DNA of 64,000 nucleotides from positions 62,001 to 126,000 of the forward strand of contig CAJPFI010000005.1 in the NCBI GenBank assembly GCA_905339295.1, read 5' to 3'. Made by a program: the position numbers and the translations under genes. How positions within the stretch are numbered: position 1 is the first letter of the stretch; each line of letters opens with the position of its first letter. The notes below the pieces were generated by a model. The model ran no database searches and was not told the DNA's origin. It saw only the letters and a program-made list of their open reading frames with translations. This DNA comes from Burkholderiales bacterium. GTDB taxonomy: Bacteria > Pseudomonadota > Gammaproteobacteria > Burkholderiales > Casimicrobiaceae. This document shows, piece by piece, positions 1 through 64,000 of this stretch.

Positions 1-254
1 ACTGCACCGCCGACTTGTCGGTGTTGGCGACGTTGTACTTGTAGAGCTTGGCCTTCTCCTTGACGAAGCGCGTGCGGAACCGGCGGTCCGAAACGGTCGG
101 CACCATGGCGTCGGAAATGTGGCCGACGCCGCCGAGGCGCGCGACCTCGAGCGCGAGCTCGGCGGTCGAGATGTCGACCCCCATGCCGCCGCAGACGATC
201 GGCACCAGCTCCCGCTTGCCGAACCGGAGGCGAAAGTCGTTCACGCATCGCATA
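1..254 (-). CDS. Nitronate monooxygenase-family protein (N-terminal part, runs off window)
   Basis: Only the first 84 residues are present; the gene leaves the window at its left edge. The frame opens with ATG at 254. Residues 17-34 (VPIVCGGMGVDISTAELA) and the following VARLGGVGHISDAM are typical of the first two strand-loop units of the FMN-dependent nitronate monooxygenase / 2-nitropropane dioxygenase TIM barrel, where the Gly-Gly-Met loop faces the flavin. Family members oxidise nitronates or act as related FMN reductases in the cytoplasm. The catalytic His lies beyond the window, so the exact activity cannot be judged. Two short hairpins (309-357) lie just upstream. Confidence 0.75.
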
Positions 255-1504
255 CCCATCCTGCGGTCCTCGCCGGTCACGCACGCGGCGGGGGCCGGTG
301 CGACGTGCCGGCATCATGCCGACACGAGCCGCCGCGATCCGCACCGGGGGCCGGTGCGGTCGATGTCTGACGCACGATCGGACTCGCCTTCATCGGCATC
401 ATTCTAGCCCGCGGAGACGTCGGCCGAGCTCTCCGTTCGCACGGGCGCCGGGTCGTCCCGGAGAGACCGCAACGGCATTGCGGCTTCCGCGGCGTCGTTG
501 CCCGCGCCGGACACCGGGCATCCGTCTGCGTCCGACCCGATGCGTCGAATCGCACATTCCTGGCGCGATCGGACTTGCGACACCCGCTCGATCGCGTATG
601 CCCCGCGCTCCGTTGTGGCGGTCGATCGAGAGCCTCCCCGGCAGAATCGAGGCGACGAACTCCCGGGACTTGACACCTGGCGATCGGCCGACAGGCACCG
701 CACGGATCGCGTCAGCGCGTCGGCCGTCGTCGACGTCGAGATCGAACGGGTACTCGCGGGACAGGACGAGGACGTGGTCGTCCGCGACGAAGTGTCGTCG
801 ACGAAAGCGCCGGAACGGACCGGGACGTCCGCGAGCGCTCGGGACTGCGGTGTGAGCGGGTGCCCTTGACGCTCTGGGCGAACACGGGTGGAGTATCCGC
901 CGTCACGTGGTTGCCGGCCGAGGACGTGGCACTTCGCATTGCCGCTCGCCCGGGAATCGGGGCCACCGTTCGGATTGCAGTCCCGGCTGCACTGAAGACC
1001 GGGCCCTGCCCCTTTTGCGGGTCGCATCGGACTACCATTGCCCGGTTGAGAAGGAACCGGGGCCGGGCTCCGGGTGGCGCCCGCGTCGCTCCGCCCATCG
1101 ACGCCGGCCACGCGTGCATCGCCGTTTCAAGCCTGATCGCCTGGAACGTTCTTCGAGGTGATCGCGATGAATCCACGCGCCGCGTTTTCCTGCATCGTCG
1201 CGCTGCTGCCTGCCGGGACGGCGCACGCTCGCGATGAAGCCCCGAAGAAGCGAAGCAGAGCTTCGACGCAGGGCCGTTTCCCCCGACGGCGTCGCCGCCA
1301 TCCGCCGCGAGCAATCCGACGAATGCCCGGACCGCCGGATCGAGGAGTGCGAACCCCGCATGAAGGGCTCCGGCAGGCATGGTCGAAACGCAGGCCTGAT
1401 CTGGATTCTGGCCCCGGTTGGGATGGTGCCTTCCTGCGACGAAGGACGGATCGAGGCCGGCTGACGTGTTCGTTGGCGGGCGTTCAATACGCGAGGTGTC
1501 CGAA
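255..1504. other. Long stretch without a convincing gene
   Basis: I see no recognisable protein in either strand of this 1.25 kb. The open frames are Arg/Pro-rich translations typical of non-coding high-GC DNA. The only hint of a gene is an ATG at 1167, preceded by GAGGTGATCGCG, that opens a signal-peptide-like run (MNPRAAFSCIVALLPAGTAHA) and then turns into Arg-rich, unrecognisable sequence. It could be the 5' stump of a secreted protein broken by a frameshift. The stretch near the left end holds two hairpins, annotated separately. Confidence 0.5.
309..357. promoter_or_regulatory. Two adjacent palindromes upstream of the nitronate monooxygenase gene
   Basis: CGGCAT-c-ATGCCG at 309-321 and GCACCGG-ggg-CCGGTGC at 341-357 are both perfect inverted repeats. 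They sit 55-103 bp upstream of the minus-strand start at 254. They could be operator sites or RNA hairpins in the leader; no T-tract follows, so terminator function is unlikely. The role is inferred from position only. Confidence 0.3.
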
Positions 1505-2209
1505 ATGGATGGGAAGGCGCAAGTCAACGTTCGGCGGCAGAGCTGGGACAGGAACATCTTCGCGAACGTCGTCGCCGGCGAGTACGGCGACATCGCGTTC
1601 TCAGGGACGACGGTCGTCGACATCGGCGCCCACATCGGCTCGTTCAGCATCCTCGCCGCAACGAGAGGCGCACGACGGATCCTGGCCTACGAGGCCTGGG
1701 CCGAGAACTTCGAATTGCTCGTGATGAACTGCCGGACCCTGCCCGCGGTGGAGTGCCACCATGCCGCAGTCTGGCGGTCGGACGTCGGCGATGCGGTGCT
1801 GGACTGGCGCGCGGCCGCCAATCCGGATAACACCGGCGGCGGAACGGTGATCGACTGCGCGTCGGTAGCAGGGGAGCCCATCGCCGGCCAGAAGCGATGC
1901 GCGGTCAGGGCGATTCCGTTCGACGACATCGTCGACCGCGTCGGCGACATCGACGTGCTGAAGATCGACGCGGAAGGCAGCGAATACCCGATTCTGTACA
2001 CGAGTCGAAAGCTCGATCGGGTCCGGACGATCGTCGGCGAGTATCACGCGGTGGCCGGACTCGCGGAGCGAATGGGGCTTCCCGGCGCCCCCGACTGGAA
2101 CGTCGATCGCCTTCGTGAGCACCTCGAGCGCCACGGGTTCGACGTGGCAACGAGGGACAACGGCTGCCTTGGCATCTTCCGCGCGGAGCGGAGGCGCCCG
2201 CTTCGCTGA
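1505..2209 (+). CDS. FkbM-family SAM-dependent methyltransferase
   Basis: A 234-residue protein with the FkbM methyltransferase layout. Motif I for S-adenosylmethionine is at residues 37-50 (VVDIGAHIGSFSIL), followed by an acidic strand end (LAYEAW) at about 60-65 and the family hallmark KIDAEGSEYPIL at 153-164. Members O-methylate sugars, polyketides or small secreted metabolites; the substrate cannot be read from sequence. The ATG at 1505 is chosen because GAGGTG (1493-1498) precedes it by six bases; an in-frame GTG at 1466 would add 13 residues. The gene stands alone between non-coding DNA and a decayed regulator, so its context gives no pathway. Confidence 0.8.
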   Translation: MDGKAQVNVRRQSWDRNIFANVVAGEYGDIAFSGTTVVDIGAHIGSFSILAATRGARRILAYEAWAENFELLVMNCRTLPAVECHHAAVWRSDVGDAVLDWRAAANPDNTGGGTVIDCASVAGEPIAGQKRCAVRAIPFDDIVDRVGDIDVLKIDAEGSEYPILYTSRKLDRVRTIVGEYHAVAGLAERMGLPGAPDWNVDRLREHLERHGFDVATRDNGCLGIFRAERRRPLR

Positions 2210-2449
2210 AAGTACCGCCGTCGTCGGTCATGCGGGGTCAGAGACCGGATTCAGGGGCGGCGGCGCGATGACTGACTTGCGTTTCGCTGCTGTCGCTCGA
2301 ACGGCGACGTCCTGCGCGGCGCATTCGCCGAGGCTCGTCCCTGACCCTCATTGTCCCGCTCGGCGCGGGCCGCATGCGTCGCTCAATACCGGCGTTGCCG
2401 ACATGCGCCTCCCGGGTTGCCGTCGAACCGAGCAGATGCGGGGCGACCA

Positions 2450-2806
2450 CGCCACCGTCGCGACGACCTTCATCGAGCGGTTCCGCTGGCCGGAGAATTG
2501 CAGGCAGGTCTGCACTTCGGGCCCCTTGGGCACGGCCTTGCGGAATGTGATGCGAGCGGTCTCGCCCTGCTTGTCGAGCGGCACCTCGAGGTGCGCGGTG
2601 AGTCCCGGGCCGACCCGGCGCGGATCGACGATCGCTGCGCAGCGAAGGAGCACGCCGGAAGCTTCGAGCCGGCGTATCGGACGCAGGCACGGAGCTGGGG
2701 ACGGCGCGAGGTCGGCGTCCTGCATGCGGCCGATCTCCTGCAGGATGGCGAGGATGCGGAGGTCGGTGCGATCGAGGTCGGGCGGGGCATAGGCATGGGA
2801 ACTCAT
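2450..2806 (-). pseudogene. Decayed Lrp/AsnC-family transcriptional regulator
   Basis: Reading from ATG 2806, the first ~110 residues are clearly Lrp/AsnC-like: LDRTDLRILAILQEIGRM is the first HTH helix, followed by PCLRPIRRLEASGVLL (recognition helix and wing), then DPRRVGPGLTAHLEVPLDKQ of the RAM domain entrance. The HTH has lost about five residues: where the family has a turn plus GLSPSPCLRR there is only ADLAPSPAPCLRP. After CLQFSGQRNRSMKVVAT the homology stops in a region that should continue through the effector-binding domain, and the frame drifts into unrelated sequence. An intact protein of about 150-160 residues is therefore not made. No target operon is evident. Confidence 0.65.
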
Positions 2807-3071
2807 GCGCGGATCGGTTGATTGGCGCAACATTGGTGCGCTGATCGACCATGCACGTCACGACCGGTCGCCGCGTTTCTTCCCTTGCCCGCGGACGTCC
2901 CGGCTCGCGGGCGTAGCGCGAAGTACGTCCGGAACGGAAGTCCGCGGCGGGACCGATCCCTCGGGCGCGTGCTCTTATCAATCGAGGCTGCGACACGGTG
3001 TGACGGGTGGAACCCCGAGCAGACTCCGTTGCTGAACCAGGGTCATTGGCGGGGGTTCCGACGAGCGGAGC

Positions 3072-3094
3072 GGGGGCGCGGGTGAGGGTGAGGG
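3072..3094 (+). other. Potential G-quadruplex upstream of hppD
   Basis: Four G-runs (3072-3076, 3080-3082, 3086-3088, 3092-3094) are separated by three 3-base loops (CGC, TGA, TGA), a canonical intramolecular G4 motif on the coding strand. It lies 127 bp before the hppD start codon within a purine-rich stretch (3050-3126) and next to the palindromic repeat cluster. Formation and any effect on hppD are inferred. Confidence 0.4.
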
Positions 3095-3126
3095 AATTCG
3101 GGGGTGGAGAGGTGGGCGGAGAAGGA

Positions 3127-3202
3127 GTCGGGCTGAAGCCCGACCTACAAGCCCGACCTACAAGCCCGACCCACAGGCCCGACCCACAGGCCCGACCCAC
3201 AG
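3127..3202. repeat. REP-like palindrome followed by five 13-bp tandem units
   Basis: The palindrome GTCGGGCTGAAGCCCGAC occupies 3127-3144 (8-bp stem, or 7-bp stem with a TGAA loop). Its right arm is then repeated in tandem as 13-bp units: GCCCGACCTACAA twice (3138-3163) and GCCCGACCCACAG three times (3164-3202). The array ends nine bases before the hppD ribosome-binding site, so it will be part of the hppD leader if transcription starts upstream. The same palindrome recurs at several intergenic sites in the left half of the window. Confidence 0.9.
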
Positions 3203-3220
3203 GAATCGTTGGAGGCGACG

Positions 3221-4306
3221 ATGACGACGACGTCCAGCATCGACCCCTGGGACAACCCGCTCGGAACCGACGGGTTCGAGTTCATCGAGTACGCCGCTCC
3301 CGATCCGGCCGCGCTCGGCCGGCTGTTCGACGCGATGGGCTTCACGGCGATCGCGAAGCATCGCAGCAAGAACGTGCTGCTGTATCGCCAGGGCGGCGTC
3401 AACTTCATCGTCAACGCGGAGCCGGCAAGCTTCGCGCAGTCGTTCGCGCGCGTGCACGGACCGTCGATCTGCGCGATCGCGTTCCGCGTGCGTGACGCGG
3501 CGCATGCGTACCGCACGTGCGTCGCGAACGGCGCGTGGGGCGTCGAGGCGCATCCGGGCCCGATGGAGCTCGCGATCCCCGCGATCAAGGGGATCGGCGA
3601 CTCGCTTGTCTATCTCGTCGACCGCTACGCGCGCGACGGGCACGGCGTGTCGATCTACGACATCGACTTCGTGCCGCTGCCCGGCGCCGACCCGAATCCG
3701 GCGGGCGCGGGGCTTACCGCGATCGACCACCTGACGCACAACGTGTATCGCGGCCGCATGGACGAGTGGGCGAACTTCTACGAGCGGCTGTTCAACTTCC
3801 GCGAGATCCGCTACTTCGACATCGAGGGCAAGCTGACGGGATTGAAGTCGAAGGCGATGACGTCGCCGTGCGGGAAGATCCGCATCCCGATCAACGAGTC
3901 GTCGGACGACAGGAGCCAGATCCAGGAATACCTGGTCGATTACCGCGGCGAGGGCATCCAGCACGTCGCGCTCGCGACGGCGGACATCCACGCGACGGTC
4001 GAAGTGCTCGCGAAGCGCGGCGTCGCGTTCCAGGACGCGCCCGACACCTACTACGAGCAGCTCGCGACGCGGCTGCCCGGACACAGGGAGGACACGGCGC
4101 GGTTGCGGCGCAATCGCATCCTGCTGGACGGCGCGCCCGCGGCCGACGAGATGCTGTTGCAGATCTTCACGAAGAACGTGATCGGGCCGATATTCTTCGA
4201 GCTGATCCAGCGGAAAGGGAACGAGGGCTTCGGCGAGGGCAACTTCCGCGCGCTGTTCGAGTCGATCGAGCTCGACCAGATCCGGCGCGGGGTGCTGGAC
4301 GGGTGA
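3221..4306 (+). CDS. hppD: 4-hydroxyphenylpyruvate dioxygenase
   Basis: This 361-residue Fe(II) dioxygenase converts 4-hydroxyphenylpyruvate to homogentisate in tyrosine catabolism. Two vicinal-oxygen-chelate halves are visible. All three iron ligands are present: His170 (AIDHLTHNVY), His248 (IQHVALATADI) and Glu327 (IFFELIQRKGNEGFGEGNF). The C-terminal helix that gates the active site (FRALFESIELDQIRRG) is complete. Length and motifs match bacterial HPPD. ATG 3221 is preferred over the in-frame TTG at 3209 because GGAGG at 3211-3215 precedes it by five bases. No homogentisate pathway gene follows; the gene is alone, flanked by repeats on both sides. A diverged HPPD-like protein is encoded at 22372-23268. 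Confidence 0.95.
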   Translation: MTTTSSIDPWDNPLGTDGFEFIEYAAPDPAALGRLFDAMGFTAIAKHRSKNVLLYRQGGVNFIVNAEPASFAQSFARVHGPSICAIAFRVRDAAHAYRTCVANGAWGVEAHPGPMELAIPAIKGIGDSLVYLVDRYARDGHGVSIYDIDFVPLPGADPNPAGAGLTAIDHLTHNVYRGRMDEWANFYERLFNFREIRYFDIEGKLTGLKSKAMTSPCGKIRIPINESSDDRSQIQEYLVDYRGEGIQHVALATADIHATVEVLAKRGVAFQDAPDTYYEQLATRLPGHREDTARLRRNRILLDGAPAADEMLLQIFTKNVIGPIFFELIQRKGNEGFGEGNFRALFESIELDQIRRGVLDG

Positions 4307-4426
4307 CGGCTGCGATGGGGCTGTCGGGCTGAAGCCCGACCCACAGGCACCCATCCGGCGCGGGATGCTGGACGGGTGAGGGCTGCGATGGGGCTGTCGC
4401 GCTGAAGCCCGACGCACAGGCACCCA
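4281..4426. repeat. 73-bp tandem duplication covering the 3' end of hppD and a palindrome
   Basis: Copy 1 is 4281-4353 and copy 2 is 4354-4426, differing at about four of 73 positions. Copy 1 contains the last eight hppD codons, the stop and the palindrome GTCGGGCTGAAGCCCGAC (4323-4340). Copy 2 repeats the coding tail out of context and carries a palindrome with one changed base in each flank (GTCGCGCTGAAGCCCGACG). The palindrome downstream of a stop codon could act as a 3'-end hairpin. Confidence 0.9.
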
Positions 4427-4619
4427 TGTGCCCCGCCGGGTCGAACACTGCTCAATTCGCGCAGCGTCCGGCCCCGCTTGCCGGGGCGTAGGGCGCCCGG
4501 AAAACGTCGTCCCGCCGCGAAGGAATTTCTGCGCCGCAACACGCTCCAACGGGATGCGCCAGGCGTCCGGTGCCCTTGTGCCGGGCGCCGCAGCCCCCAA
4601 AGTCGAAAAATGTCGGCCC

Positions 4620-4646
4620 AAGGGGATGCGAACTCCTCCCCTTTTT
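4620..4646 (+). terminator. Rho-independent terminator-like hairpin before birA
   Basis: AAGGGGA (4620-4626) pairs with TCCCCTT (4637-4643) across a 10-base loop and runs into TTTTT (4642-4646). T-runs are rare in this high-GC sequence, so the match is notable. It is 313 bp after hppD and only 12 bases before the birA start, so it may end hppD read-through. The rest of 4427-4619 holds no gene that I can see. Confidence 0.5.
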
Positions 4647-4657
4647 GTTACACTTCA

Positions 4658-5776
4658 ATGCTTTGCTGCGGTCAAGAGACGTTAGTGCTTACTCCGCTCA
4701 GTTTCACGCTGCTGCGACAGCTCTCGGACGGTGACTTCCACTCGGGCGAGGATCTCGCCGCGAAGGTGGGGCTCACGCGCGCCCGCGTTTCGCAGCTGCT
4801 GCGCCAGGCGGAGACGGCCGGCCTGACGCTCGAGCGCGTGCGCGGGCTTGGCTACCGGCTCAAGGCGGCCCCGGATTTCCTCGACGCGGCCGTGGTGCGC
4901 GCCGTGCTGACGCAGCTCGGCACGATCGTCGCCAAGCCGGGCGCGCCCGCGCCGAAGCTGCAGGTACCAATCGAGGAGGACCTCGGGATCTATGGTTCCG
5001 AGCGTTCCGTCTTCGACCGCACGCCCCCCGCCCTGCAGGTCGAGGTCTCCGACCAGATCGATTCGACGTCGTCCGAACTGCTGCGCCGCGCGCCGCGGCG
5101 CGACATCCACGGTGCGGTGCTCGCGGCCGAATGGCAGACCGCCGGCCGCGGCCGCCGCGGCCGCTCGTGGACCGCGGTCGCGGGCGGATCGCTCACGTTC
5201 TCGATCGGCTGGCGCTTCGAGCAGGGCGCGGGATTCCTCGCGGGACTGTCGCTCGCGGTCGGCGTCGCCGTCGCGCGCGCGCTCGAGAAGGAAGGCTACG
5301 ACGGCGTCGAGCTCAAGTGGCCGAACGACCTCGTGTTCCGCCACCACAAGGTCGGCGGGATCCTGATCGAGGTGAATGGCGATGCGCTCGGTCCCTCGAC
5401 CGTCGTCGTCGGCGTCGGCATCAACGTCCGCATGCCGCGCGAAGTGCGGCGCGAGATCGCACAGCCGGTCACCGACCTGCAGACGGTCGCGGGTCGCGGC
5501 TCGAAGCCGGTCGACCGCAACCGCCTTCTCGCGCGCCTCGTCGCGGAGCTTGCGTCGATGCTCGCGGCGTATGCCGAGCACGGCTTCGCGCCGATCGCCG
5601 CCGAGTGGCAGCAGCGGCACGCCTACCAGGGCAAGCCGGTGAAGCTCGTCCTTCCCGACGGCGGCGCGGTCAAGGGCACGGTGGCAGGCGTCGACGCGAG
5701 CGGTGCGCTGGTGCTCGCCGACGGCCCGCGCCGGTCGCGATTCCTGACGGGCGAGCTCTCGCTGCGTCGGGCGTGA
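4658..5776 (+). CDS. birA: Bifunctional biotin--[acetyl-CoA-carboxylase] ligase / biotin operon repressor
   Basis: About 372 residues. It activates biotin with ATP and attaches it to the biotin carboxyl carrier protein. The N-terminal 65 residues form the BirA winged HTH (LSDGDFHSGEDLAAKVGLTR, then RVSQLLRQAETAGL and VRGLGYRL), so it may also repress biotin genes. The ligase domain has the adenylate loop GRGRRGRSW near residue 162, KWPNDL near 219 and KVGGILIEV near 231, and ends in the SH3-like C-terminal domain. A stretch of about 40 residues between HTH and ligase domain is longer than in E. coli BirA. Start ATG 4658 or GTG 4685 (the latter fits the usual N-terminus). It is followed by the CoaX-like gene, a common betaproteobacterial order. 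Confidence 0.93.
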   Translation: MLCCGQETLVLTPLSFTLLRQLSDGDFHSGEDLAAKVGLTRARVSQLLRQAETAGLTLERVRGLGYRLKAAPDFLDAAVVRAVLTQLGTIVAKPGAPAPKLQVPIEEDLGIYGSERSVFDRTPPALQVEVSDQIDSTSSELLRRAPRRDIHGAVLAAEWQTAGRGRRGRSWTAVAGGSLTFSIGWRFEQGAGFLAGLSLAVGVAVARALEKEGYDGVELKWPNDLVFRHHKVGGILIEVNGDALGPSTVVVGVGINVRMPREVRREIAQPVTDLQTVAGRGSKPVDRNRLLARLVAELASMLAAYAEHGFAPIAAEWQQRHAYQGKPVKLVLPDGGAVKGTVAGVDASGALVLADGPRRSRFLTGELSLRRA

Positions 5777-5828
5777 TCCAGGGGTCCCGAGGGGACTGAC
5801 CCCGGTTTCGTCGGGGTCGGACCCCTTC

Positions 5829-6084
5829 GAAAGCGCCAGTCGGGCTTCAGCCCCGACATGGCCCGGTGGGTCGGGCTTAAGCCCGACGGACTGCTTCAGC
5901 CCGAGTCACGAGCGACCCACCATCCGAAGACCATGCGGATCCGGCGCGAGCGGGGCGGCGGCAAGGCGTCGGGCTGAAGCCCGACCCACGATGGTGCCGC
6001 CGGCTGAAGCCCGACCCACGATGGTGCCGCCGGCAGAAGCCCGACCCAGGATGTTGCCTCGGGCTGCGGCCCGACCCGCAGACT
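5829..6084. repeat. Palindromic repeat cluster with a 30-bp tandem array
   Basis: The whole birA to CoaX-like intergenic region (5777-6115) is repeats. It starts with GGGGTCGGACCCC-type palindromic sequence (about 5790-5826), then palindromes at about 5838-5855 and a perfect GTCGGGCTTAAGCCCGAC at 5870-5887. From 5971 a 30-bp unit (CGGCTGAAGCCCGACCCACG plus ATGGTGCCGC) repeats at 5971, 6001 and 6031, with a fourth partial unit at 6061-6080 (about 3.7 copies). The third and fourth units have drifted. No gene is seen here. Confidence 0.9.
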
Positions 6085-6115
6085 CCCCGGCCCCGCTCTT
6101 GCTTCCGCCCCCGGC

Positions 6116-6859
6116 ATGATCCTCGTCGTCCACATCGGCGCGTCCCGGATGAAGTGGGGCCTGCATGGGGCCCGCGGCTGGCTGGCGCAGGGCGTCACGC
6201 CCAATGCCGAGATCGGCACGCTCGCGCTGCGCGAATGGCAGAACGTCCCGCGTCCGCGGCGGGCGGTCGGCGTCAATGCCGCCGGCGAGGCGACGCGCGT
6301 GCGCACGGAGGCACAGCTCGCGCGCTGGCGCGTTCCGATGGAATGGATCGTGCCCGCGCCGCGGGCGGGCGGGGTCGTCAATGGCTACACGGAGCCGTCG
6401 ACCCTCTCGCCGGTGCGCTGGGCGTCGCTGATCGCGGCGCGCAGGCGCGCCCTCGCGAGCGAGCTGTTCCCGCCGCCCTGCGTCGTCGTCAACGCGGGGA
6501 CGATCATCAGCGTCGACGCGCTCGACGCCGATGGCGTCTTCCGCGGCGGCCTCGTGCTGCCGGGGCTGCACGCGATGCTCAGGTCGCTCGCTGACGCGTC
6601 GCCTTCATGGCGCATGTCGATCGGACACTGGCGCGACTTCCCTTCGAGCAACTCCGACGCCGCCGCGACCGGCGTGCTCGCCGCCGCGGCCGGCGCGATC
6701 GAGCAGGTGCGCGAGCGCCTGCGCCGCGACGAGTCGGCGGTGCGTTGCTACGTCTCCGGCGGCGCGGCGCACGATCTCGAGCCGCATCTCGCCCCACCGG
6801 TGGAGGTCGTGGATAATCTCGTGCTCGAAGGCGCGCTGGCGCTCGCCGAAGCGGCGTGA
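6116..6859 (+). CDS. CoaX-like type III pantothenate kinase paralogue with lost catalytic residues
   Basis: A 247-residue ASKHA-fold protein in the usual birA-coaX-SPOR position. The fold landmarks of CoaX remain: the region of residues 5-15, NGYTEPSTL near 88, GTIISVD near 126, GGLVLPGL near 142 and VSGGAAHDL near 215. The key residues do not. The phosphate-1 motif D-x-G-N-T is HIGAS here (Asp to His, Asn-Thr to Ala-Ser), and the catalytic Asp of the LGxDRW motif is absent (LSPVRW). I therefore expect little or no kinase activity. The intact enzyme is encoded at 57436-58197. It may be a relic, or a protein with a new binding role. The frame is intact with a normal stop. Confidence 0.8.
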   Translation: MILVVHIGASRMKWGLHGARGWLAQGVTPNAEIGTLALREWQNVPRPRRAVGVNAAGEATRVRTEAQLARWRVPMEWIVPAPRAGGVVNGYTEPSTLSPVRWASLIAARRRALASELFPPPCVVVNAGTIISVDALDADGVFRGGLVLPGLHAMLRSLADASPSWRMSIGHWRDFPSSNSDAAATGVLAAAAGAIEQVRERLRRDESAVRCYVSGGAAHDLEPHLAPPVEVVDNLVLEGALALAEAA

Positions 6860-6884
6860 CGCCGGCGCGCGCCGCGCCTCCCCG

Positions 6885-7532
6885 ATGCGAACCGTCTTCG
6901 TCCTGCTGCTGCTCGCCAACCTGACGCTGTTCGGGTATACGCGGCTCGACGTCGGCGCGGGTGGCGAGGCGGTCAGGCTTGCCGAGCAGATCCAGCCCGA
7001 CAGGATCAAGCTGCTCACACCGCAGGAAGTCGCCGCGCTGGGCCCGGCAAAGGTCGCCGCGCTCGCCGACGTGTGCGTCGAGTGGGGGCCGTTCTCGGAC
7101 GCCGACCGCGGCCGTGCGCTCGCGGAGCTCGAGCCGCTCGCGATCGGCAAGCTCACCACACAGCGGCGCGTCGACGCCGCCGGCACGTGGGCGGCGATGC
7201 TTTCGCCGTTCGCGAACCGTCCCGCCGCCGACCGCCGAGCGAGCGAGCTGCGGCAGCAGAACGTGCGCGACGTGTCGGTCATCGACGCGCCGGGCGGGCG
7301 CTATGCCATCGCGATAGGCGTGTTCCGCAGCGAGGACGCCGCGAACGCGCACGCGGCCGACCTGTCGCGGCAGGGTATCGCCAGCGCGGCGGCGGCGCAG
7401 CGCACGCAATCGGTGACGCAGTCGCTGATCGTCGTGCGCGATCCGCCCGCGAACGTCGTCGCGCGCTTGCGCGAGTTGCAGGGCACCTGGCCGGGCGCGG
7501 AGCTCAAGGTCGGGACGTGCGAGCGGGCGTGA
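6885..7532 (+). CDS. SPOR-domain protein (membrane-anchored)
   Basis: A 215-residue protein. Residues 1-20 (MRTVFVLLLLANLTLFGYTR) are one hydrophobic N-terminal anchor, and the region of residues 100-190 (AGTWAAMLSPFANRPAADRR, then GGRYAIAIGVFRSEDAANAH) is a SPOR fold that binds denuded peptidoglycan at division sites. A middle segment with CVEWGPFSD is shared with the small SPOR proteins found after coaX in betaproteobacteria. ATG 6885 lies 25 bases after the CoaX-like stop, so the two are probably co-transcribed. The C-terminal Cys is near the end (GTCERA). The specific cell-envelope role is inferred from the domain only. Confidence 0.8.
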   Translation: MRTVFVLLLLANLTLFGYTRLDVGAGGEAVRLAEQIQPDRIKLLTPQEVAALGPAKVAALADVCVEWGPFSDADRGRALAELEPLAIGKLTTQRRVDAAGTWAAMLSPFANRPAADRRASELRQQNVRDVSVIDAPGGRYAIAIGVFRSEDAANAHAADLSRQGIASAAAAQRTQSVTQSLIVVRDPPANVVARLRELQGTWPGAELKVGTCERA

Positions 7533-7701
7533 GGTCGTGCGGTCCGGCCCCGGTCTTCGCGTCCACGCGACCTGACGGACCGCTGCGGGGACCGACGACC
7601 TGGCAGAGGACTCCGACCCCCCGCTTGCATTCCGGCGGCGGATCGACGACATTCCTCCCCCCGCCGGCTTCCTGCGCCGGCCTTCGCCCGATCCGTTCTC
7701 G

Positions 7702-8124
7702 ATGAACCACGACGCAGCCACCCTCCGCACCGACGAAGCTCTGATCTCCGAGGCGAGGCGCGTGCTGGGCAAGTTCGCGCTGGTGAAGCCGACGATCACC
7801 GCGGGAGGCGTGGCCGCCGCGCTCGAGACGGCCGCCGGCAACGTCTACACGGGCATCTGCCTCGACCTCGCCTGCGGCATCGGCTTCTGCGCCGAGCACT
7901 CGGCGGTCGCCGAGATGCTGAAGGCGCGCGAGACCGAGATCCGACGCATCGTGGCGATCGACGTCGAGGGCGTGCTGGCGCCGTGCGGGCGCTGCCGCGA
8001 GCTGATCGTGCAGGTGGACCGGAGGAACCTCGATTGCGAGGTGATCCTGCCGGGCGGCAGCCGCGCGCGCATGTCCGACCTGCTGCCGCGCGCGTGGCTC
8101 GAGCCGCTGTTCGCGCGCGACTGA
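7702..8124 (+). CDS. Cytidine/deoxycytidylate deaminase-fold protein
   Basis: A 140-residue zinc deaminase. The zinc and proton-shuttle motif C63-A-E65-H and the second zinc motif P94-C95-G-R-C98 match the cytidine deaminase superfamily (C-A-E plus PCxxC, three Cys ligands). The length fits tetrameric cytidine deaminase or blasticidin-S-deaminase-like enzymes. Substrate is most likely a pyrimidine nucleoside, but the surrounding residues (ACGIGFCAEHSAVAEML) are closer to the blasticidin-type branch than to E. coli Cdd, so the substrate is left open. The next gene starts six bases after the stop, suggesting one transcript. Confidence 0.8.
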   Translation: MNHDAATLRTDEALISEARRVLGKFALVKPTITAGGVAAALETAAGNVYTGICLDLACGIGFCAEHSAVAEMLKARETEIRRIVAIDVEGVLAPCGRCRELIVQVDRRNLDCEVILPGGSRARMSDLLPRAWLEPLFARD

Positions 8125-8129
8125 CCGCC

Positions 8130-8630
8130 GTGCCGGCACCCTCGATCCGGATCGCCCGGAGCGAATGCGACATCGCGCTCGCGCGCGCGCTGTTCGAGGA
8201 GTACGCCGCCGCGCTCGGCGTCGACCTGTGCTTCCAGGGATTCGCGGACGAGCTCGCGACGCTGCCGGGCAAGTACGGACCGCCGATGGGAACGCTGCTC
8301 CTCGCGGGACCGCCGGGCGACGCGGTCGGCTGCATCGCGCTGCGACCGCTGCCGCCACCCCCGCCGGCCGCCTTCCCCCCGCCGGTCGGCGAGGTGAAGC
8401 GGCTCTACATGAAGCCGCGCGCGCGCGGCAACGGGACGGGTCGCGCGCTGGTCGTCACCCTGGTCGACGCTGCGCGCGCCTTCGGGTACCGTACGCTTTG
8501 CCTCGACACCCTCGAGCGGATGTCCGAGGCGCGCGCGCTCTACGAGAGCGTCGGATTCGTCCGCTGCGCGCGCTACTACGACAACCCGCTCGACGACGCC
8601 GTCTACTACTCGCGGTCCCTTGTCAGCTGA
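8130..8630 (+). CDS. GNAT-family N-acetyltransferase
   Basis: A 166-residue protein with the GNAT acetyl-CoA fold. The pyrophosphate-binding motif R/Q-x-x-G-x-G/A appears as RARGNGTGRALV (residues 93-104), preceded by EVKRLYMKP (strand 4) and followed by CLDTLERMSEARALYESVGF, the usual motif B region. The GTG at 8130 is used because it opens five bases after the deaminase stop and gives a full N-terminal strand (IRIARSECDIALARALFEEY). The acceptor is unknown. It overlaps or abuts the TPM-domain gene downstream. Confidence 0.8.
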   Translation: MPAPSIRIARSECDIALARALFEEYAAALGVDLCFQGFADELATLPGKYGPPMGTLLLAGPPGDAVGCIALRPLPPPPPAAFPPPVGEVKRLYMKPRARGNGTGRALVVTLVDAARAFGYRTLCLDTLERMSEARALYESVGFVRCARYYDNPLDDAVYYSRSLVS

Positions 8631-8634
8631 GGTC

Positions 8635-9281
8635 ATGACCCCGGGGGCGACCTCGCCGATCGCCGCACGCGTCGCCGCGCTCGAGCGCGCGCGCGGCGTC
8701 GAGGTCGTCACCGCGTCGATCGCGAAGGCGGACGTCTACCCGGAGCTGCCGTGGCGCGCGGGCGCGCTCGCGGCGTCGGTCACGGCGCTCGCCGTCGCGA
8801 TCGGCGACGTGCTGCGGCCCGACTGGGTGACGTCGACGACTCTGCTCGTCGCGCTCGCGACGGTGATGCTCGCCGGCGCCGCGGCCTCGCTTCTCGTGAT
8901 CTTCGTGCCGGCGTTCGCGCGCGTGTTCCTGTCGCCGCTGCGCGCCGAGACCGAGGTGCACCAGTACGCGCACGCGTTCTTCCTCGAGCGGCAGCTCTTC
9001 CGCACGCGCAAGCGCGTCGGCATCCTTATCCTGGTCGCGCGCTTCGAGCATCGCGTCGAGCTGGTCGCCGACATCGGCTTCGACGGGCGCGTCGCGGCGT
9101 CCGAATGGCAGAGCGTGATTCCGCCGATGCTGCCGCTCCTGCGCGAGGGCCGTGCCGACGACGCGCTCGCGGCGGGCCTCGACGCGCTCGACGCGCTGCT
9201 CGCCTCGCGGGGGTTCTCGGGCGAGCGCGACGACACGAACGAGCTGCCCGACGCGACGATCGAGCAGGGCGAGGTGCCGGA

Positions 9282-9285
<4 letters not shown>
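8635..9285 (+). CDS. TPM-domain membrane protein
   Basis: A 216-residue protein. Two membrane segments are at about residues 40-58 and 63-92. The C-terminal part (ETEVHQYAHAFFLERQLFRT then RVGILILVARFEHRVELVAD) is the TPM (TLP18.3/Psb32/MOLO-1) domain start and core. It overlaps the following gene by ATGA (9282-9285). In many proteobacteria two such TPM proteins are adjacent, next to a LemA protein; LemA is not in this window. ATG 8635 is chosen; a TTG at 8620 is possible. The molecular role of the pair is not established. Confidence 0.8.
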
Positions 9286-10268
<983 letters not shown>

Positions 10269-10394
10269 CGAACGCATCTCGCCGAGCGGGATCGAGTCGC
10301 CCTCCGTCTTGGTCGCGGCGACCCCGGGGGACCGAGGGCGTCCGCCCGAAGCTCGCCGCGCACGACTCCCGGGCGGGGCGCGGTGCCGCGCGCG

Positions 10395-11165
10395 TCAGGC
10401 GCGTGCGGTCACGAGGAAGCGCGACTCGCCCTCGCCGCTCGCGCGCGGCGAGGGCTCGTGCGCGGCGTCGCGCCAGCCCGCCGACGACACGAGCGCGACG
10501 AGCTCGTCCGGGTCGTACCAGGTGAGCGCGTGGCGCGCGTGCTCCTCGGCGAGCAGTCGCGCGCCGAAGCGATGCGTGTAGCGCGCGTCGCCGCGCGCGA
10601 GCTTCGCGTCCGCGTCGATCGACGTCTCGGAGCGCATGCGGATCTGCGAGCCGTCGGCAAGCGCGACGCTGCGCAGCTCGACCAGCGGCGCCCCGGGACG
10701 CGATCGCGCGTACGCGGGCACGAACGCGTCGAGGATCAGGAGGCCCGGACCGACCAGGTGCGCGCGCAGGCGTTCGAGCGCCGCGCCGGCGGCCTCCCGG
10801 TCGGCGATTCGCTGGAACGCGCCTCCGTGGACGATCGCCGCCGCGAATCGCGTCGGCAGGTTGAGCGACGCGAGGTCCTGCCGGTAGAGCGTCGCCTCGA
10901 GTCCCGCGGCGACGATGCGCTCCTCGGCGAGCGAGAGCGCCGCGGCCGACGCGTCGGCGCCGTGGATCGCGACGCCCCGCGCGAGCAGCGGTATCAGCAG
11001 GCGCCCCGTGCCGCACGTCGCGTCGAGGCACAGGCCGGCGGCGCGCGGCAGCCGCTCCGCGTACGCACCGATCTCGGCGTCGTCGGGCGCGGACCGCTCC
11101 GCGTCCTCGAAGCGGGTGCGCAGGAGGCCAGCGTGGACCGCGGATGCCGACGCCTCGGGGGTCAT
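10395..11165 (-). CDS. Class I SAM-dependent methyltransferase
   Basis: A 256-residue Rossmann methyltransferase. Motif I is CLDATCGTGRLLIPLLARG (residues 46-64), the acidic end of strand 2 is HGADASAAAL, and motif II/III (FAAAIVHGGAFQRI) follows. It resembles the small-molecule methyltransferases with a Methyltransf_25-like domain; the substrate cannot be predicted. It begins 55 bases downstream of the pcaF stop on the same strand and may be the last gene of the long minus-strand run. The final residues are rich in Ser/Gly/Glu. Confidence 0.78.
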   Translation of the reverse strand: MTPEASASAVHAGLLRTRFEDAERSAPDDAEIGAYAERLPRAAGLCLDATCGTGRLLIPLLARGVAIHGADASAAALSLAEERIVAAGLEATLYRQDLASLNLPTRFAAAIVHGGAFQRIADREAAGAALERLRAHLVGPGLLILDAFVPAYARSRPGAPLVELRSVALADGSQIRMRSETSIDADAKLARGDARYTHRFGARLLAEEHARHALTWYDPDELVALVSSAGWRDAAHEPSPRASGEGESRFLVTARA

Positions 11166-11220
11166 CGGGCGATTGTGCGCCGGCGCGGGCCGGGCGGGGA
11201 AGCCTGCCCGCGGCGGTCGC

Positions 11221-12423
<1,203 letters not shown>

Positions 12424-12446
12424 GGCGAGCTCCGGAAGATTCGTTC

Positions 12447-12549
12447 GTTGTGGGTCGGGCCTCTGCCCGACGGTTCGGCAATCATCGTGGGTCGGGCCTC
12501 AGCCCGGCGGCTCGGCAGTCATCGTGGGTCGGGCTTCAGCCCGACGATC
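12447..12549. repeat. Palindromic repeat array, 37-bp period
   Basis: Three copies of the GGGTCGGGC-CTNN-GCCCGAC palindrome lie at 12451, 12488 and 12525 with an exact 37-bp period (unit begins TGGGTCGGGCCTC). The third copy is the best match to the window-wide consensus in reverse orientation (GTCGGGCTTCAGCCCGAC). The array fills the pcaF-pcaJ gap and overlaps the pcaJ stop region. Confidence 0.9.
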
Positions 12550-13192
12550 TTCCGTCGACGAGCGCGACGCCAGTGAGGCGCGCCAGCTCGCCGAATGCCA
12601 AGCCGTCCACGATCTCGCGCACGACGAGACCGCGCGGCGTGACGTCGATGACGGCGAGGTCGGTGTAGATGCGGTCGACGCAGGCGAGCGCGGTGACAGG
12701 ACAGGAAAGCCGCTCGACGATCTTGCTCTCGCCGGCCTTCGTCAGGTGCCCCATCATCACGTAGACGCGTTTCGCGCCGGCCGCGAGGTCCATCGCGCCG
12801 CCGACGGCGGGAATCGCGTCGGCCGCGCCGGTATGCCAGTTCGCCAGGTCGCCGGCGACCGAGACCTGGAACGCGCCCAGCACGCAGATGTCGATGTGGC
12901 CGCCGCGGATCATCGCGAACGAGTCGGCGTGATGGAAGTACGCGCCGCCGGGCAGCAGCGTCACCGGCGTCCTGCTCGCGTTGATCAGGTCGGGGTCCTC
13001 GTGGCCGGGCGCGGCGGGCGGGCCCATGCCGAGCAGCCCGTTCTCGCTGTGCAGTATCACCTCGCGGTCGGCGGTGAAGTGGTTGCCCACGAGCGTGGGC
13101 ATGCCGATGCCGAGGTTGACGTACGAGCACGCGGGGATGTCCCGCGCCACGCGGGAGGCCATCTGATCGCGCGTGTAGCGATCGTAGGTCAT
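12536..13192 (-). CDS. pcaJ: 3-oxoadipate CoA-transferase, beta subunit
   Basis: A 218-residue subunit carrying the catalytic glutamate: Glu50 in SENGLLGMGP, the signature of family I CoA-transferase beta subunits. With PcaI it moves CoA from succinyl-CoA to 3-oxoadipate. GIGMPTLVGNHF and the GGAMDLAAGAKRVYVMMGHL block are conserved. The pcaI stop is five bases upstream, consistent with one transcript. A 3-oxoacid (acetoacetate) specificity is possible on sequence alone; pcaF next door favours 3-oxoadipate. Confidence 0.88.
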   Translation of the reverse strand: MTYDRYTRDQMASRVARDIPACSYVNLGIGMPTLVGNHFTADREVILHSENGLLGMGPPAAPGHEDPDLINASRTPVTLLPGGAYFHHADSFAMIRGGHIDICVLGAFQVSVAGDLANWHTGAADAIPAVGGAMDLAAGAKRVYVMMGHLTKAGESKIVERLSCPVTALACVDRIYTDLAVIDVTPRGLVVREIVDGLAFGELARLTGVALVDGRSSG

Positions 13193-13196
13193 CGTT

Positions 13197-13895
13197 TCAC
13201 GCCGCCGTCCGGGAGCGCGTGTCCGCGTCCGCGCGGTTCGCCTGCACGACGCGCGCGACGAAGATGCCTGGCGTCACGATCGCCTCGGGATCGAGCGCGC
13301 CCAGCGGCACGACTTCGCGCACCTGTGCGACCGTGAGGCGAGCCGCGGTCGCCATGATCGGGCCGAAGTTGCGCCCGGCCATTCGATAGACGAGGTTGCC
13401 CCAGCGGTCGCCGCGGTCGGCGCGGATCAGCGCGACGTCGGCATGGAGCGGATGCTCGAGCACGTGCGCGCGCCCGTCGATGACGCGCGTCTCCTTGCCC
13501 TGCGCGAGCTCGGTACCGGACGCAGCCGGCGTGTAGAACGCGCCGATGCCCGCGCCCGCGGCGCGGATTCGCTCGGCGAGCGTGCCCTGCGGCACGAGCT
13601 CGAGCTCGATGCGTCCGGCCTTGAAGAGGCGGTCGAAGACCCAGGAGTCCTTGTGGCGCGGGTACGAGCACACGATCCTGCGCACGCGCCCGGCGGCGAT
13701 GAGCGCGGCGAGCCCCGTATCGCCGTTGCCGGCGTGGTTGCTCACGATCGTGAGCTCGCGCGCGCCCTGCGCGAGGAGCGCGTCGATCAGCTCGAGCGGG
13801 ACGCCGGACGTCGCGAAACCTCCGACCATGACGGTCGAGCCGTCGGCGATGCCCGCGACGGCGGCATCGAGCGTGGGAACGGTCTTGTCGATCAT
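13197..13895 (-). CDS. pcaI: 3-oxoadipate CoA-transferase, alpha subunit
   Basis: A 232-residue alpha subunit of a family I CoA-transferase. The CoA-binding loop is visible as GSTVMVGGFATSGVPLELID, with TIVSNHAGNGDTGLAALI and PQGTLAERIRAAGAGIGAFY following in order. ATG 13895 (MIDKTVPTLDAAVAGIADGS) is used; 21 more residues are open upstream but are Arg/Pro-rich and unlike the family. First gene of the pcaI-pcaJ-pcaF set. No pcaD, pcaC, pcaB or protocatechuate dioxygenase is in the window, so the upper pathway must lie elsewhere. Confidence 0.88.
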   Translation of the reverse strand: MIDKTVPTLDAAVAGIADGSTVMVGGFATSGVPLELIDALLAQGARELTIVSNHAGNGDTGLAALIAAGRVRRIVCSYPRHKDSWVFDRLFKAGRIELELVPQGTLAERIRAAGAGIGAFYTPAASGTELAQGKETRVIDGRAHVLEHPLHADVALIRADRGDRWGNLVYRMAGRNFGPIMATAARLTVAQVREVVPLGALDPEAIVTPGIFVARVVQANRADADTRSRTAA

Positions 13896-14014
13896 CGGAC
13901 GTCCGGCTCGCGGCGGAGGCGCGCCGCGGTTCCGGCGCCCGCAGGCTGGCCGCGCCAAACGCGCGCCGGACGTTGCTTATAGGATTGCGGCGCGCGCGAT
14001 GTCAAGTGCGCACG

Positions 14015-14896
14015 TCAAGGCCCGCGCGTCGCCGCCTCGCGCTCGTTGCCGGAGGCCTCGCCCGTCGACGCCGCGGCGTCGCGCTCCGCGGCCCGCGCGA
14101 GCACCGCGCGCGCGCCGCAGAGCGCGCGACGCGCGCGATCGAGCGCGCCGACGGACTTCGCGAGCTCGAGCGTCGGGACCTCGAGCGACAAGGGGAGGTC
14201 GGCGGGCAGCGCACGCACGAGCGGGACGAGGTCGAGCTCGCCCTCGCCGGGGAAGCGCCGCTCGGCGCGCGCCTGCGCGAGGATCGCGTCCTGCGTCGGG
14301 GGAATCGCGAGCGGCGCGTCGCACAGCTGCGCGTAACGGAAGCGCGACGGCGGCACGCGGGCGATGTCCTCGAGGCGGCTCCCCGAGCGATGGAAGTGGA
14401 ACGCGTCGACGACGATGCCGCCCTGGCCGCGTCCGGCCCTCGCGACGATGCGCGCGGCCTGCGCCAGGTCCTTCGCGTGCGACCACGACATGAACTCGAG
14501 CTGCGGACTCACGCCGCAGGGCGCGGCGAGGTCGCACAGCTCGGCATAGCGGTCGGCGAGGCGCGCCTCGTCCGGGTCGTCGCCGGCGACGAGCACGTAG
14601 CTCGCGCCGAGCCGCGCGCCGGTCTCGATCGCGGGCAGGAAATCGGCGACCCGCGTATCCGGCCTGAGCCGCAGGATCTCGACGTCGAGCAGCCGGATGC
14701 CGGTGGCGTCGAGCCGCGCGCGCGTCTCGCGCACCATCGGCGTGTCGCCGACCATCGGGTACTGCGGCTCGGTGGTCGTGGCCGCGACCAGTCGCAGGCC
14801 CACGTGCGAGTAGCCGGCCGCGGCCGCGGTCGACACGAACTCGGGCGGCGCAACCTCCAGCGCGGTGAGCGGGGCGAGCGAGATCGGCCGGTTCAT
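14015..14896 (-). CDS. Sugar phosphate isomerase/epimerase-family TIM barrel
   Basis: A 293-residue AP-endonuclease-2-like TIM barrel. Metal-ligand candidates are seen at QLEFMSWSHAKD (Glu) and IVVDAFHFHRSG (Asp and His), with YAQLCDAP and GEGELDLVPLVRALP closing the barrel. Residues in the HFHRSG to GEGELD stretch closely match the second barrel encoded at 29157-30089, so the two are paralogues. The reaction is unknown: isomerase, epimerase and dehydratase activities all occur in this fold. It lies between pcaI and livF, suggesting a role in the same catabolic transcript. The C-terminal 25 residues are low-complexity. Confidence 0.8.
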   Translation of the reverse strand: MNRPISLAPLTALEVAPPEFVSTAAAAGYSHVGLRLVAATTTEPQYPMVGDTPMVRETRARLDATGIRLLDVEILRLRPDTRVADFLPAIETGARLGASYVLVAGDDPDEARLADRYAELCDLAAPCGVSPQLEFMSWSHAKDLAQAARIVARAGRGQGGIVVDAFHFHRSGSRLEDIARVPPSRFRYAQLCDAPLAIPPTQDAILAQARAERRFPGEGELDLVPLVRALPADLPLSLEVPTLELAKSVGALDRARRALCGARAVLARAAERDAAASTGEASGNEREAATRGP

Positions 14897-14930
14897 GTCG
14901 GCGGGTCCCGAGGGGACGCGAGGGCGCGGC

Positions 14931-15677
14931 TCACGCCGCGGCGCCGCTCGCCGCGGCGGCGTGGCCGCCGAGGAACAGGCGGTTGAGGTCCGGATCGGCG
15001 AGGAGGTCGGAGGACGGCCGGTCGAGCGCGAGGCGGCCCATCTCGAGCACGAGCGCCCGATCGCTGTACTTGAGCGCGGTGCGCACGTTCTGCTCGACCA
15101 TGAGCACCGTCGTGCCGGCGTCGGCGAGGCCGCGCAGCATCGCCATCACGTCGGCCACGAGCTTCGGCGAGAGCCCGATCGACGGTTCGTCGATCAGGAG
15201 CACGCGCGGGTGCAGCAGGAGCGCGCGTCCGACCTCGAGCTGCTTCTGCTCGCCGCCCGACAGCGTCGACGCCTGGTTGTCGATGCGCTCGCGGATGCGC
15301 GGGAAGCGGTCGAGCACTTCCTCGATGCGCGCGGGCAGGTCGCGGCGCGGCAGCGTGACGCCGCCGAGCTCGAGGTTGTGCCGCACCGACAGCGTGCCGA
15401 ACAGGTTGCGGCCCTGCGGCACGAACGCGATGCCGTCGGCGAGCAGATCGCGCTGCGAGCGGCCGTTGATCACGCGGCCCTCGAAGCGCACCTCGCCCGA
15501 CCGCGGAACGAGGATGCCGAACAGTGTCTTCAGCACCGTCGACTTTCCCGCGCCGTTCGGGCCGATCAGCAGCGTGATCTCGCCGCGGCGCGCGTCGAGC
15601 GTCGTCTCGTTCAGGATCGTGAGGCTCGGCGAGTAGCCGGCGACGACCTTGTCGAACTCGATGATCCGGTCGCTCAT
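14931..15677 (-). CDS. livF: Branched-chain amino acid-type ABC transporter, ATP-binding protein LivF
   Basis: A 248-residue ABC ATPase. Walker A is GPNGAGKST (39-47), the signature is LSGGEQKQLEVGRAL, and Walker B is VLLIDEPSIGLSP; VEQNVRTAL gives the switch His region with Gln-Asn as usual in LivF. It works with LivG on the LivHM pore of a hydrophobic amino acid / aromatic acid (HAAT) importer. The C-terminal tail has an extra Ala-rich stretch. The subunit order livK-livH-livM-livG-livF is complete, running on the minus strand. Confidence 0.93.
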   Translation of the reverse strand: MSDRIIEFDKVVAGYSPSLTILNETTLDARRGEITLLIGPNGAGKSTVLKTLFGILVPRSGEVRFEGRVINGRSQRDLLADGIAFVPQGRNLFGTLSVRHNLELGGVTLPRRDLPARIEEVLDRFPRIRERIDNQASTLSGGEQKQLEVGRALLLHPRVLLIDEPSIGLSPKLVADVMAMLRGLADAGTTVLMVEQNVRTALKYSDRALVLEMGRLALDRPSSDLLADPDLNRLFLGGHAAAASGAAA

Positions 15678-15701
15678 GGGATGCGCGGGTCGGGCGCCGG
15701 C

Positions 15702-16454
15702 TCAGTTTCCGAGATAGGCCTCGAGGACTGCCGGATTGGACTGCACGGCAGCGGGCTTCCCCTCGGCGAGCACCTTGCCTTCGACCATGCAGATGACGTG
15801 CGGGCACAGCCGCATGATGAAGCCCATGTTGTGCTCGATCACGACGAAGCTCCCCCCCTGCGTGCGGTTGAGCTGGACGAGCAGCTCGCGCAGCTGGTCG
15901 ACGAGGCCCGGGTTGACGCCGGCGCAGGGCTCGTCGAGCAGCACGAGCCGCGGCGCGGCCATGAACGCCATTGCGATGTCGATCAGCTTCTGCTGGCCGT
16001 ACGACAGGCTGCCCGCCGGCAGGTGCGCGACGTGCTTCAGCCGGAACAGCTCGATCATCTCGTCCGCGCGTTGGCCGAGCCCCGCGTCGGGCTTCGCGAA
16101 CAGGCGCCCGGGCATCGTGCCGCTGAACTCCTGCGCCGCCGCGATCAGGTTGTCGCGGACCGACAGCCCGCCGAACACCTGCAGCGTCTGGAACGTGCGT
16201 CCGATGCCGCGGCGCGCGAGCTCGAGCGGCGACATGCCGGTGATGTCCTCCCCGGAGAACTCGACGCTGCCCGACGTCGGCCTGATCTGGCCGAGGATGC
16301 TGTTGAACAGCGTCGTCTTGCCCGATCCGTTGGGTCCGATCACGCCGACGATCTCGCCGGGCCGGACCGAGAAGCTCACGCCGTCGACCGCCCTGATCGC
16401 GCCGTACGCCTTGCGGATGTCCTTGACGTCGAGGAGGCTCGGGGTCGCCGTCAT
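15702..16454 (-). CDS. livG: Branched-chain amino acid-type ABC transporter, ATP-binding protein LivG
   Basis: A 250-residue ABC ATPase of the LivG type. Walker A is GPNGSGKTT, the signature is LSYGQQKLIDIAMA, Walker B is LVLLDEPCAGVNP and the switch His is in VIEHNMGFIM. The long insert between Walker A and signature (GIGRTFQTLQVF and FSGTMPGRLF) is typical of LivG. ATG 16454 overlaps the livM stop by four bases, so translation is coupled. Substrate cannot be inferred from this subunit. Confidence 0.93.
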   Translation of the reverse strand: MTATPSLLDVKDIRKAYGAIRAVDGVSFSVRPGEIVGVIGPNGSGKTTLFNSILGQIRPTSGSVEFSGEDITGMSPLELARRGIGRTFQTLQVFGGLSVRDNLIAAAQEFSGTMPGRLFAKPDAGLGQRADEMIELFRLKHVAHLPAGSLSYGQQKLIDIAMAFMAAPRLVLLDEPCAGVNPGLVDQLRELLVQLNRTQGGSFVVIEHNMGFIMRLCPHVICMVEGKVLAEGKPAAVQSNPAVLEAYLGN

Positions 16455-17413
16455 GACGTACTCCGCCGGCGAAAGCGATCGGCGAGCGACACGATGCCGC
16501 CGGGCAGCCAGACCATCAGCGCGACCACGGCGAGCCCGAAGAACACGAGGTACCACTTCTGCATGAACTTGAGCGCTTCGTGGCTGCTCCCGCGCAGGAG
16601 CTCGGGCAGCAGGATGATGATGATCGTGCCGACCACCGGGCCGTAGAAGCGGCCCGACCCGCCGATGATCACGGCGAGAAGCATCATGAGCGAGGTCGAG
16701 AAGTGGAACGGTCCCGGCTCGATGAACTCGACGAGCGACGCGTAGTAGACGCCGCCCACGCCCGCGCATGCCGCGCCGATCGCGAACGCGAGCAGCGTGT
16801 ACGCGGTGATGTTGACGCCGAGGCTCTCGGCGCGGATCGGGTTGTCGCGCAGCGCCGCGAACGCGCGCCCCCACGGCGAGCGCAGCAGCCACCAGAGCAG
16901 CGCGCCCAGCGCCACCAGCGAGGCGAGCGTGAAGTGGAAGTAGGCGAGGTGGCCCTCGAACGAAACGCCGAGGATCGTCGGGCGCGGGATCGCCGAGATG
17001 CCGTAGGTGCCGCCGGTCACCTGCTCCTCGTTGCGCAGGATGAGGTAGACGAGCACGTTGAAGCCCAGCGTGGCGAACGCGAGGTAGTGGTGCTGGACGC
17101 GCAGCGCCGGGAAGCCCAGCGCGAGGCCGATCACGAAGCACGCGACCGCGGCGATCGGCATGACCGCGAGGAACGGAACGCCCGCCTTGAGGGCAATGGC
17201 GGCGACGTAGGCGCCGATCCCGAAGAACGCGGCCTGCCCGAGCGACATCTGTCCCGCGTAGCCGACGGTCAGGTTGAGCCCGAACGTCGCCATCAGGTAG
17301 ACCATCGTGAGCGTCAGCAGGTAGACGTCGCTGCGCTTCAGGAACGCCGCGCCGATTGCCAGCGCCGCGACGATCGCGACGAGCATCGCGGCACGCCGCG
17401 CCGGCGCGCTCAT
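16451..17413 (-). CDS. livM: Branched-chain amino acid-type ABC transporter permease LivM
   Basis: A 320-residue permease with about nine hydrophobic segments. The family blocks TFGLNLTVGYAGQMSLGQAA and GIGAYVAAIA are near the N-terminus, and the cytoplasmic coupling segment GRAFAALRDNPIRAESLGVN is near residues 190-210, followed by AGVGGVYYASLVEFIEPG. It forms the membrane channel with LivH. The gene overlaps livG by ATGA. Confidence 0.93.
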   Translation of the reverse strand: MSAPARRAAMLVAIVAALAIGAAFLKRSDVYLLTLTMVYLMATFGLNLTVGYAGQMSLGQAAFFGIGAYVAAIALKAGVPFLAVMPIAAVACFVIGLALGFPALRVQHHYLAFATLGFNVLVYLILRNEEQVTGGTYGISAIPRPTILGVSFEGHLAYFHFTLASLVALGALLWWLLRSPWGRAFAALRDNPIRAESLGVNITAYTLLAFAIGAACAGVGGVYYASLVEFIEPGPFHFSTSLMMLLAVIIGGSGRFYGPVVGTIIIILLPELLRGSSHEALKFMQKWYLVFFGLAVVALMVWLPGGIVSLADRFRRRSTS

Positions 17414-17462
17414 CGAACAGCCTTCCCGCGGAGGGCGCGTCGGCCCCGGGCCGTCGTCGCGC

Positions 17463-18338
17463 TCATACCTTCCGCTCCTCGGCCTTGCCGAGCAGGCCCT
17501 CGGGCCGGAGCAGGATCACGCCGAGGAACAGCACGAGCGCGACGCCTTCCTTGTACGCGGGAGAGATGTAGAAGCCGACCAGATTCTCGAGCACGCCGAT
17601 CAGCACGCCGCCGAGCAGCGCGCCGCGCGTCTGGTTGAAGCCGCCGATGATCGCGGCGAAGAACGCCTTGAGCCCGATCGAGTCGCCCATGTCGAACTTC
17701 GCGAGATAGGTGGGCGCGATCAGCAGCGCCGCGACGACCGCGAGCACCGCGTTGATCAGGAACACGTAGAGCACCATGCGGCGCACGTCGATGCCGAGCA
17801 CGCGCGCGGACTCGGTGTTCTGGGCGACCGCCTGCATCGCGCGTCCGGTTACCGTCCGGTTGAGGAACGCCTGCAGCCCGATCACGATCGCGCCGGCCAG
17901 GGCGAGCGTGCCGATGTCGGCGTACGACACGTTGATGCCGGCGATCGAGAGCTGGCCGGTCGGAAACGGGCTCGGGAGCGGATGCGCTTCCGCGCTGAAG
18001 CCCGCGCGCACCGTCGACTTGACCGCGATCGCGAGCCCCAGCGTCGCGATGACCAGCGGGATGACGCCGTGGCGGATCAGCGGGTCGACGACGACCTGCT
18101 TGAATCCGGCGCCGAGGACGATGGCGGCCAGCACGCACGCGATAAGGAACGCGAGCCACACAGGGAGGCCGAACGCGAGTCCGGCGAGCATCGCGAACGC
18201 CGGCAGCATCACGAACTCGCCCTGCGCGAAATTGATGACGCCCGCCGCCTGCCACAGCAACGTGAACCCGAGCGCCGCGAGCGCGTAGATCGCGCCGGTC
18301 GCGGTGCCGGAAACGAGCAGCTGGACGAGGTCGCCCAT
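17463..18338 (-). CDS. livH: Branched-chain amino acid-type ABC transporter permease LivH
   Basis: A 291-residue permease with about eight membrane segments. GTATGAIYALAALGFTLLWQ and AAGVINFAQGEFVMLPAF are the LivH N-terminal signature, and GRAMQAVAQNTESARVLGID is the EAA-like coupling loop contacting the ATPases. It pairs with LivM, which starts 49 bases downstream. It sits directly after the binding protein gene. Confidence 0.93.
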   Translation of the reverse strand: MGDLVQLLVSGTATGAIYALAALGFTLLWQAAGVINFAQGEFVMLPAFAMLAGLAFGLPVWLAFLIACVLAAIVLGAGFKQVVVDPLIRHGVIPLVIATLGLAIAVKSTVRAGFSAEAHPLPSPFPTGQLSIAGINVSYADIGTLALAGAIVIGLQAFLNRTVTGRAMQAVAQNTESARVLGIDVRRMVLYVFLINAVLAVVAALLIAPTYLAKFDMGDSIGLKAFFAAIIGGFNQTRGALLGGVLIGVLENLVGFYISPAYKEGVALVLFLGVILLRPEGLLGKAEERKV

Positions 18339-18431
18339 GGCGGGAGCCCGGGACGGCGCGACCGGCGCCGGGATGTCCCCGTTCGGGGAGCATCCCGGTG
18401 CGTTCGGTTCGAGGCGCCGGTCGCGCGGAGG

Positions 18432-19574
18432 TTACTTCGCGCCGAGCGGGGGCAGCGTCTCGACGACGACCTGCTTGCCGTTCACGGCCTTCGTGAGGAA
18501 GCTTTCGCGGTCGAGGTCGCCGTTCTGGTCGAACGTGACGTCCATGAGCACGCCCGGATGGTCCTTCGCCGAGATCTTCGCGCCCTTCATCGCCGCGGCG
18601 AACGCCTTGCCGTCGACCTTGCCGATCCGCTCGGTGATCGCCTTGACGACGTACATCCCGCTGTAGCCCTTGAGGCCGTTGTGGTCCGACTTGCTCCGGT
18701 ATTCCCGCTGGAACTTCTCGTCGAAGGCCCTGACCGTCGGCAGCGGCGCGTCGGCCGTGAGCCCGACGTGCGCGACCGCGCCGTTGGCGGCTTCGCCCGC
18801 GAGCTCGATCACCTTCTGGCTCGTCAGCACGGTCTCGCCCACGATCGGCTTCGCGTAGCCCTGCTTGCGCAGCTCGCGCAGCGCGCGCGCCGACTCCTCC
18901 TCGTTCGTGTAGACGAACAGCGCGTCGCCGTTCGACTGCTTGGCCCTGAGCACCGCCGCCGAGAAGTCGACCTGGCCGGGATCGGTCGAGATGTCGACGC
19001 CTACCTTGATGCCCTCGGCCTCGAGCGACTTCATGATCATGTCGCGGCCGCCCTTCCCGAAGTCGTTGTTCACCCACATGATGTCGACGGTCTTCGCCTT
19101 GATGCCGTTCTTGATGTAGCGCGCCACCTTGGGCATCGCGCTCGACTGCGTGAACGACGTGCGGAAGATGTACGGGTTGCCCTTCTGCGTGATCGCGGCC
19201 GCCTCGCCGCCGGTGAAGTTCGGCACTTCGGCGCGGCGGGTCTCCTCCATGCTCACGAGGATCGACCCGGAGAACACCGGCCCCATCACGACGTAGGCAC
19301 CGTCGTCGATCGCCTTCTGCGCGAGCGCCTTGGCGACGCCCGGGTTCGACTGCGTGTCGCCGGACGTGTACTCGACCCGGCGGCCGAGGATGCCGCCCGC
19401 GGCGTTGATCTCCTTGACCGCGAGCTTCACGCCGTTGTCGAAGTTCGTGCCGGACGTGGCACCGGTGCCGGAGAGCTCGACCAGCCCGGCGATCTTGATC
19501 GGCGCCTGGGCGAGGGCCGGCGCGGCCGCGAGCGCGAGCCCGAGGGCCGCGAATAGCGTGGTGATGCGGTTCAT
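18432..19574 (-). CDS. livK: Branched-chain amino acid-type ABC transporter, periplasmic binding protein
   Basis: A 380-residue type I periplasmic binding protein. Residues 1-22 (MNRITTLFAALGLALAAAPALAQ) are a signal peptide with an Ala-Gln-Ala cleavage region. IKIAGLVELSGTGATSGTNF and GVKLAVKEINAAGGILGRRV are the standard N-lobe start, and the Ser/Thr ligand loop follows (GPVFSGSILVSMEE). A strong GGAGGAG ribosome-binding site is just upstream. Proteins of this class bind Leu/Ile/Val but also aromatic acids, amides and urea. Here the neighbouring aromatic catabolic genes suggest an aromatic or shikimate-like ligand; this is inference. Confidence 0.9.
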   Translation of the reverse strand: MNRITTLFAALGLALAAAPALAQAPIKIAGLVELSGTGATSGTNFDNGVKLAVKEINAAGGILGRRVEYTSGDTQSNPGVAKALAQKAIDDGAYVVMGPVFSGSILVSMEETRRAEVPNFTGGEAAAITQKGNPYIFRTSFTQSSAMPKVARYIKNGIKAKTVDIMWVNNDFGKGGRDMIMKSLEAEGIKVGVDISTDPGQVDFSAAVLRAKQSNGDALFVYTNEEESARALRELRKQGYAKPIVGETVLTSQKVIELAGEAANGAVAHVGLTADAPLPTVRAFDEKFQREYRSKSDHNGLKGYSGMYVVKAITERIGKVDGKAFAAAMKGAKISAKDHPGVLMDVTFDQNGDLDRESFLTKAVNGKQVVVETLPPLGAK

Positions 19575-19709
19575 CGTTTACTCCTCCGTTCGGTGGACAT
19601 GCCTTGCACTGCGATGGCCCGTGGCCGGCCATGAAGACTGCGGATTGCGCCCGGTGCGGCGCTCGCCGCGCCGGCTATCGTAGGCGAGTTCGTCGAGGCG
19701 GGCCATGGG

Positions 19710-20468
19710 TCAGAAGGGCGTGATGCCCAGGCCGCCGTCGACGACGATCTGCTGCCCGTTGACGTAGGACGACGCGTCGCCCGCGAGGTACACCGCGAGC
19801 CCGGCGACGTCGCGCGGCGTGCCCCATCGTCGCGCCGGGACGCGCCGGGCGATGCGCTCGACCGTCTCGCGGTCCTCGCGCATCCTCGCGTTGAGCTCCG
19901 TCTCGATGTAGCCGGGCGCGATCGTGTTGCAGGTGACGCCGTGCTCGCCCAGCTCCGCGGCGAGCGTGCGCGCGAGGCTCGCGAGCGCCGCCTTCGACGC
20001 GGCGTAGGCGTGGATCGTGGCGCGTCCCATGATCGCGGTCAGCGATCCGGTGAACACGATGCGTCCGTGGCGCTGCGCGACCATGGGAACGGCTGCCTGC
20101 TGCGCGAGAACGAAGCAGGCATCGAGGTTGGCCGCCATCACGCGGCGCCAGTCGGCGCTCGTCGTCCCGGCGAGCGGCGCGCTGTGATGGATGCCGGCAT
20201 TGGCGATCAGGATGTCGAGCCGGCCGTGGCGGGCGGCGACCGCGTCGACGCCCGCGCGGGCCTGCGCCTCGTCGGTGACGTCGAACGCCGCGCTGTCCAC
20301 CGCGTGGCCGCGCGCCCGCATCTCCGCCTGCCTGGCCACCAGCGTCGCAGCGTCGCGGCCGTTCAGCACGACGGTCGCGCCCGCCTCGGCCAGGCCCCCG
20401 GCGATGCCGTATCCGATCCCGCGCGATGCGCCGGTGACGAGGGCCACGCGGCCGGCGAGCGAGAACAT
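19710..20468 (-). CDS. Short-chain dehydrogenase/reductase (gluconate 5-dehydrogenase-like)
   Basis: A 252-residue classical SDR. The NAD(P) motif is TGASRGIGYG (Gly-x3-Gly-x-Gly), NAG is in LDILIANAGIHH, the catalytic Ser is in IVFTGSLTAIMG, Tyr-x3-Lys is YAASK, and the C-terminal loop is NTIAPGYIETELN. It resembles SDRs annotated as gluconate 5-dehydrogenase or 3-oxoacyl-ACP reductase. ATG 20468 is used; a GTG at 20492 would add eight residues and overlap nothing. It follows aroE closely on the same strand, so it may oxidise a polyol or hydroxyaromatic in the same pathway. Confidence 0.85.
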   Translation of the reverse strand: MFSLAGRVALVTGASRGIGYGIAGGLAEAGATVVLNGRDAATLVARQAEMRARGHAVDSAAFDVTDEAQARAGVDAVAARHGRLDILIANAGIHHSAPLAGTTSADWRRVMAANLDACFVLAQQAAVPMVAQRHGRIVFTGSLTAIMGRATIHAYAASKAALASLARTLAAELGEHGVTCNTIAPGYIETELNARMREDRETVERIARRVPARRWGTPRDVAGLAVYLAGDASSYVNGQQIVVDGGLGITPF

Positions 20469-20493
20469 CGGCAAGGGGGCGGGCGTGCCCACG

Positions 20494-21336
20494 TCAGAAC
20501 GTCGCCTCGATCGCACGCTTCAGGCCCGGCGTGATCGACGGCATCACGCCGAACCACGCCTCGAATGCCGGACGCGCCTGGTTCAGCAGCATGCCGAGGC
20601 CGTTGAGGGTGCGGTTGCCGCGCAGGCGAGCGGCGGCGAGGAACGGCGTCTCGCGCGGCACGTAGATCAGGTCGCCGACGAGCGCCTCGCGCGGCAGCGC
20701 GTCCAGCGCGATGTCGAGCGGCGGCGTGCCGGTCATCCCCTGGTTGGTCGCGTTGACGAGCGTCGCGACGCCGCGGATCGCCTCGGCGCGCTCGTCCCAG
20801 CGGAACGCGGCCAGCGGCGGACCGAATTCGGCGGCGAGCCGCTCGGCCTTCGCGTGGGTGCGGTTGATCACGCGGATCTCGCGCGCGCCCTGCGCCGCGA
20901 GCGCCACGATCACGGCGCGCGCCGCGCCGCCGGCGCCGAGGATCGCGATCGGGCCGTCGTCCGGCCGCCAGTCGGGCTTCTCGTCGCGCAGGCTCTGCAC
21001 GAAGCCGTTGCCGTCGTTGTTGAGGCCGCGCAGGCTGCCGTCCTTCCCGACGACGATCGTGTTCACGGCGCCGATGCGCGCGGCCATCGGGTCGATGTGC
21101 TCGATGAGCGGCATCACCGCCTGCTTGTGCGGCGTCGTGACGTTGCAACCGCGGAAGCCGAGCGCGGCCAGTCCCTTCAGCGCCGCGGGCAGGCGCTCGG
21201 GCAGGACCGGCAGCAGGACGTAGCTTCCCGGCAGGTCGTGCTCGGCGAGCCAGTAGTTGTGCACGACGGGCGAGCGCGAATGTGCCACGGGCCAGCCGAC
21301 GATGCCCGCGAGGCCGAATTCCCTGTTTGCCGACAT
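20494..21336 (-). CDS. aroE: Shikimate/quinate dehydrogenase (AroE family)
   Basis: A 280-residue enzyme oxidising or reducing shikimate/3-dehydroshikimate (and possibly quinate) with NAD(P). The substrate loop VAHSRSP (17-23), catalytic Lys71 in NVTTPHK and Asp108 in NNDGNG are intact, and the nucleotide site is ILGAGGAARA (133-142). The usual NASPxGM is NATNQGM. The neighbours (DHS dehydratase-like barrel, HPPD-like protein, IclR regulator, and aroD on the divergent side) point to a catabolic quinate/shikimate dehydrogenase rather than the biosynthetic AroE. NADP versus NAD preference cannot be settled by eye. Confidence 0.85.
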   Translation of the reverse strand: MSANREFGLAGIVGWPVAHSRSPVVHNYWLAEHDLPGSYVLLPVLPERLPAALKGLAALGFRGCNVTTPHKQAVMPLIEHIDPMAARIGAVNTIVVGKDGSLRGLNNDGNGFVQSLRDEKPDWRPDDGPIAILGAGGAARAVIVALAAQGAREIRVINRTHAKAERLAAEFGPPLAAFRWDERAEAIRGVATLVNATNQGMTGTPPLDIALDALPREALVGDLIYVPRETPFLAAARLRGNRTLNGLGMLLNQARPAFEAWFGVMPSITPGLKRAIEATF

Positions 21337-21505
21337 GGGTGGTGATGCTCCCGGTCTGGTGTGCTCGTACTGACGGAAAGTCGGTTCGGCGCCGCGCGTC
21401 AGCGCGTCGCCCGCGCGGGCCGCGGCCGCATCGCCCGCCGTCCCGGCAGGTGGCGTCGATGCGGGCAGCGCATGCAGTTCCCGTGCGCGGGACGCCGGGG
21501 TTCCA

Positions 21506-22375
21506 TCATGGGCGGAGATTCGGCACCGGCAGCGCCCGGCGCAGCACGGTCTCCGCGAGCCACACGGCCGCTCGCCGCGCCCGCGCTGAGACCGCCTCGG
21601 GGGGCATCTGCAGATAGTCGTCGTTGTAGACGTCGAAGCTGTAGTTGCCGCAGTAGCCGATGGTGTCGAGCCGGGAGACGAACTGCGCCAGCGCGTCGCT
21701 GTGCGCCCCCTCGCCGGGAAAGACGCGGAAGTGCGTCGCGGTGGCGATCTGTTCCTCGGCGGAGCGGATCTCCTGCCACATGTAGTCGGAGATCTGCACG
21801 AGGAACGTCTGGTCCGGATCGAGTATGTCGAGATCCTCGAGCGGAACGCCCGAGGCCAGCACGTCGAACGCGTCGACGACGACGCCGAGGTTGGGCGCGT
21901 CGGCGCGCATCACGAGGTCCGCGCCCTGGCGGAAGTCGCGCGCCGTGCGGCTCCACGGCAGTCCCTTGTAGCCGATGCGGATGGCCAGCGGCACGGCCAT
22001 CACCGCGAGCTTCCCGAGGTCGCGCGCGATCACCGCGGGGTCGGCGCTCGCGTGCTTCGAGGCCGAGGCCTCGACCAGGAGCAGCCGGCCGCCCAGGTCC
22101 GCGCAGATCTCGAGCATCGTCCTCGCGACATCGACCTTGTAGTCGCGCAACTGGCCCTCGAGGCCCTCGAAGTCGCGCAGCGCCTCGAGGCCGGTGACCT
22201 CGAGCCCGCTCGCCCGCACCGCGCGCACGCCCGCCGCCGTGCCGCCCGGATGCGCGACGACGTCGGCCGCGGAGATCATGACCTGCGAGAAGCCCGCGTT
22301 CCGCACCGCGGCGAGCTTGGTCTCGAGCGACCCCACGAGCGACGCGGTGGCCATCCCGAAGTCGTGGAAGATCAT
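21506..22375 (-). CDS. 3-dehydroshikimate dehydratase-like TIM barrel (QuiC/AsbF type)
   Basis: A 289-residue sugar-phosphate-isomerase-like barrel that probably dehydrates 3-dehydroshikimate to protocatechuate. The metal ligands look like Glu in LLLVEASASK, Asp in VVVDAFDVLASG, and Glu/Asp in GEGAHSD and NYSFDVYNDDY. The last block, with its following QMPPEAVSARARRAAVWLAE, resembles the C-terminus of the barrel half of fused bacterial QuiC1. One oddity: where related barrels usually have D-S-F-H, this has DAFD, so one metal or substrate His is replaced. ATG 22375 overlaps the stop of the HPPD-like gene by four bases, tying the two products together. Function is inferred from family and context. 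Confidence 0.65.
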   Translation of the reverse strand: MIFHDFGMATASLVGSLETKLAAVRNAGFSQVMISAADVVAHPGGTAAGVRAVRASGLEVTGLEALRDFEGLEGQLRDYKVDVARTMLEICADLGGRLLLVEASASKHASADPAVIARDLGKLAVMAVPLAIRIGYKGLPWSRTARDFRQGADLVMRADAPNLGVVVDAFDVLASGVPLEDLDILDPDQTFLVQISDYMWQEIRSAEEQIATATHFRVFPGEGAHSDALAQFVSRLDTIGYCGNYSFDVYNDDYLQMPPEAVSARARRAAVWLAETVLRRALPVPNLRP

Positions 22376-23268
22376 GGCGCGGCGGTGCCCCGGGCTTCGC
22401 TCTTCACCAGCTCGAACATCACGCTGCCGAGCAGCGGCTTGGTGAGCGCGCCGCGCTCGCTCGAGTGAACGCGCTCGGTGGCGAGGAACTCGATGCCCCG
22501 CTTCCCGAGGCTCGCCACGGCGGCGGGCACGTCCGGCGCACCCAGGCCGATCCGCTGCAGGTGCTCCTCCATCGGCGCGAACCGCGCCGTCTCCTCGGGC
22601 TCGATGAGCTGCAGGTAGAACGTGCGGCACGGGCTCTCGAGCAGCAGGCCGCGCGGCATGATGCCGAAGCGCACCTGGTTGGGCAGCGGCGTGAATCCCA
22701 TGAGCTGCGAGTAGAACGCCGTCCAGTCGGCCGTGCGGTCGGGCCCGACGTACTGGACGATCCCGAAGAAATGCATGCCGGAGACGGCCGGCGGATGCGG
22801 GTCGACCGTGGGGATGGCCCGGAAGTCGATGTCGTAGATCGAGAACTCGTCGTAGCGGTCGACGAAATAGATGAGGCTCTCGCCGACGCCGTGGATCGCC
22901 GGGATGTTGATCTCCATCGCCTGCGCGCGCACGGGGATCTCCCAGGCGCCCAGCTCGAGCGCGCGGCGGAACGCGTACTGCGCGTCGCGCACGCGCACGG
23001 CGAACGCGCTGATCACCGGACGCTCGGTGGGCATCACCGTGCGGGGCACGTCGGCCGGCTGCGCATTGACGATGATGTTCATCGTCCCCTGCCGGTAGAG
23101 CCCGACTTCGCGGGAGCGATGGCGCGCGACGGGACGGAATCCGAACGTCTCCAGCAGGCCGCCCAGCGCCTGCGGCCGCGAGGTCGCGAACTCGATGAAC
23201 TCGATGCCGTCGAGTCCCAGCGGATTCTGTGGTTCGGGGATCGCCTCGCGATCGGTCGCGTGGGTCAT
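22372..23268 (-). CDS. HPPD-like (VOC) protein, companion of the dehydratase barrel
   Basis: A 298-residue protein clearly related to HPPD in its N-terminal half (NPLGLDGIEFIEFATSRPQA, GLYRQGTMNIIVNAQPAD, IPAIHGVGESLIYFVDRY). Its metal site has decayed: the first His remains (SGMHFFGIVQYVG) and a Glu remains near the end (VMFELVKSEARG), but the second His ligand is replaced by Arg (LQRIGLGAPDV), and the C-terminal gating helix is missing. HPPD activity is unlikely. In pseudomonads an HPPD-like domain is fused behind the 3-dehydroshikimate dehydratase barrel; here the two parts are separate genes in reverse order. ATG 23268 follows GAGGAA. Confidence 0.75.
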   Translation of the reverse strand: MTHATDREAIPEPQNPLGLDGIEFIEFATSRPQALGGLLETFGFRPVARHRSREVGLYRQGTMNIIVNAQPADVPRTVMPTERPVISAFAVRVRDAQYAFRRALELGAWEIPVRAQAMEINIPAIHGVGESLIYFVDRYDEFSIYDIDFRAIPTVDPHPPAVSGMHFFGIVQYVGPDRTADWTAFYSQLMGFTPLPNQVRFGIMPRGLLLESPCRTFYLQLIEPEETARFAPMEEHLQRIGLGAPDVPAAVASLGKRGIEFLATERVHSSERGALTKPLLGSVMFELVKSEARGTAAP

Positions 23269-23413
23269 CGCGGTTCCTCGTCGGTGCGGCCGCGATGCCG
23301 GCAAAGCGCTGCGGCGGCACGGCACGGGGCGCTGCCGGACCCTGCCGGCCGCAACCGATCGATGATAGCGCATCCGTTCGCGCGGAATCGGCCGCGCGCC
23401 GTCTCCCGGGACA

Positions 23414-24301
23414 TCAGGGGAGGAGCAGCGCGCCGAGCTCGAACGCGGCGTCCTGCATCGGAAGGAAGAAACGCTCGGCCATCTCGGCGTCGCTCATGAG
23501 CCGTCCCTGCGCGATCACGTTGATGCCCGCCACGTAGTGGCCGCCCGCGTCGCGCACCGGCACCGCGAGCGTGCACAGTCGGGTCTCCATCAGCTGGCTC
23601 GCGTACGCGTACCCCTTCTCGCGTGCGGCCTTCACGATCGCGCTCAGCCGTTCGGGAGTCACCGGCGTGTGCTCGGTGTAGGGGTGGAACCTGACGCGCG
23701 CCAGGTAGGCCTGGAACTCGTCGGGCGGAAGGTGCGCGAGCAGCACGTGGCCGATCGACGTGCAGTAGGCGGGCAGCCGACGGCCGACGTTCAGCGCCGG
23801 CGACATGATCCGGGACGTGGAGGACCGCGCGAGGTAGACGATCTGGTCGCCGTCGAGCATGGCGAGCGAGCAGGACTCGCGAAGCGACTCGCCGAGCCGG
23901 TCGAGGATCGGCTGCGCGAGCACGGCGACCGTCGACGACGACAGGTAGGCATGGCTGAAGGACAGCACGCGCGGGCGCAGGTAGAAGCGGCGCGCGTCGT
24001 CGATCGCGACGAAGCCGAGCTTCTCGAGCGTGTGCAGGCTGCGCCGCGCGGCGGCGCGCGGGATGCCCGTGAGGTGCGAGACCTGCGCGATCGACATCCG
24101 GCGGCGCTTGTCCGAGAGCGAGAGCAGCACCGCGAGACCCCGGGCGAGCGCGGTGACGAAGTCGCGATCCTCGCCCATCCGGTCGATCGTCTCCGCCGAC
24201 AACGCGTGATGGTTGGTGGCGGACGACTGCTCGGCCTGCGAGCCGGGTCGCGGGCGGCCCGTCGAAGGTTCCGTCGTCGCGTTCGCGTCGGGTGGGGTCA
24301 T
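23414..24301 (-). CDS. IclR-family transcriptional regulator (PcaR/PobR-like)
   Basis: A winged-HTH repressor/activator with a C-terminal GAF-like effector domain. The HTH is MSIAQVSHLTGIPRAAARRS (near residues 69-88), the wing follows with LEKLGFVAIDDARRFYLRPR, and the effector domain includes CSLAMLDGDQIVYLAR, RRLPAYCTSIGHVLLA and TLAVPVRDAGGHYVAGINV. IclR members of this type control protocatechuate, hydroxybenzoate and quinate genes. The first 41 residues are unusually long and polar; ATG 24178 would give 254 residues, closer to the family. It is the first gene of the minus-strand block and faces an inverted repeat at 24441-24474 that is a good candidate for its operator. Confidence 0.88.
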   Translation of the reverse strand: MTPPDANATTEPSTGRPRPGSQAEQSSATNHHALSAETIDRMGEDRDFVTALARGLAVLLSLSDKRRRMSIAQVSHLTGIPRAAARRSLHTLEKLGFVAIDDARRFYLRPRVLSFSHAYLSSSTVAVLAQPILDRLGESLRESCSLAMLDGDQIVYLARSSTSRIMSPALNVGRRLPAYCTSIGHVLLAHLPPDEFQAYLARVRFHPYTEHTPVTPERLSAIVKAAREKGYAYASQLMETRLCTLAVPVRDAGGHYVAGINVIAQGRLMSDAEMAERFFLPMQDAAFELGALLLP

Positions 24302-24440
24302 CGTGGTCGCTGGATGGCTGGAACCCTGCTGCCTCGCGGAATGGCCGATCGCCGTGGGCGCCGGCGCGGGCCGACCAGCGCACCGAAGGGTGCCACGTTA
24401 ATCCCTGCCGGCTGCCGCGGAAGGCCGCCCATGGACATTG

Positions 24441-24474
24441 TGGGCGCATACCGCACAGTTTGTCGATATGCGCC
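24441..24474. promoter_or_regulatory. Inverted repeat, candidate IclR operator
   Basis: GGGCGCATA (24441-24449) and TATGCGCCC (24466-24474) are a perfect 9-bp inverted repeat with a 16-bp spacer. The right arm directly abuts a TTGACC -35 box, where a bound regulator would block or assist RNA polymerase. It lies 140 bp upstream of the IclR gene and 389 bp upstream of the divergent operon. Binding by the IclR protein is inferred from position. Confidence 0.6.
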
Positions 24475-24504
24475 CTTGACCGGGATTCGACGGCGCTCCT
24501 ATCG
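24475..24504 (+). promoter_or_regulatory. Sigma-70-like promoter for the plus-strand catabolic operon
   Basis: TTGACC (24475-24480) and TATCGT (24499-24504) are spaced by 18 bp: five of six and four of six matches to the consensus boxes. Such a pair is uncommon in this GC-rich DNA. It overlaps the end of the inverted repeat above and points toward the acylating dehydrogenase gene. Confidence 0.45.
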
Positions 24505-24862
24505 TGCATGGTGATGACGCCCGGCTCGGATTCCCGGACCCACCGATGACCGAAGCCGGAGAGGAGCCGCAGTTGGCCGCCGGTCCGCAATTCGGCTCCG
24601 GCCGAGGACGTTGCGGCGAACGACGCGCCCGCCCGGCGTCCCATCCGTCCGCACGCATTCGTTCCGGCAACGGCACACGCCGCGTTCTCCTGGTTCCGAT
24701 GTCGGGCCGACGCGTTCGCCCGCTTGCGCCGTCCTGGACGGCCTGACCCTCCCGCGTTTCGCGGCCACGAACACCGACTCCGACCCCGACCCCGACCCCC
24801 CTATCCCGACCACCCTCCCGGCCGCGTTCCGGCGCCCGGGCTCTCGCCGAGGACGACGTCCC

Positions 24863-26317
24863 ATGGCCGCCACCGCCGAACCGAAGAAAGGCATCACCGA
24901 GGAACAGCAAGCCGAACTGGACGAGTGCTTCGCGCGTGCGAAAAAGGCGCTCGCGATCATCGAGACCTACGACCAGTCGCGCGTCGATCGTCTTTGCCAG
25001 GCGGTGGCGTGGGCGGTCGCGAACAAGCGGACGTTCACGCGGCTGGTCGACATGGGCATCAGCGAATCCGGGCTCGGCGATCCGGTGAGCCGCATGGGCA
25101 AGCGGATGAAGATCCGCGGCGTGCTTCGCGACGCGCTTCGGCAGAAGAGCGTCGGCGTGATCGAGGAGCTGCCGGAGAAGGGCATCGTCAAGTACGGCAA
25201 GCCCGCCGGGATCATCGCCTGCATCGTGCCGACCACCAACCCGGACCTCACGCCGGCCGGCAACGCGATCTACGCGATCAAGGCTCGCGACGTCGTCATC
25301 TACTCGCCGCATCCGCGCTCGAAGAAGACGTCGTTCGAGACCGTGCGCCTGATGCGCGAGGCGCTCGAGCGCGAGGGCGCGCCGGCCGACATCCTGCAAT
25401 GCCTGACCCGGGTCAACATCCCGATGTCGCAGGCGCTGATGGCGCGCGCGGACCTGATCATCGCGACCGGCGGGCAGCCCATGGTGCGTGCCGCGCACAG
25501 CTCCGGCACGCCGGCCTACGGCGTGGGCGCCGGCAACTCGACGATGATCGTCGACGAGACGGCGAACCTCGAGGAGGCGGCGCGCAACACGCGGCTGTCG
25601 AAGACCTCGGACTACGGCTCCGGCTGCTCGGCCGACGGCAACCTGATCATCGACGAGCGGATCTTCGAGCCGTTGCTCGCCCAGCTGCAGAAGGAAGGCG
25701 GCTACCTGGCGAGCGAGAAGGAGAAGGACGCGCTGCGCCGCGTGATGTGGGACGACGAAGGGCACCGCACGCCGGACACGGTGGCGATCGCCCCGCAGCA
25801 ACTCGCCAGGGCGGCCGGATTCACGATTCCCGCCGATCGCGCCTTCATCATCGTGCACGGCGACGGCATCGGCAGCGAGCACCTGTTCTCGGGCGAGAAG
25901 CTCACCACGCTGCTCGCGGTCTACAGGTACAGGGGCTTCGACCAGGCGCTCGAGATGATGCGCGGCGTCTACGAGGTCGGCGGCAAGGGTCATTCCTGCG
26001 GGATCTACTCGTTCGACCAGGACCACATCCACCGTCTCGCGCTCGCCGCGCCGGTGTCGAGGATCATGGTTCGCCAGCCCCAGTCGAAGGCCAACGCAGG
26101 CGCGTTCAACAACGGCATGCCGATGACCTCGAGCCTCGGCTGCGGCACCTGGGGCGGCAACATCGTCTCCGAGAACGTCCACCTCAAGCACTACCTGAAC
26201 ACGACGTGGGTGTCGGTGCCCATCAAGGAGGACAAGCCCTCCGACGAGGAGCTGTTCGGGGCTTTTTACGACCCGGCGCTCGAGGCCGACGCGCAAGTCG
26301 AGACGATCGCGACGTGA
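24863..26317 (+). CDS. Acylating (CoA-dependent) aldehyde dehydrogenase, sulfoacetaldehyde dehydrogenase-like
   Basis: A 484-residue member of the EutE/AdhE/SauS branch of the aldehyde dehydrogenase superfamily, which turns an aldehyde plus CoA and NAD into an acyl-CoA. The nucleotide loop CIVPTTNP (120-127), the branch-specific ATGGQPMVRAAHSSG plus YGVGAGN (201-225) and the catalytic Cys255 (KTSDYGSGCSADGN) are present. It is closest in style to proteins annotated as sulfoacetaldehyde dehydrogenase (SauS), but no sulfoacetate genes (sauT, sauU) or xsc partner follow, so that substrate is doubtful. It opens an operon with a citrate-synthase-like and a ThDP-dependent enzyme. ATG 24863 gives the normal length. 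Confidence 0.85.
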   Translation: MAATAEPKKGITEEQQAELDECFARAKKALAIIETYDQSRVDRLCQAVAWAVANKRTFTRLVDMGISESGLGDPVSRMGKRMKIRGVLRDALRQKSVGVIEELPEKGIVKYGKPAGIIACIVPTTNPDLTPAGNAIYAIKARDVVIYSPHPRSKKTSFETVRLMREALEREGAPADILQCLTRVNIPMSQALMARADLIIATGGQPMVRAAHSSGTPAYGVGAGNSTMIVDETANLEEAARNTRLSKTSDYGSGCSADGNLIIDERIFEPLLAQLQKEGGYLASEKEKDALRRVMWDDEGHRTPDTVAIAPQQLARAAGFTIPADRAFIIVHGDGIGSEHLFSGEKLTTLLAVYRYRGFDQALEMMRGVYEVGGKGHSCGIYSFDQDHIHRLALAAPVSRIMVRQPQSKANAGAFNNGMPMTSSLGCGTWGGNIVSENVHLKHYLNTTWVSVPIKEDKPSDEELFGAFYDPALEADAQVETIAT

Positions 26318-26367
26318 CCGGCGCCGCGAGCCTCGATCGGCCCACCATGCCCCCGACCCAGCGAACC

Positions 26368-27234
26368 ATGACGACCCGCACCGCCGAACAGACGCTCGCC
26401 GACGCCTCCGCGTGGTGGGACACGTCGATCATCGACATTCATCCCGGCAAGATCGCGATCCGCGGCTACCCGATCGAGCAGCTGATCGGCCGCGTGCGCT
26501 TTCCCGAGATGATCTGGCTGATGCTCCGCGGCGAGCTGCCGAGCCCGGAGCAGGCCGAGCTGCTCGAAGCCGCACTCGTGCCGGGCGTCGACCACGGCCC
26601 GCATGCGCCGTCGATCGCGATCTCGCGAATGGCGGTGACCTGCGGACTGCCCGTCAACGGCGCGATGGCCTCGGCGATCAACGTGCTCGACGACATCCAC
26701 GGCGGCGCCGGGCAGCAATGCATGGAGCGCTACCACGAGATCGACGTCCTGGCCGGCGCGGAGGGCGACCTCGTCGAGTCGGCGACGACCGTGCTCGAGC
26801 GGCATCGCGCCGCGGGCGAGAAGATCATGCCCGGCTTCGGCCACCGCTTCCATCCGGTGGATCCGCGCACCGCGCCGCTCTTCGAGCTGCTCGCGCGCGC
26901 AGAAGCGCGCGGCACGATCGGCGGCCGCTTCGCGCGGATCGGCCGGGCCGTCGAGGTCGCGCTGCAGAAGCCGAAGGGCAGGCTGATCCCGATGAACATC
27001 GACGGCATCACCGCCGTCATCTTCTGCGAGCTCGGCTTCGAGCCGGAGCTCGGGCGCGGGCTCTTCATCCTCTCCCGCTCGGTGGGGATCCTCGCCCACG
27101 CCTGGGAGCAGAAGCAGCGCGGCCGCCGGATCATGGGGCCGATGCCGCGCGAGATTCCCTTCAAGTACAGCGGCCCCGCGCGGCGTGACCTGCCCGCGGA
27201 GTTCGCGGCCCGCGGCACGCGCACCAGGACCTGA
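26368..27234 (+). CDS. Citrate synthase-fold protein (citryl-CoA lyase-like)
   Basis: A 288-residue short citrate-synthase-like enzyme, much shorter than the ~430-residue GltA. The core catalytic blocks are present: INVLDDIHGGAGQQCMERYH (CoA/substrate His region), MPGFGHRFHPVDPRTAPLFE (catalytic His) and IPMNIDGITAVIFCELGF (catalytic Asp). Homologues of this size are named citryl-CoA lyase and make or break a C-C bond between an acyl-CoA and an oxo acid. It starts 50 bases after the acylating dehydrogenase stop; ATG 26347 is an alternative start. The likely partner acyl-CoA is the product of that dehydrogenase, which is inference. Confidence 0.8.
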   Translation: MTTRTAEQTLADASAWWDTSIIDIHPGKIAIRGYPIEQLIGRVRFPEMIWLMLRGELPSPEQAELLEAALVPGVDHGPHAPSIAISRMAVTCGLPVNGAMASAINVLDDIHGGAGQQCMERYHEIDVLAGAEGDLVESATTVLERHRAAGEKIMPGFGHRFHPVDPRTAPLFELLARAEARGTIGGRFARIGRAVEVALQKPKGRLIPMNIDGITAVIFCELGFEPELGRGLFILSRSVGILAHAWEQKQRGRRIMGPMPREIPFKYSGPARRDLPAEFAARGTRTRT

Positions 27235-27278
27235 ATCCCCGACGCACGCATCGCGCCTTCGCATCCAAGGACCCCACG

Positions 27279-29117
27279 ATGAAAGACACCGTCGCCAACC
27301 CACCGGCTTCCGAGGCTCGCCGCGCACGCGCTCGCATCCCCGGAACGCCGAAGAAGGACACCGTCGCCCGCCAGCTGGTGAAGTACCTCGAGCACCGTGG
27401 CGTGAAGCACGTGTTCGGCCTGTGCGGCCACACCAACATCGCCGTGCTCGCGGCGCTGGAGAAGAGCCGGAAGATCAAGTTCGTCAACACGCGCCACGAG
27501 CAGGTCGCCGCGCACATGGCGGACGGCTATGCGCGGGCCTCGGGCGGGACGTCGGTGCTGCTCACGCATCTGTCTCCCGGCCTCACCAATGCGGCAACCG
27601 GCGTGGCGAATGCCGCGCTCGACTCGATCCCGATGGTGGTGATCGCGGGCGACGTGCCGACGCACTACTACGGCAAGCATCCGCACCAGGAGGTGAACCT
27701 GCACGCGGATGCCTCGCAGTTCGAGATCTACCGGCCCTTCGTCAAGCGCGCGTGGCGCGTCGATTCGGCGCACCTCTTCCCCGAGATCCTCGAGAAGGCG
27801 TTCGCGCTCGCCGGGAGCGGGCGCCCCGGGCCGGTGCTGGTCGACGTTCCGATGGACATCTTCTCGGCGCCGGTGGACGTGTCGCGCTTCGAGCGGCTGC
27901 GTCACAACACCAAGTCGCTGGTCCGGCCCTCGCTCGACGAGCCGACCGCGACCGCGATCGTGAAGAAGCTGCTGGCGGCGAAGCGGCCGGTCCTCTACGC
28001 CGGGGGCGGGATCATGCTCGCGGGCGCGACGAAGGAGCTCCGCGAGTTCGTCGATCACCTGCAGATCCCGGTCGCGCACACGCTGATGGGCAAGGGCGCG
28101 CTGCCCGACGACCATCCGCTCGTGCTCGGCATGACGGGCTTCTGGGGGACGAAGTTCATCAACGACCAGTGCCGCGCCGCGGACTGGATCCTGGGCCTCG
28201 GCACGCGCTTCTCGGAGGCCGACTGCAGTTCGTGGGAGCCCGAGTACACGTTCAACTTCCCGCCGACGAAGCTGATCCACATCGACATCGATCCCGCCGA
28301 GATCGGCCGCAACTACCCGGTCGAGATCGGCGCGGTGGCGGACCTCAATCAGGCGCTCGCGGCGCTGAACCGCGCCGCCCGCAAGCTGGTTCCGACCGGT
28401 GTGAAGCGGCCGAAGGTCGTCAAGGACATCGCGGCCGCGCGCGCGAAGTTCGTCGCCGGCAATCGTGCGCATGCGACGAGCGAGGTCTATCCGATGCGTC
28501 CCGAGCGGATCCTGGCCGACGTGCGCGACACGCTGCCGCGCGACGCGCTCATCTGCACCGACGTGGGCTGGAACAAGAACGGCGTGGGACAGCAGTTTCC
28601 GATCCTCGAGCCCGGCACGATCTTCACGCCGGGCGGCTACGCGACGATGGGCTTCGGCGCGCCGGCGGCGCTCGGCGCGAAGGTGGCGCGTCCCGACCGC
28701 GTCGTCGTCGCCCTGGTGGGCGACGGCGGCTTCGGCCAGAACCCGGCGATGCTCGCGACGGCGTTCGAGGAGGACATCGCGGTCGTGTGGGTGATCATGA
28801 ACAACTTCGCGTTCGGCACGATCGCCGGCCTCGAGAAGGCGCACTTCGGCACGACGTTCGGCACCGTGTTCGCGAAGGACGGCAAGCCGTACTCGCCCGA
28901 CTTCGCGGCGATCGCCAGGGCCTACGGCGTCGACGGCGTGAAGATCAGGACCGCCGCGGAGTTCGGACCGGCGCTCGCGCGGGCCATCAAGGCGAAGAAG
29001 CCTTGCGTCATCGACGTGGAGATGCTGAACGAGCCGGTCCCGACCGCCGGTCACTGGAACATCATGGACATCTACTCGCCGGGCAGGAAGGTGCATCACG
29101 TGAGCACGGGAGGCTGA
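27279..29117 (+). CDS. Thiamine diphosphate-dependent enzyme (acetolactate synthase-like)
   Basis: A 612-residue ThDP enzyme with the three usual domains. N-terminal Pyr domain: GVKHVFGLCGHTNIAVLAAL, catalytic Glu in NTRHEQVAAHMADGYARASG, and LTHLSPGLTNAATGVANAAL. Middle domain: RPVLYAGGGIMLAGATKEL. C-terminal PP domain: GDGGFGQN through IMNNFAFGTI (the GDG...NN cofactor motif). It does not match acetolactate synthase, glyoxylate carboligase or Xsc closely enough to name a reaction; decarboxylation or C-C cleavage of a 2-oxo acid is expected. It follows the citrate-synthase-like gene by 44 bases and precedes a TIM-barrel isomerase, all probably one transcript. Confidence 0.85.
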   Translation: MKDTVANPPASEARRARARIPGTPKKDTVARQLVKYLEHRGVKHVFGLCGHTNIAVLAALEKSRKIKFVNTRHEQVAAHMADGYARASGGTSVLLTHLSPGLTNAATGVANAALDSIPMVVIAGDVPTHYYGKHPHQEVNLHADASQFEIYRPFVKRAWRVDSAHLFPEILEKAFALAGSGRPGPVLVDVPMDIFSAPVDVSRFERLRHNTKSLVRPSLDEPTATAIVKKLLAAKRPVLYAGGGIMLAGATKELREFVDHLQIPVAHTLMGKGALPDDHPLVLGMTGFWGTKFINDQCRAADWILGLGTRFSEADCSSWEPEYTFNFPPTKLIHIDIDPAEIGRNYPVEIGAVADLNQALAALNRAARKLVPTGVKRPKVVKDIAAARAKFVAGNRAHATSEVYPMRPERILADVRDTLPRDALICTDVGWNKNGVGQQFPILEPGTIFTPGGYATMGFGAPAALGAKVARPDRVVVALVGDGGFGQNPAMLATAFEEDIAVVWVIMNNFAFGTIAGLEKAHFGTTFGTVFAKDGKPYSPDFAAIARAYGVDGVKIRTAAEFGPALARAIKAKKPCVIDVEMLNEPVPTAGHWNIMDIYSPGRKVHHVSTGG

Positions 29118-29156
29118 CGCCTTCCTTCACGCCCGCCAACGAATCCTGGAGTCGAC

Positions 29157-30089
29157 ATGGACCAGAGGCTGAAGAACGACTCACGGCAGACACTCCGCCC
29201 GCCGGCAGTCCGGCGCGACGGTGCGCCCCCCGCCGGGACGCGGCGCCGCTCCGCCGCGGACGACGTCGAGGTGAGGCACGAGTTCTCGCTCGCGCATCTC
29301 ACGGTGATGGGTTGTCCGCCGCCGGAGATGATCTACGTCGCCGCGCGCGCGGGTTACGACTACGTGAGCCTGCGCACGATCTTCATGGGGCTGCCGGGCG
29401 AGCCGAACTACGGGCTCGCGCACAACCCCGATCTCCTGACGAAGACGCGCCGCGCGCTCGACTCGACGGGCGTGCGCCTGCACGACATCGAGCTGGCGCG
29501 CGTCAAGGACGGCGTCGATCCTCGCAGTTTCGTGCCCGAGCTCGAGGTCGCCGCGGAGCTGGGCGCGCGTGCGGTGCTCTCGAGCATCTGGTCGGGCGAC
29601 CGCGCGTTCTATCTCGAGAAGTTCGCCGAGATCTGCGATCTCGCGAAGCCGTTCGGCCTCACCGTCGACCTGGAATCGGTGCCGATCGCCACCGTCCGCG
29701 ACCTGGCCGGCGCGGCCGACGTGCTGCGCGCGGTGAGGCGCGACAACGCCGGACTCATGATCGACACGCACCACTTCCACCGGGCGCGCGACAAGGCCTC
29801 CGACCTCGCGTCGCTGCCGCGCGAATGGTTCCATTTCGCGCAGATCTGCGATGCGCCGGCCGAGATCCCCACCGATCGCGACGAGATGATCCACGTGCTC
29901 CGCGAGGCCCGCCTGTACCTGGGCGAGGGCGGCATCGACGTCGCCGACATCCTGCGGCAGATCCCGCGCGTGCCGTACTCGATCGAACTGCCGCACCTGG
30001 ACCGCGTGCACGACATGGGGTATGCGGAGCACGCGTTCCGCTGCCTGGAAACCGCCAGGGCGTATCTGGCCGCGCACGCCTGGGCCTGA
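29157..30089 (+). CDS. Sugar phosphate isomerase/epimerase-family TIM barrel
   Basis: A 310-residue barrel, paralogous to the one at 14015-14896. Shared blocks are MIDTHHFHRARDKASDLASL, FHFAQICDAPAEIPTDRDEM and YLGEGGIDVADILRQIPRVP. Candidate metal ligands are Glu in TVDLESVPI, Asp/His in MIDTHHFH and Glu in SIELPH. The first 40 residues are polar and poorly conserved, so translation may start later (for example near GTG in DDVEVRHEFSLAHLTVMG). Chemistry is unknown; the position after the ThDP enzyme suggests it prepares or rearranges that enzyme's substrate. Confidence 0.8.
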   Translation: MDQRLKNDSRQTLRPPAVRRDGAPPAGTRRRSAADDVEVRHEFSLAHLTVMGCPPPEMIYVAARAGYDYVSLRTIFMGLPGEPNYGLAHNPDLLTKTRRALDSTGVRLHDIELARVKDGVDPRSFVPELEVAAELGARAVLSSIWSGDRAFYLEKFAEICDLAKPFGLTVDLESVPIATVRDLAGAADVLRAVRRDNAGLMIDTHHFHRARDKASDLASLPREWFHFAQICDAPAEIPTDRDEMIHVLREARLYLGEGGIDVADILRQIPRVPYSIELPHLDRVHDMGYAEHAFRCLETARAYLAAHAWA

Positions 30090-30164
30090 CGGGGCCCCGT
30101 CCCATCCCTCCGGTCGATCCCGTTCTCCGCGGCCCCGATGCTGTCCTGCCTGCATGCGTGCCGA

Positions 30165-30193
30165 TTGCCCGGATTTGGCGAGTCTGCTAAATT
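30165..30193 (+). promoter_or_regulatory. Promoter-like pair upstream of the TetR gene
   Basis: TTGCCC (30165-30170) and TAAATT (30188-30193) are spaced by 17 bp in a locally AT-rich pocket (30171-30215), 32 bp before the TetR ATG at 30225. It would separate transcription of TetR and the TRAP genes from the upstream enzyme operon. Confidence 0.4.
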
Positions 30194-30224
30194 TCCTGGC
30201 GATTTCGTCAATTCCGGAGCGTCG

Positions 30225-30902
30225 ATGGCCATCCAGGTGTCCGCGGCCCGTGCCGGCGCCATGCGCAAGCCCAAGGCGCCGCAGGCCAATCGCGAGAGCA
30301 TCGTGACGGCCGCGATCGCGGAGTTCGCCTCGCGCGGCTTCAAGGGCGCGAGCATGGACCAGATCGCGGCGCGCACGAACACCACGCGGGGACTGATCAA
30401 CTACTACTTCGGCAGCAAGGAGAAGCTCTACCTGGCGGTGCTCGAGCGCGTGTACGCCGAGATCCGCGACGCGGAGAAGGACCTGGAGCTGGATCACCTG
30501 TCGCCCGTGGACGCGATTCGCCGCATCGTCGAGTTCACCTACGATTACTACGTGGCGCACGAGTACTTCGTGCGGCTCGTGGTGGCCGAGAACCAGGCCA
30601 GGGGCGTGCACATGAAGCGCTCACCGGCGCTGCGCACCGTCAACCGCCCGATCGTCGACATGCTCGGCGCCGTGATCGCGCGGGGCCGGTCGGCCCGCGT
30701 GTTCCGCGCGGACCTGGACCCGATCGATGTCCACATGGCGATCGCCGCCCTGGGGATGTTCAACGTCACCAACCAGTACACCTTCGGCGCCATCTTCCAG
30801 CGGGCGATGGGCGCGAAAGGCGACGTCCCCGTTCGCCGCCGCGTGGTGGCCGATATGATCCTGAGTTGGCTCGCGCCCCGCGCCGACTCGCTAGCCCCGT
30901 AG
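30225..30902 (+). CDS. TetR/AcrR-family transcriptional regulator
   Basis: A 225-residue regulator. The N-terminal HTH is classic: RESIVTAAIAEFASRGFKGA, SMDQIAARTNTTRGLINYYF and GSKEKLYLAVL. The C-terminal ligand domain carries VRLVVAENQARGVHMKRSPA, a block seen in TetR regulators with the TetR_C_6/RutR-like C-terminal domain. ATG 30225 removes 29 poorly conserved residues and lies behind GGAGCG. It is 27 bases before the TRAP binding-protein gene and probably regulates the transporter and itself. Confidence 0.88.
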   Translation: MAIQVSAARAGAMRKPKAPQANRESIVTAAIAEFASRGFKGASMDQIAARTNTTRGLINYYFGSKEKLYLAVLERVYAEIRDAEKDLELDHLSPVDAIRRIVEFTYDYYVAHEYFVRLVVAENQARGVHMKRSPALRTVNRPIVDMLGAVIARGRSARVFRADLDPIDVHMAIAALGMFNVTNQYTFGAIFQRAMGAKGDVPVRRRVVADMILSWLAPRADSLAP

Positions 30903-30928
30903 TCGCGTTCCACATCGAGGAGGAAACC

Positions 30929-31915
30929 ATGGAGTTCAAGATCGACCGTCGCAGCCTGCTGAAGGCGGGCGCCGCGCTCGCCGCGACGCAAGCCGTGCCC
31001 GCCTGGGCGCAGGACAAGCCCACGCTCCGTTTCGCCGCGGTGTTCTCGGACAAGGACATCCGCGCGGACATGATCCGGATGTTCGCCAAGGATATCGAGG
31101 GCGACTTCAAGCTCGAGCCGTTCTACGGCGGGACGCTGTTCAAGCAGGGGACCGAGCTCGTGGCGCTCCAGCGCGACAACCTGGAGCTGGGCAACATCGC
31201 TCCGCAGGACATCAGCAAGCAGATTCCCGCGTGGTCGATCCTCACGTCCGCCTACCTGTTCCGCGACGCGAATCACCTCAACAAGTTCTTCGCGAGCGAC
31301 CTGGGCGCGCAGATGAAGAAGATGGTCGAGGACCAGGTCAAGGTGAAGATCCTCGGACCGACGTTCTTCGGCACCCGGCAGGTGGGCCTGAAGCCCAAGA
31401 AGAAGATCAACACGCCGGCCGACCTCGCCGGCGTCAAGCTGCGCATGCCGCCGGGCGACGCCTGGCAGCTCCTGGGCCGCTCGCTCGGCGCGAACCCCAC
31501 GCCGATGGCCTATGCCGAGACCTACACCGGGATGCAGACCGGCGCGATCGACGGCCAGGACAACCCGCTTCCCAACGTGCAGAACATGAAGTTCTACGAG
31601 GTGATGTCGCAGATCGTGCTGACGTCCCACCTCGTCGGGTTCGACCTGCTCACGGTGAACATGAAGACCTGGGGCGGCATGTCGCCCGCGAAGCAGGCGT
31701 CCTTCCAGGCCGCGGCCGACAAGGCCATCGCGTGGAGCGCCAACGAGCACCTGAAGCGGGAAGCCGAGCTTGCCGACGGCTTCCGGAAGCAGGGCCTCGA
31801 CGTCTACGCGCCTGACGTCAACGCCTTCCGCGCCTACGCGCAGAAGGTGTATCTCGCCAGCGACGAAGCGAAGAGCTGGCCGCCGGGACTGCTCGACAGG
31901 ATCAACGCGCTGTAA
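30929..31915 (+). CDS. dctP: TRAP transporter solute-binding protein (DctP family)
   Basis: A 328-residue periplasmic binding protein. Residues 1-27 hold a twin-arginine-like signal (DRRSLLKAGAALAATQAVPA) and cleavage at AWAQD. The DctP core includes KINTPADLAGVKLRMPPGDA with the conserved Arg that binds the ligand carboxylate, and GMQTGAIDGQDNPLPNVQNM. An excellent GAGGAGGAAA ribosome-binding site precedes ATG 30929. With DctQ and DctM it drives sodium-dependent uptake of a carboxylate. The downstream aroD suggests quinate, shikimate or dehydroshikimate as ligand; this is inference. Confidence 0.9.
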   Translation: MEFKIDRRSLLKAGAALAATQAVPAWAQDKPTLRFAAVFSDKDIRADMIRMFAKDIEGDFKLEPFYGGTLFKQGTELVALQRDNLELGNIAPQDISKQIPAWSILTSAYLFRDANHLNKFFASDLGAQMKKMVEDQVKVKILGPTFFGTRQVGLKPKKKINTPADLAGVKLRMPPGDAWQLLGRSLGANPTPMAYAETYTGMQTGAIDGQDNPLPNVQNMKFYEVMSQIVLTSHLVGFDLLTVNMKTWGGMSPAKQASFQAAADKAIAWSANEHLKREAELADGFRKQGLDVYAPDVNAFRAYAQKVYLASDEAKSWPPGLLDRINAL

Positions 31916-32038
31916 CGACGAGGAGCGCCGCGGGTCGCGTCACGACCCGCGGCCGCTCGCGGCCTCCGCCTCGCCGCGGGAGACTGACTTCCGTGTGCGG
32001 GCAGGCCAGGATTCCCGCGAAGAAGGGAAGGGACGACC

Positions 32039-32557
32039 ATGCATCCATCCGTCCGAAGCGCCGTCGACTGGATGCGACGCCGCGCCGAGAACGTGGTGGC
32101 CGCGTTGCTCGGCATCATGTTCGTCGCGTTCATCATCCAGATCGTCTTCCGCTACGCATTCAACTTCCCGATCGGCTGGACCTCTGAGCTCTCGGTCATC
32201 ACCTGGCTGTACATGGTGCTGCTGGGATCGGCGTTCTGGCTGAAGGAGAGCGAGGAGATCCGCTTCGACCTCGTGTCCGAATCGATGGGCCCGCGCGCGC
32301 GCCGGATCGTCGGCATCGTCGTCGCCCTCTCGATCGTCGTGCTGTTCGCGATGTCGCTGCCGGCGACGATCAAGTACGTCTCGTTCATGAAGGTCGAGAG
32401 CACGTCCTACCTCAAGATCCGCCTCGACGTCCTCTACTCGGTCTACGTCGTCTTCGCCGTGGCCATCGTCGTGCGCTACCTGTGGGCGCTCTGGCAACTC
32501 GCGCGCCGTGAAGAGCCCGACACGCCCGCCACGACGGACGTGAGCTCCGGGCTGTGA
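32039..32557 (+). CDS. dctQ: TRAP transporter small permease (DctQ family)
   Basis: A 172-residue membrane protein with four hydrophobic segments (VVAALLGIMFVAFIIQIVF, LSVITWLYMVLLGSAFWL, IVGIVVALSIVVLFAMSLPA, LYSVYVVFAVAIVVRYLWAL). The family blocks RYAFNFPIGWTSELSVITWL and FWLKESEEIRFDL are present. It overlaps dctM by GTGA (32554-32557), so translation is coupled. It bridges the binding protein and the large DctM subunit in the inner membrane. Confidence 0.9.
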   Translation: MHPSVRSAVDWMRRRAENVVAALLGIMFVAFIIQIVFRYAFNFPIGWTSELSVITWLYMVLLGSAFWLKESEEIRFDLVSESMGPRARRIVGIVVALSIVVLFAMSLPATIKYVSFMKVESTSYLKIRLDVLYSVYVVFAVAIVVRYLWALWQLARREEPDTPATTDVSSGL

Positions 32558-33855
32558 ACCCCGCCAGCCCGTTCTCGCTGGCCCTCATCGCGATCGTCGC
32601 GCTGAGCGTGCTCGGGCTGCCGGTCGGGCACGCGATGATCGGCGGCTCGATCCTCTACCTGTTCCTCGCGGGCCTCGACATGGGAACCGCCGCCGAGCAG
32701 CTTCTGAACGGGATGAACACGAGCTTCCTGCTGCTCGCGATCCCGCTGTTCGTCCTCGCCGCCGAGTTCATGAACACCGGCAGCATCATGGACAGGCTGC
32801 TGCGCTTCTGCAACGCGATCGTCGGCCGCTTCCGCGGCGGCCTCGCCCAGGTCAACGTGGTGCAGAGTATCATCTTCGCCAGCATGTCCGGCTCGGCCCT
32901 GGCCGATGCCGCGGCCTCGGGCAAGCTGATGCAGTCGCTGATGACGCGGGACGGGAAGTATCCGCCCGCCTATGCGGCGGCACTGACGGCGGCATCGTCG
33001 GTCATCGGCCCGATCATCCCGCCCTCGATCCCGCTGGTGCTCTATGCGCTGGTGTCGGACACGTCGCTCGGCTACCTGTTCCTCGGCGGCGTCGTTCCGG
33101 GGCTGCTGCTCGGCCTGGTCCAGATCGGCCTGATCGCCTTCACCGCCAGGCGGCGCAACTTCCCGGTCGAGGAGCGCGTTCCGCTGCGCGAGCTGCCGCG
33201 CATCACGTGGGAGGCGTTCCCCGCGCTGATGATGCCCGTGATCCTCCTCGGCTGCCTGTACAGCGGCATCACCACGCCCACCGAGGCCGCCGCCGTCGCC
33301 GCAGCCTATGCGCTGCTGATCTCGATGCTGCTCTACCGCAGCGTCGGCCCGAGGGACATCTACCGTTCGCTCGTCACCAGCGCGCGCATCACCGTGTCGA
33401 TCGGCATGCTGATCGCCGCAGCGCTGGTCTTCAACTACGTCATCACGATCGAGAACATTCCCAGGACGCTCAGCGTCGTCCTGAAGTCGTACGACCTGTC
33501 CCCGCTCGCCTTCCTGCTCTTCATCAACGTCCTGCTGCTGGTCCTCGGCTGCTTCCTCGAGGGGACCACGATCATCCTGGTCATCCTCCCGGTCCTGCTT
33601 CCCACGGCGGTGGCGCTGGGCATCGATCCGGTGCACTTCGGCGTCCTCGCGATCGTCAACATCATGTTCGGGCTCATCACGCCGCCCTACGGGCTGCTCC
33701 TCTTCATGATGACCAAGATCGCGGACGTCCCGCTGCGCGACATGGTGCGCGAGATCATGCCGTTCCTGGCCGTCATGGTCGGAGCGCTCGTGCTGATCAC
33801 GTTCGTGCCGGACGTCGTGCTCTGGCTGCCGAGGCTCCTGGGCTACAAGGGCTGA
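32554..33855 (+). CDS. dctM: TRAP transporter large permease (DctM family)
   Basis: A 433-residue membrane protein with about 11-12 segments. DctM signatures include GMNTSFLLLAIPLFVLAAEF, QSIIFASMSGSALADAAASG, ASSVIGPIIPPSIPLVLYAL and GLITPPYGLLLFMMTKIAD. It forms the sodium/substrate translocation pathway. GTG 32554 is the start because it overlaps the dctQ stop and gives a correct N-terminus. Confidence 0.93.
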   Translation: MNPASPFSLALIAIVALSVLGLPVGHAMIGGSILYLFLAGLDMGTAAEQLLNGMNTSFLLLAIPLFVLAAEFMNTGSIMDRLLRFCNAIVGRFRGGLAQVNVVQSIIFASMSGSALADAAASGKLMQSLMTRDGKYPPAYAAALTAASSVIGPIIPPSIPLVLYALVSDTSLGYLFLGGVVPGLLLGLVQIGLIAFTARRRNFPVEERVPLRELPRITWEAFPALMMPVILLGCLYSGITTPTEAAAVAAAYALLISMLLYRSVGPRDIYRSLVTSARITVSIGMLIAAALVFNYVITIENIPRTLSVVLKSYDLSPLAFLLFINVLLLVLGCFLEGTTIILVILPVLLPTAVALGIDPVHFGVLAIVNIMFGLITPPYGLLLFMMTKIADVPLRDMVREIMPFLAVMVGALVLITFVPDVVLWLPRLLGYKG

Positions 33856-33974
33856 CGGCGGCATCCCGACCCGGGCAGTGCCGCGCGACGCGCTCGACTA
33901 GAATCGGTGGATGGCGCCCCGTGCGGCGCCGGCTCGGCGCGTCCGCGGGCGGGCAACCGATAGAAAGGCGGGCC

Positions 33975-34754
33975 ATGAAGCAGGAAAAGGTGATCGACCT
34001 CCGCGGCCGCCGCATGGGCGGGCCCACGCCGCTCGTCTGTTCGCCGCTGGTGGCGCGCACGCCCGAGCGGCTCGCGGCCGAGACCGCCGCGGTTCTCGCG
34101 AAGGGCCCCGACGTGATCGAGTGGCGCGTCGACTTCTTCGAGCCCATCGCCGACACCGCCGCCGTGCTCTTGGCCGGGCGCGCCATGCGCGCCGCCGCGG
34201 GCGGGACGCCGATCATCTTCACCTGCCGCGCACAGCACGAAGGCGGGCAGGCGAACGCGCTCGACGCCGAAGGCGTGACGCGACTCTACGATGCCGTCTG
34301 CGGCGCCGGTCTCGTCGATCTCCTCGACTTCGAGCTTTCGAATCCGCCGGCGCTCGTGCGGCGCGTGCGCGAACGATCGCGCGAGCAGGGGACGCGGCTC
34401 ATCCTCTCGTACCACAACTTCGGCTACACGCCGGGGCACGATCTGCTGGTCGAGCGCTTCCTCGAGGCCGATCGGCTGGGCGCCGACGTCGCCAAGGTCG
34501 CCGTGATGCCGCGCGACCGCGTGGACGTGATCACGCTGCTGTCCGCCACGGTCACCGCGGACGCCAAGGCGCGGATTCCGCTGATCAGCATGTCGATGGG
34601 GCCGGTCGGCGTGGCGACGAGGATGGTCGGCGGCGTGTTCGGCTCCTCGCTGTCGTTCGCGATCGGCGAGGGTGCGTCCGCCCCGGGGCAGATGCCCATC
34701 GCGGACCTGGCCGCGGTGTTCGGCGCGCTCGCCCGCGCGCGCGGCGGATCGTAG
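33975..34754 (+). CDS. aroD: Type I 3-dehydroquinate dehydratase
   Basis: A 259-residue class I enzyme that dehydrates 3-dehydroquinate to 3-dehydroshikimate through a Schiff base. The Lys (K174 in DVAKVAVMP), the general base His (H147 in ILSYHNFGYTPG) and Glu49 (IEWRVDFF) are all present, as is the C-terminal ISMSMGPVGVATRM phosphate/carboxylate loop. Betaproteobacteria generally use the type II enzyme AroQ for biosynthesis, so a type I enzyme downstream of a TRAP transporter and TetR regulator is probably catabolic (QuiB-like). A TAGAAT -10-like hexamer is at 33899-33904; ATG 33975 gives the normal start. Confidence 0.9.
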   Translation: MKQEKVIDLRGRRMGGPTPLVCSPLVARTPERLAAETAAVLAKGPDVIEWRVDFFEPIADTAAVLLAGRAMRAAAGGTPIIFTCRAQHEGGQANALDAEGVTRLYDAVCGAGLVDLLDFELSNPPALVRRVRERSREQGTRLILSYHNFGYTPGHDLLVERFLEADRLGADVAKVAVMPRDRVDVITLLSATVTADAKARIPLISMSMGPVGVATRMVGGVFGSSLSFAIGEGASAPGQMPIADLAAVFGALARARGGS

Positions 34755-34878
34755 CGCCGGACGTCACGCCGCGGCCCGGCGCGGGCCTGGCCTCCGGTCC
34801 CGGCCATCGTGCACCGGCATGGGCGCCGGGGTAGCGCGGCGGCGGCGCGCGCCGGGGCCGGGCGGTTCGCCTGTTCGC

Positions 34879-35265
34879 CTACAACTGCTGCCAGGGCAGG
34901 CCTTCCTTGCGCCACCCCGAGAGCGTGCCGCGGTGATGCTCGTCGTCGATGGGTCCCTCGAAGCCATCGAGGATGTTGTAGACCTCCCTGAAGCCGGCCT
35001 GCTCGAGCGCGAGGCCGGCGTCGACCGAGCGGTGGCCGCTGCGGCAGATCAGCACGATCGGCCGGTTCATGCTCGCGATCTTCTTCACCTGCCCGACGAA
35101 ATGCGGGTTGATTTCCCAGTCCGGCCCGTCGTTCCACGGAACGTGCTGCGCGCCGACCGGATGGCCGACGAACAGGTACTCCATCTCGCTGCGGCAGTCG
35201 ACGAACACGGCCTGCGGGTGCTTCTGAAGGAACTCGACCGCTTCCCTGGGCTTGAGGTGCTTCAT
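34879..35265 (-). CDS. Rhodanese-like sulfurtransferase domain protein
   Basis: A 128-residue single rhodanese domain. The active-site loop is C74-R-S-G-H-R-S, with the persulfide Cys74, and VFVDCRSEMEY is the typical first strand. It probably carries sulfane sulfur in the cytoplasm. It is on the opposite strand to aroD (convergent) and metH (divergent), so it is transcribed alone. Nothing in the context reveals its partner. Confidence 0.88.
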   Translation of the reverse strand: MKHLKPREAVEFLQKHPQAVFVDCRSEMEYLFVGHPVGAQHVPWNDGPDWEINPHFVGQVKKIASMNRPIVLICRSGHRSVDAGLALEQAGFREVYNILDGFEGPIDDEHHRGTLSGWRKEGLPWQQL

Positions 35266-35410
35266 GGGCGTTTCCGTGCGGAACGGGAGGCGGAAACCAT
35301 AGCACGAGGCCGCTCATGTCGCAGGGGCCTATCGATATAACCGGAACCGGGGCGAGCCTGCCGCCGGCACTGCTAGAATTCGATGTTTCGCGTCCGCAAT
35401 CCCGACCCCC

Positions 35411-36460
35411 ATGCAGCCCGATCGCACCGCCGAACTCGTCGCGCTCCTCGACCGCCGGATCCTGATCCTCGACGGCGCGATGGGCACGATGATCCAGCGG
35501 AACAGGCTGTCGGAGGCGGACTTCCGCGGGCCGGACATGTGCGGACTCGCCGGCCACGCGCACGACCTCAAGGGCGACAACGACCTCCTGTCGCTCACGC
35601 AGCCGGACATCGTGCGCGCGATCCACGACGCGTACTTCGAGGCCGGGGCCGACGTCGTCGAGACCAACACGTTCTCGGCCACCTCGATCGCGCAGGCCGA
35701 CTACGGGCTCGCGTCGCGTGCGAAGGAGATCAACCGCGCCGCGGCGACGCTCGCGCGCGAGGCCGCCGATCACTGGACCGGACGGACGCCGGACCGGCCG
35801 CGATTCGTCGCCGGCGCGCTGGGTCCGACGAACCGCACCTCGTCGATCTCGCCGGACGTGCACGATCCGGCCGCGCGCAACGTCACGTTCGACGGGCTCG
35901 CCGCCGCGTACTACGACGCGGCCTCCGCGCTGGTCGAGGGCGGCGTCGACCTGCTGATGGTCGAGACGGTGTTCGACACGCTGAATGCGAAGGCCGCGCT
36001 GTTCGGCATCGCGACGCTTTTCGACGAGCTGGGCGCGAGGTTGCCGCTGATCGTGTCGGGAACGATCACCGACGCGTCGGGGCGCACGCTGTCGGGCCAG
36101 ACGCCCGAGGCGTTCTGGAACGCCGTGCGCCACGCGGAGCCGCTCCTCGTCGGGCTCAACTGCGCGCTGGGCGCCGCGCTGATGCGGCCGTACATCGAGG
36201 AGCTGTCGCGCGTCGCCGACACGTACATCTCGTGCTACCCGAACGCCGGGCTGCCCAATCCGATGTCCGAGACCGGATACGACGAGACGCCGGAGCAGAC
36301 GTCGCGGCTGGTCGCGGACTTCGCTCGCAGCGGCTTCGTCAACCTGGTCGGCGGCTGCTGCGGCACGACGCCGGAGCACGTCCGCGCGATCGCCGAGGCC
36401 GTGGCGGGGATCCCGCCGCGCAAGGTGCCACGCCGCGTGGCGTTGCGCGCCGCGGCGTGA
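35411..36460 (+). CDS. metH: Cobalamin-dependent methionine synthase, homocysteine-binding part (MetH-N)
   Basis: A 349-residue homocysteine S-methyltransferase module equal to the first ~350 residues of E. coli MetH ([27 protein letters not shown]). The zinc ligands are the Cys in GLNCALGA and the pair in [11 protein letters not shown] near residue 315. It binds and activates homocysteine. The remaining MetH modules are in a second gene (36807-39470), and the two lengths add up to a normal MetH of about 1,236 residues. Such two-gene MetH forms are known in other bacteria. A TAGAAT -10-like hexamer lies at 35374-35379. Confidence 0.92.
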
Positions 36461-36477
36461 CGCCGTTGCGGGGCCGG

Positions 36478-36712
36478 CAGCAGCCCGAGCGGCAGGGCCG
36501 ATCGGCCGGCGCGGCGGGAAGGAAGATCGTCGGGCTGAAGGCCGTCCCACAAGGCGGATCGGCCCGGCGGGAGTGAAGATCGTCGGGCTGAAGCCCGACC
36601 CACAAGGTGGAGCGGTTGGCGCATCGCGAAAGAATGTCGTCGGGCTGAAGCCCGACCCACAAGGCGGATCGGCGCGGCAGGAGTAACGATCGTCGGGCCG
36701 AAGCCCGAGCCC
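36478..36712. repeat. Palindromic repeat array between the two metH genes, ~53-57 bp period
   Basis: Copies of GTCGGGCTGAAGCCCGAC begin at 36529 (one base changed), 36582, 36639 and 36692 (TGAA to CGAA), giving spacings of 53, 57 and 53 bp. Each is followed by CCACAAGGCGGATCGG-like sequence. A weaker earlier copy fills 36478-36520. This takes up most of the 346-bp gap; the remainder before the second start (36713-36806) has no feature that I recognise. Confidence 0.9.
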
Positions 36713-36806
36713 TGGCATCGGTTTCTCCCTGCGCAGTCGCGCGGCCGCTCCGGCCACGGAACGCCGTGGCGCCACCGACCCCGTCCCCCGATTCCCGAAT
36801 CCTGAC

Positions 36807-39470
<2,664 letters not shown>

Positions 39471-39603
39471 GGCGCGCGGGCCCGGACCCGGGCTCGGCCC
39501 CGGGGTCCGACCCCGAGCATGACCCCGCTACGTGAATAATCACTTGACTCGCGCCCGGCTCGCTGGATGGATGCGAGTTCGGGGCGGGCGTCCGTCGGAC
39601 GCG

Positions 39604-39633
39604 ATGCCACGCGATGGCGGCCTCTCCTATAAT
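39604..39633 (+). promoter_or_regulatory. Promoter with perfect -10 upstream of the STAS gene
   Basis: TATAAT at 39628-39633 is a perfect -10 box, unusual in this GC content. ATGCCA at 39604-39609 matches four of six -35 positions with an 18-bp spacer. Transcription would start about 45 bp before the STAS ATG at 39685. The gap 39471-39627 also has GGGGTCCGACCCC-type palindromic sequence after metH (about 39503-39516). Confidence 0.45.
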
Positions 39634-39684
39634 CGCCGGACCGTCCCGCGGGCCGCGGCTGGGGGGACGTCCCGGGAAACCGCC

Positions 39685-40074
39685 ATGCAATGCCCGACTC
39701 ACGTGTATGCAGACGTCGTCGTCGCCAGGGCCGCCGGCCGGATCGACTTCGCCGGCGCGCAGGTGCTCGAGGACGCGCTCAGGGACGCGATCGCGCCCGA
39801 GGCGGGCGTGCGCGGGATCGTCGTCGACCTCGAGCACGTTGACTACATCAGCAGCGTGGGATTGCGCGTGCTGATGGTCGCCTCCAAGGCGATGCGGGCG
39901 CGCAAGGCCGTGATCGCCGTTGCGTCGCTGCAGCCGGTCGTCGCGGAAATCTTCGAGATCAGCCGCTTCCACCACGTCGTCGACGTGCGCGCCAGCGTGC
40001 GCGACGCGGTCGGCGCAGTCTCGCCCCATGCGCTCGCGGCGTACGACGCCGCCGGTGCGGCGGACATCCCGTGA
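39685..40074 (+). CDS. STAS-domain anti-sigma factor antagonist (SpoIIAA/RsbV-like)
   Basis: A 129-residue STAS protein. ARAAGRIDFAGAQVLEDAL and IVVDLEHVDYISSVGLRVLM match the antagonist fold; the residue that partner kinases phosphorylate corresponds to Ser57 in YISSVGL, so the switch is intact. Unphosphorylated, it would bind and neutralise an anti-sigma/kinase such as the RsbW-like protein at 44256-44765. ATG 39685 is used because 51 upstream residues are unrelated to the fold. Its stop overlaps the next ATG (40071), giving a coupled operon with the metallohydrolase and the phosphatase. Confidence 0.85.
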   Translation: MQCPTHVYADVVVARAAGRIDFAGAQVLEDALRDAIAPEAGVRGIVVDLEHVDYISSVGLRVLMVASKAMRARKAVIAVASLQPVVAEIFEISRFHHVVDVRASVRDAVGAVSPHALAAYDAAGAADIP

Positions 40075-41027
40075 AGCGCATCCGGTTCTGGGGAACGCGC
40101 GGGTCGATCCCGGTCGCGCTCACCGCCGAGGGCGTGCGCCGCAAGCTGGTCACGGCGCTGCGCAGCGCCTCGGGGCGCACATTCGCGAACGACGCGGAGA
40201 TCGAGAAGTTCGTCGAGGGACTCGACTTCGCCGACCACGGCACGTTCGGCGGCCACTCGCCGTGCGTCGAGATCGAGACCGGCGGCCCCGACTTCGTGGT
40301 CTGCGACCTTGGGTCAGGCGTGCGGCCGTTCGGGCAGGACACGCTCGCGCGGAGCGGCGGCGGACCGCGCACCTACCACGTGTTCATGTCGCACGTGCAC
40401 TGGGACCACATCATGGGCCTGCCGTTCTTCACGCCGGCCTACATCCCGGGCAACAAGGTCGTGATCTACGGCGGGCACGCGCACCTCGAGGCGGCGCTGC
40501 GCCGCCAGCAGGAGCAGCCGTCGTTCCCGGTCGACTTCACGACCTTCCGCGCCGACATCTCGTTCGTGCGGCTCGAGCCGGGCAAGGTCCACGACATCGG
40601 GGGGATGCGCGTCCTCCTGAAGCTCCAGCGCCACGCCGGCGACTCGTACGGCTTCCGCTTCGAGTCGCACGGCAAGACCGTCATCTACTCGACCGACTCC
40701 GAGCACGACCTCGGCAACCGCAAGGAGACCGACGCCTTCGTCGAGTTCTTCCGCGGCGCCGATGTCGTGATCTTCGACGCGATGTACTCGCTCGCCGACG
40801 CCATCTCGGTGAAGGCGGACTGGGGCCACTCGAGCAACATCGCCGGCGTCGAGCTGTGCCACGCGGCCGGCGTGAAGCACCTGTGCATGTTCCACCACGA
40901 GCCGGCCAACGACGACGCGTCGATCGCGCGCGTGCTCGCCGACACGCGGCGATACGAGGAGATCTGCCGGACCGGCGCGCCGATGAAGGTCTCCGCCGCG
41001 TACGACGGGATGGAAATCGACCTGTGA
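40071..41027 (+). CDS. Metallo-beta-lactamase-fold hydrolase
   Basis: A 318-residue MBL-fold protein. The zinc motif H108-V-H110-W-D112-H113 (SHVHWDHIMGLPFF) is intact, and further ligands are likely at TDSEHD (YSTDSEHDLG) and FHHEPANDD. RFWGTRGSIPV is the opening of the phosphodiesterase/RNase Z-like branch, so a cyclic nucleotide or nucleic acid substrate is possible. It sits between the STAS antagonist and the CHASE2 phosphatase, sharing ATGA-type overlaps with both, so it probably belongs to the same signalling unit. The exact substrate is unknown. Confidence 0.85.
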   Translation: MKRIRFWGTRGSIPVALTAEGVRRKLVTALRSASGRTFANDAEIEKFVEGLDFADHGTFGGHSPCVEIETGGPDFVVCDLGSGVRPFGQDTLARSGGGPRTYHVFMSHVHWDHIMGLPFFTPAYIPGNKVVIYGGHAHLEAALRRQQEQPSFPVDFTTFRADISFVRLEPGKVHDIGGMRVLLKLQRHAGDSYGFRFESHGKTVIYSTDSEHDLGNRKETDAFVEFFRGADVVIFDAMYSLADAISVKADWGHSSNIAGVELCHAAGVKHLCMFHHEPANDDASIARVLADTRRYEEICRTGAPMKVSAAYDGMEIDL

Positions 41028-43168
41028 TGCCGGCCGCGGACGCGGACCGGACGGCTGCGCCCGCCGGCCGCGTCCGATGGATCGGCGTCCCGTTGCTCGT
41101 CGCGCTCGCGTTGCTGCTGTGGGCCGCGCCCGCGTGGGTGTCGCGTATCCAGCAGGCGTGGTTCGACACCTGCCAGGTGCTCCTGCCGCGCGCCGTCAAG
41201 GCGATGCCGGCGATCGTCGTCGAGATCGACCAGAAGAGCATCGTCGCGCTCGGGCAGTGGCCGTGGCCGCGCACGGTGCTCGCGCAGCTCGTGCGCGAGA
41301 TAGCGCGCGCGAAGCCGGCGGCGATCGGGCTCGACATCCTGATGTCCGAATCGGACCGCAGCTCGCCCGAGCACTGGCTCGACAACATGCCCTCGACCGA
41401 CGCGGACCTCGCGTTGTCGCTCGCGGCGCTGCCGTCGCACGACTCCGAGCTCGCGCGCGCGATCGGCGCGTCGCGCGTCGTGCTGGTCATGGCGGGCGCG
41501 CCGGAGCCGACCGGAATGACCGCGTTCGCGACGCCGATCCTGATCGAGGGCGCGGCGCCGAACGACACCGCGGCGGTGCATGCGAGCGTCGCACGCTACG
41601 ACGGCGTGCTCAACAACCTGCCGGTGCTCGAGCGCGCCGCGTCGGGTCACGGCATCGTCTCCGTCGAGACGCAGGACGGCGTGATCCGGCGCATGCCGAT
41701 GGTCGCGAGCATCCAGGGCACGCTCGTGCCGTCGCTCGCGATCGAGATGCTGCGAGTCGCGGTCAATGCCCCGGTGCTGAGGCTCAGGGTCCGCGACGGG
41801 GCCATCGCGGCGATCTCTGCGGGCGCCTACACGACCGCGACCGATCCCGACGGCTCGGTGCGCCTCCACTACTCGCACCGCGACGCGCGGCGCTACGTCT
41901 CGGCGATCGACGTGCTGCAGGGGCGCGTCGACGCCGACGCGCTCGGGAGCAAGCTCGTGCTGGTCGGCGTGACCGGACTCGTGCAGGTCGACTACCAGGG
42001 CACGCCGCTGGGTGAGCGCATGCCCGGCGTCGAGGTCCATGCGCAGCTCCTCGAGAACCTGTTCGAGGGCGCGCTGGTCGTGCGCCCGCCGTGGGCGCGC
42101 GCGCTGGAGATCGCGCTGTTCGCCGCGCTCGGCGCCGTGCTCGTCCGCGCCGCGCCGTTGTGGCGCACGCCGGCGACCGCGGCGGTCGCGGTCGGGGCGA
42201 TCGTCCTTCCGGGGCTCGCGGCGCTCGCGGCGTTCGCCGGGTGGCGGCTGCTGTTCGATTCGGCGACGCCCGCGCTCGCACTCGTCGCGCTGTTCGCGAC
42301 GCTGCTGGTGCTGACGCTCGGCGAGGCGTCGCGCGAGCGCCGCGCGCTGCGGCGGCAGATGCAGCAGGAGCGCGAGCAGTCGGCGCGCATGGCGGGCGAG
42401 ATGGAGGCGGCGCAGCGCGTGCAGGTCGCGATGCTGCCGCACGACGACCTGTTCCGCGACGACCCGCGCATCGACCTCGCGGCCACGATGGTCCCCGCGC
42501 GGGAGGTGGGCGGCGACCTCTACGACTTTTTCCGGCTCGACGGCCGCCGCGTGTTCTTTCTCGTGGGCGACGTCGCCGGCAAGGGGCTCTCCGCCAGCAT
42601 CTTCATGGCCGTCAGCAAGGCGCTCGCCAAGAGCGCGGCCATCCGCCATCCGGACGACGACGTCGGCACATGGATGACGGTCGCCAACCGCGAGATCTCG
42701 CGCGACAACGCCGAAGCGCTGTTCGTCACCGCATTCGCGGGCATTCTCGACCTCGACAGCGGCGACCTGGTCTACTGCAATGCCGGGCACGATGATCCGT
42801 ACTGCGTCAGCGCCACGTCGGGGCTGCGAAGGCTCGACGCGGGCGACGGCCCGCCGCTTTGCACGGTCGACGACCACGAGTACCGCGGCGACCACACGTT
42901 CCTCGACCGCGGCGAGATCGTGCTGCTGGTGACCGATGGCGTGACGGACATGCGCGACACCTCCGGCGAGATGTACGGGCGCGCGCGCATGGAAGCGGTG
43001 ATCGGTCGCGGCCGGGCCGGCGCGTCGAGCGCCCTCGCGATGGTCGACGCGCTGCGCGGGGACGTGCGCGAGTTCGCGGCCGGCGCCGAGCCGGCCGACG
43101 ACCTCACGATTCTCGCGATCCGCTGGATCGGCCCGGAAGCCGGCCGGGCGGCGGTCAGCGGACGATGA
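41027..43168 (+). CDS. CHASE2 sensor with PP2C-type (SpoIIE/RsbU) serine phosphatase
   Basis: A 713-residue membrane receptor. One N-terminal membrane segment (~20-38) precedes a periplasmic CHASE2 domain (~45-330: AMPAIVVEIDQKSIVALGQW, GIVSVETQDGVIRRMPMV), then three membrane segments (~350-440), a short coiled coil and a PP2C phosphatase domain (~480-700) with EVGGDLYDFFRLDG, VGDVAGKGLSASIFMAVSKA and NAGHDDPY, whose Asp residues bind the metals. It should dephosphorylate the STAS protein in response to an envelope or external signal. ATG 41027 overlaps the previous stop. Its 3' end overlaps the convergent OmpA gene by 14 bp. Confidence 0.9.
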   Translation: MPAADADRTAAPAGRVRWIGVPLLVALALLLWAAPAWVSRIQQAWFDTCQVLLPRAVKAMPAIVVEIDQKSIVALGQWPWPRTVLAQLVREIARAKPAAIGLDILMSESDRSSPEHWLDNMPSTDADLALSLAALPSHDSELARAIGASRVVLVMAGAPEPTGMTAFATPILIEGAAPNDTAAVHASVARYDGVLNNLPVLERAASGHGIVSVETQDGVIRRMPMVASIQGTLVPSLAIEMLRVAVNAPVLRLRVRDGAIAAISAGAYTTATDPDGSVRLHYSHRDARRYVSAIDVLQGRVDADALGSKLVLVGVTGLVQVDYQGTPLGERMPGVEVHAQLLENLFEGALVVRPPWARALEIALFAALGAVLVRAAPLWRTPATAAVAVGAIVLPGLAALAAFAGWRLLFDSATPALALVALFATLLVLTLGEASRERRALRRQMQQEREQSARMAGEMEAAQRVQVAMLPHDDLFRDDPRIDLAATMVPAREVGGDLYDFFRLDGRRVFFLVGDVAGKGLSASIFMAVSKALAKSAAIRHPDDDVGTWMTVANREISRDNAEALFVTAFAGILDLDSGDLVYCNAGHDDPYCVSATSGLRRLDAGDGPPLCTVDDHEYRGDHTFLDRGEIVLLVTDGVTDMRDTSGEMYGRARMEAVIGRGRAGASSALAMVDALRGDVREFAAGAEPADDLTILAIRWIGPEAGRAAVSGR

Positions 43169-43742
43169 TCTCGACGCGGCGATTGCGCGGCTCGGCCACG
43201 CCCGCGGCCGTCGGCACGATCGGGTCGCGGCTGCCGCGGCTCGACGCCTGCACGCTCTCCGGCGGGAGGCCGCGCCGGACGAGCTCGGTGCGGACCGAGT
43301 CGGCGCGCTGGCGCGCGAGCGCGTCGTTGACCGCGTCGGAGCCGACGCGGTCGGTGTGCCCGACGACGAGCACGTCGGGCACGGGCCGCGACGCGATCTC
43401 GGCGAATGCCTGGTCGAGGACCGCGCGCGAGTCGTCCGAGAGGCGGTCCTTGCCCTCGTCGAAGTGGACGATGTACGCCGCCTCGCCGCGCGGCAGCGCG
43501 GCGAGCGTCGCGCCGAACGTGCTCTGCACCTCCTCTGGCGACGCGACGTACGGCTGCGCGCCGAACGGCGAGCCGCGGACCGCCGCGAATGGACGGTCGA
43601 GGACGACCTCGCCGCGCGAGTCGCTCACGCTTACCGCGGTCGCGCGGCCGTCGGGCTCGGGCAGCAGCACGACGGTGCTCGAGTGGAACGCGCAGCCCGT
43701 TGCCACCGCGGCGAGCGCGACGATCGCCCCGGCGCGCCGCAT
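43155..43742 (-). CDS. OmpA-family outer membrane lipoprotein
   Basis: A 195-residue protein with a lipobox at VATGC (Cys17) and an OmpA-like peptidoglycan-binding domain at ~90-195. GHTDRVGSDAVNDALARQRA carries the conserved Asp, and NRRVEIIVR is the C-terminal strand. It should be anchored in the outer membrane and tie it to peptidoglycan. It starts one base after the FecR stop, so the two are co-transcribed, on the strand opposite the CHASE2 operon. Confidence 0.88.
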   Translation of the reverse strand: MRRAGAIVALAAVATGCAFHSSTVVLLPEPDGRATAVSVSDSRGEVVLDRPFAAVRGSPFGAQPYVASPEEVQSTFGATLAALPRGEAAYIVHFDEGKDRLSDDSRAVLDQAFAEIASRPVPDVLVVGHTDRVGSDAVNDALARQRADSVRTELVRRGLPPESVQASSRGSRDPIVPTAAGVAEPRNRRVEIIVR

Positions 43743-43743
43743 C

Positions 43744-44205
43744 TCAGCCGTCGACCTTGACGGCGAACCGGGTGCCGCGCACGCCGAGGACGGCCGCGGG
43801 CGTTCTGACCTTCATGGCGTCGGGGGCCTGCTTCGCGATCCTGCCGGAGACGACGGCGAGCGATCCCTTCGACAGCGTCGCGTCGAAGCGACCCTGATGC
43901 GTCGTCGCGTCGAAGCGGAACGCGTCGAGCGTGAGCGCGCTGTTCGGCCCGACCGACAGGAGCGAATTGTCGCTCATCGTGACGCCGGCCGAGCCGTCGG
44001 CGCCGGTGCGCAGCACGTCGGCGGACTGGAGGCGTGTCCCGACGCCGGCCGGCAGGGTCCTGCCTTCGCGCTCGATCAGGACCTCGCCCTTCGCGCTCTT
44101 GACCTGGCCGATCTCGGCGGCGCAGGCGAGCGTCGCGGCCATCGAAAGCACGGCGGCGAGGACGCAGCGCACGCCGGACGCCCTGAGTGCAGACACTCTC
44201 GTCAT
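43744..44205 (-). CDS. FecR-domain periplasmic protein
   Basis: A 153-residue secreted protein. A signal peptide ends at AATLACAAE (~residue 30), followed by a FecR-like domain: GQVKSAKGEVLIEREGRTLP, GTRLQSADVLRTGADGSAGV and VRTPAAVLGVRGTRFAVKV. FecR proteins of this stand-alone kind are often encoded next to CHASE2 receptors and OmpA lipoproteins and may form a periplasmic sensing complex. ATG 44205 follows AAAGGGG. It diverges from the kinase gene, whose start is 51 bp away. Confidence 0.88.
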   Translation of the reverse strand: MTRVSALRASGVRCVLAAVLSMAATLACAAEIGQVKSAKGEVLIEREGRTLPAGVGTRLQSADVLRTGADGSAGVTMSDNSLLSVGPNSALTLDAFRFDATTHQGRFDATLSKGSLAVVSGRIAKQAPDAMKVRTPAAVLGVRGTRFAVKVDG

Positions 44206-44255
44206 CAAGGACCCCTTTCCCCGCGACGGCGACCGCCGCCGAGCGCCCTGAAATT

Positions 44256-44765
44256 GTGAACCCGCACGGCGCGGCTGGCAAATCCCCGGGGCCGGGAGCG
44301 GGCTCCGGCGCCGGCGAGGTCCGGCCACCGGCGTCGCGCGAGGAGCGGACGTTCGAGGCACGGATGGACCGGCTTCGCGCGGCTGCCGATTGCGTCGGGA
44401 GCTGGTGCGAGCGCAACGGCGTCGACGCGGCGGACGCGCTGCGCATCACGCTGGTCGTCGAGGAACTGTTCACCAACATCGTGCAGCACGGGTACCGCGG
44501 GTCGGGGAACGGGACCGTGCGGCTCGCACTCGCGCTCGACGGCCACGCGGTGCTGCTCGTGTGCGAGGACGACGCGCCCGCATTCGATCCGCGTCCCACG
44601 CTGATGCGCGTTCCGGGCGACCCGGACGAGCCGGTCGAAACGCGCAGCGTCGGCGGGCTCGGCCACCTGCTCGTCGGACGCCTCGCCGAAGTGGTCGGCT
44701 ACGCCCGCGTGAACGGCGCGAACCGGCTGTCGCTGCGTTTCCGGCGCGGCCCGGCTCGCCCCTGA
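44256..44765 (+). CDS. RsbW/SpoIIAB-like serine kinase (anti-sigma factor)
   Basis: A 169-residue GHKL ATPase. The N-box is EELFTNIVQHGY (Glu-Asn-His) and the lid/G2 region is VGGLGHLLV; the G1 box reads EDDAPAFDP. This is the HATPase_c_2 type that phosphorylates STAS antagonists. GTG 44256 is preferred; an upstream ATG at 44187 would overlap the FecR gene and add no conserved residues. With the STAS protein and the PP2C phosphatase it completes a partner-switch, but no sigma factor gene is nearby, so the final output is unknown. Confidence 0.82.
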   Translation: MNPHGAAGKSPGPGAGSGAGEVRPPASREERTFEARMDRLRAAADCVGSWCERNGVDAADALRITLVVEELFTNIVQHGYRGSGNGTVRLALALDGHAVLLVCEDDAPAFDPRPTLMRVPGDPDEPVETRSVGGLGHLLVGRLAEVVGYARVNGANRLSLRFRRGPARP

Positions 44766-44793
44766 CGCCGCGCGGCCCGTCGCGCGACGCGGG

Positions 44794-45207
44794 CTACTTC
44801 GCGCCGAGCACGCGCGCGGCCTTCGCGACCGACGCGGGCTTCACCCAGAAGATCGCGCCGAAGCGGCCCGCGCCCGCGGCGACGGCGTCGATCGCCGTCA
44901 GGTTGACCCCGGCGGCCGCGAGCGCATTCGCCACGTCGGTCAGCGCGCCGACGCGGTCGCTGCCCTGCAGCAGGAATCCGGTCTTCCGCGCCGACAGTGC
45001 GAGGCCGAGCTTCTTCGCCGCGCGCCTGAGCTTCGCCGGGTCGGCCGGGACGAGGTCGAGCTGCGAGCGCCGCCCGCTCGGGAAACCGGAGAGCGCGAGA
45101 AGGTCCACGCCCTCGCCGGCGAGTGCGGACAGGACCCTCGCCCCTTCGCCCGGCTTGTTCGGGATCATCGTGTAGAAGTAGTCGACCTTGCGTACGGTGT
45201 CGTTCAT
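44794..45207 (-). CDS. ACT-domain protein
   Basis: A 137-residue protein with two ACT-like halves: VDYFYTMIPNKPGEGARVLS (~9-28) and GFLLQGSDRVGALTDVANAL (~77-96). ACT domains bind amino acids as small-molecule sensors. It has no catalytic domain, so it is a stand-alone regulatory or sensing protein. It precedes the TrpB2 gene on the same strand but the gap is 91 bp. The first half contains YxxxPNKPGEG, a typical ligand loop. Confidence 0.75.
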   Translation of the reverse strand: MNDTVRKVDYFYTMIPNKPGEGARVLSALAGEGVDLLALSGFPSGRRSQLDLVPADPAKLRRAAKKLGLALSARKTGFLLQGSDRVGALTDVANALAAAGVNLTAIDAVAAGAGRFGAIFWVKPASVAKAARVLGAK

Positions 45208-45298
45208 CGGGGACTCCTGGGAGCGCGGGCAGGACGGGCGCGCGATCGCGCCGCCGCCGGCGATCGGATCATTATCCTCGCCCGCCGCGCCGGGTTCG

Positions 45299-46669
45299 CT
45301 ACGCGGCGTCGCGGACCGACGGCAGCCCGGCGAGCGCCATCGCGAGCTCGGCCTCGTCGTAGTCTAGGTCCGCCAGCTTGCCGCCGAAGTAGTCGATATA
45401 CGCCTGCATGTCGAAGTGGCCGTGCCCGCACAGGTTGAACAGGATGGCGCGCGGGCGGCCTTCCTCGCGGCAGCGGATCGCCTCGTCGATCGCGCCCTTC
45501 ACCGCGTGGTTCGCCTCCGGCGCGGGCACGATGCCCTCGGCGCGCGCGAACTGCACGCCCGCCTCGAACACGGCCGATTGCTTGTAGGCGCGCGCGCGGA
45601 TCAGGTGGAGCTCCTTCAGGTGCGACACCAGCGGCGCCATCCCGTGGTAGCGCAGCCCGCCCGCGTGGAATCCGGGCGGCGTGAACGTCGACCCGAGCGT
45701 GTGCATCTTGGTGAGCGGGGTCAGGTGCCCGGTGTCGCCGAAGTCGTACGCGTAGCGTCCGCGCGTGAGGCTCGGGCAGGCCGCCGGCTCGACCGCGACG
45801 ATGTCGACCTTGCGGCCGCCGCGCAATTGCGCGCCGAGGTACGGAAACGCGATGCCGGCGAAGTTCGAGCCGCCGCCGGTGCAGCCGACGATGACGTCGG
45901 GATAGTCGTCGGCCATCTCCATCTGCGCCATCGCTTCCTGGCCGATCACCGTCTGGTGCAGCAGCACGTGGTTGAGCACGCTGCCGAGCGCGTACTTGGT
46001 GTCGTCGCGCTGCGCCGCGATCTCGACCGCCTCCGAGATGGCGATGCCCAGGCTGCCAGGATGGTCGGCGCGCTGCGCGAGAATCGCGCGTCCCGACTGC
46101 GTCTCGTTCGATGGCGAAGGCGTGCAGCGCGCGCCGTAGGTTTCCATCAGCGCCCGCCGGTACGGCTTCTGGTCGTAGGACACGCGCACCATGAACACCT
46201 GCACCTCGAGCCCGAAGAGCGCGCCCGCGAACGCCAGCGAGCTGCCCCACTGTCCCGCGCCGGTCTCGGTCGACAGCCGCTTCACGCCGGCCGCCTTGTT
46301 GTAGTACGCCTGCGCGACGGCGGTGTTGGGCTTGTGGCTGCCGGCAGGCGACACGCCCTCGTACTTGTAGTAGATGCGCGCGGGCGTCTGCAGCACCTTC
46401 TCGAGCCGCCTCGCGCGATACAGCGGCGTGGGCCGCCACTGACGGTACACGTCGCGGACCGGTCCCGGGATCTCGATCTCGCGTTCGGTCGACACCTCCT
46501 GCAGGATCAGCTCCATCGGGAACAGCGGCGCGAGGTCGTCGGGACCGACGGGCTTGTGGGTTCCGGGATGCAGCACCGGCGGCAGCGCCTTCGGCAGGTC
46601 GGCCTGCAGGTTGTACCAGTGGCGGGGAATCCTCGATTCGTCGAGGAGGTACTTGATGGAGTCGTCCAA
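45299..46669 (-). CDS. trpB: TrpB2-type tryptophan synthase beta-chain-like enzyme
   Basis: A 456-residue PLP enzyme of the TrpB2 branch, which is longer than the usual TrpB1 and does not need TrpA. The PLP lysine is Lys113 ([14 protein letters not shown]), the phosphate loop is [10 protein letters not shown], and [19 protein letters not shown] matches the family. It likely makes tryptophan from indole and serine, possibly as an indole salvage enzyme. The start is TTG 46669, where the conserved N-terminus [20 protein letters not shown] begins; upstream residues are unlike the family. It stands alone, without trpA. Confidence 0.88.
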
Positions 46670-46922
46670 GGGGGCCTCGCTCGGTGGGCGTCGCGGCGGT
46701 CCCAATACCGCCGGCGAACAAAAGTCTACCGCCGGCGCTGCGCGGGCGATGCGCGGCGCCGGCGGATGCCGCGCCGGCTTGATCGACATCAAGTCCAGGC
46801 GCGGCGCGACGGCCGGCCGGGACGAACCGGAGGCCCTCCGGCAGGAAAGCGCCGCGGCGCGGGCCGCGGCGCGCGGGGATGCGCGCCGGCTTGCGCGACG
46901 CGCGAGCCGCCCGGCGGGTGTG

Positions 46923-48110
46923 TTACAGCCGCTCGATCACCGCGGCGATGCCCTGGCCACCGCCGATGCACATCGTGATCAGGCCATAGCGCTTGTTCGT
47001 CCGGTGCAGTTCGTACATGCACTTGACCGTCAGGATCGAGCCGGTCGCGCCGATCGGGTGGCCCAGCGCGACCGCGCCGCCGTTCGGGTTGACCTTCGCC
47101 GGGTCGAGACCCAGCTCCTTGCTGACGCCGATCGCCTGAACCGCGAACGCCTCGTTCGACTCGAACACGTCGATGTCCGAGACCTTGAGGCCGGCCCGCG
47201 CGAGCGCGCTCTTCACGGCGCTCACCGGACCCAGCCCCATGATCTTCGGGTCGATGCCGGCGTAGCCGTAGGACACGAGCCGCGCCATCGGCTTCAGGCC
47301 CTTCTTCGCGGCGGCGCCCGCTTCCATCAGCACGACGGCGGAGGCCGCGTCGTTGATGCCGGACGCGTTGCCGGCCGTCACCGAGCCGCTCTCCTTCGCG
47401 AACGCCGGTTTGAGCTTCCCCATGCCTTCCATCGACGCGTCGCTCCGCGGGTGCTCGTCGGTGTCGAACATCACCGTGCCCTTCCTGCTCTTCAGCTCGA
47501 CCGGCAGGATCTGGCTCTTGAAGTGGCCCGCAGCGATCGCGGCGACCGCGCGGCGATGGCTCTCCACCGCGAACGCGTCCTGCTGCTCGCGCGTGATGCC
47601 GCACTTGTTCGCGACGGCCTCCGCCGTGACGCCCATGTGGACGGTGTCGAACGGGTCGGTGAGCGCGCCGACCATCATGTCGATCGTCTTGCCGTCACCC
47701 ATGCGGGTGCCCCAGCGCTGCGTCGTGCTCGCGTAGGCCGCCCGGCTCATGCTTTCGACGCCGCCGCCGATCGCCGCGTCGGTGTCGCCCAGCAGGATCG
47801 TCTGCGCCGCCGAAACGATCGCCTGCATGCCGCTGCCGCACAGCCGGTTGACCGTGAAGGCGCCGGACGTGTTCGGCAGGCCGCCGTTCAGCGCCGCGAC
47901 GCGCGAGATGTACATGTCCTTCGCTTCGGTGTGGATCACGTTGCCGATCACGCACTGGCCGATGTCGTTCGGGTCGACTTTCGCGCGGTGAATCGCCTCG
48001 CGCACGACGCGCGCGCCGAGGTCGGTCGGAGCGATGTCCTTGAGGCTTCCGCCGTAGTCGCCGATGGCGGTCCGGACACCTGACAGGATGACGACGCTGC
48101 GCTCGCTCAT
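46923..48110 (-). CDS. Acetyl-CoA acetyltransferase (PhaA/BktB-like thiolase)
   Basis: A 395-residue biosynthetic-type thiolase. Cys91 ([14 protein letters not shown]) is the nucleophile, with the GHP His in [13 protein letters not shown] and the second Cys in [12 protein letters not shown]. The sequence has the PhaA/BktB style seen in betaproteobacterial polyhydroxyalkanoate metabolism. It condenses two acetyl-CoA or longer acyl-CoA. ATG 48110 is used; nine more residues upstream are Arg/Pro-rich. No phaB or phaC is adjacent. It differs from pcaF at 11221-12423. Confidence 0.9.
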
Positions 48111-48319
48111 GGGGGCTCCTTCGGGGCAAAACCTCAATCATAGGCCTTGTCCGGCGGGACCCGATCGCGGGGAGTTGAGCCGGATCAACCCGCGCGTCGG
48201 CGCGGGCGCGAATTCTCCGTTGGACGCGAGGCCGCGATGCGGGTAGGGTTATTCGCATCGATACGATGGATTCCGGGCCGGGGAGGGCCTGACGTCAACC
48301 CTTCGGACGGAGACAAGCG

Positions 48320-49309
48320 ATGAATGCAATCCTGATGCGATTGACCGTGGCGATCCTCGCGCTCGGGCTCACGTTCACCGCCGAGGCGGCCGTGCGCTAC
48401 TGGTTGCTGCAGGGCGTCATGTTCGACGACGGCACCTCGGTCAGCGGGAGTTTCGCCTACGACGACGTCGCCGACGTGCCGACGACGTGGAACCTTCGCG
48501 TGCAGGGCGGCGCCAACTTCCTTCCCTACACCTACCTGCCCGGGAACACGCCGATCGCGTACACGGACGCCGGTTTCTTCTCGTCGTTGCCCACGATCAT
48601 CTTCCGGTCGCCCGAAGGGGGCGACGGGTTCAGCCCCCGCGAACTGCGCATCACGCCGGTCACCGCGCTGGACGGATCCCCCGGCACGGTCGCGATCGAC
48701 GTCGCGACCGCCGGCGGAGGCAGCGGTTCGCTCGAATGCTACAACTGCGGCGGCGCGCGCCTGATCGTGGCCGGAACGCTGCAGCACGTCATGCTGCCGC
48801 CGCCGGTGGCGCTCGTGCCGGTGATCGAGTTCTACCACGCGGCCTTCGACCACTACTTCATGAGCGCGGACCCGATCGAGATCAACGCGCTCGACACCGG
48901 CTACTTCACCGGGTGGGCGCGCACCGGCTACCAGTTCTACGCGTACGTCACCGGCAGCAGCGCCGGCGGGTCGATACGCCCGGTCTGCCGGTACTACGGG
49001 CTGCCGTCGGCGGGCATCGACTCGCACTTCTACTCGGCGAGCGGCGCGGAGTGCTTCCAGGTCAACCAGTTCTACGGCACCGAGTGGCAGATCGAGAGCG
49101 ACAACGTGTTCCAGATCGCGCTTCCGGACACGACCACGGGCGCGTGCCCGGGCGGCACGGTGCCGGTCTACCGCGTGTTCAACAACAGGCACGACGCGAA
49201 TCACCGCTACATGACGAGCACCGTCGTGCGCGCGCAGATGGAGGCCGCGGGCTGGATCCGCGAAGGCTACGGCCCGAACGCGACGATCATGTGCGCGGAG
49301 GGCGTGTGA
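48320..49309 (+). CDS. Secreted DUF5648-like repeat protein, tandem copy 1
   Basis: A 329-residue secreted protein. Signal peptide 1-24 (ends AEAAVRY), an N-terminal domain with WLLQGVMFDDGTSVSGSFAY, then three short repeats of the DUF5648 kind: VIEFYHAAFDHYFMSADP, VCRYYGLPSAGIDSHFYSAS and VYRVFNNRHDANHRYMTSTV. Each repeat ends in an aromatic-rich strand with a Gly-Tyr or Trp turn. Four Cys sit in the repeats, consistent with an extracytoplasmic location. Function unknown. First of a tandem family of five. The region 48111-48319 upstream has no gene; a weak TTGGAC-N18-TAGGGT pair is at 48220-48249. Confidence 0.82.
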   Translation: MNAILMRLTVAILALGLTFTAEAAVRYWLLQGVMFDDGTSVSGSFAYDDVADVPTTWNLRVQGGANFLPYTYLPGNTPIAYTDAGFFSSLPTIIFRSPEGGDGFSPRELRITPVTALDGSPGTVAIDVATAGGGSGSLECYNCGGARLIVAGTLQHVMLPPPVALVPVIEFYHAAFDHYFMSADPIEINALDTGYFTGWARTGYQFYAYVTGSSAGGSIRPVCRYYGLPSAGIDSHFYSASGAECFQVNQFYGTEWQIESDNVFQIALPDTTTGACPGGTVPVYRVFNNRHDANHRYMTSTVVRAQMEAAGWIREGYGPNATIMCAEGV

Positions 49310-49405
49310 CCGCCGCGCGCCCGGAACGGCGCTTTTCGGCGCGGTGACCGCGATGCGACGCGTCGGCGCCGCCGCGGACGATGCCGGACGAGGAGAAGAG
49401 TCGAC

Positions 49406-50401
49406 ATGAGGGACTTGCGACGCGGGATTCGTGCGGCGGCGCTTGCGGCGCTGTTCGCGCTCGGCGCGGGGAGTGCGAGCGCGGCGGTGACGCTCTGGCA
49501 GCTCCAGGGCGTGACGTTCGACGACGGCACGACGGTGAGCGGCAGCCTCGCGTACGACGACGGCCCGAACGCGGTGACGAGCTGGTGGATCCGGGTGCAG
49601 GGCGGGTCGGGCCTGCTGCCGTTCACCTACGTGCCGGCCAACTCGAGCACGATCATGGCGGGGAGCCTGCTCCACACGACCGCCGATTACGTCGAGTTCC
49701 GGTCGACGGAGGGCGGCAACGGCGTGGTTCCGCGCGTGCTGCGGCTCATGCCGCAGTGGTATTTCGAATCGACCCCGACGCCGTCGACGATGGCGGTAAT
49801 CACGATCCCCGCGGTATCCGGCGAGGGCATGGGCGGCACGTCGGCGCGGTCGGTCGCCGGCGGGCAGTTCAAGAACGTGATGCTGGTGCCGCCGGTGGCG
49901 CTGGTCGACGTGATCGAGTTCTACCACGCGGGCTTCGACCACTATTTCATGAGCGCCAACCCGCCCGAGATCGACGCGCTCGACACCGGCTTTTTCACCG
50001 GCTGGGCGCGCACCGGCCACTCGTTCAAGGCCTACGTGACCGGGTCGAGCCCCGGCACCACGCTGCGGCCGGTGTGCCGCTACTACGGGCTGCCGTCGGC
50101 GGGCATCGACTCGCACTTCTACTCGGCAAGCGCGGCCGAGTGCTGGCAGGTCAACGCGTACTTCGGCACCGAGTGGCAGATCGAGAGCGACAACGTGTTC
50201 CAGGTCGCGCTTCCGGACACGACCACGGGCGTGTGCCCGGGCGGCACGGTGCCGGTCTACCGCGTGTTCAACAACAAACACGACGCGAATCACCGCTACA
50301 TGACGAGCACTGTCGTGCGCGCGCAGATGGAGGCCGCGGGCTGGATCCGCGAAGGCTACGGCCCCGACGCGACGATCATGTGCGCGGTGGGGGCGCCATG
50401 A
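49406..50401 (+). CDS. Secreted DUF5648-like repeat protein, tandem copy 2
   Basis: A 331-residue paralogue of copy 1 with the same order: signal peptide (~1-27, ends ASAAV), N-domain with LWQLQGVTFDDGTTVSGSLA, then the three repeats (VIEFYHAGFDHYFMSANP, VCRYYGLPSAGIDSHFYSAS, VYRVFNNKHDANHRYMTSTV). Its last ~220 bp are about 97% identical in DNA to the same part of copy 1 (49082-49297 versus 50171-50386), while the N-domains differ strongly. It ends in GAP one base before a possible ATG of the next copy. Confidence 0.82.
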   Translation: MRDLRRGIRAAALAALFALGAGSASAAVTLWQLQGVTFDDGTTVSGSLAYDDGPNAVTSWWIRVQGGSGLLPFTYVPANSSTIMAGSLLHTTADYVEFRSTEGGNGVVPRVLRLMPQWYFESTPTPSTMAVITIPAVSGEGMGGTSARSVAGGQFKNVMLVPPVALVDVIEFYHAGFDHYFMSANPPEIDALDTGFFTGWARTGHSFKAYVTGSSPGTTLRPVCRYYGLPSAGIDSHFYSASAAECWQVNAYFGTEWQIESDNVFQVALPDTTTGVCPGGTVPVYRVFNNKHDANHRYMTSTVVRAQMEAAGWIREGYGPDATIMCAVGAP

Positions 50402-50463
50402 ACCGACATTCACGATCGCGCGATGGCGTCACGCCGCGCGCTCCGACCGAGGGAGGTGCCGCG

Positions 50464-51471
50464 ATGAGGAAGGCGACGCAGCATTGGGGAGTTGCGTTGG
50501 GGGTGGCGATGGCGTTGCTGGCAGGCGGCGTCGGGGACGCGCGCGCGGCGACGCAGTACTGGATGCTGCAGAACGTCACGTTCGCCGACGGCGGAACCGC
50601 CACGGGCAGCTTCGGCTTCGACGATGTCACGGACACGGTGACCGGCTGGAACATCCGGGTGCAGGCAGGGAGCGGCCATCTCCCTTTCACCTTCGTTCCC
50701 GGCAATTCGACGCCGGTGGCAGGCGGCGCCGGCATCAGCGGCGGGGGGTTCGTCTACTACTTCGAATTCCTCGCGAACGACGGAGCCGCGTCGTCTCGCA
50801 ACTTGTTCCTCTCCGTGGCCGGCGACCTCGACGGCACCCCGGCGTCGCAATTCCTCTACCTGGTCGACCCGGTGTCGGGCTTCCACTACTCCTACGACAG
50901 GCGCCCCGGCATCTCGGACCGGAACGTGGTGACCGGCTCGCTCGTGCTCGTCCCGTTCCCGCCGCCGATCGGCCTCGTGGACGTGATCGAGTTCTACCAC
51001 GCGGGCTTCGACCACTATTTCATGAGCGCCGACCCGGTCGAGATCAACGCGCTCGACACCGGCTACTTCACCGGCTGGGCACGCACCGGCTACCAGTTCC
51101 AGGCCTATGCGACCGGCAGCAGCGCCGGGGCGACGACGAACCCCGTGTGCCGCTACTACGGGTTGCCGTCGGCGGGGCTGGACTCGCATTTCTATTCGGC
51201 GAGCTCGGTCGAGTGCTGGGAGGTCAACCAGTTCTACGGGACCGAATGGCAGATCGAGAGCGACAACGTGTTCCAGATCGATCTGCCGGACACGACGACC
51301 GGCGCGTGTCCGGGCGGTACGATCCCGGTCTATCGCGTGTTCAACCATCGCTCCGACGCCAACCACCGCTACATGACGAGCACGGTGGTGCGCGCGCAGA
51401 TGGAAGCACAGGGCTGGATCCGCGAAGGCTACGGGCCCGATGCGACGATCATGTGCGCGCTGGTGATCTGA
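50464..51471 (+). CDS. Secreted DUF5648-like repeat protein, tandem copy 3
   Basis: A 335-residue paralogue. Signal peptide ~1-28 (MRKATQHWGVALGVAMALLA, then GGVGDARAATQYW), N-domain TQYWMLQNVTFADGGTATGS, then the three repeats including VCRYYGLPSAGLDSHFYSAS and VYRVFNHRSDANHRYMTSTV. ATG 50464 follows GGGAGGTG and starts the signal peptide; an upstream ATG at 50398 overlaps copy 2 by four bases but would add 22 polar residues. The N-domain differs most from copy 1. Confidence 0.82.
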   Translation: MRKATQHWGVALGVAMALLAGGVGDARAATQYWMLQNVTFADGGTATGSFGFDDVTDTVTGWNIRVQAGSGHLPFTFVPGNSTPVAGGAGISGGGFVYYFEFLANDGAASSRNLFLSVAGDLDGTPASQFLYLVDPVSGFHYSYDRRPGISDRNVVTGSLVLVPFPPPIGLVDVIEFYHAGFDHYFMSADPVEINALDTGYFTGWARTGYQFQAYATGSSAGATTNPVCRYYGLPSAGLDSHFYSASSVECWEVNQFYGTEWQIESDNVFQIDLPDTTTGACPGGTIPVYRVFNHRSDANHRYMTSTVVRAQMEAQGWIREGYGPDATIMCALVI

Positions 51472-51594
51472 CGCTCGACCGGCGCCGCGCGGTGCAGCGC
51501 CGGAAGGGATGAGACAGGGACGCGAGGACGATCAGGGCTTGGCGGTGCGCGGCGGTGCCCTGCGTCGCACCGGGAAGGCCGGCCGGCGCGCCGA

Positions 51595-52200
51595 TACTGC
51601 CAGCTGCAAGGCGTCCTGTCCGACGACGGGACCGCTGCGTCCGGCTCGTTCGTCCACGACGACGCGGCCCGCGCGGTCGTGGCGTGGAACATCCCGGTGC
51701 AGGGGAACGGCCCGTTGCTGCCGCTCGCCTGGATGCAAGGGCACCCGATCGCCTGTTTCCCGCCGGCGCCACCGGTGACGACGATCGACTTCACGCCGGC
51801 CGGGGCGGGCTGTCCGTACGACGGCGCGGTTGCGGAGCGCAACTGCGCGTCCCGCTGACCCTTCCGGTCGGCGGCGGCGCGACGCCGATCCCGCTCGACC
51901 GGGCGCGGAGGCTCGGGAGGGGTCGTGCGCCGGAACGGCGGGGCCGCGAGGCCGATCGTCGCGGGATCGCGGCCGAAGGCCTTGGCGGCGCCGATCGACG
52001 TGTTCCAGGACTCGCCGCCGAACACGACGACCGGCGCCTGCCCGTCCGGATCGCAGCCAGCCTTCCGCGTGTTCGACGCACGTCCCGGCGCGAATCATCG
52101 CTGCACGACGAGCCTCGCGATCCGCGCGCAGGTGGAGATGGCGGGCCTGGTCCGCGAGGGCGGCGGCCCCGACGCGACGATCGTGTGCGCGATCGGCCCG
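51595..52200 (+). pseudogene. Decayed DUF5648-like copy 4
   Basis: An internal fragment in one frame reads YCQLQGVLSDDGTAASGSFV, VHDDAARAVVAWNIPVQGNG, clearly matching the N-domain of its neighbours, but there is no start codon in this frame and it meets a stop at 51856-51858. In the same frame further on, DVFQDSPPNTTTGACPSGSQ, RVFDARPGANHRCTTSLAIR and GPDATIVCA match the C-terminal repeat. The two middle repeats are missing. A start loss, stop codon and internal deletion make this a dead copy between live copies 3 and 5. 51472-51594 and 52201-52332 hold no other gene. Confidence 0.8.
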
Positions 52201-52332
52201 ACGAATCGACGCCTCGCCTCCGGCTCGCGGCATCGCGCGGCCGTGTGAGATGATCCTGCGCGTGGCGGCGCGGAGGGCCGCCGGCTCGCGGAGGCGATCC
52301 GCGTCGCCATCCACGGGAGAGGAGCGGCATCG

Positions 52333-53334
52333 ATGCGGAAGAACGTCTGGCGTGCCGGCGCGGCCGCGCTCGGCCTTGCCGCCATGGCGAGCGCGCATGC
52401 CGGACTGATCCACTGGCAGCTCGACGGCGTCCGCTTCGACGACGGGACCGTCGCCACCGGCACGATCACCTACGACAACTCGTCCGCCCGCATCGTGCTG
52501 TGGAACGTCCGCACCGCGGCCGGTGCGGCGCTCCAGCCGTTCACCTACCTGCCTGGCGACTCGACTGCCGACCACGTGGCGATCCCGTTCGCTCCGGGCA
52601 ATCACTACGTGTTCCGGTCGGTCGAGGGAGGCCGTCCCGCCGCGCCGCCGGCGCCGGCCGCAAACCGCGTGCTGGTCCTCTCGCCGATCGCGCGCCTCGA
52701 TTCCGACGACGGCTATCTCGAGCTCGATCACGCCTTCGCGCCGGGTGTCGTCGTCAACGCCGAGCTGCTCGAAGGGGGCGTGCCGCGCTGGATCGTGGAC
52801 GGCGGTTTGCGGCGCATCGCGTCGTCGCCGGCGGTCGTCAAGGTCGATGCGGTCGAGTTCTACCACGCGGGCTTCGACCACTACTTCCTGACCGCGGACC
52901 CCGCGGAGATCGCCGCGCTCGACGGCGGGCTGTTCACCGGCTGGGTGCGGACCGGGCAGGGTTTCAGGGCCTACGTTTCCGGAAGCGTCATCGGAGGGTC
53001 GGTGCGCCCGGTGTGCCGGTATTACGGCCTCCCGTCGGCCGGGCTCGATTCGCACTTCTACTCGGCGAGCCCCGCCGAGTGCTTCGCGGTCCACGAGCAG
53101 TTCGGCACCGAGTGGCAGCTCGAGAGCGACAACGTGTTCCAGGTCGACCTGCCCGACACGGCCTCCGGCTTGTGCAAGCTCGGGACGGTCCCGGTGTACC
53201 GGATGTTCAACGGGCGCCGCGACGCGAATCACCGCTACACGACCAGCGTCACGGTGCGCGCCCAGATGGAGGCGGCCGGCTGGATACGCGAAGGCTACGG
53301 TCCCGACGCGACGATCATGTGCGCGCAGCCGTAG
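52333..53334 (+). CDS. Secreted DUF5648-like repeat protein, tandem copy 5
   Basis: A 333-residue paralogue: signal peptide ~1-22 (ends MASAHAGLIHW), N-domain HWQLDGVRFDDGTVATGTIT, then the three repeats AVEFYHAGFDHYFLTADPAE, VCRYYGLPSAGLDSHFYSAS and VYRMFNGRRDANHRYTTSVT. It is the most diverged intact member in the first repeat and linker. It ends the tandem group; the next gene (Bug-type binding protein) is 100 bp downstream. Confidence 0.82.
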   Translation: MRKNVWRAGAAALGLAAMASAHAGLIHWQLDGVRFDDGTVATGTITYDNSSARIVLWNVRTAAGAALQPFTYLPGDSTADHVAIPFAPGNHYVFRSVEGGRPAAPPAPAANRVLVLSPIARLDSDDGYLELDHAFAPGVVVNAELLEGGVPRWIVDGGLRRIASSPAVVKVDAVEFYHAGFDHYFLTADPAEIAALDGGLFTGWVRTGQGFRAYVSGSVIGGSVRPVCRYYGLPSAGLDSHFYSASPAECFAVHEQFGTEWQLESDNVFQVDLPDTASGLCKLGTVPVYRMFNGRRDANHRYTTSVTVRAQMEAAGWIREGYGPDATIMCAQP

Positions 53335-53434
53335 CGGGCCGGAAGGCCGTGACGCGCCGCTGGCGCGCGTCGGCGGGACTCGGGTAGCATCGTCGGTTAC
53401 GGCGCGGATCCAGACGGCCGCGCACACGAGGAGG

Positions 53435-54409
53435 ATGGCCATGGTCGTTTCGCGCTTCCGCCGGCTCGCGCCGGCGCTTGCCGTCGTCGCAGCGCTTGCG
53501 TCGTCCGCGCCTTGCGCGATCGCGGCGGGCTACCCCGAGAAACCGGTCCAGTACCTGATCCCGTTCGCCGCCGGCGGCGAGTCGGACATCGTCGCGCGCT
53601 TCCAGCAGCAGGCGTTCGCGCAGAAGTACAAGCAGGAGATGATCGTCATCAACCGTCCCGGCGGCGGCGGCGCGCTCGTGTGGCAGCAGCTCAACTCGCT
53701 GCCGGGCGACGGCTACACGATCGCCGGCATCAACCTGCCGCACGTCGTGCTGCAGCCGATCGAGGGGACCGTGAGCTACAAGACCGACGATCTGACGTCG
53801 GTCTACTGGTTCCACTACACGCCCGACGCGCTGATCGTGCCGGCGGAAAGCCCGTACAGGACGTTCCAGGACTTCGTCAGGGCCGCGCAGGAGAAGCCGG
53901 GCAGCCTGTCGATCGCGGGCTCGGCGCTCTATTCGGCGAACCACGTCGCCCACGAGCGGCTGAACCGCGACTTCAGGATCAAGACGACCTACGTCCCGTT
54001 CAAGGGCACCGGCGACCTGGTGTCGTCGGTGCTCGGCGGCCACGTCGCTGGAGCGATGTCGTACACGACGCTCGCGATCCAGCAGAAGGGCAAGATGCGG
54101 ATGCTCGCGGTCGCGACGCGCGAACGCGTGCCTCAGTTCCCCGACGTGCCGACGTTCAGGGAGCTGGGCATCGACTGGATCGATGGTGCATACCGCGGCG
54201 TTGCCGTGCCGAAGTCCACGCCGGAAGCGGTGCGCAGGCAGGTCTCCGACATGATGGAGGCGCTCAACAAGGACCCGGACATGCGCAGGAAGATGGTCGA
54301 CGGTGGCTTCGAGGTGATCGACGTCCCGTACGACAGGATCCCGGCGTTCATGGCGGAGCGCCGCGCGGACTACATGAACACGGCCCGCGCGCTTGGCATG
54401 ATCAAGTAG
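53435..54409 (+). CDS. Tripartite tricarboxylate transporter substrate-binding protein (Bug/TctC family)
   Basis: A 324-residue periplasmic binding protein. Signal peptide ~1-30 (ends CAIAAG), then YPEKPVQYLIPFAAGGESDI, the first ligand loop of Bug proteins, NRPGGGGALVWQQL and VPFKGTGDLVSSVLGGHVAG. The usual aspartate between the domains is replaced by an alanine-rich segment. It binds a carboxylate; no TctA/TctB permease is encoded nearby, which is common for these orphans in Burkholderiales. A short non-coding stretch with no feature separates it from the convergent SRPBCC gene. Confidence 0.9.
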   Translation: MAMVVSRFRRLAPALAVVAALASSAPCAIAAGYPEKPVQYLIPFAAGGESDIVARFQQQAFAQKYKQEMIVINRPGGGGALVWQQLNSLPGDGYTIAGINLPHVVLQPIEGTVSYKTDDLTSVYWFHYTPDALIVPAESPYRTFQDFVRAAQEKPGSLSIAGSALYSANHVAHERLNRDFRIKTTYVPFKGTGDLVSSVLGGHVAGAMSYTTLAIQQKGKMRMLAVATRERVPQFPDVPTFRELGIDWIDGAYRGVAVPKSTPEAVRRQVSDMMEALNKDPDMRRKMVDGGFEVIDVPYDRIPAFMAERRADYMNTARALGMIK

Positions 54410-54598
54410 CGGGGTCGGGGGCGTCCGCGCGGGAGTCCCGGTTCGCGGCGGCCGGGACCTCGCCCGGATGCGCGAACGCGGTCCGGGCGTCGCCCCGAAG
54501 TCCGCCGCCATCCCGCGCGGCCACGGGACACGCGCATAGCGTTGTCGCGACCAACGCGGCCAGAGGCGGCAGGAACAGGGTGCGGCGGGTGGTCGCGT

Positions 54599-55099
54599 TC
54601 ACGTCCGGCCCTCGCGGATCGCCCCGTTGCACCAGTCACCGTAGCGGTGCGCGAACACGGTTGCCCATCCGCCGAGGTAGGCTTCGCGCGCGGCCGCGGC
54701 GCGTTCGCCCAGCGCCTCCCACCCGCCGTGCACCAGCGTCACGCGCGTTCCCGCCGGAACCGCGCGGAACGACACGTCGACCCGCTGTGCGGTCGCGGGG
54801 TCGCGTCCCGGGTGCCACGAGAACGCGACGCGCTGCCCGGGCTCCCACGCGAATACGGTGCCCCACGGATGCGTCGTCCCGTCACGCGCCGTTTCGACGA
54901 GCCGGCCGCCCACGCACGGCTCGAACGCGACCGCGACCGCGTCGTCCTCGGCGCACGAGTGCGTCGCGAGCGGCCACCAGCGGCCGATGTCGCGCGTGAA
55001 GTAGTCGAACGCCCGCTGCGCGTTGCAGGGCACGACGAGGTCGATCTCGATCGGCGCGAGCGCGACAAGCGGCTCAGGTGCGGCGGGGTTTGCGGACAC
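54599..55099 (-). CDS. SRPBCC (AHSA1-like) domain protein
   Basis: A 166-residue protein with the START/Bet v1-like fold of the AHSA1 branch: VPCNAQRAFDYFTRDIGRWW, EPCVGGRLVETARDGTTHPW and GTRVTLVHGGWEALGERA. Such proteins are very often encoded with an ArsR regulator, as here, and bind hydrophobic ligands. The gene overlaps the ArsR gene by 26 bp, so both are translated from one mRNA. The ligand is unknown. Confidence 0.85.
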   Translation of the reverse strand: MSANPAAPEPLVALAPIEIDLVVPCNAQRAFDYFTRDIGRWWPLATHSCAEDDAVAVAFEPCVGGRLVETARDGTTHPWGTVFAWEPGQRVAFSWHPGRDPATAQRVDVSFRAVPAGTRVTLVHGGWEALGERAAAAREAYLGGWATVFAHRYGDWCNGAIREGRT

Positions 55100-55433
55100 G
55101 GCGGCTCTCCTCGGTGGCGACGTGCGCGGTGTAGGCGCGCATCGCGCGCTCCCACATCGCCTGGAAATAGTTGCGCAGCTCGAGCGCCGCGGCGGGATCG
55201 GCGGCGTACAGGTGGCGGGTGCCCATGCGCGTCTCCGTCACGAGCCCCGCCTGGCGCAGCGCCTTGAGGTGCTGCGACACTGCGGGGCGCGACACCGGGA
55301 AGCCGTGCGCGATCTCGCCGACCGGCCGCGGCGCGCCGTGCAGCGACTCGTAGATCGCGCGGCGCGTCGGGTCGGCCAGCGCCGCGAGCAGCGGCGCCAG
55401 CATGGGGGCGGAGACTGCGTTGATGTAAGCCAT
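55074..55433 (-). CDS. ArsR-family winged-HTH transcriptional regulator
   Basis: A 119-residue regulator. LADPTRRAIYESLHGAPRPV, GFPVSRPAVSQHLKALRQAG and LVTETRMGTRHLYAADPAAA are the winged HTH. It lacks a metal-binding Cys pair, as is usual for regulators paired with SRPBCC proteins. It probably represses its own operon through the palindrome at 55442-55457, just upstream. The start overlaps the promoter so closely that a leaderless mRNA is likely. Confidence 0.9.
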   Translation of the reverse strand: MAYINAVSAPMLAPLLAALADPTRRAIYESLHGAPRPVGEIAHGFPVSRPAVSQHLKALRQAGLVTETRMGTRHLYAADPAAALELRNYFQAMWERAMRAYTAHVATEESRRVRKPRRT

Positions 55434-55441
55434 GGCTTACC

Positions 55442-55467
55442 GTAAGTCAAAACTTACACAGTGTCAA
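55442..55467 (-). promoter_or_regulatory. ArsR operator and promoter
   Basis: A perfect inverted repeat GTAAGT-CAAA-ACTTAC spans 55442-55457. On the minus strand a perfect -35 box TTGACA (plus-strand TGTCAA, 55462-55467) lies beside it, and a weak TACGGT could be the -10 at 17 bp. The palindrome sits inside the spacer, an ideal position for ArsR autorepression. The start codon at 55433 is at the expected +1, so the transcript may have no leader. Confidence 0.65.
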
Positions 55468-55570
55468 GCGCCGGCCGCGACCCGCGCCCGGACGCCCGCC
55501 ACCCGCCGCCGGGACTCGACGCCGACACCGGGTTGGATCAGCATGAACGTTTCGCCTCCCGTCCGACCCG

Positions 55571-56068
55571 ATGACCGTTTCCTCCGAATCGAAGTGGCGC
55601 CACCACGGCGTGCGCGTCGTCCGCGCGAACGAGCTCGACGTCAACACGGCGCAGACGCCGGGAATGAACCGCGCGGCGGCGATCACGACGGCGACCACCG
55701 GCGCCGAGAAGCTGTGGGCCGGCACCGTCGTCATCCACCCGAAGGCGAAGACCGGCGCGCACCACCACGGCCCGGTCGAGAGCGTGATCTACGTCGTCAG
55801 CGGCCGCGCGCGAATGAAATGGGGCGACCGGCTCGAATTCACCGCCGAGGCAGGGCCAGGCGACTTCATCTACGTGCCGCCTTACGTGCCGCACCAGGAG
55901 ATCAACGCGAACGAGGACGAGCCGCTGTCGTGCGTGCTGTGCCGCAGCGGGCAGCAGCCGGTCGTCGTCAACCTGGATCTGCCGAACGCCGAGCCCAATC
56001 CCGAGGAGGTGCACTGGGTCGACAACATCCACCCGGCGCCGGGTGGGGCGGCGCCGCGCGAGTGCTGA
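55571..56068 (+). CDS. Cupin-domain protein
   Basis: A 165-residue single-domain cupin. Motif 1 is HPKAKTGAHHHGPVESVIYV with the metal-binding His cluster, and motif 2 is PGDFIYVPPYVPHQEINAND-like (PYVPHQEIN). It probably binds a metal and a small metabolite. It is divergent from the ArsR operon with 113 bp between the ATGs. Function is unknown; the C-terminus (WVDNIHPAPGG) is low-complexity. Confidence 0.8.
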   Translation: MTVSSESKWRHHGVRVVRANELDVNTAQTPGMNRAAAITTATTGAEKLWAGTVVIHPKAKTGAHHHGPVESVIYVVSGRARMKWGDRLEFTAEAGPGDFIYVPPYVPHQEINANEDEPLSCVLCRSGQQPVVVNLDLPNAEPNPEEVHWVDNIHPAPGGAAPREC

Positions 56069-56164
56069 GACCCGGCGGCATGGCCTTCGGCGGCGCCGCG
56101 CGCCGGCCGCAGCGAGCCGCCGGCGGAACGGTTCCCCGTCCCGCCGCAGCGTCCTGACCCGGCG

Positions 56165-57328
56165 TCAGCGTCTGCGACCGAGCGCCATGCCCAGCGCGGC
56201 GATCAGCACGGACAGCAGCGCAAGCGGCGCGAGCGCGAGCGCGGGCACCGGCACGACCGACGGCGGCGGAAGCGCGCGCTGAATCGCGCCGATGTCGACC
56301 GCGCCGCCCGCGTCGCGCGGGTAGCCCGGGCCGCGCTGGTCGTAGGCGTAGCCCTGCGAGTTCGATCCGTTGCCGAGCGCCTGGCTGCCCGCGCCGGGAC
56401 GCAGCGAATCGGTGGGTCCGCCGTTGTTCGCCAGCGGTCCAAGCAGAGGATCGACAGCGACGAGATTGCCGCTGTCCGTGCCGTTGATGACGGAAGTCGC
56501 GGTGACGTCCTCCTCGAAGAGCGAGTTCGTCGCGTTGACCGTGCCCGCGCCGGTGCGGTTGATGTCGTTGATGCCCGTGATGTCGGTGTTCCCCGCGAGA
56601 ATCACGCTTTCGAGCGTCAGCAGGGAATCCTGCGACTGGATGCCGCCGACCAGGTTCGCGTTGTTGGCCGCAATCGTCGAGTTGCGGATGACGGCGTCGC
56701 CGAACAGGATGAAGATCGCGCCGACGCTGTCGGTCGCGATATTGTTGTAGATCGTCGAATTCGCGATGCGCAGCTGGTAACCGATGAAAAAGATCGCACC
56801 GTTCTTGTTCGCCCGGTTGAGCGAGAGCTCGCTGTTCTCGATCGTGAGCACGTTGCAGCAATCGAAGAACTGGTTGTAGATCGCGCCGCCTTCGGCCGCG
56901 GTCTGGTTGCCGACGATGCGCATGTCCCGGAGTGTGAGGTTGCCGGCCTCGTTCAGGATCGCGCCGCCGTTGCCGTTCGTGAGCCCGTCCGTGAAGGTGA
57001 GGCCGCTGACGAGGACGTCTTTCGCCGCGCCGCCCGCCAGGCGCAGCACGCGCGAATTGAGGTTGGCCGAGACGGCGAGCGAGCGCGCCCCCGGCCCGAG
57101 GATGTTCACCGAGTCGGTGACCACCAGCTCGCCGCTGGTCAGCACGATGGTCCCCGTGACCGAAAACTGGATGTCGTCGAGGCCCGCGTTCGCGTTGGCG
57201 TCGAGGACCGCCTGGCGAAGCGTATTCGGGCCGCTGTCGGCGAGGCTCGAGACGACGTACGTCAATGCGCTCGCTTGCGACGACAGGGCGAGCGCGGCGA
57301 TCGTGGCAAGCAGGCGGAGCAGGGGCAC
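56165..57328 (-). CDS. Secreted beta-helix protein with C-terminal sorting/anchor tail
   Basis: A 387-residue protein. Signal peptide ~1-23 (LATIAALALSSQASA), then a right-handed beta-helix (pectate-lyase/choice-of-anchor-Q type) with ASN-rich turns: RQAVLDANANAGLDDIQFSV, GAILNEAGNLTLRDMRIVGN, IRNSTIAANNANLVGGIQSQ. The end repeats the family trio: GNGSNSQGYAYDQRGPGYPR, DAGGAVDIGAIQ, and a tail VPVPALALAPLALLSVLIAA-LG then basic residues. The hydrophobic segment flanked by Pro-rich and Arg-rich ends looks like a PEP-/IPTL-CTERM anchor. Start is GTG 57328 after GGAAAGGAA. Ligand unknown. Confidence 0.72.
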   Translation of the reverse strand: MPLLRLLATIAALALSSQASALTYVVSSLADSGPNTLRQAVLDANANAGLDDIQFSVTGTIVLTSGELVVTDSVNILGPGARSLAVSANLNSRVLRLAGGAAKDVLVSGLTFTDGLTNGNGGAILNEAGNLTLRDMRIVGNQTAAEGGAIYNQFFDCCNVLTIENSELSLNRANKNGAIFFIGYQLRIANSTIYNNIATDSVGAIFILFGDAVIRNSTIAANNANLVGGIQSQDSLLTLESVILAGNTDITGINDINRTGAGTVNATNSLFEEDVTATSVINGTDSGNLVAVDPLLGPLANNGGPTDSLRPGAGSQALGNGSNSQGYAYDQRGPGYPRDAGGAVDIGAIQRALPPPSVVPVPALALAPLALLSVLIAALGMALGRRR

Positions 57329-57435
57329 GGGCGGATTCCTTTCCGGACTGCGCGAGCGGCGGACCGGTAGCCATGTGGACGATGCCGGCACTGTACAGCA
57401 TGTCCCGAGGCGCGATGCCCGCACCGGCGCTTCGC

Positions 57436-58197
57436 CTACAGCGACATCGAGACCCGGTAGAGGCCCTCCAGCACCAGGTTCTCGTGGTACTGGAACGGAA
57501 TCGCGAGCCTCGGCGTCACCGCGCGCGCGGCGCCACCGGAAATCAGGCAGGTGAGGTCGCGGACATGGCTCGCCTCGTGCGCGTACATGCGCTCGATGGC
57601 GCCCGCCTGCGCGTGCTGGCAGCCGCTCGCGATCGCGTCGACGGTCTGCGTCGGGTACTCGTCGAATTCGCCGCCCTGGTCGGGCAACGCCGCCGTGCCC
57701 TCGTGCAGCGAGCGCAGCATCAGGCCGACGCCCGGCATGATCGTGCCGCCCTTGAACACGCCCTCGGCCGACAGGAAGTCGATCGTCGTCGCGGTGCCGC
57801 AGACGACGACCATCGCGGCGCGCGGCCCGAGGAGCCATCGTGCGCCGATCAGCGCGGCCCAGCGGTCGCTCCCGAGCTGCGCCGGATTGCGGTAGCTGTT
57901 CCTCACGCCGCACTGCTCGGCCTGCGGAATGAGCCAGTACGGCGCGGGCGCGTCCGGCCACACTTCCAGCACGCGGATCGTCGCGGCGCGCACCCGGGTT
58001 CCCGCGACGTTCGAGATCACGATGCCCGAAGGCGCGGGGTACTTCGCGAACTGCGCGGGCAGCGCAGGGATCTCCTCGAGCAGCGCGTGCCCGGACTCGA
58101 GTCGGTTCTCGCGGGCGCCGCCCGCGGCCGAAGGCCGGAACAGCCCCCACTTCAGGAACGTGTTGCCGACGTCGATCAGCAGGTGGAATTCGCTCAT
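57436..58197 (-). CDS. coaX: Type III pantothenate kinase
   Basis: A 253-residue enzyme that phosphorylates pantothenate in CoA synthesis. The catalytic motifs are intact: DVGNTFLKW near residue 8, RNPAQLGSDRWAALIGA with the catalytic Asp, CGTATTIDFL, GGTIMPGVGLML and ISGGAARAV. This is the functional counterpart to the degenerate paralogue at 6116-6859. It is not in the usual birA neighbourhood; it stands on the minus strand between the beta-helix gene and the M81 peptidases. ATG 58197 gives the normal N-terminus. Confidence 0.94.
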   Translation of the reverse strand: MSEFHLLIDVGNTFLKWGLFRPSAAGGARENRLESGHALLEEIPALPAQFAKYPAPSGIVISNVAGTRVRAATIRVLEVWPDAPAPYWLIPQAEQCGVRNSYRNPAQLGSDRWAALIGARWLLGPRAAMVVVCGTATTIDFLSAEGVFKGGTIMPGVGLMLRSLHEGTAALPDQGGEFDEYPTQTVDAIASGCQHAQAGAIERMYAHEASHVRDLTCLISGGAARAVTPRLAIPFQYHENLVLEGLYRVSMSL

Positions 58198-58260
58198 GGG
58201 CGGGAGGCCTTGGATCGGCCGGCGACGGCTCGGCGACGAGCGTACCAGAGGCGCGAGGAA

Positions 58261-58290
58261 GGGGATCGGGGATCAGGGATCGGGGATCGG
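58261..58290. repeat. Four GGGGATC-type heptamers (potential G-quadruplex)
   Basis: GGGGATC at 58261 and 58268, AGGGATC at 58275 and GGGGATC at 58282 form a 7-bp tandem array. The four G-runs are separated by ATC/ATCA loops, so a G-quadruplex on the plus strand is possible. It lies in the 177-bp gap between the M81 gene (minus) and coaX (minus), within the coaX upstream region. 58291-58374 has no feature that I recognise. Confidence 0.6.
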
Positions 58291-58374
58291 ATGCAAACGA
58301 AAGGATGTGCGTTTCGACGGTTCGCCGCGGCCTGCCGGGCGGCATCGCGAGACCTCGACCCGGTCGCAGCCCCC

Positions 58375-59874
58375 TCACATCGGATCGAGCGGATAGATCG
58401 GCCGCACGAGCTTGCGGTAGTCGTACACCGACAGGTCGGCGTTGGTGACGCCCTCGCCGGCGCACTCGACGATGTGCGAGGCAATGGGCTTGAAGCCGGC
58501 GCGGTAATGGATGCGCGACTTGAGCATCAGGTAGCGCTGCGCGGCCGGGTCGATGCCGGCATGCGTGAACACGCCGCGGTCGAACGGCTCGTGCGGGCGC
58601 GACGTGACGACGATCCTCGCGCGGCCGGTGTCGAGCACCGCGGTGCGGCCGAGGTAGGTCCTGAGCCCCGTGTACATCGGGCCGGTGATCGTGAACGCGC
58701 CGTCGGTGATGCGCGCGACGCGCCCCTCGACCTCGAGCGGCTTGCCCGCGAGGCCGATCGACGGCATCGGCGTGCGGCCTCCCAGCGCGAGGCGCACGCG
58801 CTGGCCTTCGCCCGCCTCGACCATCGCCGCGACCGCCAGCGGGTCGCGGATCGGCGCGATCGCGACGCCTTCGAGGCCCTGCGCCAGGATCTCGGCGACG
58901 ACCGCCATCACGTCCTGCGCGCCGCCGGAGCCGCAGTTGTCGCAGTGGTCGATCAGGAGCACCGGCGCGCCGGGATTGCCGAGTCCCAGCGCCTTCGCAC
59001 GCGCGACGGATTCGGCGAGCGGCGGCGCGCGGAACACGTACTCGTCGCGGCGCTCCCACGCGATCGCGAGCATCCGGTCGCAGACCTCGCGCGCCGCCTC
59101 GCGCCCGCCGCGCCGCGCGTCGCCGACGACGATCGCGGAGACGCCGGTGTGCGGCGTGTCGGCATGCGGGAACGAAGGCAGCAGCGTCGCCGCGAGGACG
59201 CGGCCGCTGCGCTCCTCCGCGCGCGCGTAGTCGAGGATATCGCCCGACGGCCCGTCCTCGGGCGCGTGGCGCATGACCGACGCGAGCAGCGGCAGGGAGC
59301 CCCACGCCATCGCCGGCTCGATCGCGCCGTCGAGCGCGCGCACGAGGATCGAGCCGGCGAGCATGCCCGCGTCGTACATGTCGACGTGCGGGTAGGTCTT
59401 GTAGCCGGTGACGACCGTCGCGTTGTCGACCAGCTCGCCCGACAGGTTCGTGTGGTAGTCGAGCGTGACCGCGACAGGGATGCCGGGCGCGATGCGTCGC
59501 ACGCGCCGCGCGATCTCGCCCTCGGGATCGTCGCAGTCGTCGATCACCATCGCCCCGTGCAGGTCGAGGAACACGGCGTCGCAGCCGGCGCGCACCGCGT
59601 CCTCGATCGGACGGACGAGCGCCTCGAAGGTCGCGCGCGACGCCCGGTTCGACGGCCAGGACTCGGCGGCGACCGGCGTCACGATCTCCGCGCGCTCGCG
59701 CGCGGCGAGGTCGAGATAGGCGGCGAGCGGCGTGTTCGTCCCGCGGAAGCGCTCCGCGACCTCGGCGCCGAACGCGGGTCCCTCGCCGTGCCCGAACGAC
59801 GAGAGCGGCGTGTCGATCGGCGAGAACGTGTTGGTCTCGTGCTTGACGAGCGCGAGGACGTACCGGCGGGGCAT
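58375..59874 (-). CDS. M81-family metallopeptidase (MlrC-like), copy A
   Basis: A 499-residue protein of the M81 (microcystinase C) family. The N-terminal metal site is suggested by LALVKHETNTFSP, AVFLDLHGAMVIDDCDDPEG, VAVTLDYHTNLSGELVDNAT and YKTYPHVDMYDAG; the C-terminal domain by GYKGL-like RIHYRAGFKPIA and LPDPM end. It degrades peptides or related amides; MlrC acts on linearised microcystin, but most homologues have unknown substrates. A second copy follows on the same strand, with only 16 bases between them. Confidence 0.85.
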   Translation of the reverse strand: MPRRYVLALVKHETNTFSPIDTPLSSFGHGEGPAFGAEVAERFRGTNTPLAAYLDLAARERAEIVTPVAAESWPSNRASRATFEALVRPIEDAVRAGCDAVFLDLHGAMVIDDCDDPEGEIARRVRRIAPGIPVAVTLDYHTNLSGELVDNATVVTGYKTYPHVDMYDAGMLAGSILVRALDGAIEPAMAWGSLPLLASVMRHAPEDGPSGDILDYARAEERSGRVLAATLLPSFPHADTPHTGVSAIVVGDARRGGREAAREVCDRMLAIAWERRDEYVFRAPPLAESVARAKALGLGNPGAPVLLIDHCDNCGSGGAQDVMAVVAEILAQGLEGVAIAPIRDPLAVAAMVEAGEGQRVRLALGGRTPMPSIGLAGKPLEVEGRVARITDGAFTITGPMYTGLRTYLGRTAVLDTGRARIVVTSRPHEPFDRGVFTHAGIDPAAQRYLMLKSRIHYRAGFKPIASHIVECAGEGVTNADLSVYDYRKLVRPIYPLDPM

Positions 59875-59890
59875 CGGATGCCTGCGGGAC

Positions 59891-61396
59891 CTATGCGGCG
59901 GCCGGCGCGAAGGCCGGGCCGTGGGGCGAAAGACGCAGTCCGGGCCTGAGCCGGGTCCAGGCGAAGGCCGCCGGGTCGGCCTTCGCGGGACCGGGGGCGG
60001 CGACGACGAGCACCTCGCGTGCGATCGGCTCGAAGTCGGCGCGGAAGTGGACCGAGCTCTTGAGCGCGAGCACGCGAGCCTCGCGCGGCTCGACGCCGAG
60101 GTGCCGGAACATCGCCTGGTCGGCCGCCTGGCACTTGACCGAGGCGAGCACGACGCGCACGTTGCCGCGCCGAAGCAGCGCCATCGGGCCGAGATCCATC
60201 CGGAAGCCGTGGAACATCGGTCCGGTGCAGGTGAACCTGCCCTCGGCGAGCCGCTCGACGACGAACTCGCCCTCGAGCGGCACGTGGCCGGGCACGCCGG
60301 AGATCTCGCCCAGTCGAAAGCGCGACGAGCGACCCGCGCCGATCGCGTGCGCCTGCCTCGCGGATGCGGGATCGATCAGGAGCCCGAGCACCGAGCCGGG
60401 CGCGTCGTGCTCGAGCAGCGACGCGAGGAGGCCGGTCGTGTCGCCGTTGCCGCCCGCGCCGGGGTTGTCCTGCGTGTCGGCGAGCACGACGGGCGCGCCG
60501 GGCGCGCCGCGCTGCATCGCGCGACGGACGGCGTCGTCCGGCAGGTAGAGGTCGAGATGGAAATCGCCTTCCGCGTCGGCCACTGCCTGCCGCAGTGCCG
60601 CGACCGCGACCTGGATGCGGGCCTCGTCGACGCCCATGCCGAACACCGCCATGCCGCACTCGGGGAAGTCCGCCATCGGGAACCCCGGCGTGAACGAAAG
60701 CGTGGCGCCGTGCTCCTGCTCCAGGCGCTCGAGCAGCGCGTAGAGCGTGCGCGCGGGCTCGATCGTCGTGCACTGCGACGGGATGCCGGTCAGGAAGTCG
60801 AGCGTGCGCGCGCTCTTCGCGAGCGGCGCGCCATGGCGCAGCACGTCGCACAGCAATCGCGCGGCGCGCTCGCCGGTCGCGGCCATGTCGACGTGCGGGT
60901 AGGTGCGGTAGGCGACCAGCGCGTCGCTCCGCGCGACCATCGCGCGCGTGACGTTGGCGTGCAGGTCCAGGCTCGCGATGACCGGAACGCGTTGCCCCAC
61001 GATCCCGCGCACGCGCGCCAGCAGCTCGCCTTCGCCGTCGTCGATGTGCTCCGCGACCATCGCGCCGTGCAGGTCGAGGTAGACGCCGTCGACCGGCCCG
61101 GCGTCCGCGAGCCGGCGCACGATCTCGCCCGCGATGCGCTCGAAGGCGTCGCGCGTGACCTGCGCGGAGGGTGACGCCGCGCCCCACGCGAGGCCCACCG
61201 TCGAGTGGCCGGCGGCGTGCAGCGTGTCGATCGCGCCGGCGGCGGGAATGTTGGCGCCGTCCAGGCGCGGCGCGATCGCGTCTCCGAACGTGAGCGGCGG
61301 CCAGCCGCCTCCCGACTCGAAGGCGGCATAGTCCGCCGTGGTCGGCGCGAACGTGTTCGTCTCGTGCTGGAATCCGCCGACGGCGATCCGCGCCAT
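59891..61396 (-). CDS. M81-family metallopeptidase (MlrC-like), copy B
   Basis: A 501-residue paralogue of copy A with the same motif order (VGGFQHETNTFAPTTADYAA, VDGVYLDLHGAMVAEHIDDG, VIASLDLHANVTRAMVARSD, YRTYPHVDMAATG). Its first residues and metal loop are slightly more typical than copy A. It precedes copy A on one transcript and diverges from the amidase. The pair suggests breakdown of an N-acylated or cyclic substrate together with the amidase and the ABC binding protein downstream; this is inference. Confidence 0.85.
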   Translation of the reverse strand: MARIAVGGFQHETNTFAPTTADYAAFESGGGWPPLTFGDAIAPRLDGANIPAAGAIDTLHAAGHSTVGLAWGAASPSAQVTRDAFERIAGEIVRRLADAGPVDGVYLDLHGAMVAEHIDDGEGELLARVRGIVGQRVPVIASLDLHANVTRAMVARSDALVAYRTYPHVDMAATGERAARLLCDVLRHGAPLAKSARTLDFLTGIPSQCTTIEPARTLYALLERLEQEHGATLSFTPGFPMADFPECGMAVFGMGVDEARIQVAVAALRQAVADAEGDFHLDLYLPDDAVRRAMQRGAPGAPVVLADTQDNPGAGGNGDTTGLLASLLEHDAPGSVLGLLIDPASARQAHAIGAGRSSRFRLGEISGVPGHVPLEGEFVVERLAEGRFTCTGPMFHGFRMDLGPMALLRRGNVRVVLASVKCQAADQAMFRHLGVEPREARVLALKSSVHFRADFEPIAREVLVVAAPGPAKADPAAFAWTRLRPGLRLSPHGPAFAPAAA

Positions 61397-61442
61397 GGGT
61401 CCTCCGGAAGGCCGGAGGGTAGCGCACGCCGCCGCGATCCGA

Positions 61443-61459
61443 CAACCACGTTGTGGTTG
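61443..61459. promoter_or_regulatory. Palindrome between the divergent M81 and amidase genes
   Basis: CAACCAC (61443-61449) and GTGGTTG (61453-61459) form a perfect 7-bp inverted repeat with a 3-base spacer. It is 47 bp upstream of the M81 start (61396) and 30 bp upstream of the amidase start (61489), ideal for controlling both divergent promoters. No regulator gene is beside it, so the binding protein is unknown. Confidence 0.45.
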
Positions 61460-61488
61460 AATGGCGGCTCGGCGTGCGGGAGGAGTCG

Positions 61489-62904
61489 ATGGCGGACGAG
61501 CTGTGGCGGTGGGACGCGAGCCGGATCGCGGCGGCGATCGCCGCGCGCGAGGTCTCGTCGCGCGAGGCGGTGGCGGCGTGCATCGGACGCATGCACGCGG
61601 TCAACGGCGCGATCAACGCGGTGACCGTCGACCTGTCCGGGCAGGCGACGGCGGACGCCGATCGGGCCGATGCCGCGGTGAGGCGCGGCGAACCCCTCGG
61701 TCCGCTGCACGGCGTTCCGGTCACGATCAAGGAGAACGTCGACCAGGCCGGCTGCGCGACCACCAACGGCGTCGTCGCCTACCGCGACGCGGTCGCGCAC
61801 GACGACAACCCGGTGGTCGCGAACCTGAGGAAGGCCGGCGCGATCGCGATCGGCCGCACGAACACGCCGGCGTTCAGCTTCCGGCTCGACACGGTGAACG
61901 AGCTGCGCGGACGTACGCACAATCCGTGGAGGCGCGGCGTGACGCCCGGCGGGTCGAGCGGCGGCGCGGCCGCGTCGGTCGCGGCGGGCATCGTGCCGCT
62001 CGCGCACGGCAACGACATCGCCGGATCGGTGCGCTATCCCGCGTTCTGCTGCGGGCTGGCCGGCCTGCGGCCGTCGTTTGGCCGGATTCCCGCGTGGCAG
62101 CCCTCGCAGAAGGCCGAGCGCGTGATCTCGGCGCAACTGATGAGCGTGCAGGGGCCGATCGCGCGCACGGTTCGCGACGTGCGCCTCGGGCTCGCCGCGA
62201 TGGCCGCGGGCGATCCGCGCGATCCGTGGTGGGTGCCGGTCCCGCTCGAGGGGCCGCCGCTCGCGAAGCGCGTGGCGGTCGTGCGCGACGCCGCGGCACT
62301 CGACGGCGTCTCGCCATCGCCGCCGATCGCGCGGGCGCTGGACGACGCGGCGCGCTGGCTCGCCGAGGCAGGTTACGAGATCGTCGACGATCCGACGCCG
62401 GGATTCACCGAGGCGGCGCGGCTGTGGTTCGAGATGCTCGTGCCCGAGTTCCGGCGCTTCATGCAGGAGGACTTCGAGCGCGACGGCGACGAGGGCATCC
62501 GCATCGCGATGGCGCATCTCGCCGCGCTCGCCCCGGATCTCACGCCCGACGACCACCTGAGGGCGCTCGCGCGGCGCACCGGACTGCAGCGCGACTGGTG
62601 GCGGTTCCTCGATCGCACGCCGGTCGTGCTCGCGCCGGTCTGCGCGGTGCCGGCGTACGGCGTCGGCTTCGACGTCGAGAGCGGGGCGCGGACCGAGCGC
62701 GTCTGGCGCGAGTGCTCGACGCTGATGGCGGTCCCGGTGCTGGGGTTGCCCGGCATGGCGGTCGCCACCGGGCTCGCGGACGGACTGCCGGTCGGCGTCC
62801 AGATCGTCGGCCCGCGCTTTCGCGAGGACCTCTGTCTCGCGGCCGCCGAGGCGATCGAGTCGAGGGCCGGATTCGCCGCGCGACTGCCGGTCGATCCGGC
62901 GTGA
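61489..62904 (+). CDS. Amidase (amidase signature family)
   Basis: A 471-residue hydrolase with the Ser-cisSer-Lys triad: Lys81 (VTIKENVD), cis-Ser157 (TPGGSSGGAAAS) and the nucleophile Ser180 (NDIAGSVRYPA). It cuts an amide, releasing an amine or ammonia; the substrate is unknown. Catalytic loops around 70-200 and the C-terminal NAD/AS core (LPVGVQIVGPRFREDLCL) are complete. ATG 61489 is used after AGGAG; an upstream ATG at 61453 falls inside the palindrome. It diverges from the M81 pair and is followed by an ABC binding protein. Confidence 0.9.
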   Translation: MADELWRWDASRIAAAIAAREVSSREAVAACIGRMHAVNGAINAVTVDLSGQATADADRADAAVRRGEPLGPLHGVPVTIKENVDQAGCATTNGVVAYRDAVAHDDNPVVANLRKAGAIAIGRTNTPAFSFRLDTVNELRGRTHNPWRRGVTPGGSSGGAAASVAAGIVPLAHGNDIAGSVRYPAFCCGLAGLRPSFGRIPAWQPSQKAERVISAQLMSVQGPIARTVRDVRLGLAAMAAGDPRDPWWVPVPLEGPPLAKRVAVVRDAAALDGVSPSPPIARALDDAARWLAEAGYEIVDDPTPGFTEAARLWFEMLVPEFRRFMQEDFERDGDEGIRIAMAHLAALAPDLTPDDHLRALARRTGLQRDWWRFLDRTPVVLAPVCAVPAYGVGFDVESGARTERVWRECSTLMAVPVLGLPGMAVATGLADGLPVGVQIVGPRFREDLCLAAAEAIESRAGFAARLPVDPA

Positions 62905-62975
62905 TCCCCCATTGGCGCGCCGCGGGATTCAGGCTACCGTAGCGCGTCGTTTCCCCATCCTTCACGGAGGTTCGC

Positions 62976-64000
62976 ATGGATGTCCGCCGTACGCTCGAGC
63001 GCGCCGCCCTCGCCGCGGCGCTTCCGCTGGCGCTCGCCGTCGCCGCGCCCCCGGCCGTCGCGCAGACCACGCTGCGCGTCGTCATGCACTCGGACCTCAA
63101 GATCGTCGATCCGATCTGGACCACCGCGTACATCACGCGCAACCACGGCTACATGATCTACGACACGCTGTTCGCGACCGACGCGAGCGGCAAGGTCCAG
63201 CCGCAGATGGTCGACCGCTGGACGGTGAGTCCGGACGGGCTCGTCTACACGATGACGCTGCGCGACGGGCTCCTCTGGCACGACGGCGCGCCGGTGACCG
63301 CCGAGGACTGCGTGGCGTCGATCAGGCGCTGGGGCGCGAAGGATGCGACCGGCCAGAAGCTGATGACCTTCGTGAAGGACCTCCAGGTCGTCGACGCGAA
63401 GACGTTCCGCATCAACCTCAGCTCGCCGACGGGCCTCGTGCTCGGGGGCCTTGGCAAGCCGTCGTCCGCCGCGCCGTTCATGATGCCGAAGCGCGTCGCC
63501 GCGACCGACCCGAACACGCAGATCACCGACTTCACCGGCAGCGGGCCGTTCGTATTCCGCAAGGACGAGTGGAAGCCGGGCGACCGGGCGGTGTACGCCA
63601 AATTCGACCGGTACCGGCCGCGCAGCGAGCCGCCCTCGGGCATGGCGGGCGGCAAGGTCGTCAAGGTCGATCGCGTCGAGTGGCGCGTGATCGCGGACCA
63701 GCAGACGGCGGTCAACGCGCTGATCGCGGGCGAGATCGACTACATCGAGCAACCTGCGCACGACCTGATGCCGATCGTCAAGCGGGACTCCAACCTCAAG
63801 CTGCTCGACACCAATCCGCTCGGCAACCAGTACGCGTTCCGGTTCAACTCGACCGCGAAGCCGTTCGACAATCCGAAGGTCAAGCAGGCGCTGCTCTACG
63901 CGTTCAACCAGGAGGATTTCCTGAAGGCGGTCATCGGCGACGCGGCCTACTACAAGACCTGCAAGGCGATGTTCGTGTGCGGCACGCCGCTCGAGACGAC
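62976..64000 (+). CDS. ABC transporter substrate-binding protein (SBP_bac_5, dipeptide/oligopeptide-like), partial
   Basis: The first 341 residues of a periplasmic binding protein cut by the window end. Signal peptide ~1-28 (ends PPAVAQTT), then TLRVVMHSDLKIVDPIWTTA, MIYDTLFATDASGKVQPQMV and the SBP_5 core VYTMTLRDGLLWHDGAPVTA. These bind peptides, opines or glycosides. It follows the amidase by 72 bp and would supply the substrate for the amidase and M81 enzymes, which is inference. ATG 62976 follows CGGAGG. Confidence 0.88.
   Translation, partial: MDVRRTLERAALAAALPLALAVAAPPAVAQTTLRVVMHSDLKIVDPIWTTAYITRNHGYMIYDTLFATDASGKVQPQMVDRWTVSPDGLVYTMTLRDGLLWHDGAPVTAEDCVASIRRWGAKDATGQKLMTFVKDLQVVDAKTFRINLSSPTGLVLGGLGKPSSAAPFMMPKRVAATDPNTQITDFTGSGPFVFRKDEWKPGDRAVYAKFDRYRPRSEPPSGMAGGKVVKVDRVEWRVIADQQTAVNALIAGEIDYIEQPAHDLMPIVKRDSNLKLLDTNPLGNQYAFRFNSTAKPFDNPKVKQALLYAFNQEDFLKAVIGDAAYYKTCKAMFVCGTPLET

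Follow-up and report, generated by a model that had tools for sequence, protein, structure and literature searches.

To our knowledge, the bacterial routes known for the degradation of quinate and shikimate, which are abundant plant acids, pass through protocatechuate, and cleavage of the protocatechuate ring usually depends on oxygen. The degradation of hydroaromatic acids by fermenting and denitrifying bacteria, a subject of Brune and Schink, has reportedly been unsettled since the early 1990s. Two further systems bear on the present locus: myo-inositol catabolism, with its dehydratase IolE and its ThDP hydrolase IolD, and the cyclohexane-1,2-dione hydrolase of structures 2pgn and 4d5e, presumably from 'Azoarcus' 22Lin.

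The window (the whole stretch of DNA analysed, 64,000 nucleotides) carries one plus-strand operon at 24863–34754. We propose, with a probability of about two in three, that it encodes a route for quinate or shikimate that would need neither oxygen nor aromatisation; its substrates, products and step directions are all inferred. The operon and its surroundings contain the following features:

20494–21336, minus strand: shikimate dehydrogenase of the divergent block (NF001312, 329.8 bits, cut-off 295)
21506–22360, minus strand: QuiC-like 3-dehydroshikimate dehydratase, aromatising branch (NF042435)
22372–23373, minus strand: HPPD-like protein with homology to the C-terminal half of QuiC (TIGR01263; NF042435 positions 283–468)
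23414–24301, minus strand: IclR-family regulator, PcaR/PcaU/PobR group, divergently transcribed from the operon (TIGR02431, PF01614, PF09339)
24442–24475, no strand: candidate operator, an inverted repeat with 12-nt arms (92% complementary) and a 10-nt spacer, abutting the -35-like box
24476–24505, plus strand: sigma-70-like promoter TTGACC-18-TATCGT (consensus match only)
24863–26317, plus strand: CoA-acylating aldehyde dehydrogenase, EutE/AdhE/SauS-like (PF00171)
26368–27234 (alternative start 26347), plus strand: citrate-synthase-fold, citryl-CoA-lyase-like protein (NF004864, 6hxp)
27279–29117, plus strand: ThDP enzyme (PF02776/PF00205/PF02775)
29271–30089 (alternative start 29157), plus strand: AP_endonuc_2 TIM barrel, 'isomerase' (PF01261)
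30225–30902, plus strand: TetR-family regulator, inside the operon between the isomerase and TRAP genes (PF00440, PF17938)
30929–31915, plus strand: TRAP solute-binding protein DctP (PF03480)
32039–32557, plus strand: TRAP small permease DctQ (PF04290)
32554–33855, plus strand: TRAP large permease DctM (PF06808; TIGR00786 over cut-off)
33975–34754, plus strand: type I 3-dehydroquinate dehydratase AroD (TIGR01093, 184.3 bits, cut-off 139.3)

With the starts chosen, intergenic gaps range from a 4-base overlap to 153 bases. The lyase gene overlaps another reading frame. The TRAP transporter is complete, each of its three components having a Pfam match. All the operon genes named in an earlier note on this DNA were recovered on the plus strand in the region it had assigned to them; its list had missed the TetR gene. 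The divergent quinate/beta-ketoadipate block that it described is also present: besides the IclR, HPPD-like, QuiC-like and shikimate dehydrogenase (SKDH) genes, it comprises pcaI/pcaJ/pcaF-family genes, which lie with a Liv-type ABC transporter to the left of the SKDH gene. The IclR regulator scores 264.6 bits with TIGR02431, slightly below the cut-off of 284.75, and the HPPD-like protein 88 bits with TIGR01263 (cut-off 277). The QuiC-like protein scores 132 bits on the dehydratase half of NF042435, whose cut-off of 1200 is that of a 635-position two-domain model. Upstream of the aldehyde dehydrogenase gene, the pattern TGGGCG...CGCAC...CGCCCTTGAC is kept in four of the five relatives compared (L043, L044, L048, L049) and was not found in the stretch of L047 inspected; the promoter match is largely conserved along with the inverted repeat.

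In the route that we propose, the TRAP transporter would import quinate or shikimate, and quinate or shikimate dehydrogenase together with AroD (acting in reverse from 3-dehydroshikimate) would deliver 3-dehydroquinate. The TIM barrel, which is related to dehydroshikimate dehydratase, would then remove the C5 hydroxyl to give 1-hydroxy-3,4-dioxocyclohexane-1-carboxylate, which could not become aromatic because its C1 would still bear the hydroxyl and carboxyl groups. In the manner of cyclohexane-1,2-dione hydrolase or IolD, the ThDP enzyme would cut between C3 and C4; C3 would become an aldehyde and C4 a carboxylic acid, so that the ring-opened product would be homocitrate semialdehyde. This would be converted to homocitryl-CoA by the acylating dehydrogenase or, in other organisms, by a non-acylating dehydrogenase and a family III CoA-transferase via free homocitrate. 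Finally, the citrate-synthase-fold lyase (elsewhere an HMG-CoA-lyase-like enzyme) would release acetyl-CoA and 2-oxoglutarate by a retro-Claisen reaction. Carbon would balance as C7 = C2 + C5, with neither oxygen nor aromatisation.

The gene set recurs in five phyla (as named in NCBI titles) and on two actinobacterial plasmids (54–55% identity). We compared 84 loci of the ThDP gene, counting neighbours with profiles run over all ORFs of at least 110 aa at thresholds set by eye from score lists; as the profiles derive from these very loci, the counts measure recurrence rather than independent detection. Recurring slots were found, each filled by alternative, unrelated families. The lyase slot holds a citrate-synthase-like protein in 35 loci, an HMG-CoA-lyase-like protein in 28 and both in 1 (Fisher p 2.5e-8). 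The CoA slot is occupied by an acylating dehydrogenase in 34, a CoA-transferase in 31 and both in 5 (p 1.9e-7), and a CoA-transferase accompanies 28 of the 33 non-acylating dehydrogenases. The TIM barrel is present in 54 loci, a cupin in 8, and the two together in none. Replacement in the lyase and CoA slots holds both within Bacillota and outside, and all four combinations of lyase and CoA-forming enzyme are seen. On the ThDP tree, with loci carrying both or neither alternative left out, we counted at least seven lyase, seven CoA-slot and four barrel/cupin changes. Two loci come from one species (L075, L077) and two from one genome (L061, L063); all rows were kept in the counts. Twelve control neighbourhoods, around ThDP relatives of 35–39% identity, gave no protein above threshold for the TIM barrel, the cupin, either lyase, the acylating dehydrogenase, the CoA-transferase, SKDH, AroD or AroQ, and a single one for the non-acylating dehydrogenase. 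The linkage is kept across phyla, and the scattering of these enzymes among unlinked pathways, which the earlier note had held would tell against the operon, is not what we observed.

By the same counts, no lyase was detected in 20 of the 84 loci and neither barrel nor cupin in 22; 26 loci are shorter than 19 kb. Lyase and barrel are both broken frames in L045, and in G143 and L052 the dehydrogenase, the ThDP enzyme and the barrel have no clear lyase linked to them. Nine genomes behind lyase-less loci were searched for an unlinked lyase. One (G225) has a citrate-synthase-like lyase elsewhere, and six (G201, G208, G211, G212, G227, G228) have an HMG-CoA-lyase-like protein scoring at least 417 bits, as compared with at most 392 in eight genomes of the citrate-synthase type; the match in G211 contains one stop codon, and G228 was examined with the HMG-CoA-lyase-like profile only. 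The scores for G224 (383) and G226 (365) do not exceed that value of 392. Four loci contain carboxylesterases, which would fit a release of quinate from plant esters.

SKDH, AroD or AroQ is linked in 63 of the 84 loci (46 of the 58 long ones), and shikimate kinase in 19, all of them in Bacillota. These links bear on the possibility, which we consider unlikely, that the operon degrades another ring acid, a cyclitol or a sugar acid, and that AroD/AroQ/SKDH-family enzymes act there on analogues of shikimate compounds. Other isomerases, cupins and aldehyde dehydrogenases do surround distant ThDP relatives, where shikimate genes are mostly absent (an AroQ is annotated in L136), and the lyase is also encountered beside a CoA-transferase in places that do not have this ThDP enzyme. 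However, SKDH, AroD and AroQ are three unrelated kinds of enzyme, and in the window the operon and the quinate block face each other across a shared control region. Where the earlier note had offered a sugar acid as an alternative substrate, these links point instead, as we infer, to dehydroquinate. The operon's AroD may serve biosynthesis, as it is the only dehydroquinate dehydratase found in this genome assembly.

The TIM barrel matches Lmo2234, IolI and QuiC1 (5hmq), both by profile and, for its model (pLDDT 94.6), by Foldseek. AsbF is also among its homologues, and sugar epimerases are among its fold neighbours. It scores 23.7 bits with NF042435, below the two-domain cut-off of 1200. We take Lmo2234, its closest solved relative by profile, to be possibly a dehydroshikimate dehydratase itself. 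PMC7442255 gives Glu134, Asp165, Gln191, Glu239 and His168 as active-site residues of QuiC. E135, D165, Q191 and E239 of the window's barrel stand in register with QuiC1, and the QuiC1/QsuB metal-site set is kept. Among 23 aligned barrels, Glu135, Asp165 and Glu239 are invariant, position 191 is Gln in 9 (including the window's) and His in 14, and position 168 is His in 20 and Tyr in 3. Retention of these dehydratase metal-site residues argues against a different order of steps, quite improbable in our view, in which the ThDP enzyme would cleave 3-dehydroquinate directly at C3–C4 by acyloin-type hydrolysis and the barrel would be an aldose-ketose isomerase acting on a 2-hydroxyaldehyde. The epimerases among the fold neighbours and the carboligase fold of the ThDP enzyme would suit that order, but it would place the aldehyde at C4, from which an acylating dehydrogenase could not provide the lyase with a 3-hydroxyacyl-CoA at C1. 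We propose rather that the barrel is a 3-dehydroquinate C4–C5 dehydratase.

The ThDP enzyme has an acetolactate-synthase fold. Cyclohexane-1,2-dione hydrolase is among its matches (25–26% identity; 168 bits with 2pgn), but synthases and carboligases score higher, and at about 30% identity to acetolactate synthases the enzyme is no closer to the hydrolase. Among the matches listed (25 of 54 NCBIfam models), no cut-off is reached and no IolD model appears. Scores of 296.4 bits with the Xsc-type sulfoacetaldehyde acetyltransferase model NF005713 (cut-off 620) and 419.8 bits with the acetolactate synthase model TIGR00118 (cut-off 538.35) agree with the earlier statement that the protein is neither enzyme. 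Among the families found in at least ten loci it is the best candidate for the ring opener, and we propose that it is a diketone-opening hydrolase. The 2-oxo-acid decarboxylase suggested previously is for this reason not favoured, and no recurrent neighbour obviously supplies such an acid.

For the acylating dehydrogenase, the best NCBIfam model is SauS (NF047625, 467 bits, cut-off 600); together with the Xsc-type score, this led us to reject a sulfoacetate pathway, as had been done before. Among solved structures, those closest to it belong to acylating acetaldehyde and succinate-semialdehyde dehydrogenases, with a cysteine aligned in the YGxxC stretch. The CoA-transferase of L034 scores best with succinate-glutarate CoA-transferase, below the cut-off. 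The lyase exceeds the cut-off of the citryl-CoA lyase model NF004864 (424.6 bits, cut-off 261) and matches citryl-CoA lyase 6hxp (E 2.7e-35). H111, H159 and D212, which we take to be the catalytic His, His and Asp of citrate synthase, are invariant in 18 aligned sequences. We propose that it is a homocitryl-CoA lyase, sequence not separating citryl-CoA from homocitryl-CoA as substrate. Citrate-synthase-like and HMG-CoA-lyase-like lyases both act on 3-hydroxyacyl-CoAs bearing a tertiary alcohol, and C1 of quinate would give such an alcohol and so fit both families. The order aldehyde, acyl-CoA, removal of a C2 unit, put forward in the earlier note, is supported as a reading.

The genome of the window also encodes a QuiC-like dehydratase and LigB-type dioxygenases, so that an aromatic route may operate in this organism as well. 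The QuiC/HPPD group lies near 23 of the 84 loci, and the HPPD-like proteins of the QuiC block, with a possible oxygenase fold, may have a role. Among 24 chosen cluster-bearing genomes, PF00775 was unmatched in 23, and 9 matched neither PF00775 nor PF02900, the latter being too wide a family to decide whether protocatechuate 4,5-cleavage is present. These nine count against a protocatechuate/gallate back-end, a very improbable reading in which the ThDP enzyme would decarboxylate 4-carboxy-4-hydroxy-2-oxoadipate, oxidation would give citryl-CoA, and this would yield acetyl-CoA and oxaloacetate: the chemistry would suit a 2-oxo acid decarboxylase and the NF004864 match, and the LigB-type dioxygenases would agree with it, but the TIM barrel, SKDH and AroD would be left without a role. 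That the barrel is a second dehydroshikimate dehydratase feeding the protocatechuate route, the remaining enzymes being unrelated, is also very doubtful, for despite its homology to QuiC1, AsbF and Lmo2234 and the adjoining quinate block, it is found in genomes that give no intradiol dioxygenase match and its link to the ThDP enzyme, the CoA-forming enzyme and the lyase is conserved.

On balance, a second, aromatisation-free pathway for quinate and shikimate, via a diketone formed from dehydroquinate, a ThDP hydrolase and homocitryl-CoA to acetyl-CoA and 2-oxoglutarate, is probably present in at least five phyla, anaerobes included, with unrelated enzyme families replacing one another in three of its slots. 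Searches of open-licence PMC gave no description of the pathway among the papers listed, and the label 'uncharacterised catabolic operon' stands. If the proposed route is correct, ring opening ahead of aromatisation would need no oxygen and would deliver its products straight to the citric acid cycle, quinate fermentation by bacteria without aromatic ring formation would be explained, and hydroaromatic acid degradation by fermenting and denitrifying bacteria would become testable. Functions would follow for at least six generically annotated groups, among them ThDP-binding protein, sugar phosphate isomerase, citryl-CoA lyase, cupin, CoA-transferase and aldehyde dehydrogenase.

The proposed route shares its substrates and the 3-dehydroquinate node with the protocatechuate route (QuiC/QsuB/AsbF), and its barrel is homologous to QuiC1; it would differ in lacking aromatisation and a dioxygenase and in yielding homocitryl-CoA instead of protocatechuate. 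Its likeness to the myo-inositol route lies in the proposed chemistry, with a metal-dependent TIM barrel, beta-elimination to a 1,2-diketone and ThDP-dependent ring opening, whereas the subfamilies are others and the back-end would use a CoA thioester and a retro-Claisen lyase, not a kinase and an aldolase. Fold and proposed ring opening are shared with cyclohexane-1,2-dione hydrolase, which at 25–26% identity is not the same enzyme; the cluster is also present in a genome whose title is Aromatoleum diolicum 22Lin (L088). The acylating dehydrogenase belongs to the same superfamily as SauS, below its cut-off. The lyase surpasses the family cut-off of citryl-CoA lyase (NF004864; 6hxp), its proposed substrate being homocitryl-CoA, and its operon context is presumably unlike the reductive citric acid cycle of that enzyme.

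The operon in the window (GC about 70%) consists of the following genes.

24863-26317, acylating aldehyde dehydrogenase (ALDH)
26368-27234, citrate-synthase-like (CS-like) lyase
27279-29117, ThDP enzyme
29271-30089, AP_endonuc_2 TIM barrel
30225-30902, TetR regulator
30929-33855, TRAP transporter
33975-34754, AroD (type I DHQ dehydratase)

All the genes that the earlier note had assigned to a catabolic operon were found in place, and the TetR gene is added to its list. The divergent genes encode a PcaR/PcaU/PobR-type IclR regulator, an HPPD-like protein, a dehydratase resembling QuiC and shikimate dehydrogenase (SKDH); beyond these come an ABC transporter of the Liv type and the pcaI/pcaJ/pcaF-family genes. 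The stretch that separates the IclR gene from the operon contains a 12-nt inverted repeat abutting a promoter-like site (TTGACC-18-TATCGT), and the two are largely kept upstream of the ALDH gene in four of five relatives inspected. A second member of the TIM-barrel family (37% identical) lies beside the Liv-type transporter at 14015-14896 (-). The pcaI/pcaJ/pcaF-family genes occupy 11221-13958 (-), yet the genome shows only a remote intradiol dioxygenase relative.

An alignment of the ThDP enzyme was searched against a collection of one genome per species (84,980 species). This gave at least 597 pattern matches; for 577 of them tblastn (E <= 1e-3) showed an encoded relative, which need not be the same enzyme in every case. 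Neighbourhoods of the best 80 of at least 577 relatives (70-87% identity) were combined with three loci on plasmids (Azoarcus sp. KH32C, Streptomyces, Nonomuraea) and the window, giving 84 loci, 58 of them at least 19 kb long. Neighbouring proteins were clustered without prior choice and representatives named by NCBIfam and Pfam. In this conserved neighbourhood search, a check that the earlier note had proposed, the linkage recurs across the 84 ThDP loci, with alternative families in several positions. Recurrent enzymes are the TIM barrel, SKDH, family III CoA-transferase, acylating and non-acylating ALDH, CS-like lyase, HMG-CoA-lyase-like (HMGL-like) protein, AroD, Zn-alcohol dehydrogenase, type II DHQ dehydratase (AroQ), shikimate kinase and QuiC/HPPD, with a cupin in eight loci. 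The remaining groups present in at least ten loci are, where named, transporters, regulators and membrane proteins; clusters 19, 20 and 23 were unmatched or unscanned. The catabolic module is real and conserved, and no description of it was found among the papers listed by searches of the open-licence PMC literature.

Cluster 19, a membrane-type protein found at L063 2622-3971 (-) and in 16 more loci, often adjoins the shikimate kinase gene in Bacillota; it had no NCBIfam match at the threshold used and is a candidate shikimate/quinate permease. In Noviherbaspirillum denitrificans, a second ThDP paralogue (53% identical) lies in the same neighbourhood (L086 15954-17678 (-)). In loci L082, L084, L101 and L112 the ThDP cluster is accompanied by a carboxylesterase (PF00135 in the L112 member) that could free quinate from plant esters, and a BD-FAE-type esterase group occurs in these four and in L092.

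The trait is patchy within the window's order, since a ThDP relative at E <= 1e-200 was found in just 3 of 200 genomes, the window's own included. In one of these three, G143, the CS-like lyase is missing; it has genes for ALDH, the ThDP enzyme, TRAP, AroQ and an SKDH-like protein, and its barrel is split into two pieces.

Using profiles built from the neighbour clusters, with thresholds that we set, we counted how families share positions in the 84 loci. The lyase slot holds a CS-like protein only in 35, an HMGL-like protein only in 28, both in one (L041) and neither in 20 (Fisher p 2.5e-8). Acylating ALDH alone occurs in 34, CoA-transferase alone in 31, both in five and neither in 14 (p 1.9e-7), and CoA-transferase accompanies 28 of the 33 loci having a non-acylating ALDH (p 2.2e-10). 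A barrel alone is found in 54 loci, a cupin alone in eight, both in none and neither in 22 (p 1.3e-4). The 58 long loci give the same pattern (lyase 47, CoA-forming enzyme 52, barrel or cupin 44). Exclusion holds within the 31 Bacillota (lyase p 0.00046, CoA slot p 0.0038) and among the 53 other loci (p 0.00013 and 0.00014). All four combinations are seen: CS-like lyase with CoA-transferase (20) or acylating ALDH (9), and HMGL-like protein with CoA-transferase (7) or acylating ALDH (18). As Fisher tests ignore relatedness, we built a tree from 85 ThDP sequences by a quick method; it requires at least seven changes of lyase type, seven of CoA-forming type and four between barrel and cupin. Because unrelated families replace each other repeatedly within a slot, they most likely share one job. 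The CoA slot would convert an aldehyde to a CoA thioester, directly or via the acid, and the lyase slot would split this thioester by a retro-Claisen reaction. A C2-removing CoA back-end is therefore well supported by the slot replacement.

Assignment of the module to dehydroquinate is supported by gene linkage, AroD, AroQ or SKDH being present in 46 of the 58 long loci. Citryl-CoA lyases and HMG-CoA lyases both split 3-hydroxyacyl-CoAs bearing a tertiary C3 alcohol, and quinate and 3-dehydroquinate both have such a tertiary carbon at C1 (OH and COOH). From structures and gene content, we infer a route in which 3-dehydroquinate would lose its C5 hydroxyl and the ring would then be cut between C3 and C4, leaving a homocitrate chain with an aldehyde on its right arm. 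The CoA ester of this chain, homocitryl-CoA, would split into acetyl-CoA and 2-oxoglutarate, so that none of the seven carbons is left over. 3-Dehydroquinate would be the better substrate because 3-dehydroshikimate would aromatise at the same dehydration; AroD or AroQ in reverse would connect shikimate to it. The exact ring-opening reaction is inferred, with the ThDP enzyme as the best candidate for it. HPPD-like proteins, counted together with QuiC in 23 of the 84 loci, may also have a role, but most loci are devoid of them.

We examined 24 cluster-bearing genomes of our choosing (23 Bacillota and bacterium UASB270; completeness not stated). No intradiol dioxygenase (PF00775, E <= 1e-8) was found in 23 of them, the sole match being in G223, the genome of locus L121. 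PF02900, a broad family, matched in 15, and nine, including four of the Bacillus pumilus/safensis group, matched neither. The gene set is also found in Candidatus Formimonas warabiya and Anaerobacillus arseniciselenatis, which we take to be anaerobes. The window's genome has LigB-type dioxygenases, and its intradiol relative is remote (79 bits vs 296). Its assembly, 98% complete, showed no type II DHQ dehydratase, and AroD of the operon was the sole DHQ dehydratase detected in it. A cluster-type lyase was found elsewhere in seven of nine searched genomes whose locus lacks one: a CS-like lyase in one, and in six an HMGL-like protein scoring at least 417 bits (no more than 392 in eight CS-type genomes), one of these matches (G211) having a stop codon. 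The best HMGL-like scores in the other two were 383 and 365 bits.

As controls, the profiles and thresholds described above were applied to 12 neighbourhoods around ThDP relatives of 35-39% identity (rows H44-H70, archaeal ones left out), all plasmid-borne and mostly rhizobial. None had a barrel, cupin, lyase, acylating ALDH, CoA-transferase, SKDH, AroD or AroQ above threshold, and one passed for non-acylating ALDH. In the Antarctobacter control a gene annotated as AroQ lies at a distance of 1 kb and scored under threshold, and the annotations of several control loci include sugar phosphate isomerases, cupins and aldehyde dehydrogenases that belong to other subgroups. On alphaproteobacterial plasmids (L135, L136, L137, L140, L142), distant ThDP relatives are accompanied by an aldehyde dehydrogenase, a cupin and a sugar phosphate isomerase (annotated as a hypothetical protein in L140), and often by NAD(P)-oxidoreductases; these sets may be ring-opening modules of a related kind that act on a different compound. 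Another ThDP subgroup (L138, L139, L141, L143, L144, L146) has GMC oxidoreductases and a gene annotated as hisD for neighbours. The CS-like lyase also occurs with an aldehyde dehydrogenase, CoA-transferase, FAD oxidoreductase and IclR regulator at L036 8513-13530 and L037 8481-13632; these sets have no operon-type ThDP enzyme, which suggests that the lyase also works in a second pathway.

Compared with known families, the operon lyase scores above the NCBIfam citryl-CoA lyase cut-off (424.6 vs 261), and the dehydrogenase falls below that of SauS (467 vs 600). The ThDP enzyme passed no cut-off among the best 25 of 54 NCBIfam models. In sequence comparison, synthases and carboligases come closest to it and cyclohexane-1,2-dione hydrolase ranks lower; its model (pLDDT 78.4) matches acetolactate synthases at about 30% identity and cyclohexane-1,2-dione hydrolase at 25-26%. 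All 20 sequences of an alignment share its CGHT, RHEQ and PHQE motifs without change. A profile from 21 barrel sequences matches Lmo2234, IolI, AsbF and the dehydratase QuiC1 (5hmq, E 3.9e-13), and the predicted barrel structure (pLDDT 94.6) matches IolI, Lmo2234 and QuiC1. The QuiC1/QsuB active-site residues given in PMC7442255 are Arg64, Leu97, Glu134, Leu136, His168, Asp165, Gln191, Ser206, Arg210 and Glu239. In 23 rows of the operon's barrel family, Glu135, Asp165, Glu239 and an Arg at 211 are invariant, position 168 is His in 20, and position 191 is Gln in nine and His in 14. Because of these matches and retained site residues, the barrel looks like a metal-dependent dehydratase acting on a substrate near dehydroshikimate.
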